Source of the DNA: Pelagibacteraceae bacterium
GTDB lineage: Bacteria > Pseudomonadota > Alphaproteobacteria > HIMB59
DNA length: 64,000 nt
NCBI GenBank assembly: GCA_019651435.1
Contig: BOYI01000001.1
Coordinates: 1-64,000, forward strand
Direction of reading: 5' to 3'
Shown here one piece after another: positions 1 to 64,000 of the stretch. The position numbers were made by a program, and so were the translations under genes. The notes below the pieces were generated by a model that saw only the letters and a program-made list of their open reading frames with translations, was not told the DNA's origin and ran no database searches. Position 1 is the stretch's first letter; each line of letters starts with the position of its first letter.

Positions 1-15
1 AAGGTTTGGCTAAGA

Positions 16-672
16 ATGCAGCACACAGATAAAAATTATGAAAATCAAATAAATTTAATTAATGAAAAGCTAGTAAAGATGGGATCAATTTTAGAACAAC
101 AGTTCAGCGATGCCTTAAAAGTTGTTGCTTCAAGAGATCAAAATTTAGCAAATAAAGTTATTGAAAAAGATGACCTAATAAACCAACTCAATCATGATAT
201 TAGTGATTTAGTCTTTCAAATTATTGCAATGAGACAGCCCATGGCAGACGATCTAAGATTTTTATTTTGCTCAATTAAAATTATCAGAGATCTTGAAAGA
301 ATAGGAGACCATTTAACAACTGTCGCAAAAAAAGGATACCGAGTCAGCACGAATATCCCTGATCAACTAATTGAAAAACTTGAGGCTCTAGGAGGAAAAG
401 CTTCAGTGATGACCCACGATGCATTGAATTGTTTATTTGAGAGAAAATTAGCTCAAGCTGATCAAATTGCAGAGAGAGATGATATAATCGATAATCTTCA
501 CGGCAACTTCATTAAAGATGTCCTTTCATACATGAAAGAAAATGATGATTTTATACCAGACTCTTTAGCTTTAATTCAAATTTCAAAAGGCATTGAGCGT
601 ATCGGAGATTATGTAACTAACATAATGGAAGAAGTACATTTTTTAATTGAAGGTAAGTATAATAATTCTTAA
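16..672 (+). CDS. phoU: Phosphate signalling protein PhoU
   Basis: 218-residue PhoU, the usual length. The two-repeat helical fold shows the metal-binding type motif around residues 76-100 (LRFLFCSIKIIRDLERIGDH) and its echo near residues 185-205 (ALIQISKGIERIGDY). PhoU dampens PhoR/PhoB signalling and the PstSCAB phosphate transporter when phosphate is plentiful. The gene lies 6 bases before phoB on the same strand, so the two are probably co-transcribed; pst genes, if linked, lie upstream of the window. The ATG at 16 is followed directly by the family's N-terminal helix. Confidence 0.95.
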   Translation: MQHTDKNYENQINLINEKLVKMGSILEQQFSDALKVVASRDQNLANKVIEKDDLINQLNHDISDLVFQIIAMRQPMADDLRFLFCSIKIIRDLERIGDHLTTVAKKGYRVSTNIPDQLIEKLEALGGKASVMTHDALNCLFERKLAQADQIAERDDIIDNLHGNFIKDVLSYMKENDDFIPDSLALIQISKGIERIGDYVTNIMEEVHFLIEGKYNNS

Positions 673-678
673 AAAAAA

Positions 679-1371
679 TTGCTCGCAAAAATATTAGTAG
701 TCGAAGATGATAAGTCAATCTCAGACCTCATCACTTTGCATTTAAAAAAAAATGACTTCGAATATTTAGTTGTTCATAATGGGGAAGATGCATTATCCCA
801 TCTTGATAACTTTATGCCTGATTTCATAATTTTAGATTGGATGATACCAGGCCTTTCAGGCTTAGAGGTTCTTAGAAGAATTCGAAATAAACAAGAATAT
901 AAAAACTTGCCCATATTAATGCTTACAGCCAAAAACTCTGAACAAGATAAAATTATAAGTTTTGAAAGCGGATTAGATGATTATATCACTAAGCCTTTTT
1001 TACCTAGCGAACTTATCGCAAGAGTTAAAGCAATTTTAAAACGAACTAGTCAGTTAAATCAAGATCAAGACAATCTTATTTTTAATGAAATAAAAATAAA
1101 TACTGTTCAAAAAAAAGCCTACAGAGGAGACAGAAGACTTAACCTTGGCCCAACAGAATTTAATATTTTATTTTTCCTACTAAAGAATAAACAAAGAGTA
1201 TTTTCTCGAGAGCAGATACTAAATAAGATTTGGCCTAATCAAGTCAACGTAGAGTTAAGAACAGTAGATGTCCACATTCGTAGACTTCGAAAAGAACTAA
1301 ATCAAAATGAAGAGAAAGACATTATTCGCACAGTTAGGTCGGCTGGCTATTCTCTAGATTTTGATGAATAA
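679..1371 (+). CDS. phoB: Phosphate regulon response regulator PhoB (OmpR family)
   Basis: 230 residues: receiver domain (residues 3-118; acidic pair ED-D at 9-11, phospho-acceptor Asp about 53 in FIILDWMIPG, Lys in YITKPF) followed by a winged-helix trans_reg_C domain (about 130-228, ending in the wing sequence IIRTVRSAGYSLD). Starts with TTG only 6 bases after phoU. As PhoB it would activate Pho-regulon genes under phosphate limitation. The next gene, arsC, starts inside its last codons, so the pair is translationally coupled. A paralogous OmpR-type regulator cannot be excluded from sequence alone, but the phoU neighbour supports PhoB. Confidence 0.92.
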   Translation: MLAKILVVEDDKSISDLITLHLKKNDFEYLVVHNGEDALSHLDNFMPDFIILDWMIPGLSGLEVLRRIRNKQEYKNLPILMLTAKNSEQDKIISFESGLDDYITKPFLPSELIARVKAILKRTSQLNQDQDNLIFNEIKINTVQKKAYRGDRRLNLGPTEFNILFFLLKNKQRVFSREQILNKIWPNQVNVELRTVDVHIRRLRKELNQNEEKDIIRTVRSAGYSLDFDE

Positions 1372-1840
1372 AAAAAAAATTTTAGTCCTTTGTACAGGTA
1401 ACTCTTGTCGTTCGATTATGGCAGAAGGGTTAATCAATCATCTTGGCAAAGATGATTTCCAAGCCTTTAGTGCCGGAAGTAAACCAACAGGCTATGTTCA
1501 TCCAATGAGTATAAAAACATTAAAAAAATCAGGTATTTTTAAAATAGATTACAAAAGCCAATCTTGGGATGAATTCAGTGATGTAAATTTCGATTTAGTG
1601 ATCACGGTTTGTGATAATGCTGCTGGTGAGTCTTGCCCCGTTTATTTAAGTGGTGCCCCTAAAGTGCATTGGGGTGTTGAAGATCCAGCTAAGTTTAAGG
1701 GTAGTGAAGAAGAAATTGAAAATGAGTTTCAGCGAATTTTTAAAATTCTTGAGAAACGAACCCACGCAATGGTTGAAAAATATAACAATACCAAAAAGTT
1801 TCAAATAGAAGAACTAAATTTAATTGGAAGTTTAATTTAA
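1364..1840 (+). CDS. arsC: Arsenate reductase, low-molecular-weight phosphatase family (ArsC)
   Basis: About 158 residues. N-terminal P-loop CTGNSCRS is the CX5R signature of the LMW tyrosine phosphatase fold, and CDNAAGESCP holds the second cysteine pair used by thioredoxin-coupled arsenate reductases; the tail HWGVEDPA is typical of this group. It reduces arsenate to arsenite. An ATG at 1364 gives the compact N-terminus MNKKKILVLC; a TTG at 1361 is also in frame. The start overlaps the end of phoB by 8 bases, putting arsenate detoxification under the same transcript as phosphate regulation. This makes sense because arsenate enters cells through phosphate transporters. Confidence 0.88.
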   Translation: MNKKKILVLCTGNSCRSIMAEGLINHLGKDDFQAFSAGSKPTGYVHPMSIKTLKKSGIFKIDYKSQSWDEFSDVNFDLVITVCDNAAGESCPVYLSGAPKVHWGVEDPAKFKGSEEEIENEFQRIFKILEKRTHAMVEKYNNTKKFQIEELNLIGSLI

Positions 1841-1866
1841 AAATATCTTTTAAGTTTTTGAAGAAG

Positions 1867-2514
1867 TTACGATTTTTTCTCAAATACCTGCGTATAGACT
1901 TTGTAAGCAATTCCTAGCCCTATGACTTGAGACCCAATGAATAAGAGGGCAGTGGAGGGATGGATGCCAGTAAAGGACTCCGTAAGCATTCTTGAAATGG
2001 TGACCGCGGGGTTTGCAAAACTTGTCGATGAAGTAAAAATAAGAGCTGCGCATATGTATATTCCCACATTGAAAGCCACAATATTTTTCCCGTCTGCTCT
2101 AGATAGCAAGATGACCATGAGTAATCCAAAAGTAGCAAAGATTTCTGAGATATAAATATTATTTCCACTTCTAATATTGGTAGAGATTTCAATCACATTA
2201 AGCCCAAAAAGAAAGTTAGCAAACATTGTGCCTAGGATGGCGGCTACACACTGAATGACTATATAGATTATTAAATCTTTGGAGGACAACTCTCTCTTAA
2301 AAAAAAATAATAGAGAAACGATAGGATTAAAGTGAGCACCAGAGTAAGTTGCAAACATTCGAATTAAAAAAATAAGAGTAAATCCAATAACTACTGCATG
2401 ACTAAAAAGAATAACCATTTGATCATCAGTATATTTTTGACCAGCTATTCCTGATCCCACAATACTTAATAAGAGGATAAAAGTGCCTAAAAACTCAGAT
2501 ACGTATTTTTGCAT
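1867..2514 (-). CDS. Aquaporin/MIP family channel, probably AqpS-like arsenite channel
   Basis: 215-residue integral membrane protein with six hydrophobic segments and the two half-helix motifs of the MIP family: first NPI (in GAHFNPIVSL, about residues 60-69), second NPAV (in SFANPAVTIS, about residue 165-175). Such channels pass water or small neutral solutes. It is convergent with arsC, 26 bases apart. In Sinorhizobium meliloti an aquaglyceroporin (AqpS) beside arsC exports arsenite, so the same role is inferred here. Water or ammonia transport remains possible because selectivity cannot be read from the sequence with certainty. Confidence 0.82.
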   Translation of the reverse strand: MQKYVSEFLGTFILLLSIVGSGIAGQKYTDDQMVILFSHAVVIGFTLIFLIRMFATYSGAHFNPIVSLLFFFKRELSSKDLIIYIVIQCVAAILGTMFANFLFGLNVIEISTNIRSGNNIYISEIFATFGLLMVILLSRADGKNIVAFNVGIYICAALIFTSSTSFANPAVTISRMLTESFTGIHPSTALLFIGSQVIGLGIAYKVYTQVFEKKS

Positions 2515-2602
2515 TTGATGAAACTAGAATAATATAATTTTTATAAATGTATTATGAACTTTTAGTTACAAAATTTGATAGTAATAGGACATTTCAGAGA
2601 AG

Positions 2603-3100
2603 TTATTTCTTCTTTTTATTTTGAATTTTTCTTAAAACTCGCCAGCGAAGATTACTGCGAACAATATAGCCTACACAATTTTTAGAGTCACAACGACAAG
2701 GATGATCCTCATAACAGTCCATGTCATAACCATAGTCATAAGTAAGCTCTTCCCCTTTTTTGATATCTTTAATAGCATTTATCCAAATTTTACCTCGAAT
2801 AATATCTGTCTCACAATTTGGATCACAGGAGTGATTAATATACTTTGCTAAATTCCATGACACTTTCCCATTAATGTCATATCTCTCATTTAATGTAAAA
2901 ATATAGACAGCTCCTATCGTTCCTTTTTTTTGGTTCGCAGCAATATGAACATCAGCAATTTTATCTGACTGTGCTTTAGTAATTTTTAATCCTCGATATT
3001 CAATAATCCTTGACCCTTTTTCAATATCAGTTTTTGCAAAAAGACCAGAAGAATGGATCTTAGAATTTTTTCGAATATATAACTTTTGGTTAGATGGCAT
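2603..3100 (-). CDS. SET-domain protein (putative lysine methyltransferase)
   Basis: 165 residues. SET hallmarks are all present: GLFAKTDIEKGSRIIEYRG near residues 19-37, the pseudoknot NHSCDPNCE near 87-97, GEELTYDYGYD near 115-125, and a cysteine cluster C-x-C-x4-C (PCRCDSKNC) near 133-141, a post-SET zinc motif. SAM-dependent lysine methyltransferases of this type occur in scattered bacteria, including alphaproteobacteria; substrates are mostly unknown. The gene stands alone on the minus strand. A basic tail (KKKK) ends the protein. Specific target: not predictable. Confidence 0.85.
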   Translation of the reverse strand: MPSNQKLYIRKNSKIHSSGLFAKTDIEKGSRIIEYRGLKITKAQSDKIADVHIAANQKKGTIGAVYIFTLNERYDINGKVSWNLAKYINHSCDPNCETDIIRGKIWINAIKDIKKGEELTYDYGYDMDCYEDHPCRCDSKNCVGYIVRSNLRWRVLRKIQNKKKK

Positions 3101-3211
3101 TTAATAAGTTTTTAAAAACAGAGCATATTGGCATACACTTATTAAAAGTAAACAATTGTTCTGGAATATTATGTTAATAATTAAATGATGAATTTATGAT
3201 ATATTTAACTC

Positions 3212-3691
3212 TTGAAGTTCAGTGCTAATATCGAGAATTCTCAAAGTTGGATAATTGAAAATAGAGATTATTTAGAAATAAATTGGAATGATCAGGCAAT
3301 ATCTGAGCATCTTCAAAAAGAGAATAGTTTTAATTTTTATCTATTAGATGATGATCATCCAATCGGTGTTTTAATCGGACATTTCCTTTATCAAGATCAA
3401 AATGTAAGTGAGTTTGAAATTTTACACATTGCGGTTTTGCCTGAATTTAGAAACCAAGGGTTGGGAAGAATGATCTTAGAAGAGCTTGAAAAACAACTCA
3501 AAAGTACTGGAAAATCAGTCAAAATCTTTCTTGAAGCGAGCGCAATTAATAAATTTGCTATTAAACTTTATGAAAAATTAGGCTATAAAGCCTACAATGA
3601 AAGAAAAAACTATTATGGGAGCAATCCTATAAATCCCTCTTCTTTGCAAGACGCAATACTGTTTGCAAAAAATCTTAATGCCAGAACCTAA
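3212..3691 (+). CDS. rimI: GNAT family acetyltransferase, RimI-like
   Basis: About 159 residues with one GNAT domain: the beta4 strand EFEILHIAVLPEFRNQG carries the acetyl-CoA loop R-N-Q-G-L-G (Q/RxxGxG). In alphaproteobacteria rimI (ribosomal protein S18 alanine acetyltransferase) usually sits just upstream of miaB, often after tsaB and before fur, which supports the name. Starts with TTG at 3212. It overlaps the start of miaB. fur is missing between the two genes. Confidence 0.75.
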   Translation: MKFSANIENSQSWIIENRDYLEINWNDQAISEHLQKENSFNFYLLDDDHPIGVLIGHFLYQDQNVSEFEILHIAVLPEFRNQGLGRMILEELEKQLKSTGKSVKIFLEASAINKFAIKLYEKLGYKAYNERKNYYGSNPINPSSLQDAILFAKNLNART

Positions 3692-4991
3692 AAATTTCTT
3701 TATTAAAACTTTCGGTTGTCAGATGAATGTCTATGACTCTGATAAAATGAAAGATATTTTTCTTGCTAATAATATACAACCAACTGAAGACTCTTTTAAT
3801 GCAGATTATATTGTCCTCAATACCTGTCATATTCGAGAAAAAGCTACAGAAAAAACTTTTTCCGATTTGGGTAAAATTCATAAAAAAGGAAAAAAAGATC
3901 AAAAAGTGATAGTGGCGGGCTGTGTCGCTCAAGCAGAAGGAGAGCTTATTCAAAAACGAGCACCTTATGTTGATTTAGTGATTGGCCCCCAGTCAATTCA
4001 ATCGCTCAATACGTTTTTAAAAAAAGATGATATTTCCAAAGCAGCTATCACTGAATTTGATGCCATTGAAAAATTCGATACTCTTAACTTAATCAAAAGA
4101 AACCATAACAGTAAATCTGCTTTTGTAACAATTCAAGAAGGGTGTGATAAGTTTTGTCATTTCTGTGTAGTTCCTTATACAAGAGGAGCAGAGTATTCTC
4201 GAAGTGTTTATGAATTAGTGGATGAAGTAAAAGCCCTGGTAGATTTGGGTGTCGTAGAGTTCACTTTATTAGGTCAAAACGTAAATGCTTATCATGGTGC
4301 CGATGCGGCTGGCCAACCACATACTCTTGCTTCATTGATTAACACAATCTCTGAAATCGGAGGCGTAGAGCGTATTACGTATTCAACGAGTCATCCCATT
4401 AATATGACTGATGATTTGATTCAATTACATGGAAGCAATGATAAGCTTATGCCATATCTGCATTTACCTGTTCAATCAGGATCTGATAATGTTTTAAAGT
4501 TAATGAACCGCAAACACACTCGCGATTATTACTTTGAAATTATTGAAAAAGTCAGGAAGGCAAAGCCTGATATTGCTCTTTCTTCTGATTTTATCATTGG
4601 TTTTCCTGGAGAAACCGATCAAGACTTTGAGGATACTCTTGACCTTATTCAAAGAGTTAAATACATGAATTCTTATTCTTTTAAATATAGTCCTCGACCC
4701 GGAACTCCTGCTGCCAATAAAGAGCTTATTAGTGATGAGATTTTGGATGAACGTTTAGCGCGCACTCAGGCATTATTGAATGAACAACAAATGGAATACA
4801 ATAAAAAATTTATTCAAAAGACTGTTCAAGTTTTAATTGATGGTGCGGGTAAACATGAGGGCCAAGTCAAAGGTAAGTCAGAATTTAATCAAAGTGTGGC
4901 TCTTCAAGGAGAAAAACAAATCATTGGACAGATTATTCCTGTACAAATTAAAGAGGTGCTTACCCATTCTTTATTAGGAGAGAGAGCTTAA
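3678..4991 (+). CDS. miaB: tRNA-2-methylthio-N6-dimethylallyladenosine synthase MiaB
   Basis: About 437 residues. N-terminal UPF0004 domain with three cluster cysteines (FGCQMN, LNTCHIRE, VAGCVAQ), radical SAM core with CDKFCHFC (CxxxCxxC), and a C-terminal TRAM domain. It adds the methylthio group to i6A37 of tRNAs reading UNN codons, using two 4Fe-4S clusters and SAM. ATG at 3678 gives the family-like start MPEPKNFFIKTFGCQ; an in-frame TTG lies at 3663. The gene overlaps rimI at the front and phoH at the back (TAATG), forming one operon through lnt. Confidence 0.96.
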   Translation: MPEPKNFFIKTFGCQMNVYDSDKMKDIFLANNIQPTEDSFNADYIVLNTCHIREKATEKTFSDLGKIHKKGKKDQKVIVAGCVAQAEGELIQKRAPYVDLVIGPQSIQSLNTFLKKDDISKAAITEFDAIEKFDTLNLIKRNHNSKSAFVTIQEGCDKFCHFCVVPYTRGAEYSRSVYELVDEVKALVDLGVVEFTLLGQNVNAYHGADAAGQPHTLASLINTISEIGGVERITYSTSHPINMTDDLIQLHGSNDKLMPYLHLPVQSGSDNVLKLMNRKHTRDYYFEIIEKVRKAKPDIALSSDFIIGFPGETDQDFEDTLDLIQRVKYMNSYSFKYSPRPGTPAANKELISDEILDERLARTQALLNEQQMEYNKKFIQKTVQVLIDGAGKHEGQVKGKSEFNQSVALQGEKQIIGQIIPVQIKEVLTHSLLGERA

Positions 4992-5947
4992 TGGCTACTT
5001 CAAGTATTTCACTTCATCAAAAAAAATTAGAGTTTGAAGACAATCAATTTCTTTCTAGTTTATTCGGCTACCACGATAAGAACCTCAAAGTTTTAGAAGA
5101 TAAGTTTAAAGTGAAATTATACAGTCGAGGTAATTTACTTTCGATTAAAGGAAATCGAGATCCTGTAGAAAAAGCATACTTTATTATCCAAGGTCTATAT
5201 CAAAAATTAAAAAACAAAGATATTACTCCTGAAGAAATTGAAAATAATATCGATCTAGCAAAACCCTCTTATATTAAAGAGCAAATTGAACAAGATCAGA
5301 AATTTCAAATTACCACTAAATTAAAAACGATTTATCCAAAAACTAAAAACCAAGAAATTTTCCTAAAACAAATGAGAACAAAAGATATAGTTTTTGCTGT
5401 TGGGCCTGCGGGAACAGGAAAAACTTACATGGCTGTTGCGTATGCCGTGAGTTTATTTGTCGAAGGAAAAATTAATCGTCTTATTCTCTCGAGACCAGCC
5501 GTGGAAGCAGGAGAACGATTAGGATTTTTGCCTGGTGACATGAAAGAAAAAATTGACCCTTATTTAAGACCACTTTATGACGCTCTCTATGAGATGATGC
5601 CTGGAGAAGAAATTGATCGAAAAATGGTTAATAATTTAATTGAAATTGCGCCATTGGCTTTTATGAGAGGCCGAACTTTGAATAAGTCTTTTATTATCTT
5701 AGATGAAGCACAAAATACTTTATCGACTCAAATGAAAATGTTTTTAACAAGATTAGGTCAAGACTCAAAAATGGTTATTACGGGTGACTTAAGTCAAAAA
5801 GATTTACCTGATAATGCGAAAAGTGGAATGCAGGATGCAATGGAAAAATTAGAAAAAGTCAAAGATATCGGATTTGTCCATTTAAATAGTAGTGATGTGT
5901 GTCGTCACAGTTTAGTTGAAAAAATAATAAACGCTTACGATAAGTAA
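4991..5947 (+). CDS. phoH: PhoH-like ATPase
   Basis: 318 residues with a KH-like N-terminal part (about residues 25-85) and a P-loop ATPase domain: Walker A GPAGTGKTY near residue 138, Walker B IILDEAQN near 236, and the conserved segment VITGDLSQKDLP. This is the PhoH2/YbeZ branch that partners YbeY in ribosome and RNA quality control. Its position directly between miaB and ybeY is the classic arrangement. Start codon overlaps the miaB stop. Confidence 0.93.
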   Translation: MATSSISLHQKKLEFEDNQFLSSLFGYHDKNLKVLEDKFKVKLYSRGNLLSIKGNRDPVEKAYFIIQGLYQKLKNKDITPEEIENNIDLAKPSYIKEQIEQDQKFQITTKLKTIYPKTKNQEIFLKQMRTKDIVFAVGPAGTGKTYMAVAYAVSLFVEGKINRLILSRPAVEAGERLGFLPGDMKEKIDPYLRPLYDALYEMMPGEEIDRKMVNNLIEIAPLAFMRGRTLNKSFIILDEAQNTLSTQMKMFLTRLGQDSKMVITGDLSQKDLPDNAKSGMQDAMEKLEKVKDIGFVHLNSSDVCRHSLVEKIINAYDK

Positions 5948-5949
5948 TT

Positions 5950-6399
5950 TTGAAAATTAAAAACAAAAAATTTGAAATTGAATTTATTGGTGATACTCAA
6001 CTTAAAAAATTTTTGCGAGCTTCTAAAGATCGTCTTAAAAAATTATCGGAATACTTTCAAATTCTACATCAAAATGAAGACCAAACGATGATTACAATAA
6101 AAATTGTCTCTAATGAGGAAATAAAAATTTTGAATAAAAAATTCAGAAAAAAAAATAAAGTAACCGATGTTCTTTCTTTTCCCGATGAACATGCTTCTGG
6201 CGATATTGCAATCGCGGATAGTTATATTTTGAATAAAAATCAAACAATTAATGCTCAGAATTTTTTTATGTTAGTGGGTCACGGCCTTTTACATCTATTT
6301 GGTTACACCCATTATGATAAACAATCTCGATCAAATATGAGATTTTTAGAGAATACATTTATGTTAATGTTAGGATTAAAAAAAGTTCATGAAGATTAA
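5950..6399 (+). CDS. ybeY: Endoribonuclease YbeY
   Basis: 149 residues. The zinc-binding H-x3-H-x5-H motif is seen as HGLLHLFGYTH near residues 112-122, preceded by the family segment VTDVLSFPDE. YbeY acts in 16S rRNA 3' maturation and 70S ribosome quality control. TTG start two bases after phoH, and the end overlaps the corC start by 11 bases, so translation is coupled along the operon. Confidence 0.93.
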   Translation: MKIKNKKFEIEFIGDTQLKKFLRASKDRLKKLSEYFQILHQNEDQTMITIKIVSNEEIKILNKKFRKKNKVTDVLSFPDEHASGDIAIADSYILNKNQTINAQNFFMLVGHGLLHLFGYTHYDKQSRSNMRFLENTFMLMLGLKKVHED

Positions 6400-7216
6400 A
6401 AAAAACATAGCCATTTCTCTGATTAAAGATCTTATTCAAGATGATAAATTTAAAAAAGAGATAATTGATTTAATTTCATCAACATCGGATAGCTCTGGCG
6501 TGGCAAAACTTGAAGAGAAAAAGATCTTCAATAATCTTTTAAAAGTACACAAAAAAACTGTGGATGATGTCATGGTTCCTAGGGGTGAGATTATTTTTAT
6601 TGATGAAAAAATAGATAAAGAAAATTTAATCAAAATTATTAATAAAGAGGCTCACTCTCGTATGCCGGTAGTAAAAGAAGAGCTTGAAAACTGTCTGGGA
6701 ATGGTTCACATCAAGGATTTATTCAAGAAAATCAACAATAAATCATTCAAAATTAAGAGTCTTTTACGAGAGGTAATATTTATCCCCTCAGCGACCCCTG
6801 TCTTTAATCTTCTACAAAAAATGAAAAAACAAAACATTCATCTCGCGATTGTTATGGATGAATTCAATAGTGTTGCTGGTTTGGTGACCATTGAAGATCT
6901 TGTGGAGGAGATTGTTGGTGAAATTGAAGATGAGCATGACAAAGAAGAAGCTCCAATGTATGACCTAAAAAATAACAATCTCATTATGGATGCTGCAATG
7001 CTAGTTGATGATTTTGAAAGAGAGTTTGATATTTCAATTCCAGAGGATTTAAAAGAGGATGTCGGAACTATTGGAGGAATTATATTTAATTTAGCTGGCC
7101 GTATCCCTAAGAAAAAAGAAAAATTTGATATAAATAAAAAATTATCATTCACCATTCATAAAGTTTCTTCTAGAAAAATTTTAGAAGTAATTGTTCATGG
7201 TGTGAAACCTCAATAG
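6389..7216 (+). CDS. corC: CBS-domain protein CorC/HlyC type
   Basis: 275 residues: an N-terminal segment ending in VDDVMVPRGEI, a tandem CBS pair (about 50-175, with IVMDEFNSVAGLVTIEDLVEEIVGEI, here cited only in part: the DLVEEIVGEIEDEHD block), and a C-terminal CorC_HlyC domain (about 190-272). There is no membrane segment, as expected for the soluble CorC form linked to Mg/Co efflux and, in many bacteria, to membrane or lipoprotein homeostasis next to lnt. Same operon as miaB-phoH-ybeY-lnt. Confidence 0.9.
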   Translation: MKIKKNIAISLIKDLIQDDKFKKEIIDLISSTSDSSGVAKLEEKKIFNNLLKVHKKTVDDVMVPRGEIIFIDEKIDKENLIKIINKEAHSRMPVVKEELENCLGMVHIKDLFKKINNKSFKIKSLLREVIFIPSATPVFNLLQKMKKQNIHLAIVMDEFNSVAGLVTIEDLVEEIVGEIEDEHDKEEAPMYDLKNNNLIMDAAMLVDDFEREFDISIPEDLKEDVGTIGGIIFNLAGRIPKKKEKFDINKKLSFTIHKVSSRKILEVIVHGVKPQ

Positions 7217-7217
7217 T

Positions 7218-8699
7218 TTGTCCTTATTTCTTTCTCGACAATTCTTAATTATTGTCACCAGTGCTCTTCTAATTCTTTTATCGCTTCCACCATTTGGATT
7301 ATCTCTTTTTTATTGGATTGGAATAACACTTTTTTTTTATATTTTACTAATTGATCGAACTTATAAATTAAAACATATTTTTATTTTTTTTTATTTAATT
7401 CAATTCATTAGTTTGATTTGGATTATTCAATCTTTTTCCTCAGGGGGTGGGGGCTATTTAATCTTAGGAGTAATTCTAATTTCTTTTCTTGCAGGATTTA
7501 TTGCATTCCTTCATTTAGGATCTATTCAATTAATTTATTATTTTTTTCGAGGAAAAAATTTATTACCTTTTTTATTGCCTTTAAGTCTAAGTATCACAGA
7601 ATTATTAAAAGAATTTATCATTGGTGGGTTTCCATGGAATCCTTCTGCAATCATTTATTTTAAAAATCTTTTTGTCTTAAAATCTTTACCTATTGTAGGC
7701 GTTTATGGTTTAGGCTTAATCATTCACTTAGTAATTGGTTTGATTTTATTTTTCCTAATTAATGGAAAACGCCTCGGTCTTTATATAGTAAGCATACTTG
7801 TAATTTTTTCTTTTCTTATCGGTTTTATCAAACAACAGCCTAGTTTTCAGGATGGTGAGGATGCAGTAAATTTTTTAGTAATTCAGCCTAATATTTATGA
7901 GTCATTGGTTAATTATGATGTAATTAAAAATATTGAAAAATATGAACAATTAACCCTAGAGGCGCTTCAAGCAAGACCCGATGCGGATGTTATTATTTGG
8001 CCGGAGGGCTCTCTTCCAATTGACCTGAATAATCGACCAGGATTATTACAACGTCTAGGAAGCATTCTTGGAAATAATCAAAAATTAATTTTAGGCTCAA
8101 GTGCCATAGAAAATGATGTTCTGCTTTATAATCGCCTTTACGTATTGAATGAGATGGGGGTTATTGAACAGTACTATGATAAACAAAAGTTAGTTTTATT
8201 TGGAGAATACGTACCTTGGGTCAAACCTTTAGTTAGCCGGTTTTTAAATTTAGGAATGAATTATGTTCCCGGTAATGATCAATCTTTAATCAATTTACCT
8301 AATCAAGTAAAGGCAACTCCCATGATTTGCTTTGAGTCAATATTTGAATACCAATTAATTAATGAAAATATATGCCAATCAGATTTGGTGATACAAATAT
8401 CTAACGACTCTTGGTTTGGAAAATGGTATGGTCCCCAACAACATTTAGCTAATTCTTTAATTCGTAGTGTTGAATTCCAAAAAACCCTTATTCGATCTAC
8501 TCCTTCCGGAGTTTCAGCTGTCATCCAACCTAATGGAATTATCAGCCATCGTATTGACAACGATCAGCGAGATTACTTTTATTATTCTTATAAACCTAGT
8601 AATCAAATTATAAATTGCTCATCAACAATATTTTATGTTATTAGCTTGTTACTTTTAATTCTAATTTCTAGTTGGGTATATGTTCGAGTCAAAAAATAA
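7218..8699 (+). CDS. lnt: Apolipoprotein N-acyltransferase
   Basis: 493 residues. N-terminal half has about seven hydrophobic segments; the C-terminal part is a nitrilase-like domain with the catalytic set Glu (IIWPEGSLP), Lys (YDKQKLVLFGEY) and Cys (PMICFESIF), followed by a last transmembrane helix. It adds the third acyl chain to lipoproteins in the inner membrane. TTG start one base after corC. trmB starts 20 bases before its end. Confidence 0.94.
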   Translation: MSLFLSRQFLIIVTSALLILLSLPPFGLSLFYWIGITLFFYILLIDRTYKLKHIFIFFYLIQFISLIWIIQSFSSGGGGYLILGVILISFLAGFIAFLHLGSIQLIYYFFRGKNLLPFLLPLSLSITELLKEFIIGGFPWNPSAIIYFKNLFVLKSLPIVGVYGLGLIIHLVIGLILFFLINGKRLGLYIVSILVIFSFLIGFIKQQPSFQDGEDAVNFLVIQPNIYESLVNYDVIKNIEKYEQLTLEALQARPDADVIIWPEGSLPIDLNNRPGLLQRLGSILGNNQKLILGSSAIENDVLLYNRLYVLNEMGVIEQYYDKQKLVLFGEYVPWVKPLVSRFLNLGMNYVPGNDQSLINLPNQVKATPMICFESIFEYQLINENICQSDLVIQISNDSWFGKWYGPQQHLANSLIRSVEFQKTLIRSTPSGVSAVIQPNGIISHRIDNDQRDYFYYSYKPSNQIINCSSTIFYVISLLLLILISSWVYVRVKK

Positions 8700-9324
8700 A
8701 TATTTTGGAAGAAAAAAAGGGAAATCTTTTGCTCGACTTGAACAATTTCAAAAATATTTAGTTCCTCCATCAAAAGATTTTTTTAAACAAATAGGAAAAC
8801 CAAGAGTTTTAGAAATAGGGATTGGTGATGGTGAAAAAATAAGCACAGATGCAAAACTTTACTCTAAAATTAATTATATTGGCTGTGATATTTTTGCTGA
8901 CGGCGTTCTTCGTGCTATCCGTAACTCTAAGGAAAATTCACTTAAGAACCTTGTTGTCTTTCACTTAAATATTCAAGACATCCTACCTTTTATTCCAGCT
9001 AAATATTTTGATGGTATTCGAGTTTTCTTTCCTGATCCCTGGCCTAAAACAAAACATAAAAGAAGAAGAACTTTTAATAGCGAGCTAGTTCAAACATTGA
9101 GTTCTAAATTAAAGAAAAATGGCTATATCCATTTTGCCACCGATCATGGTGATTATTTTTTAGATGCGCTGGTTTTATTACAGGATCAAGGCTACCGGAT
9201 GGATAATATCAGTCCTAATTCTTGGAAATACAATGAATTCAATGCTTTGCACACCAAATTTGAGAAAAAAGCCTTAGACAAAAATCATAAATTATTCTAT
9301 TTTAGCGTTCTTAAAAATTATTAA
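8680..9324 (+). CDS. trmB: tRNA (guanine-N7-)-methyltransferase TrmB
   Basis: 214 residues, class I SAM methyltransferase fold. Motif I is VLEIGIGDGE, and the family signature FPDPWPKTKHKRRR near residues 117-130 is complete. It makes m7G46 in the tRNA variable loop. In relatives metK often lies between lnt and trmB; here metK is 34 kb away. It overlaps lnt and is followed by a terminator-like hairpin before nusA. Confidence 0.95.
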   Translation: MFESKNKYFGRKKGKSFARLEQFQKYLVPPSKDFFKQIGKPRVLEIGIGDGEKISTDAKLYSKINYIGCDIFADGVLRAIRNSKENSLKNLVVFHLNIQDILPFIPAKYFDGIRVFFPDPWPKTKHKRRRTFNSELVQTLSSKLKKNGYIHFATDHGDYFLDALVLLQDQGYRMDNISPNSWKYNEFNALHTKFEKKALDKNHKLFYFSVLKNY

Positions 9325-9336
9325 CCAACGATGAGG

Positions 9337-9362
9337 AGGTGGGTTATCCCGCCTTTTTTTTT
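9337..9362 (+). terminator. Intrinsic terminator or attenuator before nusA
   Basis: GGTGGG (9338-9343), loop TTAT, CCCGCC (9348-9353) form a 6-bp stem with one G-T wobble, followed directly by nine T. It separates trmB from nusA. Because it lies only 14 bases before the nusA start and no other promoter is obvious, it may act as an attenuator for the nusA operon as well as a terminator for the miaB-trmB operon. Confidence 0.75.
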
Positions 9363-9376
9363 AACTAGAAAAGATA

Positions 9377-10879
9377 ATGCTAAATAACACAGAAATATTA
9401 AAAGTTGCCGAAGTCGTCTCACAAGAGAAGGGCATCGAAATGGATATAGTAATGGAGGCTCTTGAGGAGTCTTTTGAAATTATTGGAAAATCAAAATATG
9501 GAATGGACAATAACATTAAAGCATCTATTGACCGTCTCACAGGAAATATAAGTTTATCTCATATTAAAGATGTGGTTGAAAAAATTGATCCTGTTTTGCA
9601 GGCAAATCAAATTTTATTAGATCATGCTAAAAAATATGATGCTGATACTGAAATTGGAAAACAAATAACAATTCCTTTACCATCCGTAAACTTTGGAAGA
9701 GTTACAGCCAATATGGCAAGGCAAGTTATTTACTCCAGAGTTAGAGAAGCTGAAAAAAGAAGACAATTTAATGATTTCAAAGATCGCGTCGGAGAAGTTT
9801 TGTCGGGTATTGTAAAAAGAATTGAGTTTGGAAATATTATTGTTGATCTTGGTAAAGCTGAGGGATTTTTAAGAAAAGATGAACTCATTCCAAGAGAGAA
9901 TTTTAAAAATGGTGATCGTATTAGAGCTTATTTCTTCGATATAAAAGAAGAAGCCAAAGGACATCAAATTTTTCTTTCAAGAACTCACCCTCAGTTTATG
10001 GCAAAATTATTTGAACAGGAAGTACCTGAAATATATGAGGGTCAAATAGAAATTTTATCTGTTGCAAGAGACCCTGGTAGTAGAGGAAAGATTACAGTTC
10101 GTGCGAACGATAAGTCTATCGATCCAGTTGGGGCATGCGTGGGTATGAGAGGTTCTAGAGTTCAGGCTATTGTTAATGAATTACAAGGTGAAAAAATTGA
10201 TATCGTAAATTGGTCAGAGCTTAAGTCGATGTATGTTCAAAATGCCATTGCGCCCGCACAAGTCGCAAAGGTTAATGAATTTGAAGACTCAAATAGAGTA
10301 GAGATAGTCTTACCTGAGGATCAGTTAAGTATTGCTATTGGTAGAAGAGGTCAAAATGTAAAATTAGCTTCAATACTTACCAATCTTGAAATTGATATAC
10401 TAACTGAAAAAGAAGATGCAGAAAGAAGACAAGAGGAATTTAAAAAAATCACTTCTCTTTTCGCTGAAAAACTTGATCTCGAAGATATGATTGCACAATT
10501 ATTGGCGGTCGAGGGATACACAAGTATTGAAAAAATTGCTAATGCTTCAATCCAAGATATAGAAAAAATTGAAGGTTTTGATGGTGAGCTTGCTGCTGAG
10601 ATATATGCTCGTGCAACGCAGTATATGGAAAACGAGAAGGCAGAACTTGAGAAATTAATTCAATCTTCAAAACTAGATGATTATGTCAAAGGAATTTCAG
10701 AATTTGATCATAAGATGCTTGCAACTTTGATTGAGAATAAAATTCTTACTAGACAAGATTTAGCAGATCTAGCAACTGATGAATTAGTAGGCAAAGAGGG
10801 TATTCTTCAAAAAAGAATTGAAAAATCTGTTGCTGAAAAAATAATTATGGATGCCAGGGAGATTTATCTTAACAGCTAA
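9377..10879 (+). CDS. nusA: Transcription termination/antitermination protein NusA
   Basis: 500 residues: NusA N-terminal domain (1-125), S1 domain (about 135-200), two KH domains (VGACVGMRGSRVQAI near 252 and IAIGRRGQNVKLAS near 315), and a C-terminal helical repeat region with helix-hairpin-helix-like segments (about 365-495). It binds RNA polymerase and controls pausing and termination. rimP, normally directly upstream, is absent here. Followed 11 bases later by infB. Confidence 0.97.
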   Translation: MLNNTEILKVAEVVSQEKGIEMDIVMEALEESFEIIGKSKYGMDNNIKASIDRLTGNISLSHIKDVVEKIDPVLQANQILLDHAKKYDADTEIGKQITIPLPSVNFGRVTANMARQVIYSRVREAEKRRQFNDFKDRVGEVLSGIVKRIEFGNIIVDLGKAEGFLRKDELIPRENFKNGDRIRAYFFDIKEEAKGHQIFLSRTHPQFMAKLFEQEVPEIYEGQIEILSVARDPGSRGKITVRANDKSIDPVGACVGMRGSRVQAIVNELQGEKIDIVNWSELKSMYVQNAIAPAQVAKVNEFEDSNRVEIVLPEDQLSIAIGRRGQNVKLASILTNLEIDILTEKEDAERRQEEFKKITSLFAEKLDLEDMIAQLLAVEGYTSIEKIANASIQDIEKIEGFDGELAAEIYARATQYMENEKAELEKLIQSSKLDDYVKGISEFDHKMLATLIENKILTRQDLADLATDELVGKEGILQKRIEKSVAEKIIMDAREIYLNS

Positions 10880-10890
10880 GAATTATATCT

Positions 10891-12900
10891 ATGACCAAAG
10901 ATAATAAGACCACAACACCCCCACCCAAAAAACCTGCAACAGGCGCTGTGGGCGGAGCTGCACCTCGTAAAAAACTAACACTCAACACGACTGCTTTTCA
11001 GAAAAAATTATCCTCCCTCTCTGTTAACAACATCTTAGATGATGAGCCAGATTATGAAAAGATGCCAAGTCTGGCAAAAACAAAAAGAAATCGAGAAAAA
11101 CAAAATAAAAAATTTAAACCTAACTTAACAAGCTCTCAAAAGATTGTTCGGGAGGTTGATATTCCAGTTAAGATTTCTGTCCAAGAATTAGCTAGCCGCA
11201 TGTCAGAAAAAACTGGTGATGTGGTCAAGGCATTAATGAAAAGTGGTGTGATGGCTACGGCTAATCAATATATTGATGGTGATACAGCAGAATTAATTGT
11301 TACTGAATTAGGTCACACTCCAAAAAGAGAAGAGGCCATTAGTTTAAAAGATGAAATTGCTAATCATCAAAAAACATCAAATTCAAATATTAAGGCTCGA
11401 CCTCCGATTGTAACAGTAATGGGCCATGTCGATCATGGAAAAACCTCACTTTTAGATGCATTAAGAAACACCAATGTCACTGCTCGAGAGTCGGGTGGAA
11501 TTACTCAGCATATTGGCGCTTATCAAATTCAACACAATAAAAATCCTATAACTTTTTTAGACACACCAGGTCATGCCGCATTTTCGAATATTCGTTCCCG
11601 TGGAGCTAACTTAACAGATGTGGTTGTATTAGTTGTTGCTGCTAATGACAGTGTCAAGCCTCAAACGATTGAAGCTATTTCTCATGCAAAAGCAGCAGGC
11701 GTACCGATTGTGCTTGCAATTAATAAAATGGATTTACCTGATGTGGATCCTAACATTGTCCGTAATGATTTATTGAGCCATGAAGTTGTTGTCGAAAGTT
11801 ATAGCGGAGAAGTTTTAGAGACAGAAATCTCAGCTGTTAAAAAAACTAATCTCGATAAACTTTTAGATAATATTCTTCTTCAAATTGAAATCTTAGATCT
11901 AAATGTTGAACACAATAAATTAGCAGAAGCAATTGTCGTAGAATCAAAAATTGAAACAGGCAAAGGTTCAGTTGCTACAGTTATTGTTAAAAATGGTACT
12001 TTAAAAGAAGGAGATCATTTTACTTGTGGTTCTGCTTTTGGTCGTGTTCGAGCTCTTTTGGATGAGGCAGGAAAAAGAGTGAAAGCAGCACCTCCAGGTA
12101 TGCCAGTAGAAGTTCTAGGTTTTGACTCAGTTCCGCAAGCGGGCGATGTCATGTATGTGATGCCGAACGAAGAAACAGCAAAAGATATTACAGAAAAAGT
12201 TAAAGAACAAAAAAAATTAGAAAATACGGCATCCGTAACTAAATCCTCACTAGAGGAAATGATGGCTAATGTTTCTAAAGGAGAAGTAAAAAAATTACCT
12301 ATTATTGTTAAAGCAGACGTGCAGGGATCTTTAGAAGCGATTGTAGCTTCTCTTGAAAAAGTAGGAAATGATGAAGTTCAAATTAATGTTATTCATAATG
12401 CGATTGGAGCGATTAACGAGAGTGATGTGAGCTTAGCTAATTCTGCTCAAGGCGTTGTAATAGGTTTTAACATTCGTGCGATCCCTCAAGCTCGTACTAT
12501 TGCAAAGAGAGACAAAGTAGATATTCGCTATTATTCAATTATTTATGAGTTAATTGATGATATGAAGAAAATGCTATCAGGTCTCTTAACCCCTGATACC
12601 AAAGAAGAAATTATCGGTCACGCTGAGGTCAGGGATACCTTTAGTTCATCAAAATTCGGCACAATTGCTGGTTGTTTTGTTACCAACGGTTATGTCTCAA
12701 ATTCTGCAAAAATAAGACTTGTTCGTGAAGGTAAGATTATTCACGAGGGAGAAGTAGGAACACTCAAAAGATTCAAAGATGATGTTAAAGAAGTTCGAGA
12801 AAACTACGAGTGTGGTATTTCCTTTAAAGACTACTCAGACATTTTAGTAAAAGATGAAATCGAGTTTTATATAACTAAGGAAGTTCAAAAAGAATTATAG
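10891..12900 (+). CDS. infB: Translation initiation factor IF-2
   Basis: 669 residues, shorter than the 800-900 seen in many alphaproteobacteria because the charged N-terminal region is reduced. IF2_N segment near 95-145, then the GTPase domain with G1 GHVDHGKTS, G3 DTPGHAAF and G4 NKMD, followed by domains II, III and IV. It brings initiator tRNA to the ribosome. ylxR, often between nusA and infB, is missing. ATG at 10891 begins a lysine/proline/alanine-rich start. Confidence 0.97.
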   Translation: MTKDNKTTTPPPKKPATGAVGGAAPRKKLTLNTTAFQKKLSSLSVNNILDDEPDYEKMPSLAKTKRNREKQNKKFKPNLTSSQKIVREVDIPVKISVQELASRMSEKTGDVVKALMKSGVMATANQYIDGDTAELIVTELGHTPKREEAISLKDEIANHQKTSNSNIKARPPIVTVMGHVDHGKTSLLDALRNTNVTARESGGITQHIGAYQIQHNKNPITFLDTPGHAAFSNIRSRGANLTDVVVLVVAANDSVKPQTIEAISHAKAAGVPIVLAINKMDLPDVDPNIVRNDLLSHEVVVESYSGEVLETEISAVKKTNLDKLLDNILLQIEILDLNVEHNKLAEAIVVESKIETGKGSVATVIVKNGTLKEGDHFTCGSAFGRVRALLDEAGKRVKAAPPGMPVEVLGFDSVPQAGDVMYVMPNEETAKDITEKVKEQKKLENTASVTKSSLEEMMANVSKGEVKKLPIIVKADVQGSLEAIVASLEKVGNDEVQINVIHNAIGAINESDVSLANSAQGVVIGFNIRAIPQARTIAKRDKVDIRYYSIIYELIDDMKKMLSGLLTPDTKEEIIGHAEVRDTFSSSKFGTIAGCFVTNGYVSNSAKIRLVREGKIIHEGEVGTLKRFKDDVKEVRENYECGISFKDYSDILVKDEIEFYITKEVQKEL

Positions 12901-12901
12901 T

Positions 12902-13244
12902 GTGGACAACAAGCCGAGTTTTCGTACCAAAAAAATTGAACTCTCAATTAAAAGATTAGTATCCGAATATCTCGTTACCCACCGAGACTATCTTAGCAAA
13001 TTTCCCAACTTACGCTTTGAAATTACAAGCGTGAAAGTGAGCAAAGATCTTCGCTTTGCAAAGATTTTTTTAATTCATAATATTACTGAAGAAGAGTTTG
13101 CTCAATTTAATAAACTTTACTTACATGAATTCAAAGTTTAATGCTAATACCTTAACAAGTAAATACACCCCTAAGGTGACTCTTATTTTTGATCAAACGT
13201 TTCAAGACTCTTTAAAAGTACAATCACTTATCGATTCACTTTAA
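12902..13244 (+). CDS. rbfA: Ribosome-binding factor A (one frameshift)
   Basis: GTG start one base after infB. The first frame runs to a stop at 13139-13141; the C-terminal part continues in the next frame from 13137 and ends in TAA at 13242-13244, giving TLTSKYTPKVTLIFDQTFQD, a clear RbfA ending. One extra base (or two missing) near 13132-13138 explains it. Total about 114 residues, usual for RbfA, a KH-like 30S maturation factor. Since the operon is intact on both sides, a consensus error is more likely than a pseudogene. Confidence 0.85.
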
Positions 13245-13249
13245 AGACA

Positions 13250-13945
13250 ATGAAACAAAAGTTCACCTCTAATGGATGGCTAGTAGTCAACAAACCAGAA
13301 GGTGTCGAGTCTTTTGGTGTTATTCGAAAATTAAAATTTCGTTACCAATTTCATAAAATAGGTTTTGCGGGAACATTAGATCCATTAGCTTCTGGCATTT
13401 TATTAATTGGAATTAATAAAGCGACCAAACTGATACCGAAAATACATCTTTTCAATAAAAGTTATGAAGTCCAAATACGCTTCGGCGCAACGACGCCAAC
13501 TCTCGACTCAGAAGGTCGATATACTTCTTTGGAGCCAGTCTCTAATGATTTTCAAGATCGTATACATTACATAAAAAAATTTATAGGAACTTACCGGCAA
13601 AAAATTCCTAATTTTTCTGCTCATAAAAAAGAAGGTAAAAACTTTTATGAATTAGCGAGAAATAATGAAGACATAGAGGATCGATATAAACAAGTATCAG
13701 TTAATTCTTTGAAAATCTTATACTCTAACCCTTCAACTTTGGGAATCGAGCTAGAGTGCCAAACAGGTTTTTATGTTAGGGCATTTGCTTCAGAGTTAGC
13801 TTCTTCTATGGGAGATAAAGGCTATGCCTCTTATATAAAAAGGCTGAAAATAGGGGAGTTTTCAATGGATCGTGCCGTGAATTATGAAAATATCCTTGAT
13901 TTTTCAAGCATAAATGATTTAAGTACCAACTTGATTACCATTTGA
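13250..13945 (+). CDS. truB: tRNA pseudouridine(55) synthase TruB
   Basis: 231 residues, short compared with about 300 in E. coli because the C-terminal PUA region is reduced. Motif II GFAGTLDPLASGIL contains the catalytic Asp, with GWLVVNKPEGV (motif I) near the N-terminus and GFYVRAFASELA later. It makes pseudouridine 55 in the T loop of tRNAs. It stands in the standard order rbfA-truB-rpsO-pnp. Confidence 0.94.
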   Translation: MKQKFTSNGWLVVNKPEGVESFGVIRKLKFRYQFHKIGFAGTLDPLASGILLIGINKATKLIPKIHLFNKSYEVQIRFGATTPTLDSEGRYTSLEPVSNDFQDRIHYIKKFIGTYRQKIPNFSAHKKEGKNFYELARNNEDIEDRYKQVSVNSLKILYSNPSTLGIELECQTGFYVRAFASELASSMGDKGYASYIKRLKIGEFSMDRAVNYENILDFSSINDLSTNLITI

Positions 13946-13993
13946 TCTGGGCGACATCCTGGACAAATGATGTTTACTTTGAAAGGAGTATTG

Positions 13994-14248
13994 ATGTCGG
14001 ATATACAAATTAACGATATAGCACGTGCTGAAAATGATACCGGTTCTCCGGAGTCACAAATTTTTTTTCTCACTCAGAAAATTAATCTGTTAACAGAACA
14101 TATCAAAGTTCATAAGAAGGATTTTCATTCTCGAAGAGGTCTGCTCATGATGGTTGGTAAAAGAAATAGATTGATGGCGTATTTAAAGAAGAAGAATGTT
14201 GGAAAGTACACAGAAGTAGCAGACAAATTAAAACTAAGAAAAAAGTAA
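13994..14248 (+). CDS. rpsO: 30S ribosomal protein S15
   Basis: 84 residues starting [15 protein letters not shown]. The ATG at 13994 is chosen because of the strong Shine-Dalgarno AAAGGAG at 13982-13988; an upstream in-frame ATG at 13967 would add a non-conserved leader. Family motifs [16 protein letters not shown] and [13 protein letters not shown] are present. S15 binds the central domain of 16S rRNA. An inverted repeat overlaps its stop codon and precedes pnp. Confidence 0.96.
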
Positions 14249-14264
14249 AAGCTTTTTCTTAGTT
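14232..14264 (+). promoter_or_regulatory. Intercistronic rpsO-pnp hairpin
   Basis: AACTAAGAAAAA (14232-14243) pairs perfectly with TTTTTCTTAGTT (14253-14264), a 12-bp stem around a 9-base loop that contains the rpsO stop codon. There is no T-run after it, so it is less a terminator than a processing or regulatory stem. In E. coli the rpsO-pnp interval holds an RNase III-cut hairpin that controls pnp autoregulation; a similar job is inferred here. Confidence 0.55.
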
Positions 14265-14283
14265 GTAGGTAGAAAAGAGGAAA

Positions 14284-16347
14284 ATGAAAATAGAACATAC
14301 CTTTACGTTGGGTAACCAACAAATCACACTTGAAACTAATCGAATAGCCAAACAAGCCGATGCATCAGTTGTGGTTTACTGTGGTGAGACCATGGTAATG
14401 GCTAACATTTGTGCCGCTAAGACACAAAAACCTGATATCGATTTTTTTCCACTAACAGTTAATTATCAGGAAAAATATTATGCATCTGGAAAAATTCCAG
14501 GTGGATTTTTTAAAAGAGAGGCTCGACCAACCGAACGGGAGACTTTAATTAGTCGTTTAATTGATCGACCTATTCGACCTTTATTTCATAAAAATTTTAA
14601 AAATGAAACTCAAGTAACCCTCACTGTTCTTTCTTATGATGGAACGGTTGACCCTGATGTGATTGCAATGTACGCCGCTGGTGCTGCATTAGCCATTTCA
14701 GGCTTGCCGGTTGCAGGAACTCTTGGGGCCGCGCGTGTTGGATATATTGATGGCCAACTAGTCGCTAACCCAACCATACAAGAGATGGAGAATTCTGAGC
14801 TTGATCTTGTTCTAGCTGGAACAGAAGAAGGCGTTTTAATGGTGGAGTCAGAAGCACAAGAGCTTCCTGAAAGCACAATGTTGGATGCCGTTAATTTTGG
14901 TCATGAATTTTACCAAAACTTCATCAAAGAAGTTCATGCATTTGCTGGAAAAACAGAGATTAAAACGTTTGAAGTTCCTAGTCTTCCTGACTTTTATGAA
15001 GGTCTTCAAAAAGATATTGCTGGTAAGATTGCTGATCCTATTCGTGAAGCATATGGCCTTGTTGATAAACAAGAAAGAAGCCAAAAGCTGAATGAAATTA
15101 GATCTTCAATCATTGATAATGTAGAAGCCGATCAAGTTTTAGCTGCAACGACCATTATTAAAGACATTGAAAAAGATGTTGTCCGTGGTGACATCATTAA
15201 GAACAAAAGTCGTATTGATGGCCGAAAGCTAGATGAAGTCAGACAAATTACTTGTGAACTAGACATTCTACCTCGAGCACACGGCTCTAGTTTATTTACT
15301 AGAGGTGAGACTCAGGCATTAGTGGTGACCACTTTAGGTACTGGTGATGATGAGCAGATGATTGACTCACTTGATCCCATGCACAAACAACATTTTATGT
15401 TGCACTATAACTTCCCTCCTTATTCTGTTGGAGAAGTTGGTAGAGTGGGCGCTACTGGAAGAAGAGAAATTGGTCACGGTAAGCTTGCATGGCGTGCTGT
15501 TCACCCAATGTTACCGAAGAAAGAAGACTTCCCTTACACACTGCGTTTAGTATCAGAGATTACTGAATCAAACGGTTCAAGTTCTATGGCTACTGTGTGT
15601 GGCTCATCTCTTGCATTAATGGCAGCTGGTGTTCCAATCAAAAAACACATTGGCGGTATTGCAATGGGTCTGATTAAAGAAGGAGACGACTTTGTTGTAT
15701 TAAGTGACATCTTAGGAGACGAAGATCATCTAGGTGACATGGACTTTAAAGTTGCAGGTACAATGGATGGTATCACTTCTCTTCAAATGGATATCAAAAT
15801 TACAAGTATCACCAAAGAGATTATGGAAATTGCTCTTAACCAGGCATCTGGTGGAAGAAAGCACATTATTGGCATTATGTCCGAAGCTCTTCCAGAGGCG
15901 AGAACGAAATTCTCTAAGCATGCTCCTCAAGTCATCTCTATCACAATCGATAAAGCAAAAATTAAAGATGTGATTGGTTCTGGTGGTAAAGTCATTAAGA
16001 ATATCGTTGAAGTGTCTGGTGCAAAACTAGAAGTCAACGATGATGGAATTGTGAAAATTGCATCGAGCAACGAAGAGTCCATTAACAAAGCTAAACAAAT
16101 GGTAGAAGATATTGTAGCAGAGCCAGAAGTAGGGAAAGTCTACACTGGTAAAGTTGTCAAAATCGTTGAGTTTGGTGCTTTTGTTAACTTTATGGGCGCT
16201 CGCGATGGACTTTTACACGTCTCTCAAATCTCTCAAAAAAGAGTAGAGAATGTCTCTGATGTTTTATCAGAAGGTCAAGAAGTTCAAGTGAAAGTACTCG
16301 ACGTTGATCGTGCGGGCAAAGTAAAGCTCAGTATGAAAGAAGTCTAA
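14284..16347 (+). CDS. pnp: Polyribonucleotide nucleotidyltransferase (PNPase)
   Basis: 687 residues: two RNase PH domains separated by a helical linker (first about 5-230, second about 310-540), KH domain ([14 protein letters not shown] near 562) and S1 domain ([20 protein letters not shown] near 618). The second core carries the phosphate/active-site block. It degrades RNA 3' to 5' using phosphate and is a degradosome component. Shine-Dalgarno AGAGG lies 8 bases before the ATG. Last gene of the nusA operon. Confidence 0.97.
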
Positions 16348-16361
16348 TAAAAATTATTAGT

Positions 16362-16387
16362 AGCGCAGACAGTATATAGTTTGCGCT
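16362..16387 (+). terminator. Hairpin between convergent pnp and mtnA
   Basis: AGCGCAGAC (16362-16370) pairs with GTTTGCGCT (16379-16387) with one G-T wobble, around an 8-base loop. It lies 14 bases after the pnp stop, but the following T-run is poor, so termination strength is uncertain. A second weak A/T hairpin (about 16402-16416) follows. It may serve transcripts from either side. Confidence 0.45.
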
Positions 16388-16421
16388 TCTATCAAATTCC
16401 CAAAAAGCCTTTTTGTTTTAG

Positions 16422-17501
16422 TTAGTTTTTCAACAAAGAGATAATTTCATTTTTGTTTGCTTTACAAACTCCCTTTTCGGTTATTAAACCAGAAATATAT
16501 TTGGATGGTGTTACATCAAAAGCCAGATTAAAAGATTTACTTTCCCTAGGATAAATCAAAACATTTTTTAAATTACCAGCATCATCTAATCCATTAATAT
16601 GTGATAGCTCATTATTGTTTCGTTCTTCTAATGGAATATTCTTATAATTATCTATTTCCCAATCTATCGTAGAGCTAGGCAAGGCTACATAAAAAGGAAT
16701 TGAATTATCATATGCAGCTAAAGCTTTTAGATATGTTCCAATTTTGTTGCATACATCTCCAGTATATAAAGTCCTGTCTGATCCTACCAAACACATATCT
16801 ACAAAACCTTTTTGCATAAGGATGCCACCTGTATTATCAGTAATTATTGTATTAGGTATTTTTTCATTATTTAATTCAAAAGAAGTGAGATTAGCACCTT
16901 GATTTCTTGGCCGAGTTTCATCAACCCATACATGTAAAGGGATTCCCGCTTGATGTGCGTGATAAATTGGAGAAGTGGCAGTGCCCCAATCAATAGTAGC
17001 TAACCATCCTGCATTACAGTGTGTTAAGATATTAACAGTATCTTTTTTAATCTTATATATGTCCTCAATAATTTTGAAACCATGTATCCCAATATTTTTA
17101 CAAAAGCCAACATCCTCTTTAATGATTTCTTGAGCTTCTTGAATAGCTACTTCAAATAAATTAGATACTTCAACATTGATTAATTTATTAATCATTCTAT
17201 TTACAGCCCACTCCAAGTTAATAGCTGTTGGTCTAGACTTAATAAGATCATTTCCTTTTTTCTTAATAAAATCAAAATCCTTTTTTTCTTTAGCAGCTAA
17301 AGCTACTCCAAAAGCAGCTGCGCCACCAATTAGCGGGGCTCCTCTTACTTCCATAGTAAATATTGCATTTACCATTTCATCAGCATTGTGAATATCTTTA
17401 ATTATAAATTCATGAGGAAGTTTTGTTTGATCAATAATCTTTACAAATGAGCTATCTCTTTCGTACCAAATAGTTTGATAATGTTTATCTTTAATTTTCA
17501 A
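16422..17501 (-). CDS. mtnA: S-methyl-5-thioribose-1-phosphate isomerase
   Basis: 359 residues of the eIF2B-alpha-like isomerase family. Diagnostic segments: MEVRGAPLIGGAAAFG near 50, LTHCNAGWLATIDWGTA near 158 (catalytic Cys), and VWVDETRPRNQGANLT near 198; catalytic Asp in LVGSDRTL. It converts methylthioribose-1-phosphate to methylthioribulose-1-phosphate in methionine salvage. TTG start just after the mtnP stop (TAA, one base, TTG), so the two form a two-gene operon. The later salvage genes (mtnB, C, D) are not in this window. Confidence 0.93.
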   Translation of the reverse strand: MKIKDKHYQTIWYERDSSFVKIIDQTKLPHEFIIKDIHNADEMVNAIFTMEVRGAPLIGGAAAFGVALAAKEKKDFDFIKKKGNDLIKSRPTAINLEWAVNRMINKLINVEVSNLFEVAIQEAQEIIKEDVGFCKNIGIHGFKIIEDIYKIKKDTVNILTHCNAGWLATIDWGTATSPIYHAHQAGIPLHVWVDETRPRNQGANLTSFELNNEKIPNTIITDNTGGILMQKGFVDMCLVGSDRTLYTGDVCNKIGTYLKALAAYDNSIPFYVALPSSTIDWEIDNYKNIPLEERNNNELSHINGLDDAGNLKNVLIYPRESKSFNLAFDVTPSKYISGLITEKGVCKANKNEIISLLKN

Positions 17502-17502
17502 A

Positions 17503-18366
17503 TTAAAGCACTCGTCCTGCGATATTTTTTAATTTATCTTTAGTTTTTTTAGTTCTTTTTTCAGGTGCTGTAATTATCGCAAAATCTAAACAATTGTTCG
17601 TTGGATCCTGTGCATCGATGAATTTTTCAAAATCTATAATTAAGTTCTTTACAACTTTTTTAGCATTTGAACTATTTTGTGAGAGTGTTTCAATAATTTG
17701 TTTTACATCAACGTTATCGTGATCGGGATGCCAGCAATCAAAATCTGTTATCATAGAAATTGAAGCATATCTAATTTCAGCCTCTCTTGCTAATTTGGCT
17801 TCTGGCATATTAGTCATTCCAATTACATCGGCACCCCAAGATCTGTAAAGTTCAGACTCTGCGAGTGTAGAAAATTGTGGCCCTTCCATTACAAGATACG
17901 TGCCATCTTTTTGTGATAATATTTCTCTGTTGAATAGCCTCTTCGCAAGCATTCATCAAGCCTATTGAGGTCGGCTTAGCCATAGATACATGTGCAACTA
18001 TATCCTTTATCAAAAAAGTTTTATTTCTTGCAAAGTTCTATCGATGAATTGGTCAACAATAACAAACATTCCAGGTTCAAGATCCTCTTTTAGAGACCCA
18101 ACTGCAGATATGGAAACGATATCAGTTACTCCAAGTTGTTTTAATGCATCAATATTAGCTCTGAAGTTAATTTTTGTTGGAGATATAAAGTGACCTCTCC
18201 CATGTCTTGGCAGGAATATAACTTCCTTTGATTTAAATAAAGCTTTTGTTATTTCATCAGAGGGGTCCCCCCATGGAGTCTTTATTTTTAAAGACTCTAC
18301 ATTAGACAGTCCTTCAATATTGTATAAACCACTTCCTCCAATAATTGCTAGCTTATTTTTTAACAT
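17503..18366 (-). CDS. mtnP: S-methyl-5'-thioadenosine phosphorylase (two frameshifts)
   Basis: N-terminal part (from 18366) starts MLKNKLAIIGGSGLYNIEG and holds LPRHGRGH and ISAVGSLKEDLEPG. The frame breaks in an A6 run at 18012-18017; the next frame gives KDIVAHVSMAKPTSIGLMNA. A second break in the run at 17908-17912 leads into KDGTYLVMEGPQFSTLAESE and the C-terminus. All parts line up with MtnP of about 288 residues. It splits methylthioadenosine into adenine and methylthioribose-1-phosphate. Both indels lie in homopolymers, suggesting sequence error. Confidence 0.85.
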
Positions 18367-18432
18367 TTAAAAAAACTTATTACTCGTCACAGAATTAATA
18401 TGACACAGTTTTAGTAAAAAAGAATATTCTAA

Positions 18433-19209
18433 TCATAGTTCTTGTACACTCATCCCGACTTTATTGTAACCGTTATCAACATATAAAATTTCTCCAGTTA
18501 CACCCTTAGATAAATCACTCATCAAATAAACGGAAGACTTTCCAATATCATCTAAAGATAAGGGTTTTTTAATAGGAGAGTTATCAATTGTGTAATTATA
18601 AATTTGTCGGGATTTATTGATAACCGCGCCTGCTAAAGTTCTCATCGGTCCTGCAGAAATGGCATTCACACGAATTCCTCGATCACCCATATCCACTGCA
18701 AGGTATTTTATAGATGTTTCGAGAGCTGCTTTAGCAACACCCATCACATTATAACTTTGCATATAACGAGTTGAGCCATAATAAGTAAGCGCCATGACAG
18801 AAGCATTATCATTCATCTTGGGTGAAAAAATACGAAGCATTTCAGTTAAGGAATAAGCAGAAATATGAAGTGTTTTTAAAAAATTATCTTTTGTTGTATG
18901 AAGATATTTTCCAGATAATTCATTTTTATCTGAGTAGGCAACGGCATGGACAAAAAAATCGATATTATCTTTCATTCCATCACGAACACTTTCTAATGAT
19001 GCAGTATCAGAAACATCACAAGGCATAATACCTAAACAATTTATTTTTTGGGAGAGAGGTTCAACTCTTTTTTTAATCGAGTCGTTTTGATAGGTAAGGT
19101 ACATACTTGCACCTTCCTCATGTAAACATTTAGCAATTCCCCAAGCAATAGAGTGATCGTTAGCGATCCCGACAACTAGTCCTTTTTTTCCTTCTAAAAC
19201 TTTAGTCAT
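18433..19209 (-). CDS. fabI: Enoyl-[acyl-carrier-protein] reductase FabI
   Basis: 258-residue SDR-type enzyme. N-terminal [17 protein letters not shown] is the FabI NADH site; the catalytic Tyr/Lys pair is in [16 protein letters not shown], followed by [14 protein letters not shown]. It performs the last reduction in each fatty acid elongation round. It overlaps the end of fabB by 8 bases. The cluster fabA-fabB-fabI on the minus strand makes unsaturated fatty acids without oxygen. Confidence 0.95.
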
Positions 19210-20419
19210 TGAAGCTGGTTATATAAATTGATGCGTTCGTTCCACCAAAACCAAAACTATTAGAGAGAATAGAATTGATCGTGACATCATTTTTATTTTC
19301 TCTGAGGATATTCATTCCCTCTGCCTGCTCATCCAAAGTAGAAATGTTTGCAGACTCCACCATAAAATTATTTTCCATCATCAATAATGAATAGACTGCC
19401 TCTTGAACACCTGTGGCGCCTAAAGAGTGTCCAGTTAAAGATTTTGTTGAGCTAATTGGAGGAACGTTATCTCCAAAAACTTCTCTAATGCCTTTGAGTT
19501 CAATCATATCTCCCACAGGAGTCGAGGTTCCATGAGCATTGATATAATCAACGGGACGACCTTGAGTAGCCATTTGCATACATCGAACAGCACCTTCGCC
19601 TGAGGGTTGAACCATGTCGTGACCATCAGAAGTTTGCCCAAAACCTTGAATTTCCGCGATAATATTAGCACCTCGTGACTTCGCGCTATCTAAACTCTCC
19701 ACAACTAAAACACCGGCACCACCACCAATGACAAAGCCATCACGATCAGCGTCATAAGCTCGTGAAGCTACTTCGGGGGTTTCATTGTACTTACTTGAAA
19801 GAGCGCCCATCGCATCAAATAAAATGGACATGGTCCAATGAGTCTCCTCACCGCCACCTGCAAAAACAATTTCTTGTTGGCCATGGCGAATTAAATCATA
19901 AGCGTTACCAATACAGTGCAAACTTGTAGAACAAGCAGAACTAATTGAATAGTTCACTCCTTTAATACCAAAAGGAGTTGCAAGAGTAGCAGAGTTGGTT
20001 GAAGACATGGTACGAGTGACCATATAGGGTCCAATTTTCTTTACACCCTTTTCACGCGCAATATCAAAAGCTTGTTGTAATTGATAAGTAGAAGGACCAC
20101 CCGATCCCATTACAATTCCTGTATTAGGATTAGAAACTAATGATTGATCAAGTCCAGAATGTTCAATGGCTTCTTGCATTGCAATATGGTTGTAAGCAGC
20201 TCCTTCACCCATAAAGCGTAAAATTTTTCGATCTACATGTTCTTCAGTATTAAGATTGGGTTTGCCATGCACATGACTTCTCATTCCTAACTCTTCGTAT
20301 TCTTTACAATGACTAATTCCTGATTTGACTTCTTTGAGACTTGTTAAAACTTCTTGTTTGTTATTTCCAATACAAGAAACAATTCCGTAACCAGTAATAA
20401 CAACTCTTTTATTACTCAT
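19202..20419 (-). CDS. fabB: 3-oxoacyl-[ACP] synthase I FabB
   Basis: 405 residues, thiolase-fold condensing enzyme. Active-site Cys in [17 protein letters not shown] near 163, His in [12 protein letters not shown] near 297 and His in [14 protein letters not shown] near 332. FabB extends the cis-3-decenoyl product of FabA. It overlaps both fabA and fabI, so translation of the three genes is coupled. Confidence 0.95.
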
Positions 20420-20927
20420 TAAATAAACCTACTTTGAGATCATTGGCATGGTAAATTATTTTATCTTGATGGATGATCTGACCATCGCCATAACCAATCG
20501 AGAAACCTTTTTTGCTCATCGACTTTTTAATATTAACCTTGTACTGAATGAGTTGCTTGTCTTGTTTAATTTCTTCAACAAATTTTATTTCACCAACGCC
20601 TAGTGCTCTTCCTTTACCAGGATAGCCGAGCCATCCTAAATAAAAGCCTAGCATTTGCCAAAGAGCATCAAGACCTAAACAACCTGGCATTACAGGATCT
20701 CCTAAAAAATGACATTCAAAAAACCATAAGTCGGGTTTAATGTCTAATTCTGCAATGATTTCGCCTTTTCCATGCATTCCTCCGTCTTTGTTGACTTTGG
20801 TAATGCGATCAAACATAAGCATGGGCGGTGCCGGTAATTGGGCATTCCCTGGCCCAAAAAGATTTCCTTTTCCACACTCAATTATCTCTTCGTAACTATA
20901 ACTAGATTGAGGTGTGAAACTGTTCAT
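20412..20927 (-). CDS. fabA: 3-hydroxydecanoyl-[ACP] dehydratase/isomerase FabA
   Basis: 171 residues of the hot-dog fold. The catalytic His is in [20 protein letters not shown] near residue 71 and the Asp in the same segment, [10 protein letters not shown], as in FabA rather than FabZ. It introduces the cis double bond at C10. It is 1 base from the E1-like gene upstream. A fur-type regulator (irr), which often precedes fabA in alphaproteobacteria, is not present here. Confidence 0.94.
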
Positions 20928-20928
20928 T

Positions 20929-21681
20929 TTAATGCGGGCAATTAATGTCGGCTAATTGTAGTTTGTTTATGTCTGATGTCAAAAGGTCTATCAAGTTGAT
21001 TTCACTTTTTAAATCATTCGATGAATTAGCAAGTGCAAAAATAATTTTTGTACACGCAAGACTCGTTACAAATCCTGCCACAGGACCGATCATGGCACTA
21101 TTTAAACATCGATGATTGACATCTGTTTGAGGAAATAAACAAGCAAAGCAAGCTGTTGTATCTTTTTTATAATTTTGAGAAAAATAAATCCCCTCAGTTG
21201 AGTTAATGGAAATAGAAACATAAGCAATTTTATTTTTTTTTGAAATTTGTGAGGATAAAATTTTATTTTCATGATTATCAGTACAATCAAAAATAAGATC
21301 GAAATTTTGATTTACATTATCTTTTAAATAATTCTCATAAGTGGTTTGATGACTAATAATTTTAGTAATATCATTTATTCTTTGAAGTTTGTTTTTTGAT
21401 ACTTCAGTTTTAAAAGCACCCACATCTTCTAGCGTATAATTAATTTGTCGATGTAAGTTTGACTCTTCAATTTGATCGGGATCAATTAAATGAATTTCCC
21501 CAATACCTGATCGAACAAGATATTGAGAGGCAACAGTTCCAAGTGCACCTAAACCAATAATGCAAACTTTTCTTTTTGAAAGATTTAGCTGTCCTTGTTC
21601 ATCAATTCCTGGAACAAGAATTTGACGACCAAATTGTTCAATTAAATTGTCACTGAGTTCCTGTTGAGCCAAATCCTCCAC
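20929..21681 (-). CDS. HesA/MoeB/ThiF family adenylyltransferase
   Basis: 250 residues of the E1-like superfamily. Nucleotide-binding [17 protein letters not shown] near residue 39, the R-x-x-x-R type segment NLHRQINYT, and [19 protein letters not shown] holds a CxxC-type half and RCLN is near 190, where MoeB and ThiF proteins bind zinc. It adenylates the C-terminus of a MoaD- or ThiS-like sulfur carrier; which one cannot be told. Its position between dut and the fab genes recurs in alphaproteobacteria. Its start overlaps the end of dut. Confidence 0.85.
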
Positions 21682-22102
21682 TTCCTCTCTCAGAACCAGT
21701 CAGTTCTTTTACTAATTTAAATTCTATTCGTTGGTATTTCGCCACCACCATCTGGGCAATTCGCATTTCATGCTCGATGACAAAAGGCTCATCTCCATGA
21801 TTGATTAAGATGACCTTAATTTCTCCACGATAATCAGCATCAATGGTGCCAGGACTATTTAAAACTGTAATTCCCTGTTTTAGAGCAAGACCACTGCGAG
21901 GTCTTATTTGTACTTCAAAACCCTCTGGAATTTCAAAATAAAGACCCGTGCCCACTAACACTCTTTGTTTAGTTTCAAGTGTGATGCTTCCATCAGGCAA
22001 GTACGCCCTTAAATCCATACCAGCACTTGAAGTGGTTTCATAAGTAGGCAGTTCGATAGAGTCATGGGCAACTCTGACTTTCATTTCAATAAAATTACTC
22101 AT
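21650..22102 (-). CDS. dut: dUTP diphosphatase
   Basis: 150 residues, homotrimeric dUTPase. Motifs: SAGMDLRAY (1), [11 protein letters not shown] (2), [13 protein letters not shown] (3, catalytic Asp), and the C-terminal [10 protein letters not shown] (5). It hydrolyses dUTP to dUMP, keeping uracil out of DNA. Overlaps coaB by 8 bases at its start and the E1-like gene at its end. Confidence 0.97.
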
Positions 22103-22736
22103 TCTCTGCTTTTAATATATGTCGTAGGACTTGATTAGCAAAGGAGGTCTTAGTCACATTACCTATTTGATGATAATGACCTTTTTTATTAAAAACCCCT
22201 CCATTGTTATACTTATTATTGAAAATATTATTTTTGGAGATGGGATAATTTAACACAAGATAATCACAGTTTTTCTTTTTTAATTTTTTTAATGCATTGG
22301 CTTTGACGTCATTTGTTTCATAAGCAAAACCCACTGTGATCTGAGGACCAGAGGAGATATTGCTAATTGTTTTAAGAATATCGGGGTTATTTTTTAATTT
22401 TAAAGTAAGGTTTTTATTCCTTTTGATTTTTTGTTTTTGATAATTTTCCACTCGATAGTCTGCCACTGCTGCATTAAAGATGGCAAGATCTACGTTTTTA
22501 TTTTTTTTTGCAGCCTTTAACATACTTTCTGCATTGGGAGTAAAAATATAAGAAATCTTTTTAGAAACGATGGGCTTTACTTGAAGATAGCCATGAAGAC
22601 AAATTACTTTAAAGTTATTCTTAATCAGACTTTTGATTAACGCCATCCCTTGTTGCCCAGAAGACTCATTCGTAATATAGCGAACTGGATCTATATATTC
22701 ACGAGTAGAACCAACAGTTATAAGAGCAGTTTTCAA
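22095..22736 (-). CDS. coaB: Phosphopantothenate-cysteine ligase (CoaB half)
   Basis: 213 residues matching the C-terminal half of CoaBC/Dfp: [20 protein letters not shown] at the start, [20 protein letters not shown] and VGFAYETND later. It joins 4'-phosphopantothenate with cysteine in CoA synthesis. Translation would begin at TTG 22736-22734, which follows the coaC stop TAA (22739-22737) directly and in the same frame. So a single in-frame stop codon splits the usual bifunctional protein in two. Confidence 0.88.
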
Positions 22737-23255
22737 TTAACTGAGCTGTTTTAAAATTTCACTTGGATCAACTAAACGACCACTTCCATATTCACCGCAT
22801 GCAAGCGAGCCATCATCTGGGCCAATAAAATGATGGCCATGATCTTTTAAAAGCTGAACATTTTTTTGTATCAGTGAGTTTGCCCACATTTCTTTGTTCA
22901 TAGCAGGAGCGATATATATAGGTTTATTAGCAGCAATCATGCAAGTCAAGGCCAGGTCATCGCAAAAGCCTTGAGCAAATTTAGAAACAAGGTTAGCTGT
23001 TGCTGGATAGACAATAATATGTGTATTGTCTCTGGCTAATTGAATGTGTCCAATATTTTTTTCCATATCGAGATCAAAAAGTTCGCTATAAACTTTCTTT
23101 CGACTGATCGACTCTAGTAATAAAGGTGAAATAAACTCAAAAGTATTCTTGGTAGCAATAATTTCATAGTCGATTGATTGCTTTTGAAACTCTCGAATGA
23201 GATCCAGTGCTTTATAGCAACCAACACTACTGGATATAATCAATAAAATTTTCAT
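22737..23255 (-). CDS. coaC: Phosphopantothenoylcysteine decarboxylase (CoaC half)
   Basis: 172 residues, flavoprotein decarboxylase. ISSSVGCYKALDLIREF binds FMN, a conserved His sits in VKSNIGHIQLARD-like GHIQLARDN, and IAPAMNKEMWAN is the PAMN signature; GSLACGEYGSGRL ends the domain with the active-site Cys. It makes phosphopantetheine in CoA synthesis. It ends with TAA directly before coaB in the same frame. Start codon ATG at 23255 overlaps the ubiE stop. Confidence 0.88.
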   Translation of the reverse strand: MKILLIISSSVGCYKALDLIREFQKQSIDYEIIATKNTFEFISPLLLESISRKKVYSELFDLDMEKNIGHIQLARDNTHIIVYPATANLVSKFAQGFCDDLALTCMIAANKPIYIAPAMNKEMWANSLIQKNVQLLKDHGHHFIGPDDGSLACGEYGSGRLVDPSEILKQLS

Positions 23256-23953
23256 TTTTTCTGCACTATATATATGTTGTTAGCGCCTGAAAGGAAATCA
23301 ATAGTTTCAATATGTGTAAAACCTATGATTTCCAATTCATTTTGAACTTCGTTTGGAGAGGGAAAGGCTTTTATGCTGTCTGCAAGATATTTATAGCTAT
23401 GACGATCTTTAGCAACAATACTTCCACTGAAAGGTAAAAAATAATCAAGAAAAGCCTGGTAGGGTTTTTTGATAAGATTAGCCTTAGGCAAACCAAACTC
23501 CATAAATAAAAAATATCCATTTTTTTTTAAACATCGAAAAATCTCTTTGAAGCTTTGTTGTCTATTTTCATAATTTCGTACACCGTAGGTACAAGAAATA
23601 ATTTGGAAAAAATTATTTTTATAGGGAAGTTTTTCTGCATATCCAACTTGATATTGAATATTTTTATCAGCATTTTTTTCTTGAGAGACTCGATGCATCT
23701 GTTCAACCGGATCTATGGCGTATAAATTTTTCTTAAAAGGAAGTAATTGAAAAATATCACCTGTACCACTAGCAATATCTAATATTTTTTCTGTTTTTTT
23801 ATATTTGGATATTAATAAATCAGCATAATATTTTTTCCATAGTCTATGGACGCCGAAGCTCATGACATCATTCATGAGGTCATATTTAGCATGAGAAACA
23901 GTTTCAAAAATATCTGTTATATTATAATTATTTGAATTACTTTTATTATGCAT
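23252..23953 (-). CDS. ubiE: Ubiquinone biosynthesis C-methyltransferase UbiE
   Basis: About 233 residues from ATG 23953 (MHNKSNSNN). A longer in-frame reading to 24166 would run through mutM and has no family similarity, so it is rejected. Signatures: FETVSHAKYDLMNDVMSFG near 18, motif I ILDIASGTGD, and SCTYGVRNYENR. UbiE methylates the benzoquinone ring in ubiquinone (and menaquinone) synthesis. ubiB, usually next, is absent; coaC follows. The start codon overlaps that of divergent mutM in the palindrome GCATGC. Confidence 0.93.
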   Translation of the reverse strand: MHNKSNSNNYNITDIFETVSHAKYDLMNDVMSFGVHRLWKKYYADLLISKYKKTEKILDIASGTGDIFQLLPFKKNLYAIDPVEQMHRVSQEKNADKNIQYQVGYAEKLPYKNNFFQIISCTYGVRNYENRQQSFKEIFRCLKKNGYFLFMEFGLPKANLIKKPYQAFLDYFLPFSGSIVAKDRHSYKYLADSIKAFPSPNEVQNELEIIGFTHIETIDFLSGANNIYIVQKK

Positions 23954-24770
23954 GCCTGAGCTACCTGAAGTAGAAACTACAATAAGATATTTAGATTCAA
24001 AAGTTAATGGAAAAAAAATTTTATCCATTAATGCATCTAAAAAAAAACTACGAAAAAACTTACATATAAAAAATTTTCCAGTTATTGAAGGAAGTATTAT
24101 TAAATCTGTTGATCGAAAAGCGAAATATATTGTTCTTACTTTAAAGCCTCTTAGATATTTAGTCATTCATTTAGGAATGAGTGGGCGATTAAAATTTTTT
24201 AATAAAAAAAACTATACTAATGAAAAACACGATCATGTTGTCATGGAATTTTCTCAATTCAATGTTGTCTTTAATGATCCAAGACGTTTTGGAATGTTTT
24301 TTATGTTAGAAGATGATCGAGAACTTAAAAATTTTTTTCAACATTATGGTGTAGACTTATTACTTGATCCTATTAACTACGAAAATATTTTTCTTATCTT
24401 TCAAAAAAAGAATGTTTCTTTAAAACAAATACTTTTAGATCAACGAGTCTTTGTGGGCATTGGTAATATTTATGCTAATGAAGCCCTATTTCATAGTCGA
24501 CTTCACCCAGAGCGTAAGTCAAATACATTGAGCAAAGCTGAAATTAAGCAATTAGTGCGCTCTTGTCGTCATGTTTTAGAACTTTCATTAAAAAATGGGG
24601 GCTCATCCATCAATGATTATAAATCTCCTGATGGAACTTTAGGTAGTTTTCAAAATATGTTCCAGGTCTATCAACGAACAGAAGTTATGCTGAAAAAAAA
24701 GTGCTACGAGGTAAAAAAAATAGTACAAAATGGACGTTCAACTTTTTTTTCTCCGACTTTACAAAAATAA
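23952..24770 (+). CDS. mutM: Formamidopyrimidine-DNA glycosylase (zinc finger degenerate)
   Basis: 272 residues. N-terminal MPELPEVETT gives the catalytic Pro-1 and Glu; VIHLGMSGRLKF, FNDPRRFGMF and the H2TH segment VGIGNIYANEALF are all present. The enzyme removes 8-oxoguanine and formamidopyrimidines. The C-terminal zinc finger is unusual: where four Cys are expected there is only one, off-register (KKKCYEVKK), and the last pair reads STFFSPTLQK instead of a CxxC form. The codons are TCT and TTA, not simple indels, so this looks like a true 'zincless' finger, as known in some eukaryotic relatives. Confidence 0.92.
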   Translation: MPELPEVETTIRYLDSKVNGKKILSINASKKKLRKNLHIKNFPVIEGSIIKSVDRKAKYIVLTLKPLRYLVIHLGMSGRLKFFNKKNYTNEKHDHVVMEFSQFNVVFNDPRRFGMFFMLEDDRELKNFFQHYGVDLLLDPINYENIFLIFQKKNVSLKQILLDQRVFVGIGNIYANEALFHSRLHPERKSNTLSKAEIKQLVRSCRHVLELSLKNGGSSINDYKSPDGTLGSFQNMFQVYQRTEVMLKKKCYEVKKIVQNGRSTFFSPTLQK

Positions 24771-24829
24771 AAAAATCTATATAAGTTACTAACGCAATTA
24801 GAAGAATAACCTGTTAATAAAATAAATAC

Positions 24830-25096
24830 ATGCCACAACATAAATCTGCAAAAAAAAGATTACGTCAATCTGAAAGGCGTAGAGTTGTAAATAAAAGTGT
24901 TAAATCTAACGTAGCAACCCAATTAAAAGCTATTGATAAGCTTATCAAAGACAAAAAAGTAGAAGAATCAATGGCAAAACTTAAGCAAGTTATGTCGGTG
25001 TTGCATAAATCTACTCAAAAGAAGATTATGCACTTAAATAAGGCTTCCAGAACAATTTCTAGACTACAAAAAGACATCTCAGCAATTTCAAAATAA
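24830..25096 (+). CDS. rpsT: 30S ribosomal protein S20
   Basis: 88 residues, very basic, helical: MPQHKSAKKRLRQSERRRV start, with HLNKASRTISRLQKDI near the C-terminus, the standard S20 pattern. It binds 16S rRNA early in 30S assembly. rpsT next to dnaA is common in alphaproteobacteria. No strong Shine-Dalgarno is visible before the ATG. Confidence 0.96.
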   Translation: MPQHKSAKKRLRQSERRRVVNKSVKSNVATQLKAIDKLIKDKKVEESMAKLKQVMSVLHKSTQKKIMHLNKASRTISRLQKDISAISK

Positions 25097-25161
25097 TTTT
25101 TTTTTTCAAGAATTTTTTTATATAAAAAAAATTTTTTTTTTATTCTTCATTTCGTCTTTTC
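25097..25161. other. A/T-only stretch between rpsT and dnaA (possible unwinding region)
   Basis: Almost every base is A or T, with long T and A runs (for example around 25097-25106 and 25122-25141). It could be the rpsT terminator plus dnaA promoter, or a DNA-unwinding element of an origin. I see no clear TTATCCACA-type DnaA boxes in this interval, so an origin is not supported by sequence alone. Confidence 0.3.
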
Positions 25162-25203
25162 ATGCTTAAATACACGACCGTTCAGAGGAGAGGTGACATA
25201 ACT

Positions 25204-26569
25204 GTGACAGACGATATTGATCAAGAAGTGAATGTTTCTTGGAGTTCTATTACATCTGAGTTAAAAAAATCCCTCGATAAAGATACTTTTCAAAATTGGA
25301 TTAAACCTATTCAATTCGAGTCCCTTCTTGATACTTCTTTAACACTCTCAGTTCCCACGCGTTTCTTGCGGGATTGGATTATTAAAAATTATGCACCTGT
25401 GATCAAGCGCGCCTATCTCGATCAAGACATCACAATTAATAAGCTATCAATTCTTGTAAAAGAAAATAACAATCGTGTTATTCCTGGTACTGAGGTTGTG
25501 CATCAGGAAAAAGAAGAAGATGGAGATGATCATTATTATGATGATATTTCTGCACCGCTCGACCCACAGTTCACTTTTGATAATTTTATTGTAGGTAAGC
25601 CTAATGAACTTGCTTATGCTGCAGCGCAACGTGTGGCTCAATCTGAAGTTGTAAGTTTTAATCCCTTATTTTTATATGGAGGTGTGGGATTAGGTAAGAC
25701 ACACCTAATGCATGCCGTTGCTTGGAATATTAAAAAAAGAAATCCTAAAAAAAATGTTGTCTACCTCACTGCAGAAAAATTTATGTATCAATTCATTAAA
25801 GCACTTCGCTTTAAGAATATAATGAGCTTTAAAGAACAATTTCGCTCAGTAGATGTGCTGATGATTGATGATGTTCAATTTATTATTGGTAAAGATAACA
25901 CCCAAGAAGAGTTTTTCATACATTCAACACACTTGTTGATAAAAACGTCAGATTATTATCTCTGCAGATAAATCTCCAGCGGACTTAGAGGGTTTAGAAG
26001 ACCGATTGAAATCAAGATTAGGGTGGGGCTTAGTGGCAGACATTCATCCACTCACATATGAATTGAGATATGGCATTATTGAAGCTAAAGCAGAGCAAAA
26101 AAATATTAAATTGACAGGGGATGTCCTGGAATTTTTAGCTAATAAAATAACCAATAATGTTCGTGAGATGGAAGGAGCACTGAACCGTTTGGCAGTTCAT
26201 GCATCTCTTCAAGAGTCAGAGATTACAGTTGATCTAGTCAAAGATGTTTTAAAAGATTTACTTCGTACTAACTCTCGCAAGATCACTATTGATGAAATCC
26301 AAAAGAAAGTGGTGGAGCATTACAACATCAAATTATCAGACATGCATTCACCGCGCAGATCTCGATCTGTTGCTAGACCACGTCAAGTAGCGATGTATTT
26401 AGCAAAGTCGATTACCACTCGTTCGCTCCCTGAAATTGGAAGAAAATTTGGCGGTAGAGATCATACTACTGTGATTCATGCGATCAAAACTATTGAAGAA
26501 ATCATGGTAAATGATCCTAGTCTTGCAGAAGATATTGAACTTTTGACAAGAATATTGCAAACTTCCTAA
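25204..26569 (+). CDS. dnaA: Chromosomal replication initiator DnaA (two frameshifts)
   Basis: Reconstructs to about 455 residues. Domain I (SWSSITSELKKSLDKDTFQN), AAA+ domain with Walker A GGVGLGKTHLMHA and Walker B MIDDVQF, sensor region ADLEGLEDRLKSRLGWG, and domain IV with SRSVARPRQVAMYLAK and FGGRDHTTVIHA. GTG 25204 is chosen because of the strong AGAGGAGAGG just upstream; ATG 25162 is in frame but lacks one. The frame breaks at about 25917 and 25953, each fixed by restoring one base. DnaA is essential, so these are likely sequence errors. Confidence 0.93.
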
Positions 26570-27678
26570 ATGGATTTCCGAGTTAGCCGTGAGGCCTTTT
26601 TAAGGGTTCTCACACATGTCAGTTCTATTGTCGACAGTCGCTCGACTATACCAATCCTCTCTAACATTTACCTAAAATGTGAAAATAATCAGATTGAAAT
26701 TAGATCTACTGATATGGATATCTCTATTCGTGAATTTGTTTCTTGTGACTCTACTAAAAATGGAGAAGCAACTGTGAACTCACGTATTTTAACTGACATC
26801 ATTCGAAAAACAAAAAGAACTCGATTGTTAAATGTAAATTGGAAGGTAATCGCTTAATTATTAATTCAGATAACTCTGTTTTTGAATTAAATGCTTTATC
26901 CGCAGACGAGTTTCCAAAATTTGTCCCTTTAGACCCAACAAATTCATTTGAGTTGACTATTCCTCAAATGAAAAGACTTTTTAATAAAACAAAGTTTGCG
27001 ATTTCAGCAGAAGAGACAAGATATTATCTCAATGGTATTTATTTTCATACCGTCGCTAATGGTTCCAAAACCGCTCTTCGCTGCGTTGCTACTGATGGGC
27101 ATCGATTAGCTAAAACAGAATTAGACTTATCTAATGCTGTGAATATTGCAGGAATTATTTTGCCCAGAAAATTTATTCTTCAATTAGACCGTATTTTGGG
27201 TGACTTTGAAGGCAAAGTGAAAATGATTTGTACTGATACTCAAGTAAGTCTCGAGGCGGATAATTTTATTATTATCAGTAAATTGATTGATGGAACATTT
27301 CCTGATTATGAAAAAGTCATTCCTGTTTCAAATGATAAACTACTTCAAGTAGAAGCAGAGCCTTTCTTTAATGCCATCGATCGTGTTTCTACGGTTAATC
27401 AAGATAAAACGCCAACAGTGAAATTACAGTTTGAGAATAACAACATTAAGATTATGGCAACTAGTACAGACAGCAATAAAGGTGATGAAGAAGTGGCAGC
27501 TAGTTATGCCGCGGAAGCTTTAGAAATACTTTTCAATTCAAAATATATTTTAGACTTACAAGATGTCATAGAGGGAGAGACCATGATTTTAGAATTATTA
27601 AATCAATCTTCTCCTGTGATCGTGAAGGATCCTAAAGATGCCACGAGCTTATACATTTTGATGCCTATGAGAATATAA
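26570..27678 (+). CDS. dnaN: DNA polymerase III beta clamp (one frameshift)
   Basis: Starts right after the dnaA stop. Three clamp domains: VSSIVDSRSTIPILSNIYL at the start, RCVATDGHRLAKTEL in domain 2-3 and YILMPMRI at the C-terminus, the classic ending. The frame breaks in the A5 run at 26812-26816; restoring one A joins IIRKTK to NSIVKCKLEGNRLIIN. Total about 370 residues. The clamp tethers polymerase III to DNA. Essential, so the break is probably an error of the consensus. Confidence 0.94.
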
Positions 27679-28745
27679 GTGACCCCACCTTTAAAGGGTA
27701 TTCACTTAAATAACTTTCGAAACTTTGCCCATAGACAAGAGAGCTTTTCCAATAGTCACACGCTATTTAAAGGAAGAAACGCAGTTGGAAAAACTAATTT
27801 ATTAGAAGCAATTAGTTTTTTATGTCCGGGGACCGGTTTTCGAAAAGATACAATTTCTAATTTTAGCAATCAAGATCAAAAAGAAAGTAATGTGATTATG
27901 AATTATGATTTTGATCATGAAGAGTTATCTAATCACTTAAAAATCGAATTAGCCTTTCAAGAGGAAAAATGGTCGAAGCAATATTTTTTAAATGATAAAA
28001 AAATACAGCAACAACAATTACTAAAAATATTTCAGCTTTTTTGGTTTACTGAAACGGATAAAGTTTTTTTTATTAAAGATACTCAATATCAAAGAAATAC
28101 AATAAATCGTATTGCATGTTATTTTGAGCCATCATTATTTCAACTGCTCAATAAGTTTACAAAGCTTAGAAGAGAAAAGAAAAAAGTTCTTCAAACAACG
28201 CAAGAAAAATCTTGGCTGGAGTCCATAGATAAACAGCTGATTGAAATAGGAGAGAAAATAATTACTAATAAAAAAAATTTTTTAAATGAATTTCAAGATT
28301 TTTTAAAAAATGAAAATAATCAGTTTTTTCAGTTTGAAATTCAACCAAGTTATGGATTGGAGCATCAGGAGGATTTTTTAATAAAATTCAAACAAGATTT
28401 ATCAGATGAGAATCAGTGGCCCAAAGATCATAAGTTGCAATCTGAACACGACCCCCAAAAATCAATATTTGAAATTACCCACGAAGGAAAAAAATTATCA
28501 CAACTATCATCAGCGCAATCGAAGTTATTGATATTGAGCTTTTTATTACACTGTGCAAAATTCTTGAATCAACAAAAGATTACAATCTTTTTAATAGATG
28601 AAATCTTTGATAACTTTGATATGATCAATATTGAAAAAGTTATTCAATACTGTGCAGAAAATAAATTCCAAACCTTTTTCTCAACCACTGATAACTTTGC
28701 ACTCCAAGGGGTAATAAATAATTTAGAGATTAAAGAAATAACTTA

Positions 28746-28746
<1 letters not shown>
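27679..28746 (+). CDS. recF: DNA replication and repair protein RecF
   Basis: 355 residues, SMC-like ATPase. Walker A GRNAVGKTNLLEAI near 34, signature region LSSAQSKLLILSFLLH near 272, and Walker B IFLIDEIFDNFD near 300. It helps load RecA at gaps with RecO and RecR. GTG start abuts the dnaN stop, and the end overlaps the gyrB ATG, in the usual dnaN-recF-gyrB order. Intact reading frame. Confidence 0.93.
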
Positions 28747-31205
<2,459 letters not shown>

Positions 31206-31206
31206 G

Positions 31207-32459
31207 TTGGATAATAAAAAAAATAAATTTCTTTTTGTAAATTCCTCGGATTTTTTACTTATTCGTTTGATTGCCTTTGTGGGACAAGGAATTACTTTAG
31301 GCGTAACACAATATTTTTTTGATATAACAGAGTTTGTAACCCTCTCTTCATGGGCTGTAGCGATCTTACTTCTTCTAAGCGTGGGCTTAGCCTATTATCT
31401 TTTAAATCGTGGAGATAAAATATTATCAGAGCGGCAAATCTTTCTTTTTTTATGTTTTGATATCTTACAAATATCATTACTCATTGGACTTAATGGAGGT
31501 TACACCAATCCTTTTATTTTTATTATTTTGGCACCCATAGCTATCGCAGCTTCTTATCTTACGATAGAAAGAATTTTAGTTATTCTTAGTTTGTCTCTTG
31601 TATGTTTTGCACTGATCTTTAACTTTTATATCGAGTTGCCGTTGTCTGTTCGCCCAGATATCAATATCAATTACAGTCTAGCTATTATGATTTCTTTATT
31701 CATCAGTAGCATTTTTTTAGTTTTTTATTTGTATTACTTTTCTTTGAATTACAAAAGTACCCAAACAGCATACGAGCTTGCGAGCAAACAACTCCAAGAT
31801 GAAAAAGAACTTCTAAAGGTGGGAGGGCTTGCTGCCGCCGCTGTTCATGAACTTGGAACTCCTTTAAATACCATTAATTTAATTGTAGGAGATTTTGATC
31901 ATGATAAAGATCTTAAGAAAAAATATGGAGAAGATATTGATACTTTAAAAATTGAACTAGAGCGATGTAAAGCTATATTAAAAGAACTTTCTACAAACCC
32001 TGAGTCTAAAGAACTTTCTTCTGAAATAAGCAATATGTCATTAGATGCTTATACTCAATCCTTGTGTGAGCAATTTTCAGGTAATTATCGAGCAATTAAT
32101 TTAGACTATCGCTCAGATGAAAAATCAAAATCGATCAATATTCAAATTACCCCTGAACTTAATATTGCTATGAACAATATTATCAAAAATGCTATTAGTT
32201 TTGCCTACAACGAGATTTTAGTCCTCGCTGAAGCGACAGATAAGGAATATTTCATTAAAAATCCGCGATGATGGACCCGGATTTTGATAAAAAGTTTATA
32301 GCTAATTTTGGTAAACCATTCTATTCTAGCCGACCTGAAAAAGGGGTAAATATGGGCCTTGGCCTGTTTATAACTAAACAAATGATTGAAAATCTAAATG
32401 GCGAAATTTCAGTACAAAATAATAATGGAGCAGAAGTAATATTGACATGGCAGATCTAG
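31207..32459 (+). CDS. regB: Redox sensor histidine kinase RegB/PrrB/ActS (one frameshift)
   Basis: About 417 residues. Six transmembrane segments (about 15-175), the quinone-site-like loop GGYTNPF near 96-102, H-box AAAVHELGTPLNT near 212-224, and a conserved cysteine in ELERCKAILKEL, the RegB redox box. The frame breaks in the A5 run at 32257-32261; removing one A gives IRDDGPGFDKKF and the G box MGLGLFI. It senses quinone pool and oxygen state and phosphorylates RegA. TTG start one base after gyrB. No senC/prrC is present. Confidence 0.9.
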
Positions 32460-33004
32460 AACAAACAACCGAAAAAGAAAAAACACTATTCATCATTGAA
32501 GACGACAAGCCTTTTCGTGAGCGCTTAACCACCTCTTTTCAGCGTAAAGATTTTGTTGTGACTGCTGCTGCCAATAAAAAAGAAGCATTAGAAGTTTTAA
32601 CTCAAAATGATTTTAACTATGCAATCGTTGACCTTCGCCTCGGTGATGGTTCTGGATTAGATGTGATTAAAGTCATTAAGGAAAAAAATCCTGAGTGTCG
32701 AGCCGTGATGTTGACTAGTTATGGTAACATTGCAACTGCTGTATCTTCAGTGAAATTAGGTGCAGATGATTATCTTACCAAGCCAGCAAACATCGATGAT
32801 ATCGAAAAATCTTTGATGTCTGCTACAGCTTCTTCACTTCCACCACCACCAGAAAATCCGATGTCTGCAGACAGAATTCGTTGGGAACATATTCAAAGAG
32901 TTTTTACTCAGTGTAATCGTAATGTCTCTGAAACAGCCAGACGATTAAAAATGCATAGAAGAACTTTGCAGCGAATTTTAAATAAACACGCTCCTAAAGA
33001 ATAG
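32447..33004 (+). CDS. regA: Response regulator RegA/PrrA/ActR
   Basis: 185 residues. Receiver domain with IIEDDKPFRERL, phospho-acceptor Asp in YAIVDLRLGDGSGLDV near 62, Lys in YLTKPA. A four-proline hinge (SSLPPPPENP) near 128 and a Fis-type DNA-binding domain NVSETARRLKMHRRTLQRIL are the RegA hallmarks. It globally controls respiratory, photosynthetic and carbon/nitrogen genes in relatives. The start overlaps the end of regB, so the pair is coupled. Confidence 0.95.
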   Translation: MADLEQTTEKEKTLFIIEDDKPFRERLTTSFQRKDFVVTAAANKKEALEVLTQNDFNYAIVDLRLGDGSGLDVIKVIKEKNPECRAVMLTSYGNIATAVSSVKLGADDYLTKPANIDDIEKSLMSATASSLPPPPENPMSADRIRWEHIQRVFTQCNRNVSETARRLKMHRRTLQRILNKHAPKE

Positions 33005-33036
33005 TATCTCCTTTTATTCTCTGCTATCTTATATAG

Positions 33037-35711
33037 ATGTCTGAGCCCCGATTAATTCTTGTAGACGGTTCAGGTTATATTTTCAGAGCGTACTATGCGC
33101 TCCCTCCTATGAATAATTCCAAAGGTATTCCTACTAATGCTGTTTATGGTTTTTGTAACATGATGTTACGTCTCATCGATGAACATCCTAATGATAAAAT
33201 TTTAATTATTCTCGATGCGGGTAAAAACACTTTCCGGAATACTCTTTATCCGGAATATAAAGCTAATCGCAGTGAAGCACCAGAGGATCTTATTCCTCAA
33301 TTTGGAATTATTCGCGAAGCAATTGATGCTTTCGGTCTAGACGTTATTGAAAAAAAAGATTTTGAGGCTGATGATATTATTGCAAGTTATGTTCGCTATG
33401 GTGAAGTGAACAAAATTCCAACAACGGTCTTTAGTTCAGATAAGGACTTGTTTCAATTGCTTTCAGCTAATACCCGCATTATGGACCCCATGAAAAATGT
33501 AGAAATTGATGAAGCCAAAGTGATGGATAAGTTTGGTGTCGGTCCTGATAAAATCACTGACGTTCAAGCACTGATCGGCGATAGTGTTGATAATATCCCA
33601 GGTGTTCCTGGTATTGGTCCTAAAACAGCTGCAAAATTAATTAATGAATTCGGTACTTTTGATGAGCTTTTAGCAAAAAAGATCAAATCTCTAATGTTCG
33701 TATTAAAAATCTCATCCATGATCATGAGGAGTCAGCTAAAATTAGCCATCAGTTGGTCATTTTAAAAAATGATCTCGAACTGCCAATTCAAATTGAAAAA
33801 TTAAAAAACTTTGATGACTCCCCAAAGTTAAATGAATTCTTTAAAAAATATGAATTTAAATCGCTCATTAGAACAGTGCTCATGAAACCAAACCTCATGC
33901 TGCAAAAAAGATATAGAATTTAAATCACTTATCAAAACACAGAGATCATAGAATATCTACAAAGCCTTCAAACAGAAAGAACGCTCGCGATTGATCTTGA
34001 GACAGATAGTCTTGATGTTAATCAGGCGAATATTATTGGCATATCCTTATCAAACGCTGATCAGGCATATTATATTCCTTTCAAATCTCCAGAAAATGAA
34101 TTGTCTAATAAAGATCAAACAAAAATTTTAAAAGAACTTAACCTTTTATGTGAAGATCCTTCAATTTTAAAAATTTTTCATAACGCTAAATACGATAGTG
34201 TTATTTTAAAACGCTTTCTTGTAAATACAGTTTCATTTCAAGATACATTGTTAATGTCTTTTTTTATTAACAACGGTCTGACCAAACATAACTTAGAGGA
34301 TTTATATTATTACTACTTTGGTGAGGAAAAAGAAAAATTCAAAGACGTCATTAAAAATGAATCCAAAAGAAATTATAAAGATTTCTCTGAAGTGCCTTTA
34401 CAAGCTGCAACGAATTATGCAGCGCATGACGCTATGCAACTCATAAATTATATGAAGCACTGCAACAACAAATTTCAGAAGCCCTGACAGTTGGATATAT
34501 TATGATATCGATAAAAAACTTAGTTTGGTTCTCCAAGAAGTAGAAAGTAATGGTTGTAAAATTGATTTAAAATTTTTAACGAAGCTAGAAAAAGACTTAA
34601 ATAAAGAAATTGAAAATATCGAAAAAAGATTTTCAAAATTTCAGGTGAAGAATTTAATATTGGCTCCCCGAAGCAATTAACTGAAATATTTAAAAAACTT
34701 GACGTCAAAGTTACTAAAAAAACAAAAGCGGGGGACTTTCAAACTAATGTCAAAGTTCTCGAGCAATTAGAGTCTGAGGGCGTTGAAATCGCCTCTCATA
34801 TTTTGCAGTGGCGTCAGTACTCCAAACTTGTCTCTACTTACACTTCATCCCTGGCTGAGCACGCTGATAGTAATGATCGAGTTCATAGCACCTTTAATAT
34901 CGCTGCCACAATCACTGGACGATTAAGCTCCTCTGAGCCTAATCTTCAAAATATTCCCATTAGAACAGAAATTGGAAAGAAGATCAGAACAGCCTTTATT
35001 GCTGAAAAAGATCATGAACTATACAGTTTTGATTATTCTCAAATTGAACTTCGGGTTCTTTGTGAGGCTTGTGAGGACCCTAATTTATTAAAGGCATTTC
35101 AAGAAGATCAAGACATTCATCAAAGCACTGGACAGCTAGTCTTTAATAAAAAGACAATCAACGATAATGATCGCCGAATGGCTAAAATTATTAATTTTGG
35201 AATTATCTATGGCATTAGCCAGTATGGCCTAGCAAAACAACTAGGGGTTAGCAACGCTGAAGCGAAATTATTTATTGATAATTATTTTCAAAAATTTCCT
35301 AACATTAATGATTTTATGAAATCCACCGTCGATAAGGCAAAAAAATTAGGATATGTCGAAAATCTTTTTGGAAGAAAATCTCATATTAAAGATATTAATG
35401 CGAAAAATTTTATGCTGCGATCCTTTGCAGAGAGACAAGCTATCAATGCCCCCATTCAAGGTACCGCATCATCGGAGTTAATTAAAATAGCAATGCTCGA
35501 TATTCAAGATTATTTACAACAAAATAAATGCAAATCCAAAATGACCTCTCAAGTACACGATGAACTTCTATTTGAAATTCATAAAGATGAAAAAGATCTT
35601 ATTTCTCAAATTGCCAATTTGATGGAAACATCACATCAAAAATACAAATCTTTTAAAACTCCAATTAAAGTTGATTTTGGTGGTGGATCAAACTGGGGAC
35701 AAGCCCATTAG
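33037..35711 (+). CDS. polA: DNA polymerase I (several frameshifts)
   Basis: About 891 residues when joined. 5'-3' exonuclease domain (LILVDGSGYIFRAYYALPP; VFSSDKDLFQLL; GVPGIGPKTAAKLI), 3'-5' exonuclease domain with an active DxE motif (AIDLETDSLDV) and the polymerase domain (TGRLSSSEPNLQNIPIR; SFDYSQIELRVL; RRMAKIINFGIIYG; QVHDELLFEI). The frame breaks near 33685, between about 33885 and 33935, near 34450-34500 and near 34640. Each gap is covered by a matching segment in another frame, so the gene is complete apart from indels. Confidence 0.92.
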
Positions 35712-35734
35712 TATTTATAACTTAATGCTAGTTG

Positions 35735-36298
35735 TTACCATGAAGAATTCGGCCCTTTAAGAAATTCAATTTCCTCTGGTGTCGATTTTCGATTAAGAAT
35801 TTCATTTCGATGAGGGTATCGTCCAAACTTTTTGATCACCACTGTATGATCATTCCATGATTTTTTAATATGCTCATAATTTGGATTATTTTTCAAAAAA
35901 ACTTCACCTAATTGATGAAGATAAATATGATCTTGTAAATCTTCACTGTGAATTAAAGGTAGGAGATAAAAAAATTTTTCAGAAGTCTCAAGTTCATCCA
36001 AGTATTGTCGATCAACACCCTCAGTTACTAAAAGTCTTGCTTTGGTGTCTTGAGAGTAGGATTTGGGGTCGTTGCGAAATAAGTTTCTAGAGAATTGATC
36101 AAGAAGTATGATGAGCGCCAAGCTGCTTTTAGCTTCATCTTGCCAATCATCATATTCATTTTTGATTGCTTTCTCGACATCGACTAAAAACCGATCTCTG
36201 ATTTTTTGATCGTATTCATCATTTTTAGCCCAATGATCTTTGGAACTCGATTCCTTGAACCAGAAATCAAGCACTTCTTGATATTTTGAAAGTGACAC
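35735..36298 (-). CDS. DUF924 family protein
   Basis: 187 residues: starts YQEVLDFWFKESSSKDHWAK and has LALIILLDQFSRNLFRNDP near 62, FYLLPLIHSEDLQDH near 108 and GRYPHRNEILNRKSTPEE near 160, all typical of DUF924 (an alpha-helical, TPR-like family). Function is unknown. It overlaps grx by 1 base and probably shares the nrd transcript. No catalytic residues can be assigned. Confidence 0.85.
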   Translation of the reverse strand: MSLSKYQEVLDFWFKESSSKDHWAKNDEYDQKIRDRFLVDVEKAIKNEYDDWQDEAKSSLALIILLDQFSRNLFRNDPKSYSQDTKARLLVTEGVDRQYLDELETSEKFFYLLPLIHSEDLQDHIYLHQLGEVFLKNNPNYEHIKKSWNDHTVVIKKFGRYPHRNEILNRKSTPEEIEFLKGPNSSW

Positions 36299-36537
36299 TA
36301 AAAGCTATCGTCAGGTTTGTTGAAGGCCATCCATTGTTCTAATTCAGTAAAACCGCCAATTTTCTCACCATTAATAATGATTTGAGGGAAGGTTTTGGCT
36401 GTTGGAAAGACTTCAAAAAACTGCTCTCGATTAAAGTCTTCATCCAGTTTTAGAATTTTTGGATTATAAGGCTCTAATACAGCTTTGGCTCTGGTACAAA
36501 AAACACAATTTTCTTTCGTGTAGATTGTGGCGTCCAC
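36298..36537 (-). CDS. grxC: Glutaredoxin (probable ribonucleotide reductase electron donor)
   Basis: 79 residues, single thioredoxin-fold domain. Active site CVFC at residues 11-14 (NCVFCTRAKAVL), cis-Pro in KTFPQIIINGEKIGG with the GSH-binding TFPQ and GG motifs. It sits directly behind nrdB without a gap and before a DUF924 gene. Ribonucleotide reductases need a dithiol reductant, so a role in recycling NrdA is inferred. NrdH-type naming is an alternative, but the GSH-site motif favours glutaredoxin. Confidence 0.85.
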   Translation of the reverse strand: MDATIYTKENCVFCTRAKAVLEPYNPKILKLDEDFNREQFFEVFPTAKTFPQIIINGEKIGGFTELEQWMAFNKPDDSF

Positions 36538-37527
36538 TTAGAATGACTCGTCAAAAGAGAGGGAGCGATCGGTTGGTCGCTGATATTCTGATACGCGCTT
36601 TTCAAAAAAGTTAGTGACGTTTTGAACATCAAGAGCTCTCATAAAATCAAATGGATTTTCTGTGCCATAAACATGCTCAAAGCCAAAAAGATCTGCAATA
36701 CGATCAGAGACAGCTTCAATGTACATACACATCATCTCTTTGTTCATTCCAATGAGATCAACTGGTAGTGCATCTGTCACAAATTCTTTTTCAAATTCCA
36801 CAGCCTCTCTGACAATTTCTTCAAACTCTGATTGAGAGACGAGTCCCGGAATTAAATCCATTGATTTAATGTCTTCATCAGAAAGAGTCCCATTATTAAA
36901 CTTGGTGCTAAGAGTTTTGAACATTAAAGCGGAGAAGCTAAAGTGCATTCCCTCATCTCTTGCAATCCAGTCATTTGATAAAGCCAGACCTGGAAGCAGG
37001 CCTCTTTTTCTAAAGTAGTAGATCGCACAGAAGGAACCGGCAAAAAATAATCCTTCCACTAATCCAAATGCAATCAAACGTGTTAAGAGATTTTGTTTAC
37101 CGTTGAGCCACTTTGAAACCCATTGCGCTTTTTTATTAATACAGGGAACATTTTGAATAGCAGAGAATAACTTATCTTTTTCAGAAGGATCTTCGACGTA
37201 TGCTTCGATTTGAAGACCGTACATCTCCGCATGAATAGACTCATTGAGCATCTGCATCGTGATAAAAAGTCGAGATTCAGGGATTAAAATTTCATTATAG
37301 AAGCGAGATGCTAAGTTTTCATTGATCATCGCTTCAGAGTTAGCAAAAAAAGCTAAAACATGTTTGATGAAGTGCTTTTCACCTTCATTCAGTGTTTTGA
37401 GATCACGAAGATCGTCCTGAAGAGAAACCTCTTCGGGTGTCCAGAACGCTTGTACGTGTTGTTTATAACGATCCCAAATTTCTTGGTGTTGAATGGGAAA
37501 AATAGATTTACATCCTTTTGATATCAT
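36538..37527 (-). CDS. nrdB: Class Ia ribonucleotide reductase beta subunit
   Basis: 329 residues. Diiron ligands visible as E65 (NSEAMINENL), E96 and H99 (LNESIHAEMY) and the later E/H set (FGLVEGLFFAG; DEGMHFSF). The radical Tyr is likely Y103, in the HAEMYGLQIEAY segment, an arrangement like that of eukaryotic R2 proteins. The conserved C-terminus ends LSFDESF, the NrdA docking tail. Downstream of nrdA by 33 bases on the same strand. Confidence 0.95.
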   Translation of the reverse strand: MISKGCKSIFPIQHQEIWDRYKQHVQAFWTPEEVSLQDDLRDLKTLNEGEKHFIKHVLAFFANSEAMINENLASRFYNEILIPESRLFITMQMLNESIHAEMYGLQIEAYVEDPSEKDKLFSAIQNVPCINKKAQWVSKWLNGKQNLLTRLIAFGLVEGLFFAGSFCAIYYFRKRGLLPGLALSNDWIARDEGMHFSFSALMFKTLSTKFNNGTLSDEDIKSMDLIPGLVSQSEFEEIVREAVEFEKEFVTDALPVDLIGMNKEMMCMYIEAVSDRIADLFGFEHVYGTENPFDFMRALDVQNVTNFFEKRVSEYQRPTDRSLSFDESF

Positions 37528-37560
37528 AATTGGCTCCTTGATATAATTTGATTAATTTTT

Positions 37561-40311
37561 CTAGGCACTACAAGTTAAACAATCTTCTGGTTCATTGGAT
37601 TGTGCCTCTTTTACATAAGATTCTTTTGCTTTTTTCTCTGATGAAACAGTCACTTTAACTGCATCAACAGCTGAACGGCTACGGAGATAATACATTCCGG
37701 TTTTTAAGCCTTTTTTCCAGGCATACATATGCATGGAGTTGACCTTTCCAAAAGTAGGTGTGGCTAACCATAAGTTCATCGATTGGGTTTGGTCAATAAA
37801 TGGAGCACGATCAGCAGCCATATCAATAACTGTTTTTTGTGATGTCTCCCAAACTGTTTTGTAGGTTTCTTTCAAATCTTCAGGGAAACCCTCAATATTT
37901 TGAACAGATCCATTCTCTAAAATAATTTGATCTCGTAACTCTTTACTCCAAAGATTTCGTTTCATCAGTTCTTTAACTAGGTAGCGATTAACTAATAAAA
38001 ATTCACCTGAAAGAGTCTGTCTTTTATAAATATTAGATGTTTGAACTTGGAATGTTTCAGTATTACCTAAGATAATTCCAGTAGAAGCCGTTGGCATGCA
38101 AGCAGTAGTCAGTGAGTTACGAACACCATGCTTTTGAATTTTTTCCATTAAACCTTTCCAATCCCACATGTTCGACGGCTTTACACCCCATAGATCAAAT
38201 TGGAATTGTCCTTGAGATAAAGGGGATCCTTGGAAAGTAGAATATGCGCCTTTATCTGCAGCAAGTTCCATAGATGCCTCGAGCGCACCAAAATAAATGG
38301 TCTCAAAAATTTGTTTGTTGATGATTTGGGCTTGAACAGAGTCATAAGGAATATTCATTTTAAAATATACATCTGCTAATCCTTGAATGCCTAAACCAAT
38401 AGGACGATGACGACTGTTTGAATTTTCTGTTTTGTCAGTTGGATAGAAATTAATATCAATGACTTGATCTAAGTTCTTCGTCGCCAACTTGGCCACCTGA
38501 TAAAGATCTTGATAATCATATTTACCTTCATCAGTCACAAATTTAGGTAGAGCAATAGAAGCTAGATTACAAACAGCAGTTTCATCTTTTTCAGAATACT
38601 CGACGATCTCTGCGCATAAATTGGAAGACTTAATTACACCAATATTTTTTTGGTTAGACTTATTATTAATAGAGTCTTTATAGAGCATATAAGGCTGGCC
38701 TGTTTCGATTTGAGCTTCAATAATCTTTGACATGAGCGCTCGTGCTTTTACTTTTTTCAGATCAGGCATTTCTTTTTCATATTTGGTATAAAGCTCCTCA
38801 AAGTCAGTACCGTATGTGTTGGATAAACCAGGGCACTCATGTTCACTCATTAATGTCCACTCGCTATCCTCTTCTACACGTTGCATGAACAAATCAGGGA
38901 TCCATAAAGCATAGAATAGATCTCTAGCGCGGAATTCCTCAGCGCCTGTATTTTTACGAAGTTCTAAAAAGGCTTCAATATCAGCATGCCAAGGCTCTAA
39001 ATAGACTGCAAAAGAACCCTTTCTTTTACCGCCTCCCTGATCAACAGATCGAGCGGTTTCATTGAAAATTTTCAAGAAAGGAATAAGACCGTTGGATTTT
39101 CCATTAGTGGATTTGATACGACTACCGCCTGCTCTCACATTATGAGCATGTAGGCCAATACCACCAGCTGTCTTAGAAATGAGGGCACAATCTTTGACCG
39201 TATTAAAAATACCTTCAATGGAGTCATCTTCCATTCCAATCAAAAAACAAGAGGAGAGTTGCTGCATTTTTAAGCCACTATTAAAGAGCGTAGGAGTGGC
39301 GTGAGTGTAGAGTCCTTGAGATAAACTGTCATAAGTTTTTTTCACCTGATAGAAATCAAATTTATCTCCAGATACACACAGTGCGACACGCATCCATAGG
39401 TCCTGTGGGCGCTCAATGACTTTACTATTAAATTGTAAGAGGTAGGCTCTAAAAAGTGTGGTTAAAGCAAAATAATCAAAAAGATAATCACGATCGTAGT
39501 CAATAATTTTTTCTATCTCTTCTGCATTGGCCATAACTTTTTGATGGTACTCTTCACGCAGAAGACCATCTTCAAATAAATTTTTCGTTGCAATAACAAA
39601 TCCAGGTGTTTCTTTATGAAGGGCGTTGGCTTTAATTCGACCAGCTAAATAAGAGTAGTCTGGATGTTCCACTGTTAAAGCGGCAGCGGTCTCGGCTAAA
39701 TATGTATCAATTTCATTTGTGGTAATACCATCATACAAACCTTGGATTGCTTTTTGAGCGATGGTAATTGGATCGATTTCTAATCCATTAGATAGAACGG
39801 AAATTCGATTTGTAATTTTCTCTAAAGAGATATCTTCTTTGTTGCCATCTCTTTTGGTGACTGCCATCGTTGAAACTTTGGCGCCAACCTGCTCATTGAG
39901 CTTTGCTGTTTTGTATCTTTGTTTAGCACGCTGTTCACGGTAGAGAACATAGGCTCTGGCTACTTTATGATGTTCGCCACGCATTAAGGCTAATTCCACT
40001 TGATCTTGGATATCCTCAATGTGGATCATATCGCCATTAGCAATACGACGAGTAAGAGCTCCAGTTACAGTTTCTGTAATATCATTAATTGTTTGATCAA
40101 TTTTGCCATTGTCACGAATATCAGTTTGAGCAAGGAATGCTTTTCTAATCGCGTTTGCAATTTTATCTGATTTAAAAGGGGTAATTGAGCCGTCACGCCT
40201 TACAACGCTTAAACTCAGTAGATTTATCTCTTCATTTTGTTTGTTGACGACTGTATTTTTAGTTGAATTCTCTATATTTTCTGCGTTATTTGTTTCCATT
40301 CTACCTACCAA
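37561..40311 (-). CDS. nrdA: Class Ia ribonucleotide reductase alpha subunit, two ATP-cones
   Basis: 916 residues, longer than the 761 of E. coli NrdA. The extra length is two N-terminal ATP-cone domains: one around 30-130 (SVVRRDGSITPFKSDKIANA) and one around 150-245 (AVTKRDGNKEDISLEKITNR). Active-site residues: Cys in LSSCFLIGMED, NLCAEIVEY (Asn, Cys, Glu), Cys in AVCNLASIAL, Tyr pair in GMYYLRSRSAVDA, and the C-terminal redox pair CLTC. It reduces all four ribonucleotides. In-frame ATGs at 40311 and 40299 are possible starts. NrdR-like boxes lie just upstream. Confidence 0.95.
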   Translation of the reverse strand: MVGRMETNNAENIENSTKNTVVNKQNEEINLLSLSVVRRDGSITPFKSDKIANAIRKAFLAQTDIRDNGKIDQTINDITETVTGALTRRIANGDMIHIEDIQDQVELALMRGEHHKVARAYVLYREQRAKQRYKTAKLNEQVGAKVSTMAVTKRDGNKEDISLEKITNRISVLSNGLEIDPITIAQKAIQGLYDGITTNEIDTYLAETAAALTVEHPDYSYLAGRIKANALHKETPGFVIATKNLFEDGLLREEYHQKVMANAEEIEKIIDYDRDYLFDYFALTTLFRAYLLQFNSKVIERPQDLWMRVALCVSGDKFDFYQVKKTYDSLSQGLYTHATPTLFNSGLKMQQLSSCFLIGMEDDSIEGIFNTVKDCALISKTAGGIGLHAHNVRAGGSRIKSTNGKSNGLIPFLKIFNETARSVDQGGGKRKGSFAVYLEPWHADIEAFLELRKNTGAEEFRARDLFYALWIPDLFMQRVEEDSEWTLMSEHECPGLSNTYGTDFEELYTKYEKEMPDLKKVKARALMSKIIEAQIETGQPYMLYKDSINNKSNQKNIGVIKSSNLCAEIVEYSEKDETAVCNLASIALPKFVTDEGKYDYQDLYQVAKLATKNLDQVIDINFYPTDKTENSNSRHRPIGLGIQGLADVYFKMNIPYDSVQAQIINKQIFETIYFGALEASMELAADKGAYSTFQGSPLSQGQFQFDLWGVKPSNMWDWKGLMEKIQKHGVRNSLTTACMPTASTGIILGNTETFQVQTSNIYKRQTLSGEFLLVNRYLVKELMKRNLWSKELRDQIILENGSVQNIEGFPEDLKETYKTVWETSQKTVIDMAADRAPFIDQTQSMNLWLATPTFGKVNSMHMYAWKKGLKTGMYYLRSRSAVDAVKVTVSSEKKAKESYVKEAQSNEPEDCLTCSA

Positions 40312-40336
40312 GTTCGTGTATATCCTCGCAAAAAAT

Positions 40337-40380
40337 CACTAGATCTAGTGCCTCTTGCCTAGTGACTATACAATCTATAG
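40337..40380 (-). promoter_or_regulatory. Putative NrdR boxes upstream of nrdA
   Basis: CACTAGATCTAGTG (40337-40350) is a perfect 14-bp palindrome resembling the NrdR box core. A second, imperfect inverted repeat CTATA-N5-TATAG lies at 40366-40380, about 30 bases centre to centre, close to three helical turns. Paired boxes at this spacing near the nrd promoter are the known pattern for the repressor NrdR. Both lie 26-70 bases before the nrdA start. The wider gene-free interval 40312-40649 also contains an A/T-rich stretch and ATATTCACA at about 40470, a one-mismatch DnaA-box look-alike. Confidence 0.65.
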
Positions 40381-40560
40381 ACAAAGATAGTCAATTTATT
40401 TTGTATTTAATTCTCAAAAGCCAATAAATTCAAATGGAATTTGATGCTTCAGCTAAGACTTATTAAATAAATATTCACAGGTTTTTATCAATTTTTTTCT
40501 GTAGAGCGAATATTTGATTCACTGACAAAAAAAATTAATAAAATCAGGCAAAATTTTTGG

Positions 40561-40650
40561 CCCGATTCGTCAATTGCATATAAAAATTTTCACTTAGTTT
40601 ATGATCATTTTTCATTGGACCTCTTGGAGGAAAGCATTATTTTCATCGGG
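40561..40650 (+). promoter_or_regulatory. Structured leader before the adenosine kinase gene
   Basis: CCTC (40620-40623), loop TTG and GAGG (40627-40630) form a small hairpin that would hide the only good Shine-Dalgarno (GGAGG). A longer-range pairing CCCGAT (40561-40566) with ATCGGG (40645-40650) would close a domain that includes the first base of the GTG start codon. This is suggestive of translational control in a SAM-cycle operon. It matches no riboswitch class that I can name. Confidence 0.3.
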
Positions 40651-41598
40651 TGAAAAAAATATTAGGAGTGGGCACAGCCCTTGTTGACGTTATCTGCCAA
40701 GTGGAAGATAACACTATATCTGCCCTCAACCTTACCAAAGGTTCTATGACATTAATTGAGGAGTCTCAGATTCAAGAAATTCGTTCAAATTTTGAAAGTC
40801 CCCTTATTACCTCTGGTGGATCGGTTTGTAATACAATCCATGAATTAAATTATACCTCTCATGAGGCAGCATTTTATGGCAAGGTGAATGAGGATGAGTA
40901 CGGACAGGCATTTATTCAAGATTTAGAGAATGCAAATATTGCTTATAAGGGAGTGATCAAACAAAATGATCTTCCAACTGGATGTTGTAATATTCTTGTC
41001 TCTCCAGATGGTGAGAGAACAATGGCAACCCATATAGGTATCGGCTCTCAGCTTCATCCTGATGAGCTTACTGAAGACAGTCTTCAAGGTATTGATCACA
41101 TTTATATGGAGTCATATTTGTGGGACCATGATTTAACAAAACAAACTTTAAAAAAGTAGGAAAGATTGCAAAGGCAATGAACATTGAAACTTCATTATCC
41201 CTATCCGATCCTTTTTGTGTTGATCGTCATCGCGATGAACTAAAAGAATTTATCGAAGAATATGTCGATCTTGTTTTTTGTAATTTTGATGAAGCTAAAA
41301 TGTTTGCTCAAAGTGAGACCATGGCAGATGTCTCAGCTTTCTTTCAATCTTTTGGTAAGAAAATTGCAATGACCGCAAGTGCTGAGGGCGCATACTATTT
41401 TCATGGAGAAACTGTAGCACATCAGCCAGCTCAAAAATTGAACAGGTCATTGATACAACAGGTGCAGGTGATAATTTTGCAGCTGGCTTTCTTGATCAAT
41501 ATTTATCAGACAAAACAATTGATGAGGCCTTAGCCCAAGGTAATGCTCGTGCTGGCGAGGTTATCCAACAGCTAGGCCCCAGAATAAAAAGACATTGA
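40650..41598 (+). CDS. PfkB family kinase, probably adenosine kinase (frameshifts)
   Basis: About 316 residues when joined. N-terminal LGVGTALVDVICQVED and TSGGSVCNTIHEL (substrate side), and the C-terminal ATP/catalytic motif DTTGAGDNFAAGFLDQYLSD, read in a shifted frame near 41455-41510. Frame breaks lie near 41150 and 41435. The protein ends QLGPRIKRH at 41598. Adenosine kinase is inferred from the neighbours: AhcY releases adenosine and MetK remakes SAM, so removing adenosine pulls the cycle. Another sugar kinase of this family is possible. GTG start; the Shine-Dalgarno is unusually far (about 20 bases). Confidence 0.75.
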
Positions 41599-41637
41599 AA
41601 AATATGACTAAATCGTGTTTTATCATTATTAATCTAG

Positions 41638-42931
<1,294 letters not shown>

Positions 42932-42933
42932 TT

Positions 42934-44107
42934 ATGAGAAAAGATTACATTTTTACTTCTGAGTCCGTTTCTGAAGGACACCCCGATAAAGTATCTGATC
43001 GTATCTCTGATATGGTCGTTGACCATTTCATTGCCAAGGATCCTTTTGCGAGGGTGGCTTGTGAAACTCTCACCACCACCAATAAGGTTGTACTGGCTGG
43101 TGAAATTCGAGGACCAGTTCAAGAAGATAAAGATGAAATCATCTCTAAAGTAAGAGACTGCATTAAAGATATAGGTTATGAGCAAGACGGCTTTCATTGG
43201 CAAAATGCTGATGTTCAATATTTATTGCATGGTCAATCAGCGGATATCGCCATGGGTGTTGACTCCTCTGCTGATAAAGATGAAGGTGCGGGAGATCAAG
43301 GAATTATGTTTGGCTATGCTTGTACAGAAACCCCTGAATTAATGCCGGCACCAATTTATTATTCTCATAAAATTTTAGAACTAATGGCAAAAGGACGTAA
43401 AGATGGTTCTCTTAAAGGACTCGAGCCTGACTCCAAAAGTCAGGTAACCTTAAAATATGTTAATGGTCAACCAAGTGCTGTTACGTCAGTTGTTATTTCT
43501 ACTCAACATGCAGAAGGCCTCTCACCAGAAGCGGTGAAAGAAATAGTCACTCCTGTATTAAAAGAGTCAATTCCATCAAACTTGCTCGATCGCCTATCTG
43601 ATAGCGAATATTATGTCAATCCGACAGGCAACTTTGTGATTGGCGGACCTGATGGTGATACCGGTTTGACCGGAAGAAAAATTATTGTCGATACTTACGG
43701 TGGAGCTGCTCCTCATGGTGGTGGTGCGTTCTCAGGAAAAGATCCAACTAAAGTTGACCGTTCTGCTGCTTATGCCGCTCGATACCTTGCAAAAAAATAT
43801 CGTAGCTGCAGGCTTAAGTACTCAGTGTACTATTCAATTATCTTACGCTATTGGTGTGGCAAAGCCTTTGTCGATTTATGTAAATACACAAGGAACAAAC
43901 ACCATTGATGAAGCAAAAATTGAAGCGGCTATCCCAGAGATTATGAACTTATCTCCAAAAGGAATACGTGAAAAACTTCAATTAAATAAGGCTATTTACG
44001 AGCAAACAGCCGCCTACGGTCATTTTGGAAGAAAACATGACAGTGGGACAGGGGCATTCTCTTGGGAAGCCTTAGACTTGGTTTCTGACTTTAAGTCACT
44101 CGCATAA
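42934..44107 (+). CDS. metK: S-adenosylmethionine synthetase (one frameshift)
   Basis: About 390 residues. Motifs: [20 protein letters not shown] at the start, [12 protein letters not shown], and the P-loop-like [19 protein letters not shown]. The frame breaks in the A7 run at 43791-43797; deleting one A links AARYLAK to [20 protein letters not shown] and the C-terminus [12 protein letters not shown]. It makes SAM from methionine and ATP and is essential, so the break is a probable sequence error. It is grouped here with ahcY rather than beside trmB as in many relatives. Confidence 0.95.
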
Positions 44108-44549
44108 TTGAGCCTCAGTTTTACTATTAACCAAGAGTCTGAACTTACAGATTTAGTAAGTAAAATATCTCCTCTTTTACAACACCAACAAATACTTTTC
44201 TTTGAGGGTGAAGTTGGATCAGGGAAAACAACATTCATTAGATATTTACTCAAATCTTTAGCCATAAAAGCCAATCAAGATTTTCATTTTTGGGTAGCCC
44301 TACTATCAGCGAGAACATCATTATAATTTAAAAAAACTCAACTTAGTTCATTTTGATTTTTATCAAGTTGACGGAAAAACCCATGTTGATTTAGAAGATT
44401 ATTTTATGAATAACTGTTTATTAATTGAATGGCCTTTAGAAGATTTAAAAAAAAGATATCTTCCTGATGCAATGTTGATTAAGATTAATATAAAAGAACA
44501 AAGTCGTATTATTGAGATAAGTTCACCAAACCCCAAATGGCTTCCCTAA
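44108..44549 (+). CDS. tsaE: tRNA threonylcarbamoyladenosine biosynthesis ATPase TsaE (frameshifts)
   Basis: TTG start directly after metK. P-loop FEGEVGSGKTTFIRYL near residue 33. After about 44275 the frame changes twice; the shifted frames give GSPTISE (the SPT motif), HYNLKKLNLVHFDFYQVDG and LLIEWPLEDL, the TsaE core with Asp/Tyr near the active site, ending at 44549. About 147 residues, normal for the family. TsaE works with TsaB and TsaD in making t6A37. Overlaps amgK by 13 bases. Confidence 0.85.
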
Positions 44550-45505
44550 AAAAATCAAACTTATCAAAAGTAAAAAAACAATTATTAAATAAAAATATTA
44601 AAACAGGTGGCCCCCTTAAGTTTAATCCTGATGCCTCAAATAAAATTTTTCAACTTTGCAAAACAGGAAAAAAAACATTTCTTTTATTATCCTTTCAAAA
44701 TAATCCAGTGGAGTATCAAAGATATTTAAGAGCTGACCATGCTCTTTACTCACAGGGAGTTCTCACACCCTCGGTTATTGAAAAAAATCCTACTCACAAG
44801 TATTTGTTAATGGAATATTTTCCAATCAATAATGCTTCAAAGTATTATAAAAAAGAGGAATTAAAAAATATTTTCCCTCAAGCAATTAAAACCTTAAAAC
44901 TTTTACAACATCCAAGAAAAAGATTTTCAGGTATCCCTATCAAACCTTTTAATAATCTCACCAGAAACGCTTCGAAGGGAATAGAGACTTATATCGAATA
45001 CTTCGATTATAAAATTCAAATAGGCTACTATCTCAATCGACTTATTCAAAAATCATTGAAAAATAACCTAATTTCATTGAATAAATATAAACCCGCTCTC
45101 ACGCATGGAGACTTTTTTTTGGAGAACTTCATTTACTATCAAAAAGATCTCTATCTTATTGATCATCAAGATCTTCACTATAATCACCCCTATCTAGATA
45201 TTGCTTCCTTGATATTTGATGCTCGACGATTGTATTCCGCTCAGACAGAGGACAAGTTAATTCGAAATTATGCAAAGAAATTTAATCTCTCTCTAGTTGA
45301 TTTTCGATCTGAAATTCATTTAGTCAGTCTCGCCCGAAATCTACGTATTTTAGGAAACTGGGTGAATTTATACCGATCAGGTAAAACGCAATATCTTAAA
45401 AAATATCGAAAAAATACATGGCTGCAAATATTGAAGCATGTTGAGTATCTTCGTTTCTGGGATTTAAGAGAAATATTTGAAGAAATTTATAACAAAACCA
45501 AATAA
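44537..45505 (+). CDS. amgK: Aminoglycoside phosphotransferase-fold kinase, probably AmgK
   Basis: 322 residues of the APH kinase fold. Catalytic loop LTHGDFFLENFIYY (HGDxxxxN) and metal-binding LIDHQDLHYNHPYLDIASL follow the family pattern. Placement between tsaE and murU is the known order for AmgK, which phosphorylates the anomeric position of N-acetylmuramate and N-acetylglucosamine in peptidoglycan recycling. Substrate assignment rests on context; a general APH domain kinase cannot be excluded. Confidence 0.82.
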   Translation: MASLKKSNLSKVKKQLLNKNIKTGGPLKFNPDASNKIFQLCKTGKKTFLLLSFQNNPVEYQRYLRADHALYSQGVLTPSVIEKNPTHKYLLMEYFPINNASKYYKKEELKNIFPQAIKTLKLLQHPRKRFSGIPIKPFNNLTRNASKGIETYIEYFDYKIQIGYYLNRLIQKSLKNNLISLNKYKPALTHGDFFLENFIYYQKDLYLIDHQDLHYNHPYLDIASLIFDARRLYSAQTEDKLIRNYAKKFNLSLVDFRSEIHLVSLARNLRILGNWVNLYRSGKTQYLKKYRKNTWLQILKHVEYLRFWDLREIFEEIYNKTK

Positions 45506-46150
45506 ATGGATGTATTAATTTTAGCTGCAGGGTTGGGCACAAGAATGGAAGACTTAACTAAAGATCTTCCAAAGCCATTATTGCCTGTTAAAGGTAAGCC
45601 TCTGATCGATTATGCTTTTAACTTAATTGAGCCCTTGCAGACGAAAAATATTTTTGTCAATACGCATTACCATGCAGATCTTATTCAATCACATATCAGT
45701 AAAAATTATGAAAATATAAAAATATCATTTGAGCCAGAGATTTTAGGAACGGGTGGAGGGATAAAAAAAATTCACCAAAACGATCTTCTAGTTTTAAATA
45801 CGGATAATCTTTGGCAGCAACAATTTGCTCAAGAAATAAAAAGCGCATGGGATTTTTTTCAAAATAATAAAAATATCGATAATTTACTCTTAACTAAAAC
45901 TAATAGTGATTTTCATGATCTTGAAATTTTACCTGATCAATCTATTCAATTTCCCTCTAATCAATGCAATGCTCAATTCCAAGGTTGTCATTTCATTCGA
46001 CAGGGAGTTTTAGAAGATTATCCAGAAATATTTAATATTCCTTCCTATTGGAATAAGTGCTCTGAGGAAAAAAAATTATTTAGTTTTTTAACAACAACAG
46101 AAAACACCCACATAGGTACAAAAGATTTATATTTGAAATACTCAAACTGA
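45506..46150 (+). CDS. murU: Nucleotidyltransferase MurU (MurNAc-1-P uridylyltransferase)
   Basis: 214 residues. N-terminal nucleotide site MDVLILAAGLGTRMEDLTKD with LPKPLLPVKGKPLIDYA, plus ETGGG-like EILGTGGGIKK and NTDNLW. This is the sugar-nucleotide pyrophosphorylase fold. With amgK it forms the AmgK-MurU bypass that feeds UDP-MurNAc. The genes abut. In relatives addB and addA follow murU before trxA; here trxA comes next. Confidence 0.87.
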   Translation: MDVLILAAGLGTRMEDLTKDLPKPLLPVKGKPLIDYAFNLIEPLQTKNIFVNTHYHADLIQSHISKNYENIKISFEPEILGTGGGIKKIHQNDLLVLNTDNLWQQQFAQEIKSAWDFFQNNKNIDNLLLTKTNSDFHDLEILPDQSIQFPSNQCNAQFQGCHFIRQGVLEDYPEIFNIPSYWNKCSEEKKLFSFLTTTENTHIGTKDLYLKYSN

Positions 46151-46168
46151 GTCCTATATATATAGAGT

Positions 46169-46501
46169 ATGGCAATAGAACAAATCAAAGATGCTGATTT
46201 TCAGCAAAGTGTATTAGATAGCTCCAATAATCAACCAGTTTTAGTCGATTTTTGGGCAGAGTGGTGCGGCCCATGTAAGGCCCTAGGCCCAATTTTAGAA
46301 AACATCGCATTAGAGTTTGAGGGCAAAGTTGCAGTAAAAAAAATTAACATTGATGAAAATCCTGAGTCGCCAGCTAACTTTGGAATTCGAAGTATTCCAA
46401 CAATCATCATGTTTAAAAACGGCACTGTGGCAGATACGAAAATAGGATTAAGTTCTGAGGCAGATCTAAAAAACTGGATTAATCTCACTTATAAAATTTA
46501 A
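46169..46501 (+). CDS. trxA: Thioredoxin
   Basis: 110 residues with the active site WAEWCGPCKALGP near 31-43, cis-Pro in IRSIPTIIMFKNG and the buried Asp in VLVDFWAEW. Typical thioredoxin length. It follows murU closely and is the last gene of the core block; beyond it the content becomes accessory. It could reduce ArsC or serve the ribonucleotide reductase as well as general disulfide turnover. Confidence 0.96.
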   Translation: MAIEQIKDADFQQSVLDSSNNQPVLVDFWAEWCGPCKALGPILENIALEFEGKVAVKKINIDENPESPANFGIRSIPTIIMFKNGTVADTKIGLSSEADLKNWINLTYKI

Positions 46502-46503
46502 GA

Positions 46504-47099
46504 TTATTTTCCAATCTGGACAGTAACTATAAGCATCGATAGTTCTTTTCGATGTAAACTTTTCATTGGAGAGACTTTCCATTTATCTAATTTTTCATAA
46601 TTAGCAATGGCCTCTCCAAAATTATACATTCATATACCCTTCATTAATTGAAAAACTAAAAATAGCATTATTTTTGAGAATGCATGAAGGCATTCACAAA
46701 CCATTAGCTTGCCATGACCATACGTAAAAGTCAACACAAGAGCATGGTCTAATACTTTTCAGAATTGATAAGTGATTGATTTAAATCTGCCCGAAATATT
46801 TTTTGAAAATTGTAGTGTGCAATAAATCAGCATCTCTTGAGAAAAATCAAGTCCCTCAAGATTTGTGATAATCTTGGCTCGTAACCAACGAGTCCAGTAT
46901 CCACAACCAGCACAAGAATGCCGAGTTCTATCTTTGTACATTTTGCAAACAGATGACAACATCTCATGTGGTGCTACATAATTCCATCCTCTAAATCTTT
47001 TTCATATTATTATTAGAGGACCAATTTTTATAGTAGTCAAGATCTCTTCGGAGTATCGAGTTTATAGATTGATATTTTATCTTCAGTCTTTTCAGGCAA
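46504..47099 (-). CDS. Class I SAM-dependent methyltransferase (many frameshifts)
   Basis: No single frame runs through, but the pieces join in order: start MPEKTEDKISIYKLDTP at TTG 47099, then DYYKNWSS, NYVAPHEML, motif I read as LDAGCGTG in mixed frames near 46895-46915, LEGLDFSQEML near 46830-46860, and an ending in YCPDWK near 46510. This is the UbiE-like methyltransferase fold, about 198 residues. Small-molecule substrate unknown. It begins 2 bases after dddP stops, on the same strand, so the two are probably one unit. Heavily damaged by indels, hence the moderate confidence. Confidence 0.6.
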
Positions 47100-47100
47100 G

Positions 47101-48383
47101 CTATGTTAGCTGCTCTAGAGGAAAGGAACTGAGTTGTTCGAGCCATTAGAGGTAACGCGATATTGATCTTCGAGTTTGACGCCTTCTTTTCCTCCTACCT
47201 CACCAATATAGGTCTCGACACAAATGGTCATATTTTCTTCGAAGTGACTTGAAAGTCAGCATTTGAAAAGTCTTCATTAGGATACGCAATCAAAGGCCAT
47301 TCATCACACAATCCAATTCCATGTACCATGCATGGGTAGTGATTATCGTAACAATTATCAGGCAATTTCCATGCTTTTCAGCAAATTCTCTAAAGCTGGT
47401 GCCTGCTTTGATAAGCTCTTTATTATGTTGAATGTGTTCGGTAGCAAGAGAATAAAGTCTTCTTTGTTCATCATTGAATCTACCTCCCTCAACAAATGTT
47501 CGAGAAATATCTGCGCAGTAACCGTAGGTCCTACCATGTCCGTATCAAAGGCAACAAGATCTCCTGGTTCAATAACTCTATTGCTACATTCTTGTAGCCA
47601 AGGATTGGTACGAGGACCAGATACTAATAATCGTGTCTCAAACCACTCGCCACCATTTTCGATGTTGGTTTTATGCATATAAGACCACAATTCTTCTTCA
47701 GTCATTCCAGCTTGAAGCTTGTCTTTCATGAGCCACATTCCCTTTTCTGCAGTTTCAATCGATGCTTTCATACAGACTAATTCATCTTCTGATTTAATAG
47801 AACGGGCAGTTTCTACAAATTTTTGCGCATTTAATAACTCTACATTAAATTGTTTGAGTAGCGTTTGAATACCAACAGGATCCGACACATCAATAGCCAA
47901 ACGATTATTTTCAGGAGAGTGCTCTCTCATTAAATCTTGAACCATGCCCGCCCATTGTTTTGCATTTTTATCGACAAAATTATTTGCAGAAAAGAAATCC
48001 CAACTGACTACACTTCGAATTTCATCAATAGTGCAGAGATGCTCAGATAAATGTTCGCTTTTAGGATAATCAAATAAAATTACTTTACCCCCAGCGCTGA
48101 TAAAAACAAAACGAACTAATTCATGCATTGTAAATAAACTCATGTTCCTACTGTCTGTTGCATAGCGAATATTGATGGGATCAAAAAGTATACAGGCCCC
48201 AACATCATTTTTTTGAAGTTGTTCAATTACTCTATTGAGACGATACATTCTGAGTCGGTCAAAATTAATTTGATCTTCGTATAAATAAGGTTTGAACTGC
48301 TGAGTGCCGGCATTTTGATTGATGACCTCTGAGAATTTAGGCCCAATTTTTCTATTGGCAAATTTACTAGTAAAATTACTCAT
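47101..48383 (-). CDS. dddP: DMSP lyase DddP family (M24 fold; frameshifted C-terminus)
   Basis: About 427 residues when joined. The N-terminal two thirds are intact: LFDPINIRYATDSRNMSLFT, NGGEWFETRLLVSGPRTNPW and VIEPGDLVAFDTDMVGP. From about 47515 the frame shifts; other frames then give YGYCADISRTF (second Asp ligand), MVHGIGLCDEWPLIAYPNED (His ligand), TICVETYIGEVGG (Glu) and GVKLEDQYRVTS (Glu), the full metal-site set. The order and wording match characterised DddP, which cleaves dimethylsulfoniopropionate to DMS and acrylate, better than ordinary Xaa-Pro peptidases. It has its own promoter copy just upstream. Confidence 0.8.
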
Positions 48384-48390
48384 TTAACAA

Positions 48391-48419
48391 AATCTAATCA
48401 CGATTTTTTTAAAAAGCAA
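48391..48419 (-). promoter_or_regulatory. Predicted promoter of dddP (copy A of a duplicated element)
   Basis: On the minus strand: -35 TTGCTT (48419-48414), a 17-base spacer (48413-48397) and -10 TAGATT (48396-48391). The -10 ends only 7 bases before the dddP ATG (48383), so the transcript would be leaderless or nearly so. A 22-base stretch (48388-48409) is identical at 49619-49640, upstream of the dehydrogenase unit, and similarity extends on both sides. Confidence 0.6.
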
Positions 48420-48478
48420 AAGAAATAATCCTTTAGGTTCAGCTGCATTTTTTGTCTCATGTATTTATCATATGCTTT

Positions 48479-49480
48479 CTATTGTGATTGTGTGTTGTAT
48501 TGAGGGTGTTTAGACTCAGGTCGATTCTTGTGTTTAACAACTATTGAGCCATCTACTACCTCTATGTCATAACCCCAATTATCCCATCCATTTAGAGATA
48601 AAGGCTCATTTAATTCATCTTCAAGAGTTCGTGGATACACATAACATCCTTCATTATCTCCATATTGAGATTTGGCTTTCTCCATCTTTTCACTTCCATA
48701 TGTAAATCTAATGGAATTTTTAAATGCTCACCTAATAAATAACATAACTTCATATCTTTACATGCTAAGTCCATTGTGAACCCCGCTTCATATTTTTGAT
48801 TAAAAATATGTGGCACAACAGTTTCCCATGCAAATGAATTACCAGCAGAAACTCTGATGGCATCAAAAAGTTTTCTAAGTCTAAGCCTGCTTTTTTTGCA
48901 ATCATCATACATTCCGAAGCTGCCACCATATTAGTGAAAGCAAGCATGTTAGAAACTACCTTCGCAATCGCACCTGCTCCGATATCTCCACAAAGTACAA
49001 CAACCTCACCAATTGCATCTTGTATTAATTCTTTCCACTCATTAAAAATCTCTTTATTACCTCCTGCTAAACTAACCATATTATTATTTTGCAATGCATG
49101 AACCCCTCCTGTCAAAGTAGCTTCTAACATGGATACATTATTGGTTAATGCTTTTTTCTAATTCTTGAGATTGCTTAAAGTCAGTAGTAGAAGTATCAAT
49201 CCAAACCATTCCTGGCGAGGCATTTTCCAATAACCCTTCTTTTCCTTCAACAGCTTGCAAGACGTGTTCAGGTTTTGGCAAACAAGTTATGGTGGCATGA
49301 CATTTTTGAGCTAACTCTTTAATAGAAGATGCTCTTGTAATATTTTCAGGAAGAAGATTTAGTTTATGTTCATCAATATCATAAGCAATCAATTGATATT
49401 TTTTGTTTTATTTAAATTATTTAAGATTGGTAATCCGGCATTCCCTAAGCCGATTACTCCTATGACTTTGAATTTGTCAT
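48479..49480 (-). CDS. 3-hydroxyisobutyrate dehydrogenase-family oxidoreductase (frameshifts)
   Basis: About 333 residues when joined. N-terminal Rossmann motif VIGVIGLGNAGLPILNNL read across a shift near 49470, then CLPKPEHVLQAVEG, TLTGGVHALQNNNMVSLAGG (the substrate GG motif), GAIAKVVSNMLAFTNM (catalytic Lys region) and FTMDLACKDMKLC. Breaks lie near 49385, 49135, 48880 and 48685. It ends with an extra 40-50 residue tail (LNGWDNWGYDIEVVDGSIVV) not usual in the family. NAD(P)-dependent oxidation of a beta-hydroxyacid is expected; 3-hydroxypropionate or tartronate are possible substrates. Shares its promoter element with dddP. Confidence 0.7.
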
Positions 49481-49481
49481 T

Positions 49482-49590
49482 TTAGCTTCCCCACCTATCA
49501 GGCATATAGATTTTTGATTTATTGAAAAAAAGGACGAATAGATAAGAACCATTCGTTAATGAAATTAACTTGAGCTTTAAATAAACTCAT
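49482..49590 (-). CDS. Small hypothetical protein before the dehydrogenase (one possible frameshift)
   Basis: From ATG 49590, behind a good AAAGGAG and a predicted promoter, the frame reads MSLFKAQVNFINEWFLSIRP; a shift in the T7/A7 run near 49518 extends it to FFNKSKIYMPDRWGS, ending at TAA 49482-49484, two bases before the dehydrogenase ATG. About 36 residues, amphipathic. In the unshifted frame it ends after 23 residues. Strong translation signals and tight spacing suggest it is real. No known function; a role coupled to the dehydrogenase is inferred from position only. Confidence 0.4.
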
Positions 49591-49621
49591 ATTCCTAACT
49601 CCTTTTTTTTACTTTTACCAA

Positions 49622-49650
49622 AATCTAATCACGATTTTTTCGAAACGCAA
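49622..49650 (-). promoter_or_regulatory. Predicted promoter of the dehydrogenase unit (copy B of the duplicated element)
   Basis: On the minus strand: -35 TTGCGT (49650-49645), 17-base spacer (49644-49628), -10 TAGATT (49627-49622). The -10 and the adjoining 22 bases match copy A before dddP exactly. Here a leader of about 25 bases with a GGAG ribosome site follows before ATG 49590. Two genes with the same control element point to co-regulation. Confidence 0.6.
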
Positions 49651-49723
49651 AAGATAATCTTTAAATCTAAGTGGTAATTTTTGCCCATTTCGCTAACTTT
49701 ATCGAGGAACTTAGTATTGATAT

Positions 49724-49826
49724 TTATAGTTTTTTGCTCTTTTCTGATATTTGTCCTACATACGTCGCCGCATTCCATAAACCAAGAGAGTTAATTGGTG
49801 AAAATCTTTTTAGAAGTTAAAGACAT
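49724..49826 (-). other. Possible small ORF or gene remnant
   Basis: From ATG 49826 with one frame change, MSLTSK leads to RFSPINSLGLWNAATYVGQI and SEKSKKL, ending at TAA 49724-49726. No family is recognised. It lies between the downstream methyltransferase-like gene and promoter copy B. It may be a true short gene, the end of a lost gene, or chance. The rest of 49660-49875 shows nothing else I can support. Confidence 0.2.
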
Positions 49827-49874
49827 ATTTATAAATGTGTAAATAAAACTGCTTACAGATATTTTAAATAAATT

Positions 49875-50746
49875 TTATTTATTTTGTCCTTTTGACTTCT
49901 TTATAAACTCCTTGGGATCATTGAATTGAAATGGTTTGATTGTAGGAAAGAAAATTTCAGCATTTTTTTGTGAAATCATTTCCAGAGGAATAAACCAAAA
50001 AAACTGACCCTTTAACTCTAGCATTTTTAAAAGAGGCTGAATAATTATCCTCATTGTTCTTTTATATGGAGATCTTAGCCTGAATGCTTGAGAAGCAATG
50101 ATAAAATTATATTTAATTGGGATGTCTTCAATTTTTTTTGAATTAAATGATCAAGTGCAATTTTTTGATCACCTCTATAAATTGCAAGAAGGGTTTTTTT
50201 CTTAGGTATTAATAATGTTGATTTGTTATCTTCTTTTAATTCCCAATTCTTTTTATTAAATTATTCATTCGCATCAACTGTTTGGTAAAATTAAAACTAG
50301 TATTTCCTTCTAACTCTTTTAATAAATTTAATTTTGGGCAAATCTTTATTATTAAAGTCACCATAAGAGGCATTAGTAATACAAAAATTAAGTTTTTATG
50401 TTCAAAAATCTATCGCTAAAAAACTTAATAAGCTTTCTATATCATCAACGCTAATTTCTTTTCCTACGACATAAATCGGATCTTCTGGAAATTGCTCGTG
50501 AGCAGCTGATAGAAGGGTAGATATAATGGTTCCTTCTCCTGTTCCGGCATCAAAAATTCGAAATGCATCTGAGTTAATTCGAGTTTTTTTAAATAAGATG
50601 AGAGTTTAAAAGCAATGCTACTTTTTTCATTTGTGAGAATTAACAAATGATAAATACTTATCTCTTGAGTCAAAAAGTCGGCTTTTTTGTCCCCATTTTC
50701 TTATCCCCTTATGCTTCTTTTTAAACAGAATTTTTAAAAATTCCAT
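49875..50746 (-). CDS. Methyltransferase-like protein with motif I (many frameshifts)
   Basis: From ATG 50746 the start is MEFLKILFKKKHKGIRKWGQ. Motif I appears as FRIFDAGTGEGTIISTLLSA near 50490-50550, then ASYGDFNN, LLIPKKKTLLAIYRGDQKIA, and near the C-terminus FIASQAF-type and QFFWFIPLEMISQKNAEIFF segments, ending KSKGQNK at 49875. About 290 residues joined. The FDAGTGEG glycine-rich loop and later aromatic-rich strands are those of a class I SAM methyltransferase fold. Substrate unknown. Divergent from bhmT with 36 bases between start codons. Confidence 0.5.
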
Positions 50747-50782
50747 ATTAGAGTTTTTTTATAAATTTGGAGGGATTTTAAG

Positions 50783-51819
50783 ATGAATTTAGTTGAAAGA
50801 TTAAATCAAGGACCTGTTTTATGTGCTGAAGGTTATCTCTTTGCTATGGAGCGTAGAGGCTACTTGCAAGCAGGCGCCTATGTACCAGAAGTCGTATTAG
50901 AGCATCCTGAAGTTGTCACTCAATTACACAGAGAATTTATTCGTGCGGGTAGCGACGTCGTGCAAGCTTTCACTTATTATGGTCATCGTGAAAAACTTCG
51001 ATTAATTGGCAAAGAAGAACTCTTAGAACCCTTACAAAAAAATGCTTTAAAAATTGCAAAAGATGCAGCTAATGAATTTCCTGAACTTGATTTAATGATT
51101 GCAGGTAACGTTGCCAATAAAACATTTATAGTCCTACTGATAAACAGTCTCATATTGATTGCCAAAAGATGTTTGCTGAACAAATAGCATGGGCAAAAGA
51201 AGCTGGTGTTGATTTTGTTATAGCAGAAACTATCAGCTGGACTGAAGAAGCTAAACTTGCATTAAAAGAAATAAAAGATGCAGGTTTAATTGCTGTTGTC
51301 AATTTAGCAATTCCAAAAGGAGATAAGACAAGAGAAGGTCATAGCGCTGCAGAAGCTTGTAAAATTTTAGAAGATCATGGTGCAGATGTGGTAGGATTGA
51401 ATTGCTATCGTGGCCCTGATATGACAATGAAATTATTACCTAGCATTAGAGAACAAGTTTCTTGTCATGTAGCGGCTCTTCCTGTTCCTTACCGAACAAA
51501 TGAAGAATTCCCTACTCATATGTATATAGAAGATCCTAACTGTGGATGTCTTGATGGAAATGTTTCTCATATTGCATTAGATGGTCTGACTTGTAATCGA
51601 TTTGAAATGGCTGAATTTACTAAACAATGCATGGATATAAATGTGAACTTTATTGGAATTTGTTGCGGGGCTGACCCACATCATGTCAGAGAAATGGCCG
51701 TTGCAATGGGCAGAAAACCAATCGCTTACAAATACTACCCTGATATGACCAAACACTTTGCTCATGGAAACGAAGGTTCTTTAAAAGATAATAATAAAGC
51801 TGATGAATGGCTTAAATAA
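50783..51819 (+). CDS. bhmT: Betaine-homocysteine S-methyltransferase (one frameshift)
   Basis: About 345 residues joined. N-terminal LNQGPVLCAEGYLFAMERRG; zinc ligands visible as Cys in VVGLNCYRGPDM and the Cys pair in FIGICCGADPHHVREMA, the BHMT/MmuM zinc site. The frame breaks near 51122, restored by NIYSPTDKQSHIDCQKMFAE. It moves a methyl group from glycine betaine (or a related onium compound) to homocysteine, giving methionine. Good GGAGGG ribosome site 8 bases before ATG. First gene of a long plus-strand run, fitting demethylation of a quaternary ammonium compound. Confidence 0.85.
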
Positions 51820-51832
51820 ATTATAATCTGAA

Positions 51833-52979
51833 ATGGAAAAGGTAGACCTACAGCGTTCAACTCACGAAGATCTGTTTATTCCAAAACGTCATCAATTAGA
51901 GGGCTGTACTAATCCTATTCACCAAGCACACGGAATTCCCAACGAATACTATACCCGCTCAGAATGCTTTGAGATGGAGGGAGAACATTTATTTAATAAA
52001 GGATGGTTTGCTGTTGGTTTCGTAAAAGATCTGCCTCAGCCTCCCGTTCTCCCAAAAATTTTTTTAATAACCCTTTTTTTAGTTGTTAAAAGAAAAAAAG
52101 ATGAAAAAAAAATTTGAGTCTTCCAAAATGTTTGTGCATCGTGGAATGATCTTAATTGAAAAGAAGTTTTTAAAAAGGGCCATCCGATGCCCCTATCACT
52201 CTTGGTGTTATAAACAAACTGGTAGGTTGACTCCCAAACTATTGGTGGCCCTGGTTATAATTACCATTCAGGTATTGATAAAATAACCTTTCCTTTTTAA
52301 AATTGATCTCATATTTGGGTGATTTATATTTGTCAATCCTGGATGGAATGGCCCACCTTTTTAAGAAATTATCAACCCTTTTTTAGACTGCTGTTTTTAC
52401 ACCAATGTATTCTGATATGAGCGACTTTCTTTAAATTAGAAGTAAATGGGAAAATGAAATTTGCTGTAGAAAATTATTTAGAGTCTTATCATTTGCCTTG
52501 GGGCATCCTGGGTTGAACAGCTACTCCAAATTAGAAGATCATGAAAACATTGTTATATGGACATTATGGGGCCAAATTTTTCAAGATATTCCCCAGACAC
52601 GACTGGAAAACAATTACAATTTAAAAACTTAGGTCCTGAGTGGGGTACAAAAGGGGAGTATATTGTTTTTTTCCTAACTTTAAACTTTGGATTCAAAAAC
52701 CAATTTTCAACCTTTTTATTGAGCCTTTAGCTCCAAATAAAATTGTGAACACTGAACAATTTTTCAGACCTGCTATGTTAGCAGATGAGTACAAAGAGAC
52801 TCGCCAAGAAAATGCTAAATTATGGAAGACCGTATTCGAAGAGGATATTTTTGTTGTCGAGGAATGCAAAAGGTAGATATGCCAAGGGTTTTGATGGGGG
52901 TCGTTTTTCTCCTGTCATGGATGAACCCACTCATGTATTCCACGATTGGTATGCTCGAAAAATTTTAAACACTCTTTAG
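51833..52979 (+). CDS. Rieske non-heme iron oxygenase alpha subunit 1 (many frameshifts)
   Basis: Pieces in order: MEKVDLQRSTHEDLFIPKRH, NEYYTRSECFEMEGEHLFNK (with FAVGFVKDLPQP), then VCAHRGMILIE-type first Rieske ligands (CxH) near 52130, CPYHSWCYKQTGRL (CxxH), and KFAVENYLESYHLPWGHPGL near 52455-52510, the mononuclear iron site with two His. The C-terminus reads GRFSPVMDEPTHVFHDW. About 380 residues. Related enzymes demethylate glycine betaine, carnitine and proline betaine. It needs an electron-transfer partner, perhaps the reductase at 61861. Densely broken in 52050-52900. Confidence 0.72.
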
Positions 52980-53014
52980 TTACAAATTAATTTAAATAAT
53001 ATTTAATATTACAA

Positions 53015-53824
53015 ATGAATGAATTTCAGGATTGGATTGGAAAGAGTTTTCATCGTGAAGACGTTATTACTGCTCGACTCGTTGATCATTTTCAAAAACT
53101 TTTGATCCTCATTTTGATCAATCTCAAGAAGTCCCTCCTTGTTTTTTTGGTGCCTAGCACCAGACAGTCTTCCCGCAAATCAACTTGGGGCTGATGGTCA
53201 TCCCCAATTAGGTATTTATCTTCCTAATATTCCCTATAAAGGAAGAATGTGGGCTGGTGGTGAAATTCAATTTTAGCAAATTTTCATTTAGGGGACTTGG
53301 TAAAAAACTTCAACAATTAAAGATATTGTTTTTAAATCAGGTAGGTCGGGTAACTTATGCTTTGTCAGTGTAGAACATCTGTATCAAGTAGAGCAAAAAA
53401 TATTATTGAAGAAATTCAAAACATTGTTTACCGAGAAGATACAACTAACAGGGCATCTAGCGAACCTGATGAAATCTTAAATTTATCAGACTCTCAAAAA
53501 TGGACGGTGCATGCAGATAGCACCATGTTATTTCGATATTCTGCCATTACTTTTAATGGACATAAAATTCACTATGACCTTCCCTTTTCTCAAAAATCTG
53601 AGGGCACGAAGGTCTGCTAACTCACGGTCCAATGCAGGCAACGCTCATTGCTAATCGAGCCTTTGCATCTGGATTACCAATAAAATCAATGAAATATCGA
53701 GGATTATCACCTTTAGTTTGCCAAGATCCTTTGATGTTGAGGTAGGAAAAGATCAAGAACGAATTATAGGAAGAGTGATATCTTCAAAAATAAGATTACG
53801 ATGCAAGCAGAGTTTGCAATATGA
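53015..53824 (+). CDS. HTD2-like hydratase (mesaconyl-CoA/FAS1-type dehydratase; frameshifts)
   Basis: About 270 residues joined: MNEFQDWIGKSFHREDVITA start, WCLAPDSLPANQLGADGHPQ, RMWAGGEIQFLANFHLGD, FKSGRSGNLCFVSV, then IVYREDT, TVHADSTMLFRYSAITFNGH with IHYDLPFS, and LLTHGPMQATLIANRAFASG. Double hot-dog MaoC/HTD2 architecture with the D...H catalytic pair in the second half. Family members hydrate mesaconyl-C4-CoA or dehydrate beta-methylmalyl/hydroxyacyl-CoA. The next gene is a CitE-type lyase, so hydration to citramalyl-CoA or malyl-type CoA then cleavage is plausible. Ends by ATGA overlap with citE. Confidence 0.72.
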
Positions 53825-54623
53825 GTGATCAGAATATTATACCTCGACTACCGCTTTTTACCCCCGGTTGTAATATTTCGTTTTTAGATAAAGCTATAGC
53901 TAAAGGGGCGGAGAGCGTCATTGTGGATTTAGAAGATGCCGTGGCGCCTGAAAGAAAAGAGATGGCTAGAGATAACCTTCAAAAATTCAGCATCCAGTCT
54001 TTGTTCGTATTAATGGAGAGAACTCCTCAGAATTTGAAAGTGACTTGAATGCCGTTAAAGACCACCCATTAATTCAAGGTATCATTTTTCCAAAATCAGA
54101 GAGTAAAGCTCAGTTAGATAAAGTTCATGAGTCTACGAACAAGAAAATTATTCCCTTAATTGAAAGCGCCGAAGGTTTAAATCAAGTTCAACAATTAGCT
54201 AAACACCATGCAACGATTACCTTATCACTAGGTCACTTAGATCTGGCTATGTCTCTTCGATGCCAACCTGACTTTGTTTCTCTTCAATATGCTCGATCAC
54301 AAATCGTTCTAGCTTGTGCGCTTGCTAAAATTCCTACACCTATTGATGGGATTACGCAGTCATTTACAAACGTTAATGAAGTTCTTCAAGATTGCCTACG
54401 AGCAAGACAATTAGGTTTTGAGGAAAACTTCTAATTCATCCAGCTCAAATCATTCCCGCTAAACAAGGATTTTGCTCCACTGAAGAAGAATATGAATTTT
54501 CAAAACGAGTTATTGAAATTTCACTAATGTGCCGCTGCTCAAATAGATGGAAAAATGATAGACGCCCCAGTTGTAGAACAAGCTCGAATAATTATTCGAG
54601 ATTACGAGCTAATGAAATCTTAA
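53821..54623 (+). CDS. CitE-like CoA lyase (HpcH/HpaI aldolase family; frameshifts)
   Basis: About 268 residues joined. IPRLPLFTPGCNISFLDKAI, ESVIVDLEDAVAPERK (Asp/Glu near the Mg site), IIPLIESAEGL, LSLGHLDLAMSLRC and, after shifts near 54000 and 54432, LIHPAQIIPAKQGFC and IDGKMIDAPVVEQARIII. The TIM-barrel lyase family includes malyl-CoA, citramalyl-CoA and beta-methylmalyl-CoA lyases. With the HTD2-like hydratase next to it, citramalyl-CoA to acetyl-CoA plus pyruvate is a reasonable guess. It overlaps prpD-like by TAATG. Confidence 0.75.
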
Positions 54624-55920
54624 TGAGCTCAGATTTTTTGACATCTTTTTGTCATTGGGCCTCTCAAGAAAAAATTGAACTTTCCCTGAAATTCTCCTTG
54701 AAGCACGTCTTAGTTACTTAGATACAATTGCTTGTATTGAGGCAGGAAAAATCAAGTAATTTCAACGAAAATTCAAACATTTAACAATCAATACTTTCAT
54801 CACTCTGTGCCAGCTAGTAGGGCGATGCAATATGCCTGCCAAGCTGGGATATTAGATTATGATGACTATGAGTCTGCAGGATCCTCTCATCCTTCCGCTC
54901 CAATAATCTCAGCAATCCTTGCCTTAGCTCCCCAATTAAATCTTCGACTAATTGACATTCTAGAGGCTTGGGTGGTTGGCTATGAAATTATCATTCGAAT
55001 GGGTGAAGCATTAGGATACGGACACTATGAAAAGGTTGGCACGCCACCTCTACTTATGGACCAATTGGTGCGGCTGCTGTAGCACGATTATTAAAGTTAC
55101 CTGCAGATCAATTTGGTCAAGCTTTATCTATAGCCTCAAGTTCTGCTGCGGAATGAAATTACAATTTGGAACTGAAACGAAAAGTTGTCCACGAAGGTCT
55201 TGCAGCTCAAGCTGGAATGCAGGCAGCATATTTAGCCCAACAAGGGATTACATCACAAATTCATTTTTTGATAGCAGAGATGGTTTCAAAGATTTATATG
55301 GTGATCATCAAAGTAAGTGTCTAAATGGTTTGAAAGAAACTATTTTGGGGAGAGCTGTTTTGGACTATCCTGTTATTCGCAAGCCATGGCCATCTTGTGC
55401 ATACACACATCGTATTATTGAGGCTGCAGAAAAAATTCACAATCCATCACTTCAAATGGAAGACATTGATGAAGTCATCATTGAAATCCCAGACCCATGG
55501 ACGAAAGTTGTGAAATTTCAAATACCTAACAATGAGGCTGAAGCTAGATTTTCAGCACCATATTGTGTGATGATGGCGTTACAATCTGGCTCTCTTGGGC
55601 CAGATGATTTTTCTAATCAAATTTATTTAACCGAGGAAAGACAACAATTAACCAAAAGAGCAACTGTACAAGCTTTCAAAGTTGATAGTCAATTTAAGGA
55701 AATGAGCCCTGACTATCCTGATATGGTTTCTGTTAAATTAAAAAATGGCTCAATGATGAAAGAAAGTATTGGCTATGTGAAGGGGGGCCTCCATAACCCC
55801 ATGAGCCTTGAAGACTTGAGAAACAAATTCCAAAAATGTTCAAATAAATCAACATTTTTTGATCAATTTTTAAGCGCACCCATAGAAGCAAAAAGTTCAT
55901 CTCTTCTAGATATTTTTTAG
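54623..55920 (+). CDS. MmgE/PrpD family protein (frameshifts)
   Basis: About 432 residues: start MSSDFLTSFCHWASQEKIEL, then PASRAMQYACQAGILDYDDY, SAGSSHPSAPIISAILALAP, LSIASSSA (shifted), KPWPSCAYTHRIIEAAEKIH and the C-terminal all-beta half (EVIIEIPDPWTKVVKFQIPN; RFSAPYCVMMALQSG). Breaks lie near 54690-54790, 55045 and 55160-55330. The family includes 2-methylcitrate and itaconate/aconitate-type dehydratases and decarboxylases; which reaction is not deducible. In this run it may act on a branched di- or tricarboxylic acid. Confidence 0.75.
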
Positions 55921-56002
55921 GTTTTCCAACAATTAAATTTGATATAGCGTATTGCTGCTTTTGAGGGGGAGAGGGATAAATTTATAAATTCCGTTTAATA
56001 AA

Positions 56003-57090
56003 ATGAAGGTAACTAAATTATCACTTTGGCATGTGGGTCTCACCAGTCATGAGACCTATTATATGGCTGATAATAAAACCTGTGACACGGTTGAGTCGGT
56101 TGTAATTAAAATAGACACAGACACAGGCATCACTGGTTGGGGGGAAACCTGTCCCATCCCTCACTATCTTCCTGCCTACGCTCGAGGAATAGCGCCAGCC
56201 CTCTCTGAACTGGAATCAGTGATAATTGGGAGTGACCCGATTGGAGTGGAGTCATTAATGATTAAAGCTGAAGCTCATTTACCAGGGCATTTGTAGCTAA
56301 ATCTGTTTGATATGGCCTTATGGGATATCACCTCAAAGCATGCGAAATTTCCTTATAAATTTGTGGAGGAAAAAACAAAACGATCTTCCTTTATCACTCC
56401 ATTACATGTATTGCGCCCGATCAAATGGCTTTCTATTGCACGAGAGAAAAAAAAAGGATTAACCCAATTTAATAAACTTGGTGCTGATGCGAATTGGCAA
56501 AATGATGTGGGGCGTCTTGTGAAAGTTAGAGAAGCGGTTGTGAGGACCACTGGTTTATGGGGATTGGAATTGTGGTTCCACTCCTTTAGATGCCATTCGA
56601 ACAAGCCGCGCAGTTAACCATTTAGATATTATGTTAGAGCAACCCTTTTCGTTCTATTTCTGAGTGTGCTTCTGTAAAATCTGCTTCTAACCTTGCAATG
56701 AAATTAGATGAAAGTGTTTACGACATTAAAACATTAATAGAAGGCAATCAAAAAGGAGCTATGGATGTCGCTGCTCTTAAGATATCTAAATTTGGAGGTA
56801 TTACTGCACTTAAAAAGCTAGAGATTTATGTACATATTTTGGGACTAAAATGTGTATCGAAGATACTTTGGGGAAGTGATATCACAACGGCTGCAGTGTT
56901 GCATTTAGGTATTAGTTGCGATCCAAATAGACTACTGAATGTCTGTGATTTATCGAGTTATGTCTCCCCAAGACTAGATGCCAAAATACCCAGTAGAAAC
57001 AATGGAAAGATATCTGCGCCTGAGGGTATTGGCTTAGGTGTTGATCCGGATTTAGACCTACTAGGTCAGCCTGATTTAATTATAGATTAA
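56003..57090 (+). CDS. Mandelate racemase/MLE family enzyme 1, HpbD-like (frameshifts)
   Basis: About 362 residues. Capping domain with GITGWGETCPIPHYLPAYAR; barrel residues: Lys in TQFIKLGAD-like segment, Asp-x-Asn in GDWNCGSTPLDA, Glu in IMLEQPF, Asp-Glu in MKLDESVYD, second Lys in LKISKFGGITALKK, and the end APEGIGLGVDPDLDLLG. Racemase or dehydratase chemistry via two Lys is likely. The WGETCP and terminal GLGVDPD segments resemble 4-hydroxyproline betaine 2-epimerase (HpbD), a match to a betaine operon. Breaks near 56293, 56360, 56460, 56575 and 56820. Substrate not proven. Confidence 0.7.
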
Positions 57091-57149
57091 GTATGAATTT
57101 ATTTCGATTTCATGGTCAAAAATTTTGCTGTAATTTTTAATGGGGATAA

Positions 57150-58235
57150 ATGAGCAATCAGCCAATTTATACGATTGAAAAAAAACATTATATCGATCCT
57201 CATCTATATGAAGAGGAGAAGAAAAAGTAATGATGCGTACGTGGCAGTTTGCAGGTCACGCTTCTCAATTACAAAATACAGGTGACTATTTTACTTTTGA
57301 AATAGCTGGCCAACCTTTATTTTGTATCAAAGACGACAAACAAGAAATTCGATGCTTTTATAATGTTTGCAAGCACCGCGCCCATGAGCTTTTAAAAGGT
57401 TCAGGTAATAGCAAGCGAGCAGCTAATCTAATTATCTGTCCCTATCATGGTTGGGCCTATCATTACGATGGAACCTTCAAGGCAGCACCTAATATAAAGT
57501 TGTACCTAATCTTGATACAAGCAAACTATGCTTAACTGAAGTTCGATTAGAAAACTTTCTAGGATTTCTTTTGTCAATTTAGATAAATCGACAGCACCCA
57601 TGGATGAATGGTTTCCAGAGGTTAGAAAGAATTAGAAGACTTTGTTCCTTTTATTTATCAACTGAAACCTTTGAAGTGGGTAGAAATTCCTGAGTCATGT
57701 AATTGGGAAAATATCTGTTGAAAATTATTCTGAGTGCTACCACTGCAGCATTAATCATAAAACCTTCTCCACCGGAGTAATCAAACCATCGACTTATCGC
57801 ATTTTACCTCAAGGCTATTGTTTGAGACATACCACGGAATGTCAAAATTTAGAAAAAAGACTTATCCCATTGATTTGAATTCAAACCCAAATGCAGGGAA
57901 ATTATTCTTCTTGGTTCCTGTGGCCTCTTTTCTTTTCAAGTCTATCCGGGCAATGTTTTGAACACGTATCATTGGAGAATTATTGATGTTGATCACATTG
58001 TTCTTTGGAGAGGTTGGTACAGTATTGATGGTCAGCCTTCAGAAGTGGTTGAGAAACTCGCCGTTCAGGATCGAGAAACAACTGTGGAAGAGGATATTGG
58101 GTTAGTGGAGTCGGTGCAAAAGGCTTGAAAAGTAACGGTTATGATCAAGGATTCTAGTCGTTGACCCTACGTGTGGTGTTAATTCGAGCACTCCATCCAA
58201 AACTTCAGCAATGGTATAGTGAGTATACTCAGTAA
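57150..58235 (+). CDS. Rieske non-heme iron oxygenase alpha subunit 2 (frameshifts)
   Basis: About 362 residues from ATG 57150. Rieske ligands NVCKHRAHELLKG (CxH) and IICPYHGWAYHYDGTF (CxxH), then ENYSECYHCSINHKTF near 57715-57765, the mononuclear iron site of the choline/glycine betaine monooxygenase-type group. Breaks near 57500, 57655, 57855 and 57925-58170. Ends by TAA 58233-58235, two bases before the aldehyde dehydrogenase ATG. A second N-demethylase or hydroxylase in the same run suggests stepwise removal of methyl groups. Confidence 0.78.
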
Positions 58236-58237
58236 AG

Positions 58238-59665
58238 ATGCAAACTTATCAAAATTATATTAATGGTACATTTGTCGAGGGATATGAGAATATTGAGGTG
58301 CTCAATCCTGCAACAGGTCAGCCATTTGCACTTCAGGCAATAGCCAACAGTCAGCAGGTTGATGATGCCGTTCAAGCTGCTCGAAAATCATTTCTAGAAA
58401 GTAATTTAAAATCTCCGCCCTGTCGAACGTGGTCGTATGGTTCGAAAGATGGGTGAGTATCTTTTATCTAAGGAACAAGAAATAGCAGAATTGTTGACGA
58501 TGGAGGCTGGAAAGCCCCTTTGGGAAGCAAAGTAGAAGTGCAGGGTGCTGCTCGATATTTTGAATATTATGGCAATCAAGCAGAAACAGTTGAAGGCAAA
58601 TCAATCCTTGGGATCCGATTATTATGACTTCACTGTTTATGAACCATATGGTGTTACCGCCCATATCATCCCTTGGAATTATCCTTTAGAGATGACAGCA
58701 CGATCTGTCTCTGCTGCTCTGACGACAGGCAACACGTGTGTTATAAAAACACCAGAACTTGATCCCATTACTAATAGGTATATAGCACTTGCTGCAGAGC
58801 ACGCTGGCCTTCCTCAAGGAATAGTAAATATTATTTGTGGATGGGGACATGAAGCAGGAGATGCACTTACTTCACATCCTGATGTCAATCAAATTGTATT
58901 CACAGGATCAGTTGAGACAGGCATTCAAGTGGCAAGCAATGCTGCAAAAATGTTGTTCCTTGTGTTTTAGAACTGGGAGGAAAGTCAGGCGCGATTGTGT
59001 TGCCAGATGCAGATCAGAAAAATTTAATTGACTCTGTTCGATGGGGAATTTTCTTTGGAGCAGGTCAAGTGTGTTCAGCTATGTCTCGATTGATTGTCCA
59101 TGAAAGTATTCATGACGATGTCTTGGCTCAAGTAGAGGAATTAGCTAAAAAATTAAAACGGGCCCTGGTCAAGATTACCCTACCTTTGGAGATAATATGG
59201 GCGCTATGATCTCAGAGCACCAGCGCGACCGGCAGAAGGCCTATGTCAAAATGCAGTAAATGAGGGAGCAAAAATCCAAACTGGTGGCCATAAGCTTAAT
59301 AATCAAGGGTTTTTCTTAGAACCACTATTATTTCTGATGTCACGCCACAAATGGAGATAGCCCAAACCGAAGTCTTCGGACCTGTACTTTCGGTGATGCG
59401 ATATTCCACTGAAGAGGAAGCTCTCTCCATTATTAACAGTACGGAGTACGGACTCGTTGGCGGTGTTTTTACAAAAGATCTCAATAAAGCTCATCGCTTA
59501 TCTCAAAAAATTCGAGCAGGTCAGATTTTTATTAATGAATGGTTTGCAGGCGGTGTGGAAACCCCATTTGGTGGATTTGGTAAATCAGGGTACGGACGAG
59601 AAAAAGGTCGTGAGGCCTTATGGAATTATGTTCAAACCAAAAACATTGCCTCTAAACTTTCATGA
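58238..59665 (+). CDS. Aldehyde dehydrogenase family protein (frameshifts)
   Basis: About 476 residues: NYINGTFVEGYENIEVLNPA, HIIPWNYPLEMTARSVSAAL (NAD site), IVFTGSVETGIQVA, Glu in LELGGKSGAIVLPD, catalytic Cys in GAGQVCSAMSRL, and EVFGPVLSVMRY with the C-terminal GFGKSGYGREKG. All ALDH elements are present. Frame breaks near 58425, 58530, 58600, 58950, 59160 and 59250-59330. It could oxidise an aldehyde formed by demethylation or ring opening (betaine- or semialdehyde-type). Confidence 0.88.
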
Positions 59666-60757
59666 AGATTACCTCCATTACTGTTTATCAATCTAGTCTC
59701 CTCTAGAGCATCCTTATTGGCTTTCCGGTGGGCGATTAAAATTTGAAGTTCTCGATGCCACATTCTTGAAATTAGAAACTGATGAAGGATTGATCGGTTG
59801 GGGTGAGGGAACTCCTTGGGGACATACCTATGTTCCAGCACATGGTCCAGGCATTCGTGCAGGTATTGAAACAATGGCACCTTTTTTATTGGGACTTAAT
59901 CCTCAAAAGTTTTAGAGGTAGAGCGAGCAATGGACTTATCACTACCTGGTCATTTATATGCCAAGTCTCCCATTGATATGGCCTGTTGGGATATCGCAGG
60001 TCAAGCAGCAGGACTTCCGATTGCAGATTTAATGGTGGGGCTCTCGTGCCCAGCTCCTGTGCCTCTTTCTGTCGGAGCCAAACAGTGGACGAGACTCGAG
60101 AAGTTTTAGCGCGTTACCGCGATCGCGGTTATTGGGTGCACTCTGTCAAAGTCGGTGGTGATGTCGATCAAAATATTGAGCGAATTCAAGATGTGGGAAA
60201 CTCATCGTCCCACTAAAGAACGTATTCTTTATGATGCTAATCCGAGGGTTCACTCGACAACAAGCCTTGCGAGTGATGCAGGAAACCCGGGAGCAATGGA
60301 AGGTGATGTTCGAACAGCCCTGTGAAACACTGATGATATTGCCGCCATCCGTCCTCTCCACTCAGCTCCAGTAAGTGTGGATGAATGCTTAGTGACCTTA
60401 CAAGATGCAACAAGAGTAGCCAGAGACGGAATTGCTGAGGTTTTTGGTATCAAGCTTGAATCGTGTGGGGTCTCACAAAAGCCAGTAGAATCAGGGATAT
60501 TGCCCTTGCACATGGTATCGATATTTTTGTGATGGCCACTGGTGGATCTGTTTTGGCGGATACAGAGGGTTTACATTTAGCAGCCACTATTCCAGATGAT
60601 AATATGCTAGGGGGATGGGCCTGTCAGGATATGATTACAGCAGAGATTGCCGATGGAGCTGGCCCAGAGCAACCAAGGGACATTTTGCATTTACCCGAAC
60701 AGCCAGGTTTTGGGCGTTCATCCTCGAATCAACTTTAACGAAGGTAGCACGATATGA
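59662..60757 (+). CDS. Mandelate racemase/MLE family enzyme 2 (frameshifts)
   Basis: About 365 residues from ATG 59662 (MKITSITVYQSSLPLEHPYW). GLIGWGEGTPWGHTYVPAHG, IDMACWDIAGQAAGLPIADL, Lys in HSVKVGGDVDQN, Asp-x-Asn in ILYDANRGF, Glu in MFEQPCETLDD, Asp-Glu in APVSVDECLVT, second Lys in FGIKLNRVGGLTKASRI. The capping-domain and barrel motifs are those of enolase-superfamily racemases and dehydratases such as hydroxyproline-type enzymes. Breaks near 59697, 59915, 60090, 60200-60240, 60300-60330, 60465 and 60690. Less A+T-rich and more codon-varied than the core genes by eye; transfer is possible. Confidence 0.72.
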
Positions 60758-61825
60758 GTAATACCCCAAAAATTATGAGTGGTGTTTATCTGACGGGTCA
60801 CGGAGGCCTGGATAAATTAGTTTATCGTGAGGATATTCCTGTTCCTATTCCTCAAGCAGGTGAAGTTCTCATCGAAGTAAAAGGGGCTGGCGTTAACAAT
60901 ACTGATATTAATACTCGACTGGGCTGGTATTCAAAAAAAGTAACCAGCGATACTAATGCAGGAGGTTCAGAGGGCTTATCAGAAGTCGATGATGATGACC
61001 CCTCTTGGAGCGGGTTTCCTTCAGTTTCCAAGAATTCAAGGGGAGATATTTGTGGTAGAAGTTCAAGTCGGTGAAGGTGTGGAGCAAGATCGAATAGGTA
61101 CTCGCACATTAGTTCGTTCAATGCAAAACATTCCAACCCTAAAGACAATCCTTTAGCAATGCAAAAAATGGGCTCTGAAGTTGATGGAGGGTTTGCTCAA
61201 TACGTGTAGCTAAAGCAAAGGAGTCTTTTCCAGTTAATTGTGACTGGAGTGATTGAATTGGCATCTATTCCTATTTCCTATTCAACGCGGGAGGGAATGC
61301 TTTGTCGGGGAAAATATTCAAAAGAACTATTTTGATCACTGGCGTTCAGGTGGAGTGGGCTCGTGCTATTCAATTAGCCAAAGTTCGGGGGGCTAAAATT
61401 ATCACTCAGTGTGCACCTGATAAGGCAAGCACTTTAAGAAATTGGGTGCTGATCAAACAGTAAATCGAAATGATGACTTAGTAAAAGTTTTAGGTAAAAT
61501 TCTGTTGAGGGCAGTTTTGATTTGGTGGGTGGATCCAGCTGGCCAAAGTTATTAGATATTCTAAGACCAGGGGGGAAGTATATCACCTCGTTGCCTTGCA
61601 GGCCCAATTGTCGATTTGGATTTAAGAAGCCTTTATTTAAAAGATTTGACTTTATTTGGTTCGACCGTCAATGAACCCTATGTCTTCGAAAATGTTATTC
61701 ATTGTATTGAAGAGGGACAAATTAAACCTTTGGTCGCCCAATCATTTCCTTTAAAAGAGATTCATCAGGCTCAAACAGTGTTTATAGAGAAAAAATTTAT
61801 TGGAAAACTTGTATTAATCCCATAA
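60754..61825 (+). CDS. MDR-type alcohol dehydrogenase/quinone reductase (frameshifts)
   Basis: About 357 residues joined: MSNTPKIMSGVYLTGHGGLD, QAGEVLIEVKGAGVNNTDIN near 35-55, FPRIQG-GDICG-type second segment near 61020-61060, then a shifted Rossmann region (GVG in RSGGVG-like near 61345) and the ending LTLFGSTVNEPYVFENVIHC. Medium-chain reductase pattern. Metal ligands cannot be checked because of indels. It may oxidise an alcohol or reduce a quinone/enoyl product of the pathway. Start overlaps the previous stop (ATGA). Confidence 0.7.
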
Positions 61826-61860
61826 ATCCTGTGAGATAAAATTATTGTATATAATAAGAC

Positions 61861-62893
61861 ATGAGTAATATTGTAGAACCAGGAAATCAGCACGAAACAG
61901 ACGTCGTTATTATAGGCGCCGGACCTTGTGGTTTATTCCAAGTATTTGAATTAGGTCTTTTAGATATGAAGGCCCACTTAATTGATAATTTAGATAAAAT
62001 TGGTGGTCAGTGTGCTGAGCTTTATCCAGATAAAAATCTATACGATATTCCCTCACGCCCTGCCATTACAGGTCAAGAATTAACAGATGATTTGATCACC
62101 CAAGCAGAACCCTTTGGACCCACATATCACCTTAATCAATTAACTGCTAAAATTGATGTCCAAAAAGATCAAATTGAAGTGACGACCAATTTGAACACTA
62201 TCATCAAGTGTAAGTCTTTAGTGATTGCGGCAGGCTCTGGAAGTTTTGTTCCTCGAAAATTACCTGTTTCCAATGTAGAAGAATTTGAAAATAAAAATAT
62301 TTTTTATTCTGTTAAAAAAAGAACAGACTTTGAGGGAAAGAAAATTTTGATTGCTGGTGGTGGCGACTCTGCCTTGGACTACGTGATGGGTTTTCATCAA
62401 ATCGCCTCTGATATTACTTTAATTCATCGTCGAAAAGAATTTAAAGGCGTTCAAGACTCCGTGAACAAAGTAATGAGCTTAGTCGATCAAGGAGAAGTCA
62501 AATTTAATATGGGCACTGTAAAACAAATAGTTGATAATGGTAAAGGCCAAGTGGATATCACCTTAGATGATAACACTGTTATTGATGGAGTTGATGCCAT
62601 CTTCCCTTTCTTTGGATTAAAAATTGAATTAGGGCCAATTGCTGATTGGGGTTTGAACTTAGAAAATAATTTAATCTCGGTGAATACAGAAAACTTTGAA
62701 ACATCTACTCCTCGAATTTTTGCTGTTGGCGATATTTGTACTTATCCTGGTAAGTTAAAATTAATTTTAAGCGGTTTTCATGAAGCGGCACTCGCTGCAA
62801 AGAAAATGTTTCATTATTGCCATAATATAAGAAATATGTTTTTCGTTATACGACTTCCTCTAAAGAATTCAGGAAAAATTAGGCGTAAAATAA
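61861..62893 (+). CDS. Ferredoxin-NADP reductase, thioredoxin reductase-like (frameshifted tail)
   Basis: About 344 residues. FAD site VVIIGAGPCGLFQVFELGL, GGQCAELYPDKNLYDIPSRP, NADP site ILIAGGGDSALDYVMGF, and the CO-like TPRIFAVGDICTYPGKLKLI. Lacks the CxxC redox pair of thioredoxin reductase, as in FNR2-type enzymes. From about 62830 the frame shifts; the correct tail reads KKYVFRYTTSSKEF-KKLGVK and stops at 62893. A likely electron source for the two Rieske oxygenases. Stop lies 1 base from the convergent CDGSH gene. Confidence 0.87.
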
Positions 62894-62894
62894 A

Positions 62895-63135
62895 CTAGTC
62901 TTCAAGCCTATTGTGTGTTCCATCACAAGCGGTTTTTTATTGATGCTTGCATCCACAAAAAAAAACTTTTTGGTTGCTTCAGCAGTGTAAGGAATACAGG
63001 AAAACCCGGGTTTATTTATGAGGAACATCACAAAAAAGGGTTGTTTTGGCTTAATCCACATGCACACCAAAAGTATTTTTGCCCTCTTGACTTCGACAAC
63101 ATAAGATCCTTTTGAGCAATATTGGGTTTTGACAT
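62895..63135 (-). CDS. Tandem CDGSH-type iron-sulfur protein (frameshifts)
   Basis: About 80 residues from ATG 63135, behind GGAGA. Across two or three small shifts it reads RGQKYFWCACGLSQNNPFCD with VPHKNKPGF (first C-x-C-x-C...H motif) and FFFCGCKHQ-KKPLCDGTHNRLED (second motif). Each half has the three Cys and one His that hold a 2Fe-2S cluster, as in mitoNEET-related bacterial proteins. The first motif has DVPH in place of DGSH. Function in redox or Fe-S transfer. Convergent with the reductase gene, one base apart. Confidence 0.7.
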
Positions 63136-63177
63136 AAATTTCTCCTGTTTATCAGTCTTCTTCGCGGGTACAGAATT

Positions 63178-64000
63178 TCAGATCAAATTTATTATTTTTT
63201 GAATGTGTTTTTAAACAGTAGTACGTGAAATATTTAAGGTTTTTGAAACAGCAGTAATTTTACCATCTAATTGATCATATGTTTTCTGAATAAGTAAGCA
63301 TTTTTGTTCTTTTAAAGTTGAGTCGTAACATTCTGAACAAGGTGTGTAAGTAGGAGTTGTATTCTTAGTTTTAGTATTTGGAGCACTAGTTACTTGCTTT
63401 TGAAAAAGTTTCATAAATACACTTGATCCTAGCCAGTCTTTTACTTGAACAATTTTATCTGCATTCATATCATGAGCAACATTTTCAAATGGAGTGGTGA
63501 AGATATTGTAAAAATCTTTTGATTCATCTTTGTACAAACCACTTAACATAATTCTTGTATTTGAGTTAACCCCTTCGATTTGCCCATCTTCGTTTATAGC
63601 AATTAATCCAATACTATTAGTGTGAAGATATTCACTTCGTGGATGAAAGGAATAAATATTAGTGTGTTTAAAATTTTCTAGAAAAACTTTTTGTTCAACA
63701 GACTTTGCTGAAAGTTTAACAAGGGCTAATGTATGATCTTGTCGACTGCTTGTATCAGTTGAAGCATCCAAAACCCCAATAATATTTTGATTGTGATCAA
63801 AGATAGGACTTGCAAAACAAGAAAGACCCCCATGGCTTGTAAAGAAGTGTTCACCTCCAGCAACGATGGTAGGTGATTTTGTTTGTAAGCTTAATCCCAA
63901 ACCATTTGTTCCTCGGTATTTTTCCAACCAAACTGAGCCAGGTATAACTACTTTGCTAGCTTGGCTATTTAAAAATTGATTATCGTAAATGGTATCAAGG
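63178..64000 (-). CDS. AcoR-like transcriptional regulator without AAA+ domain (partial, runs off window)
   Basis: Runs past 64000, so the N-terminus is missing. GAF domain with RGTNGLGLSLQTKSPTIVAG, GEHFFTSHGGLSCFASPIFD and IIGVLDASTDTSSRQDHTL, the AcoR pattern. A PAS-like part follows (IGLIAINEDGQIEGVNSNTR), then a Cys segment CSECYDS and a Fis-type helix-turn-helix (QLDGKITAVSKTLNISRTTV), whose last turn is in a shifted frame ending at TGA 63178-63180. The sigma-54 ATPase domain normally between GAF/PAS and the helix-turn-helix is absent. It probably controls the adjacent catabolic genes by binding a small ligand. Confidence 0.75.

What the first reader, a model, noticed from the sequence alone, without database searches (positions are those of the whole stretch)
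50783..62893. Eleven-gene run for breakdown of a methylated quaternary amine
BHMT, two Rieske oxygenases of the betaine/choline type, two enolase-superfamily racemase/dehydratases (one HpbD-like), hydratase, CitE lyase, PrpD, aldehyde and MDR dehydrogenases and an electron-transfer reductase are packed with overlaps or short gaps on one strand. Together they could demethylate and epimerise a betaine (proline or hydroxyproline betaine is the best guess) and feed the carbon into CoA-linked C4/C5 acids. This exact combination is unfamiliar to me.
Basis: partly seen in the sequence, partly recalled or inferred. Interest (0 to 1): 0.75.

Follow-up and report, generated by a model that had tools for sequence, protein, structure and literature searches.

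The report
Composite betaine-breakdown operon in error-laden assembly
A small-genome ocean bacterium carries eleven neighbouring genes that look like a patchwork of two or three known kinds of pathway for eating nitrogen-containing salt protectants, but the DNA there is full of probable sequencing errors and the exact food molecule is unknown.

Summary
The eleven genes are there, in the stated order, on one strand. But none is one intact frame: 80 frame breaks and 3 stops by my count, against 0 breaks in ten intact control pairs. The damage is patchy, mostly single-base losses, crosses gene borders and recurs elsewhere (lpxD), so I read it as assembly error, not gene decay. The genome is HIMB59-type (name inferred). 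BHMT, Rieske-1, MDR and reductase are genus genes; in two sister genomes they lie with a HpbD-type gene and DAO- and DapA-family genes, a hydroxyproline-betaine-like cluster. Seven genes between Rieske-1 and MDR form a foreign block: three were sought in the genus or order, nothing close found. The block joins two modules seen elsewhere: Rieske-2/ALDH/enolase-type (24 of 33 loci with a close Rieske-2 have enolase-type genes; also on plasmids) and hydratase/CitE/PrpD (C5-dicarboxylate type). Rieske-2 carries the carnitine-type quaternary-amine signature. Best model: C–N cleavage of a carnitine-like betaine, oxidation to a dicarboxylate, CoA-linked splitting. Substrate unproven; proline/hydroxyproline betaine fits the flank better than the block. 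Interesting composite, one instance, modest novelty.

The parts
50783..51819 (+). BHMT-like homocysteine S-methyltransferase (genus-type), read in two frames
   Evidence: PF02574 on the second piece; 98% identical to G009 protein, 1 frame break
51833..52973 (+). Rieske-1 oxygenase (genus-type, divergent allele); motif ENYLESYH at 52469-52492
   Evidence: relatives in G009, G030, G001, G002; 15 breaks, 2 stops; end taken from the alignment
53012..53810 (+). FAS1-type dehydratase-region (MaoC-like) hydratase, start of the foreign block; end approximate
   Evidence: no Pfam hit on its pieces, but 57% identical over 237 codons to L166:9007-9846, which has PF13452
53821..54620 (+). CitE/RipC-like C-C lyase; end approximate
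   Evidence: PF03328 on both pieces; NCBIfam RipC best, below its cut-off; 44% to L166
54623..55920 (+). MmgE/PrpD family protein
   Evidence: PF03972 and PF19305; 55% to SAR324 L046
56003..57090 (+). MR_MLE-1, enolase superfamily; lysine motifs KLGAD 56474-56488 and KISKFGG 56779-56799
   Evidence: PF02746, PF13378; 57% to L054 MLE1; motifs
57150..58226 (+). Rieske-2, group Va type; motif ENYSECYHC at 57720-57746; start approximate
   Evidence: PF00355; 79% to SAR324 L046, 12 breaks; motif
58238..59665 (+). Aldehyde dehydrogenase, betaine-aldehyde-dehydrogenase-like
   Evidence: PF00171; 80% to SAR324 L046, 7 breaks
59662..60735 (+). MR_MLE-2, enolase superfamily, 3EEZ type; lysine motifs SVKVGG 60142-60159 and GIKL 60446-60457; ends approximate
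   Evidence: PF02746/PF13378 below cut-off on pieces; 75% to L054 MLE2
60754..61825 (+). MDR (quinone/acryloyl-CoA reductase-like), genus-type
   Evidence: 89% to G009, 12 breaks; all 19 gap openings of the DNA alignment lie in 61004-61620
61861..62893 (+). Thioredoxin-reductase-like Pyr_redox_2 reductase (FNR), genus-type
   Evidence: PF07992; 98% to G009, 2 breaks; no gap in 61870-62780

Best explanation
This is a composite catabolic operon for a quaternary amine in a HIMB59-type alphaproteobacterium, seen through a poorly corrected stretch of assembly. SHOWN: the genus-type frame is BHMT, Rieske-1, MDR, reductase; between Rieske-1 and MDR sits a seven-gene block (hydratase, CitE, PrpD, MLE-1, Rieske-2, ALDH, MLE-2) that is absent at this spot in G009 and G030, where Rieske-1 and MDR are adjacent. 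INFERRED: the block came in by transfer, together with divergent alleles of Rieske-1 and most of MDR. INFERRED MECHANISM: the reductase or a general ferredoxin system feeds electrons to the Rieske oxygenases; Rieske-2 acts like carnitine monooxygenase, hydroxylating next to the ammonium group of a carnitine-like betaine so that the tertiary amine leaves and an aldehyde remains; ALDH turns this into a dicarboxylate; MLE-1 and MLE-2 take a proton from the carbon next to a carboxylate (epimerisation or elimination); PrpD, of a family whose known substrates are 1,4-dicarboxylates, and the hydratase/CitE pair bring the C4/C5 skeleton through a CoA ester to acetyl-CoA and a 2-oxoacid. BHMT can take a methyl group to methionine. 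A CoA transferase was not seen in the run.
For: Artefact: 0 breaks in ten intact control pairs; in Rieske-1 29 of 33 gap openings are losses in the window and 120 of 185 mismatches still fall on third codon positions; the 19 gap openings of MDR all lie in 61004-61620; FNR none over 911 aligned bases, then 11 openings in 62780-63200 across coding and non-coding DNA; lpxD is broken too. Block: no DNA match beyond one 33-base piece in the held stretches of G009, G030, G001, G002, G017, G019; ALDH in the order 49-59% at best outside this genome; CitE 25% in 3 of 161 other genomes; MLE-1 25-29% in 3 of 51 other genus genomes. Conserved module: of the 80 best loci kept from 281, 33 have a Rieske-2 relative at 50% or more; of these MLE 24, MDR 16, FAD oxidase 25, class III aminotransferase 22, ALDH 11; of the other 47: 1, 1, 3, 1, 0. 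L049, L057 keep Rieske-2, ALDH, MLE, MDR in the window's order. Hydratase next to CitE in L166, L167, L168, PrpD next to them in L166 and L167. Group V marks.
Against: One instance only. Four of the seven block genes (hydratase, PrpD, Rieske-2, MLE-2) were not sought by protein in the order. Rieske-1 lacks the Cys pair. The carnitine enzyme's usual reductase (flavin plus ferredoxin) is not in the run; no CoA transferase. In other genomes the module comes with an oxidase of demethylating type and an aminotransferase, which would fit stepwise N-demethylation rather than amine release. PrpD and CitE were not seen beside Rieske-2 elsewhere except PrpD in 1 of 33 loci. No substrate evidence at all. 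Non-third-position mismatches in Rieske-1 (65 of 185, against 8 of 52 in BHMT) would also fit relaxed selection.
Confidence: 0.5

Rival explanations
1. The frame damage is biological: the whole run is a decaying set of pseudogenes in a streamlining genome.
For: 80 breaks in 11 genes; losses outnumber gains; Rieske-1 has more non-third-position mismatches (65 of 185) than BHMT (8 of 52) or FNR (6 of 41).
Against: Damage starts and stops inside MDR and resumes near the end of FNR into non-coding DNA; lpxD is also split; the mismatched window base equals its own neighbour in 57% (Rieske-1) and 68% (62780-63200), against 35-49% in BHMT, FNR, 36000-46000 and 63210-63970 (the damaged part of MDR shows only 50%, and a 207-base clean piece 5 of 5); block proteins are still 44-80% identical to relatives in other groups.
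Confidence: 0.12
2. The run is a mosaic made by the assembler: the stretch from Rieske-1 to mid-MDR, with the block, comes from another strain or organism than the flanks.
For: Divergence from G009 is 16% in Rieske-1 and 18% in the first 228 bases of MDR, mostly third positions, but 5% in BHMT, 2.4% in the end of MDR and 4.5% in FNR, so alleles switch near 51.83 kb and 61.6 kb; G+C of the block is 0.40 against 0.34 in 1-46 kb (single 2 kb bins there reach 0.40); block genes sought had no close relative in the order.
Against: The same switches are expected from natural recombination. Even then the block lies between HIMB59-type Rieske-1 and MDR genes; a join to an unrelated organism would need two further breaks exactly at those gene borders.
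Confidence: 0.2
3. Hydroxyproline (or proline) betaine catabolism.
For: Sister clusters with a HpbD-type gene (tested for G002), a DAO-family oxidase and a DapA-family gene beside the same BHMT/Rieske-1/MDR/FNR genes.
Against: No HpbD-subgroup gene in the window; DAO and DapA orthologs not found in the genome (best 24% and 35%), which is only 69% complete; Rieske-2 has Tyr, not Asn, at the position said to separate carnitine/choline type (Va) from glycine/proline-betaine type (Vb). Rieske-1 also has Tyr there.
Confidence: 0.2
4. Aromatic-acid degradation by ring-hydroxylating dioxygenases with muconate-type cycloisomerases.
For: Family names only (ring-hydroxylating alpha subunit, MR_MLE); plasmid relatives carry a carboxymuconolactone-decarboxylase-like gene.
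Against: No small (beta) oxygenase subunit or ring-cleavage gene among the eleven; the SAR324 relative of Rieske-2 scores 211 bits to carnitine monooxygenase and at most 97 to other solved enzymes.
Confidence: 0.05

Closest known systems
Carnitine monooxygenase CntA and group Va Rieske oxygenases
   Same: Rieske-2: Tyr at CntA 203, bridging Glu 205, Cys 206/209 pair; CntA is the best solved match of its SAR324 relative
   Different: Partner reductase CntB not in the run; sits with enolase-superfamily genes; substrate unknown
Hydroxyproline-betaine (Hpb) cluster (HpbD and neighbours; function recalled)
   Same: Flank is shared with sister clusters that hold a HpbD-type gene, a DAO-family oxidase and a DapA-family gene
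   Different: Window lacks HpbD and these partners
Itaconate/methylsuccinate degradation cluster (PMC12290011, passages seen)
   Same: A hydratase, a citramalyl-CoA-lyase-like CitE and an MmgE/PrpD protein together
   Different: No CoA transferase or acyl-CoA dehydrogenase in the run; RipC score far below cut-off on the pieces
Cluster with generic names on plasmids of Sulfitobacter SK012, Roseovarius THAF8, Mesorhizobium 131-2-5
   Same: Rieske, ALDH, enolase-type gene; in two of three also an alcohol-dehydrogenase-family gene like MDR
   Different: Those three have a long FAD oxidoreductase, a class III aminotransferase and a MurR/RpiR regulator; none of these is in the run

Membership tests
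Group Va quaternary-amine Rieske oxygenase (Rieske-2) | Aromatic residue at CntA position 203 | tested here: met
   ENYSECYHC, window 57720-57746, aligned to CntA NYMECYHC through L046; rule from PMC7948474 passages
Group Va quaternary-amine Rieske oxygenase (Rieske-2) | Bridging Glu 205 and Cys-X-X-Cys pair 206/209 | tested here: met
   same motif; rules from passages of PMC7948474 and PMC10952381
Group V Rieske oxygenase (Rieske-1) | Aromatic 203, Glu 205, Cys pair (pair described only for some members) | tested here: inconclusive
   ENYLESYHL: Tyr and Glu kept, both Cys absent
Carnitine monooxygenase system | CntB-type flavin/ferredoxin reductase partner | tested here: not met
   only reductase in the run is Pyr_redox_2 with no ferredoxin domain among its Pfam matches; rest of genome not searched for CntB
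Hydroxyproline-betaine epimerase HpbD | Enolase-superfamily gene nearest to the structures recalled as HpbD (4E8G, 2PMQ, 4H2H) | tested here: not met
   L054 relatives: MLE1 277 bits to 4MGG against 196 to 4E8G; MLE2 750 to 3EEZ against 222 to 4E8G; sister G002 gene 522 to 4E8G
Hydroxyproline-betaine pathway | The sister cluster's DAO-family oxidase and DapA-family protein in the genome | tested here: inconclusive
   only 24% (oxidase) and 28-35% (DapA) relatives found, genome 69% complete
cis-3-hydroxy-L-proline dehydratase NF043002 | Curated score 500 | tested here: not met
   326.6 and 329.1 bits for the two L054 relatives
Glycine betaine monooxygenase GbcA NF058607 | Curated score 670 | tested here: not met
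   135.7 (Rieske-2 relative), 104.6 (Rieske-1 relative)
Itaconate/mesaconate-type C5-dicarboxylate module | CoA-ester hydratase plus citramalyl-CoA-lyase-type CitE, with PrpD | tested here: met
   all three present by family; the RipC model reaches only 65.6 of 375 bits on a CitE piece; activity untested
Itaconate/mesaconate-type C5-dicarboxylate module | CoA transferase beside them | tested here: not met
   none among the eleven genes; one follows CitE in L166; rest of genome not searched
Betaine-homocysteine methyltransferase | Homocysteine S-methyltransferase domain | tested here: met
   PF02574 82.9 bits; the betaine-specific NCBIfam model gives 52.5 of 338 on the fragment
Quaternary-amine catabolism | Activity on a betaine | not testable with these tools
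   needs enzyme assay

The most novel reading that the evidence does not exclude
A previously undescribed pathway in which a mobile Rieske-Va/ALDH/double-enolase module cleaves a carnitine-like or hydroxylated betaine and hands the resulting branched dicarboxylate to a hydratase/CitE/PrpD module, assembled inside the hydroxyproline-betaine-type operon of a streamlined ocean bacterium.
Probability: 0.3. Interest if true: 0.62.

Novelty: new variant of a known kind. Interest (0 to 1): 0.42.

Why it matters
Betaines are important nitrogen and carbon compounds in seawater and, to my knowledge, many of their breakdown routes are unassigned. The work gives a concrete, recurring gene set (Rieske-2, ALDH, MLE, MDR, FAD oxidase, aminotransferase), also on plasmids, one of conjugative type, whose substrate can be tested in culturable roseobacters, and suggests how a small-genome lineage may add it to its own operon. 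It also warns that this stretch of the assembly cannot be read gene by gene.

Tried and rejected
Reading the run as intact genes: rejected. Reading it as pseudogenes: considered and set at 0.12. Pfam and NCBIfam on the hydratase pieces gave nothing; solved only through intact relatives. C4:1-6000 looked damaged by ORF cover, but the pieces look to me like antisense of ribosomal RNA genes (my reading; no RNA search was run), so I do not count that stretch. Papers: no paper in the held library has all four terms mandelate racemase, Rieske, betaine, catabolism; the listings (2 of 2; 12 of 30; 10 of 14) show no title on this cluster; passages of PMC10130141 gave nothing on it. The HIMB59 paper PMC10308909 holds none of betaine, BHMT, DddP, hydroxyproline, Rieske, mandelate (term search). 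Passages of PMC11366302 report genomic potential for glycine-betaine catabolism in this group; its enolase mention is only a reference title. Passages of PMC12478193 discuss SAR11-type BHMT, not HIMB59. My searches did not list the original HpbD and stachydrine papers; what I say of them is recalled.
Full report
WHAT IS THERE. The window is the start of contig 1 of a 1.353 Mb, 7-contig genome, listed as 69% complete. The one single-contig genome among the same-genus genomes has 1,410,127 bases, the size I recall for strain HIMB59; I use that name as an inference. The eleven genes of the finding are present in order on the + strand.

THE DAMAGE. Long ORFs cover 62-100% of each 2 kb bin in 1-46 kb, but 0-84% in 46-64 kb. 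A frame-tolerant alignment to intact relatives counts 80 breaks and 3 stops over the eleven genes; the same method gives 0 breaks in ten intact pairs and in two clean window genes. Against the close genome G009, Rieske-1 has 33 gap openings in 1133 aligned bases, 29 of them losses in the window; yet 120 of 185 mismatches are at third codon positions. The 10 kb stretch 36000-46000 has 10 gap openings. All 19 gap openings of MDR lie in 61004-61620; the reductase has 0 over 911 bases; then 11 follow in 62780-63200. The mismatched window base equals its own neighbour in 57% (Rieske-1) and 68% (62780-63200), against 44% in 36000-46000 and 35-49% in three other clean pieces; the damaged part of MDR (50%) and DddP (36%) do not show this, and one 207-base clean piece has 5 of 5. 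lpxD on contig 3 is also split over two frames. I conclude assembly error in thinly covered stretches; the cause is not shown.

GENUS-TYPE FRAME. In G009 the order is DddP (other strand), BHMT, Rieske-1, MDR, reductase, with 33 bases between the Rieske-1 and MDR frames. In G030 two BHMT genes, and genes that resemble the oxidase, DapA-family and ALDH genes of G001, lie at 465.9-471.9 kb, and Rieske-1, MDR, reductase at 484-488 kb. In G001 and G002 BHMT (in G002 cut by the contig end), a DAO-family oxidase, a DapA-family protein (in G001 also an ALDH), an enolase-superfamily gene, Rieske-1, MDR and reductase run together. The G002 enolase gene matches the structures that I recall as HpbD with 515-522 bits, the next group with 211. 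So the flank belongs to a hydroxyproline-betaine-like cluster. Relatives of the BHMT piece were found in 39 of 60 genomes, this one included, some of them weak.

A DIVERGENT SEGMENT. Rieske-1 and the first 228 aligned bases of MDR differ from G009 by 16% and 18%, mostly at third codon positions (120 of 185, 33 of 41), while BHMT (5.1%), the end of MDR (2.4%) and the reductase (4.5%) are close. So the block sits in a segment, about 51.83-61.6 kb, that is a different allele from its flanks: either natural recombination or an assembly path through another strain.

THE FOREIGN BLOCK. The seven genes between Rieske-1 and MDR have no DNA match, beyond one piece of 33 bases, in the held stretches of six genus genomes. 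Three were sought by protein: MLE-1 in 3 of 51 other genus genomes, at 25-29%; CitE in 3 of 161 other order genomes, 25%; ALDH in 75 of 161, but only 49-59% identical. A scan of genome contigs with a Rieske-2 piece found 281 relatives and kept the best 80; the best is a SAR324 genome with PrpD, Rieske-2 and ALDH in a row, 55, 79 and 80% identical to the window genes. Of the 80, 33 hold a Rieske-2 relative at 50% or more over 120 residues; 24 of these 33 have an MLE gene, 16 MDR, 25 the FAD/GcvT oxidase, 22 the class III aminotransferase, 11 ALDH, 1 PrpD, 0 CitE, 0 BHMT; among the other 47 the counts are 1, 1, 3, 1, 0, 0, 0, 0. Some loci are cut by contig ends. L049 and L057 have Rieske-2, ALDH, MLE, MDR in the window's order. 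Related clusters are on plasmids of Sulfitobacter (typed conjugative), Roseovarius and Mesorhizobium, with generic names. Elsewhere in the class CitE was found, at 41% or less, in 9 of 384 other genomes; hydratase and CitE are neighbours in L166, L167 and L168, PrpD is next to them in L166 and L167; a class III CoA transferase follows in L166 by Pfam, and ORFs that begin alike follow in L167 and L168.

FUNCTION. Passages of PMC7948474 and PMC10952381 give Tyr/Phe 203 as the mark of group Va (carnitine, choline, benzalkonium), Asn for group Vb (glycine and proline betaine), a bridging Glu 205 and, in some, a Cys pair. Rieske-2 has Tyr, Glu and both Cys in the window's own DNA (57720-57746); its SAR324 relative matches carnitine monooxygenase with 211 bits, others with at most 97. 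Rieske-1 has the Tyr and Glu only. Both enolase genes keep two lysine motifs (their role is recalled), but their L054 relatives lie outside the HpbD group. Passages of PMC12290011 say that known MmgE/PrpD substrates share a 1,4-dicarboxylate core and describe a hydratase, citramalyl-CoA lyase and MmgE/PrpD in one cluster. Joining these gives the model stated; each enzyme step is inference.

JUDGEMENT. My searches of the held library listed no paper on this cluster.

Noticed in passing
47104-48383 (-): DMSP lyase DddP-like gene, 95% identical to G009, 4 frame breaks; next to BHMT on the other strand in G009 and G030, one gene away in G001.
   Followed up: partly
48479-49407 (-): Hydroxyisobutyrate/tartronate-semialdehyde-reductase-like gene in pieces, between DddP and the next gene; no such gene there in G009.
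   Followed up: no
49636-50694 (-): Relative (67%, 13 breaks) of a 370-residue protein in G001 with no Pfam match, beside DddP and BHMT; absent from this spot in G009.
   Followed up: no
46514-47102: Stretch with no counterpart between thioredoxin and DddP in G009; broken minus-strand pieces.
   Followed up: no
51830-61620: Segment 16-18% divergent from G009 inside flanks 2-5% divergent: allele switch at both ends.
   Followed up: partly
L134:2782-3341 (C3 of the same genome): lpxD split over two frames; the first 8 kb of this contig has no ORF of 150 codons.
   Followed up: partly
L182, L183, L184: Rieske/ALDH/enolase/FAD-oxidoreductase/aminotransferase cluster with MurR/RpiR regulator on plasmids of Sulfitobacter, Mesorhizobium and Roseovarius, generic annotation.
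   Followed up: partly
G030:C1:465916-468041 (L012 end and L013:1-2042): Two tandem BHMT-like genes in the HIMB59-like genome; the second is 73% identical to the G009 protein.
   Followed up: no
L019:453-3092 and L140:3220-5867: Zn alcohol dehydrogenase and an ABC solute-binding protein follow the reductase and a regulator downstream of the run.
   Followed up: no
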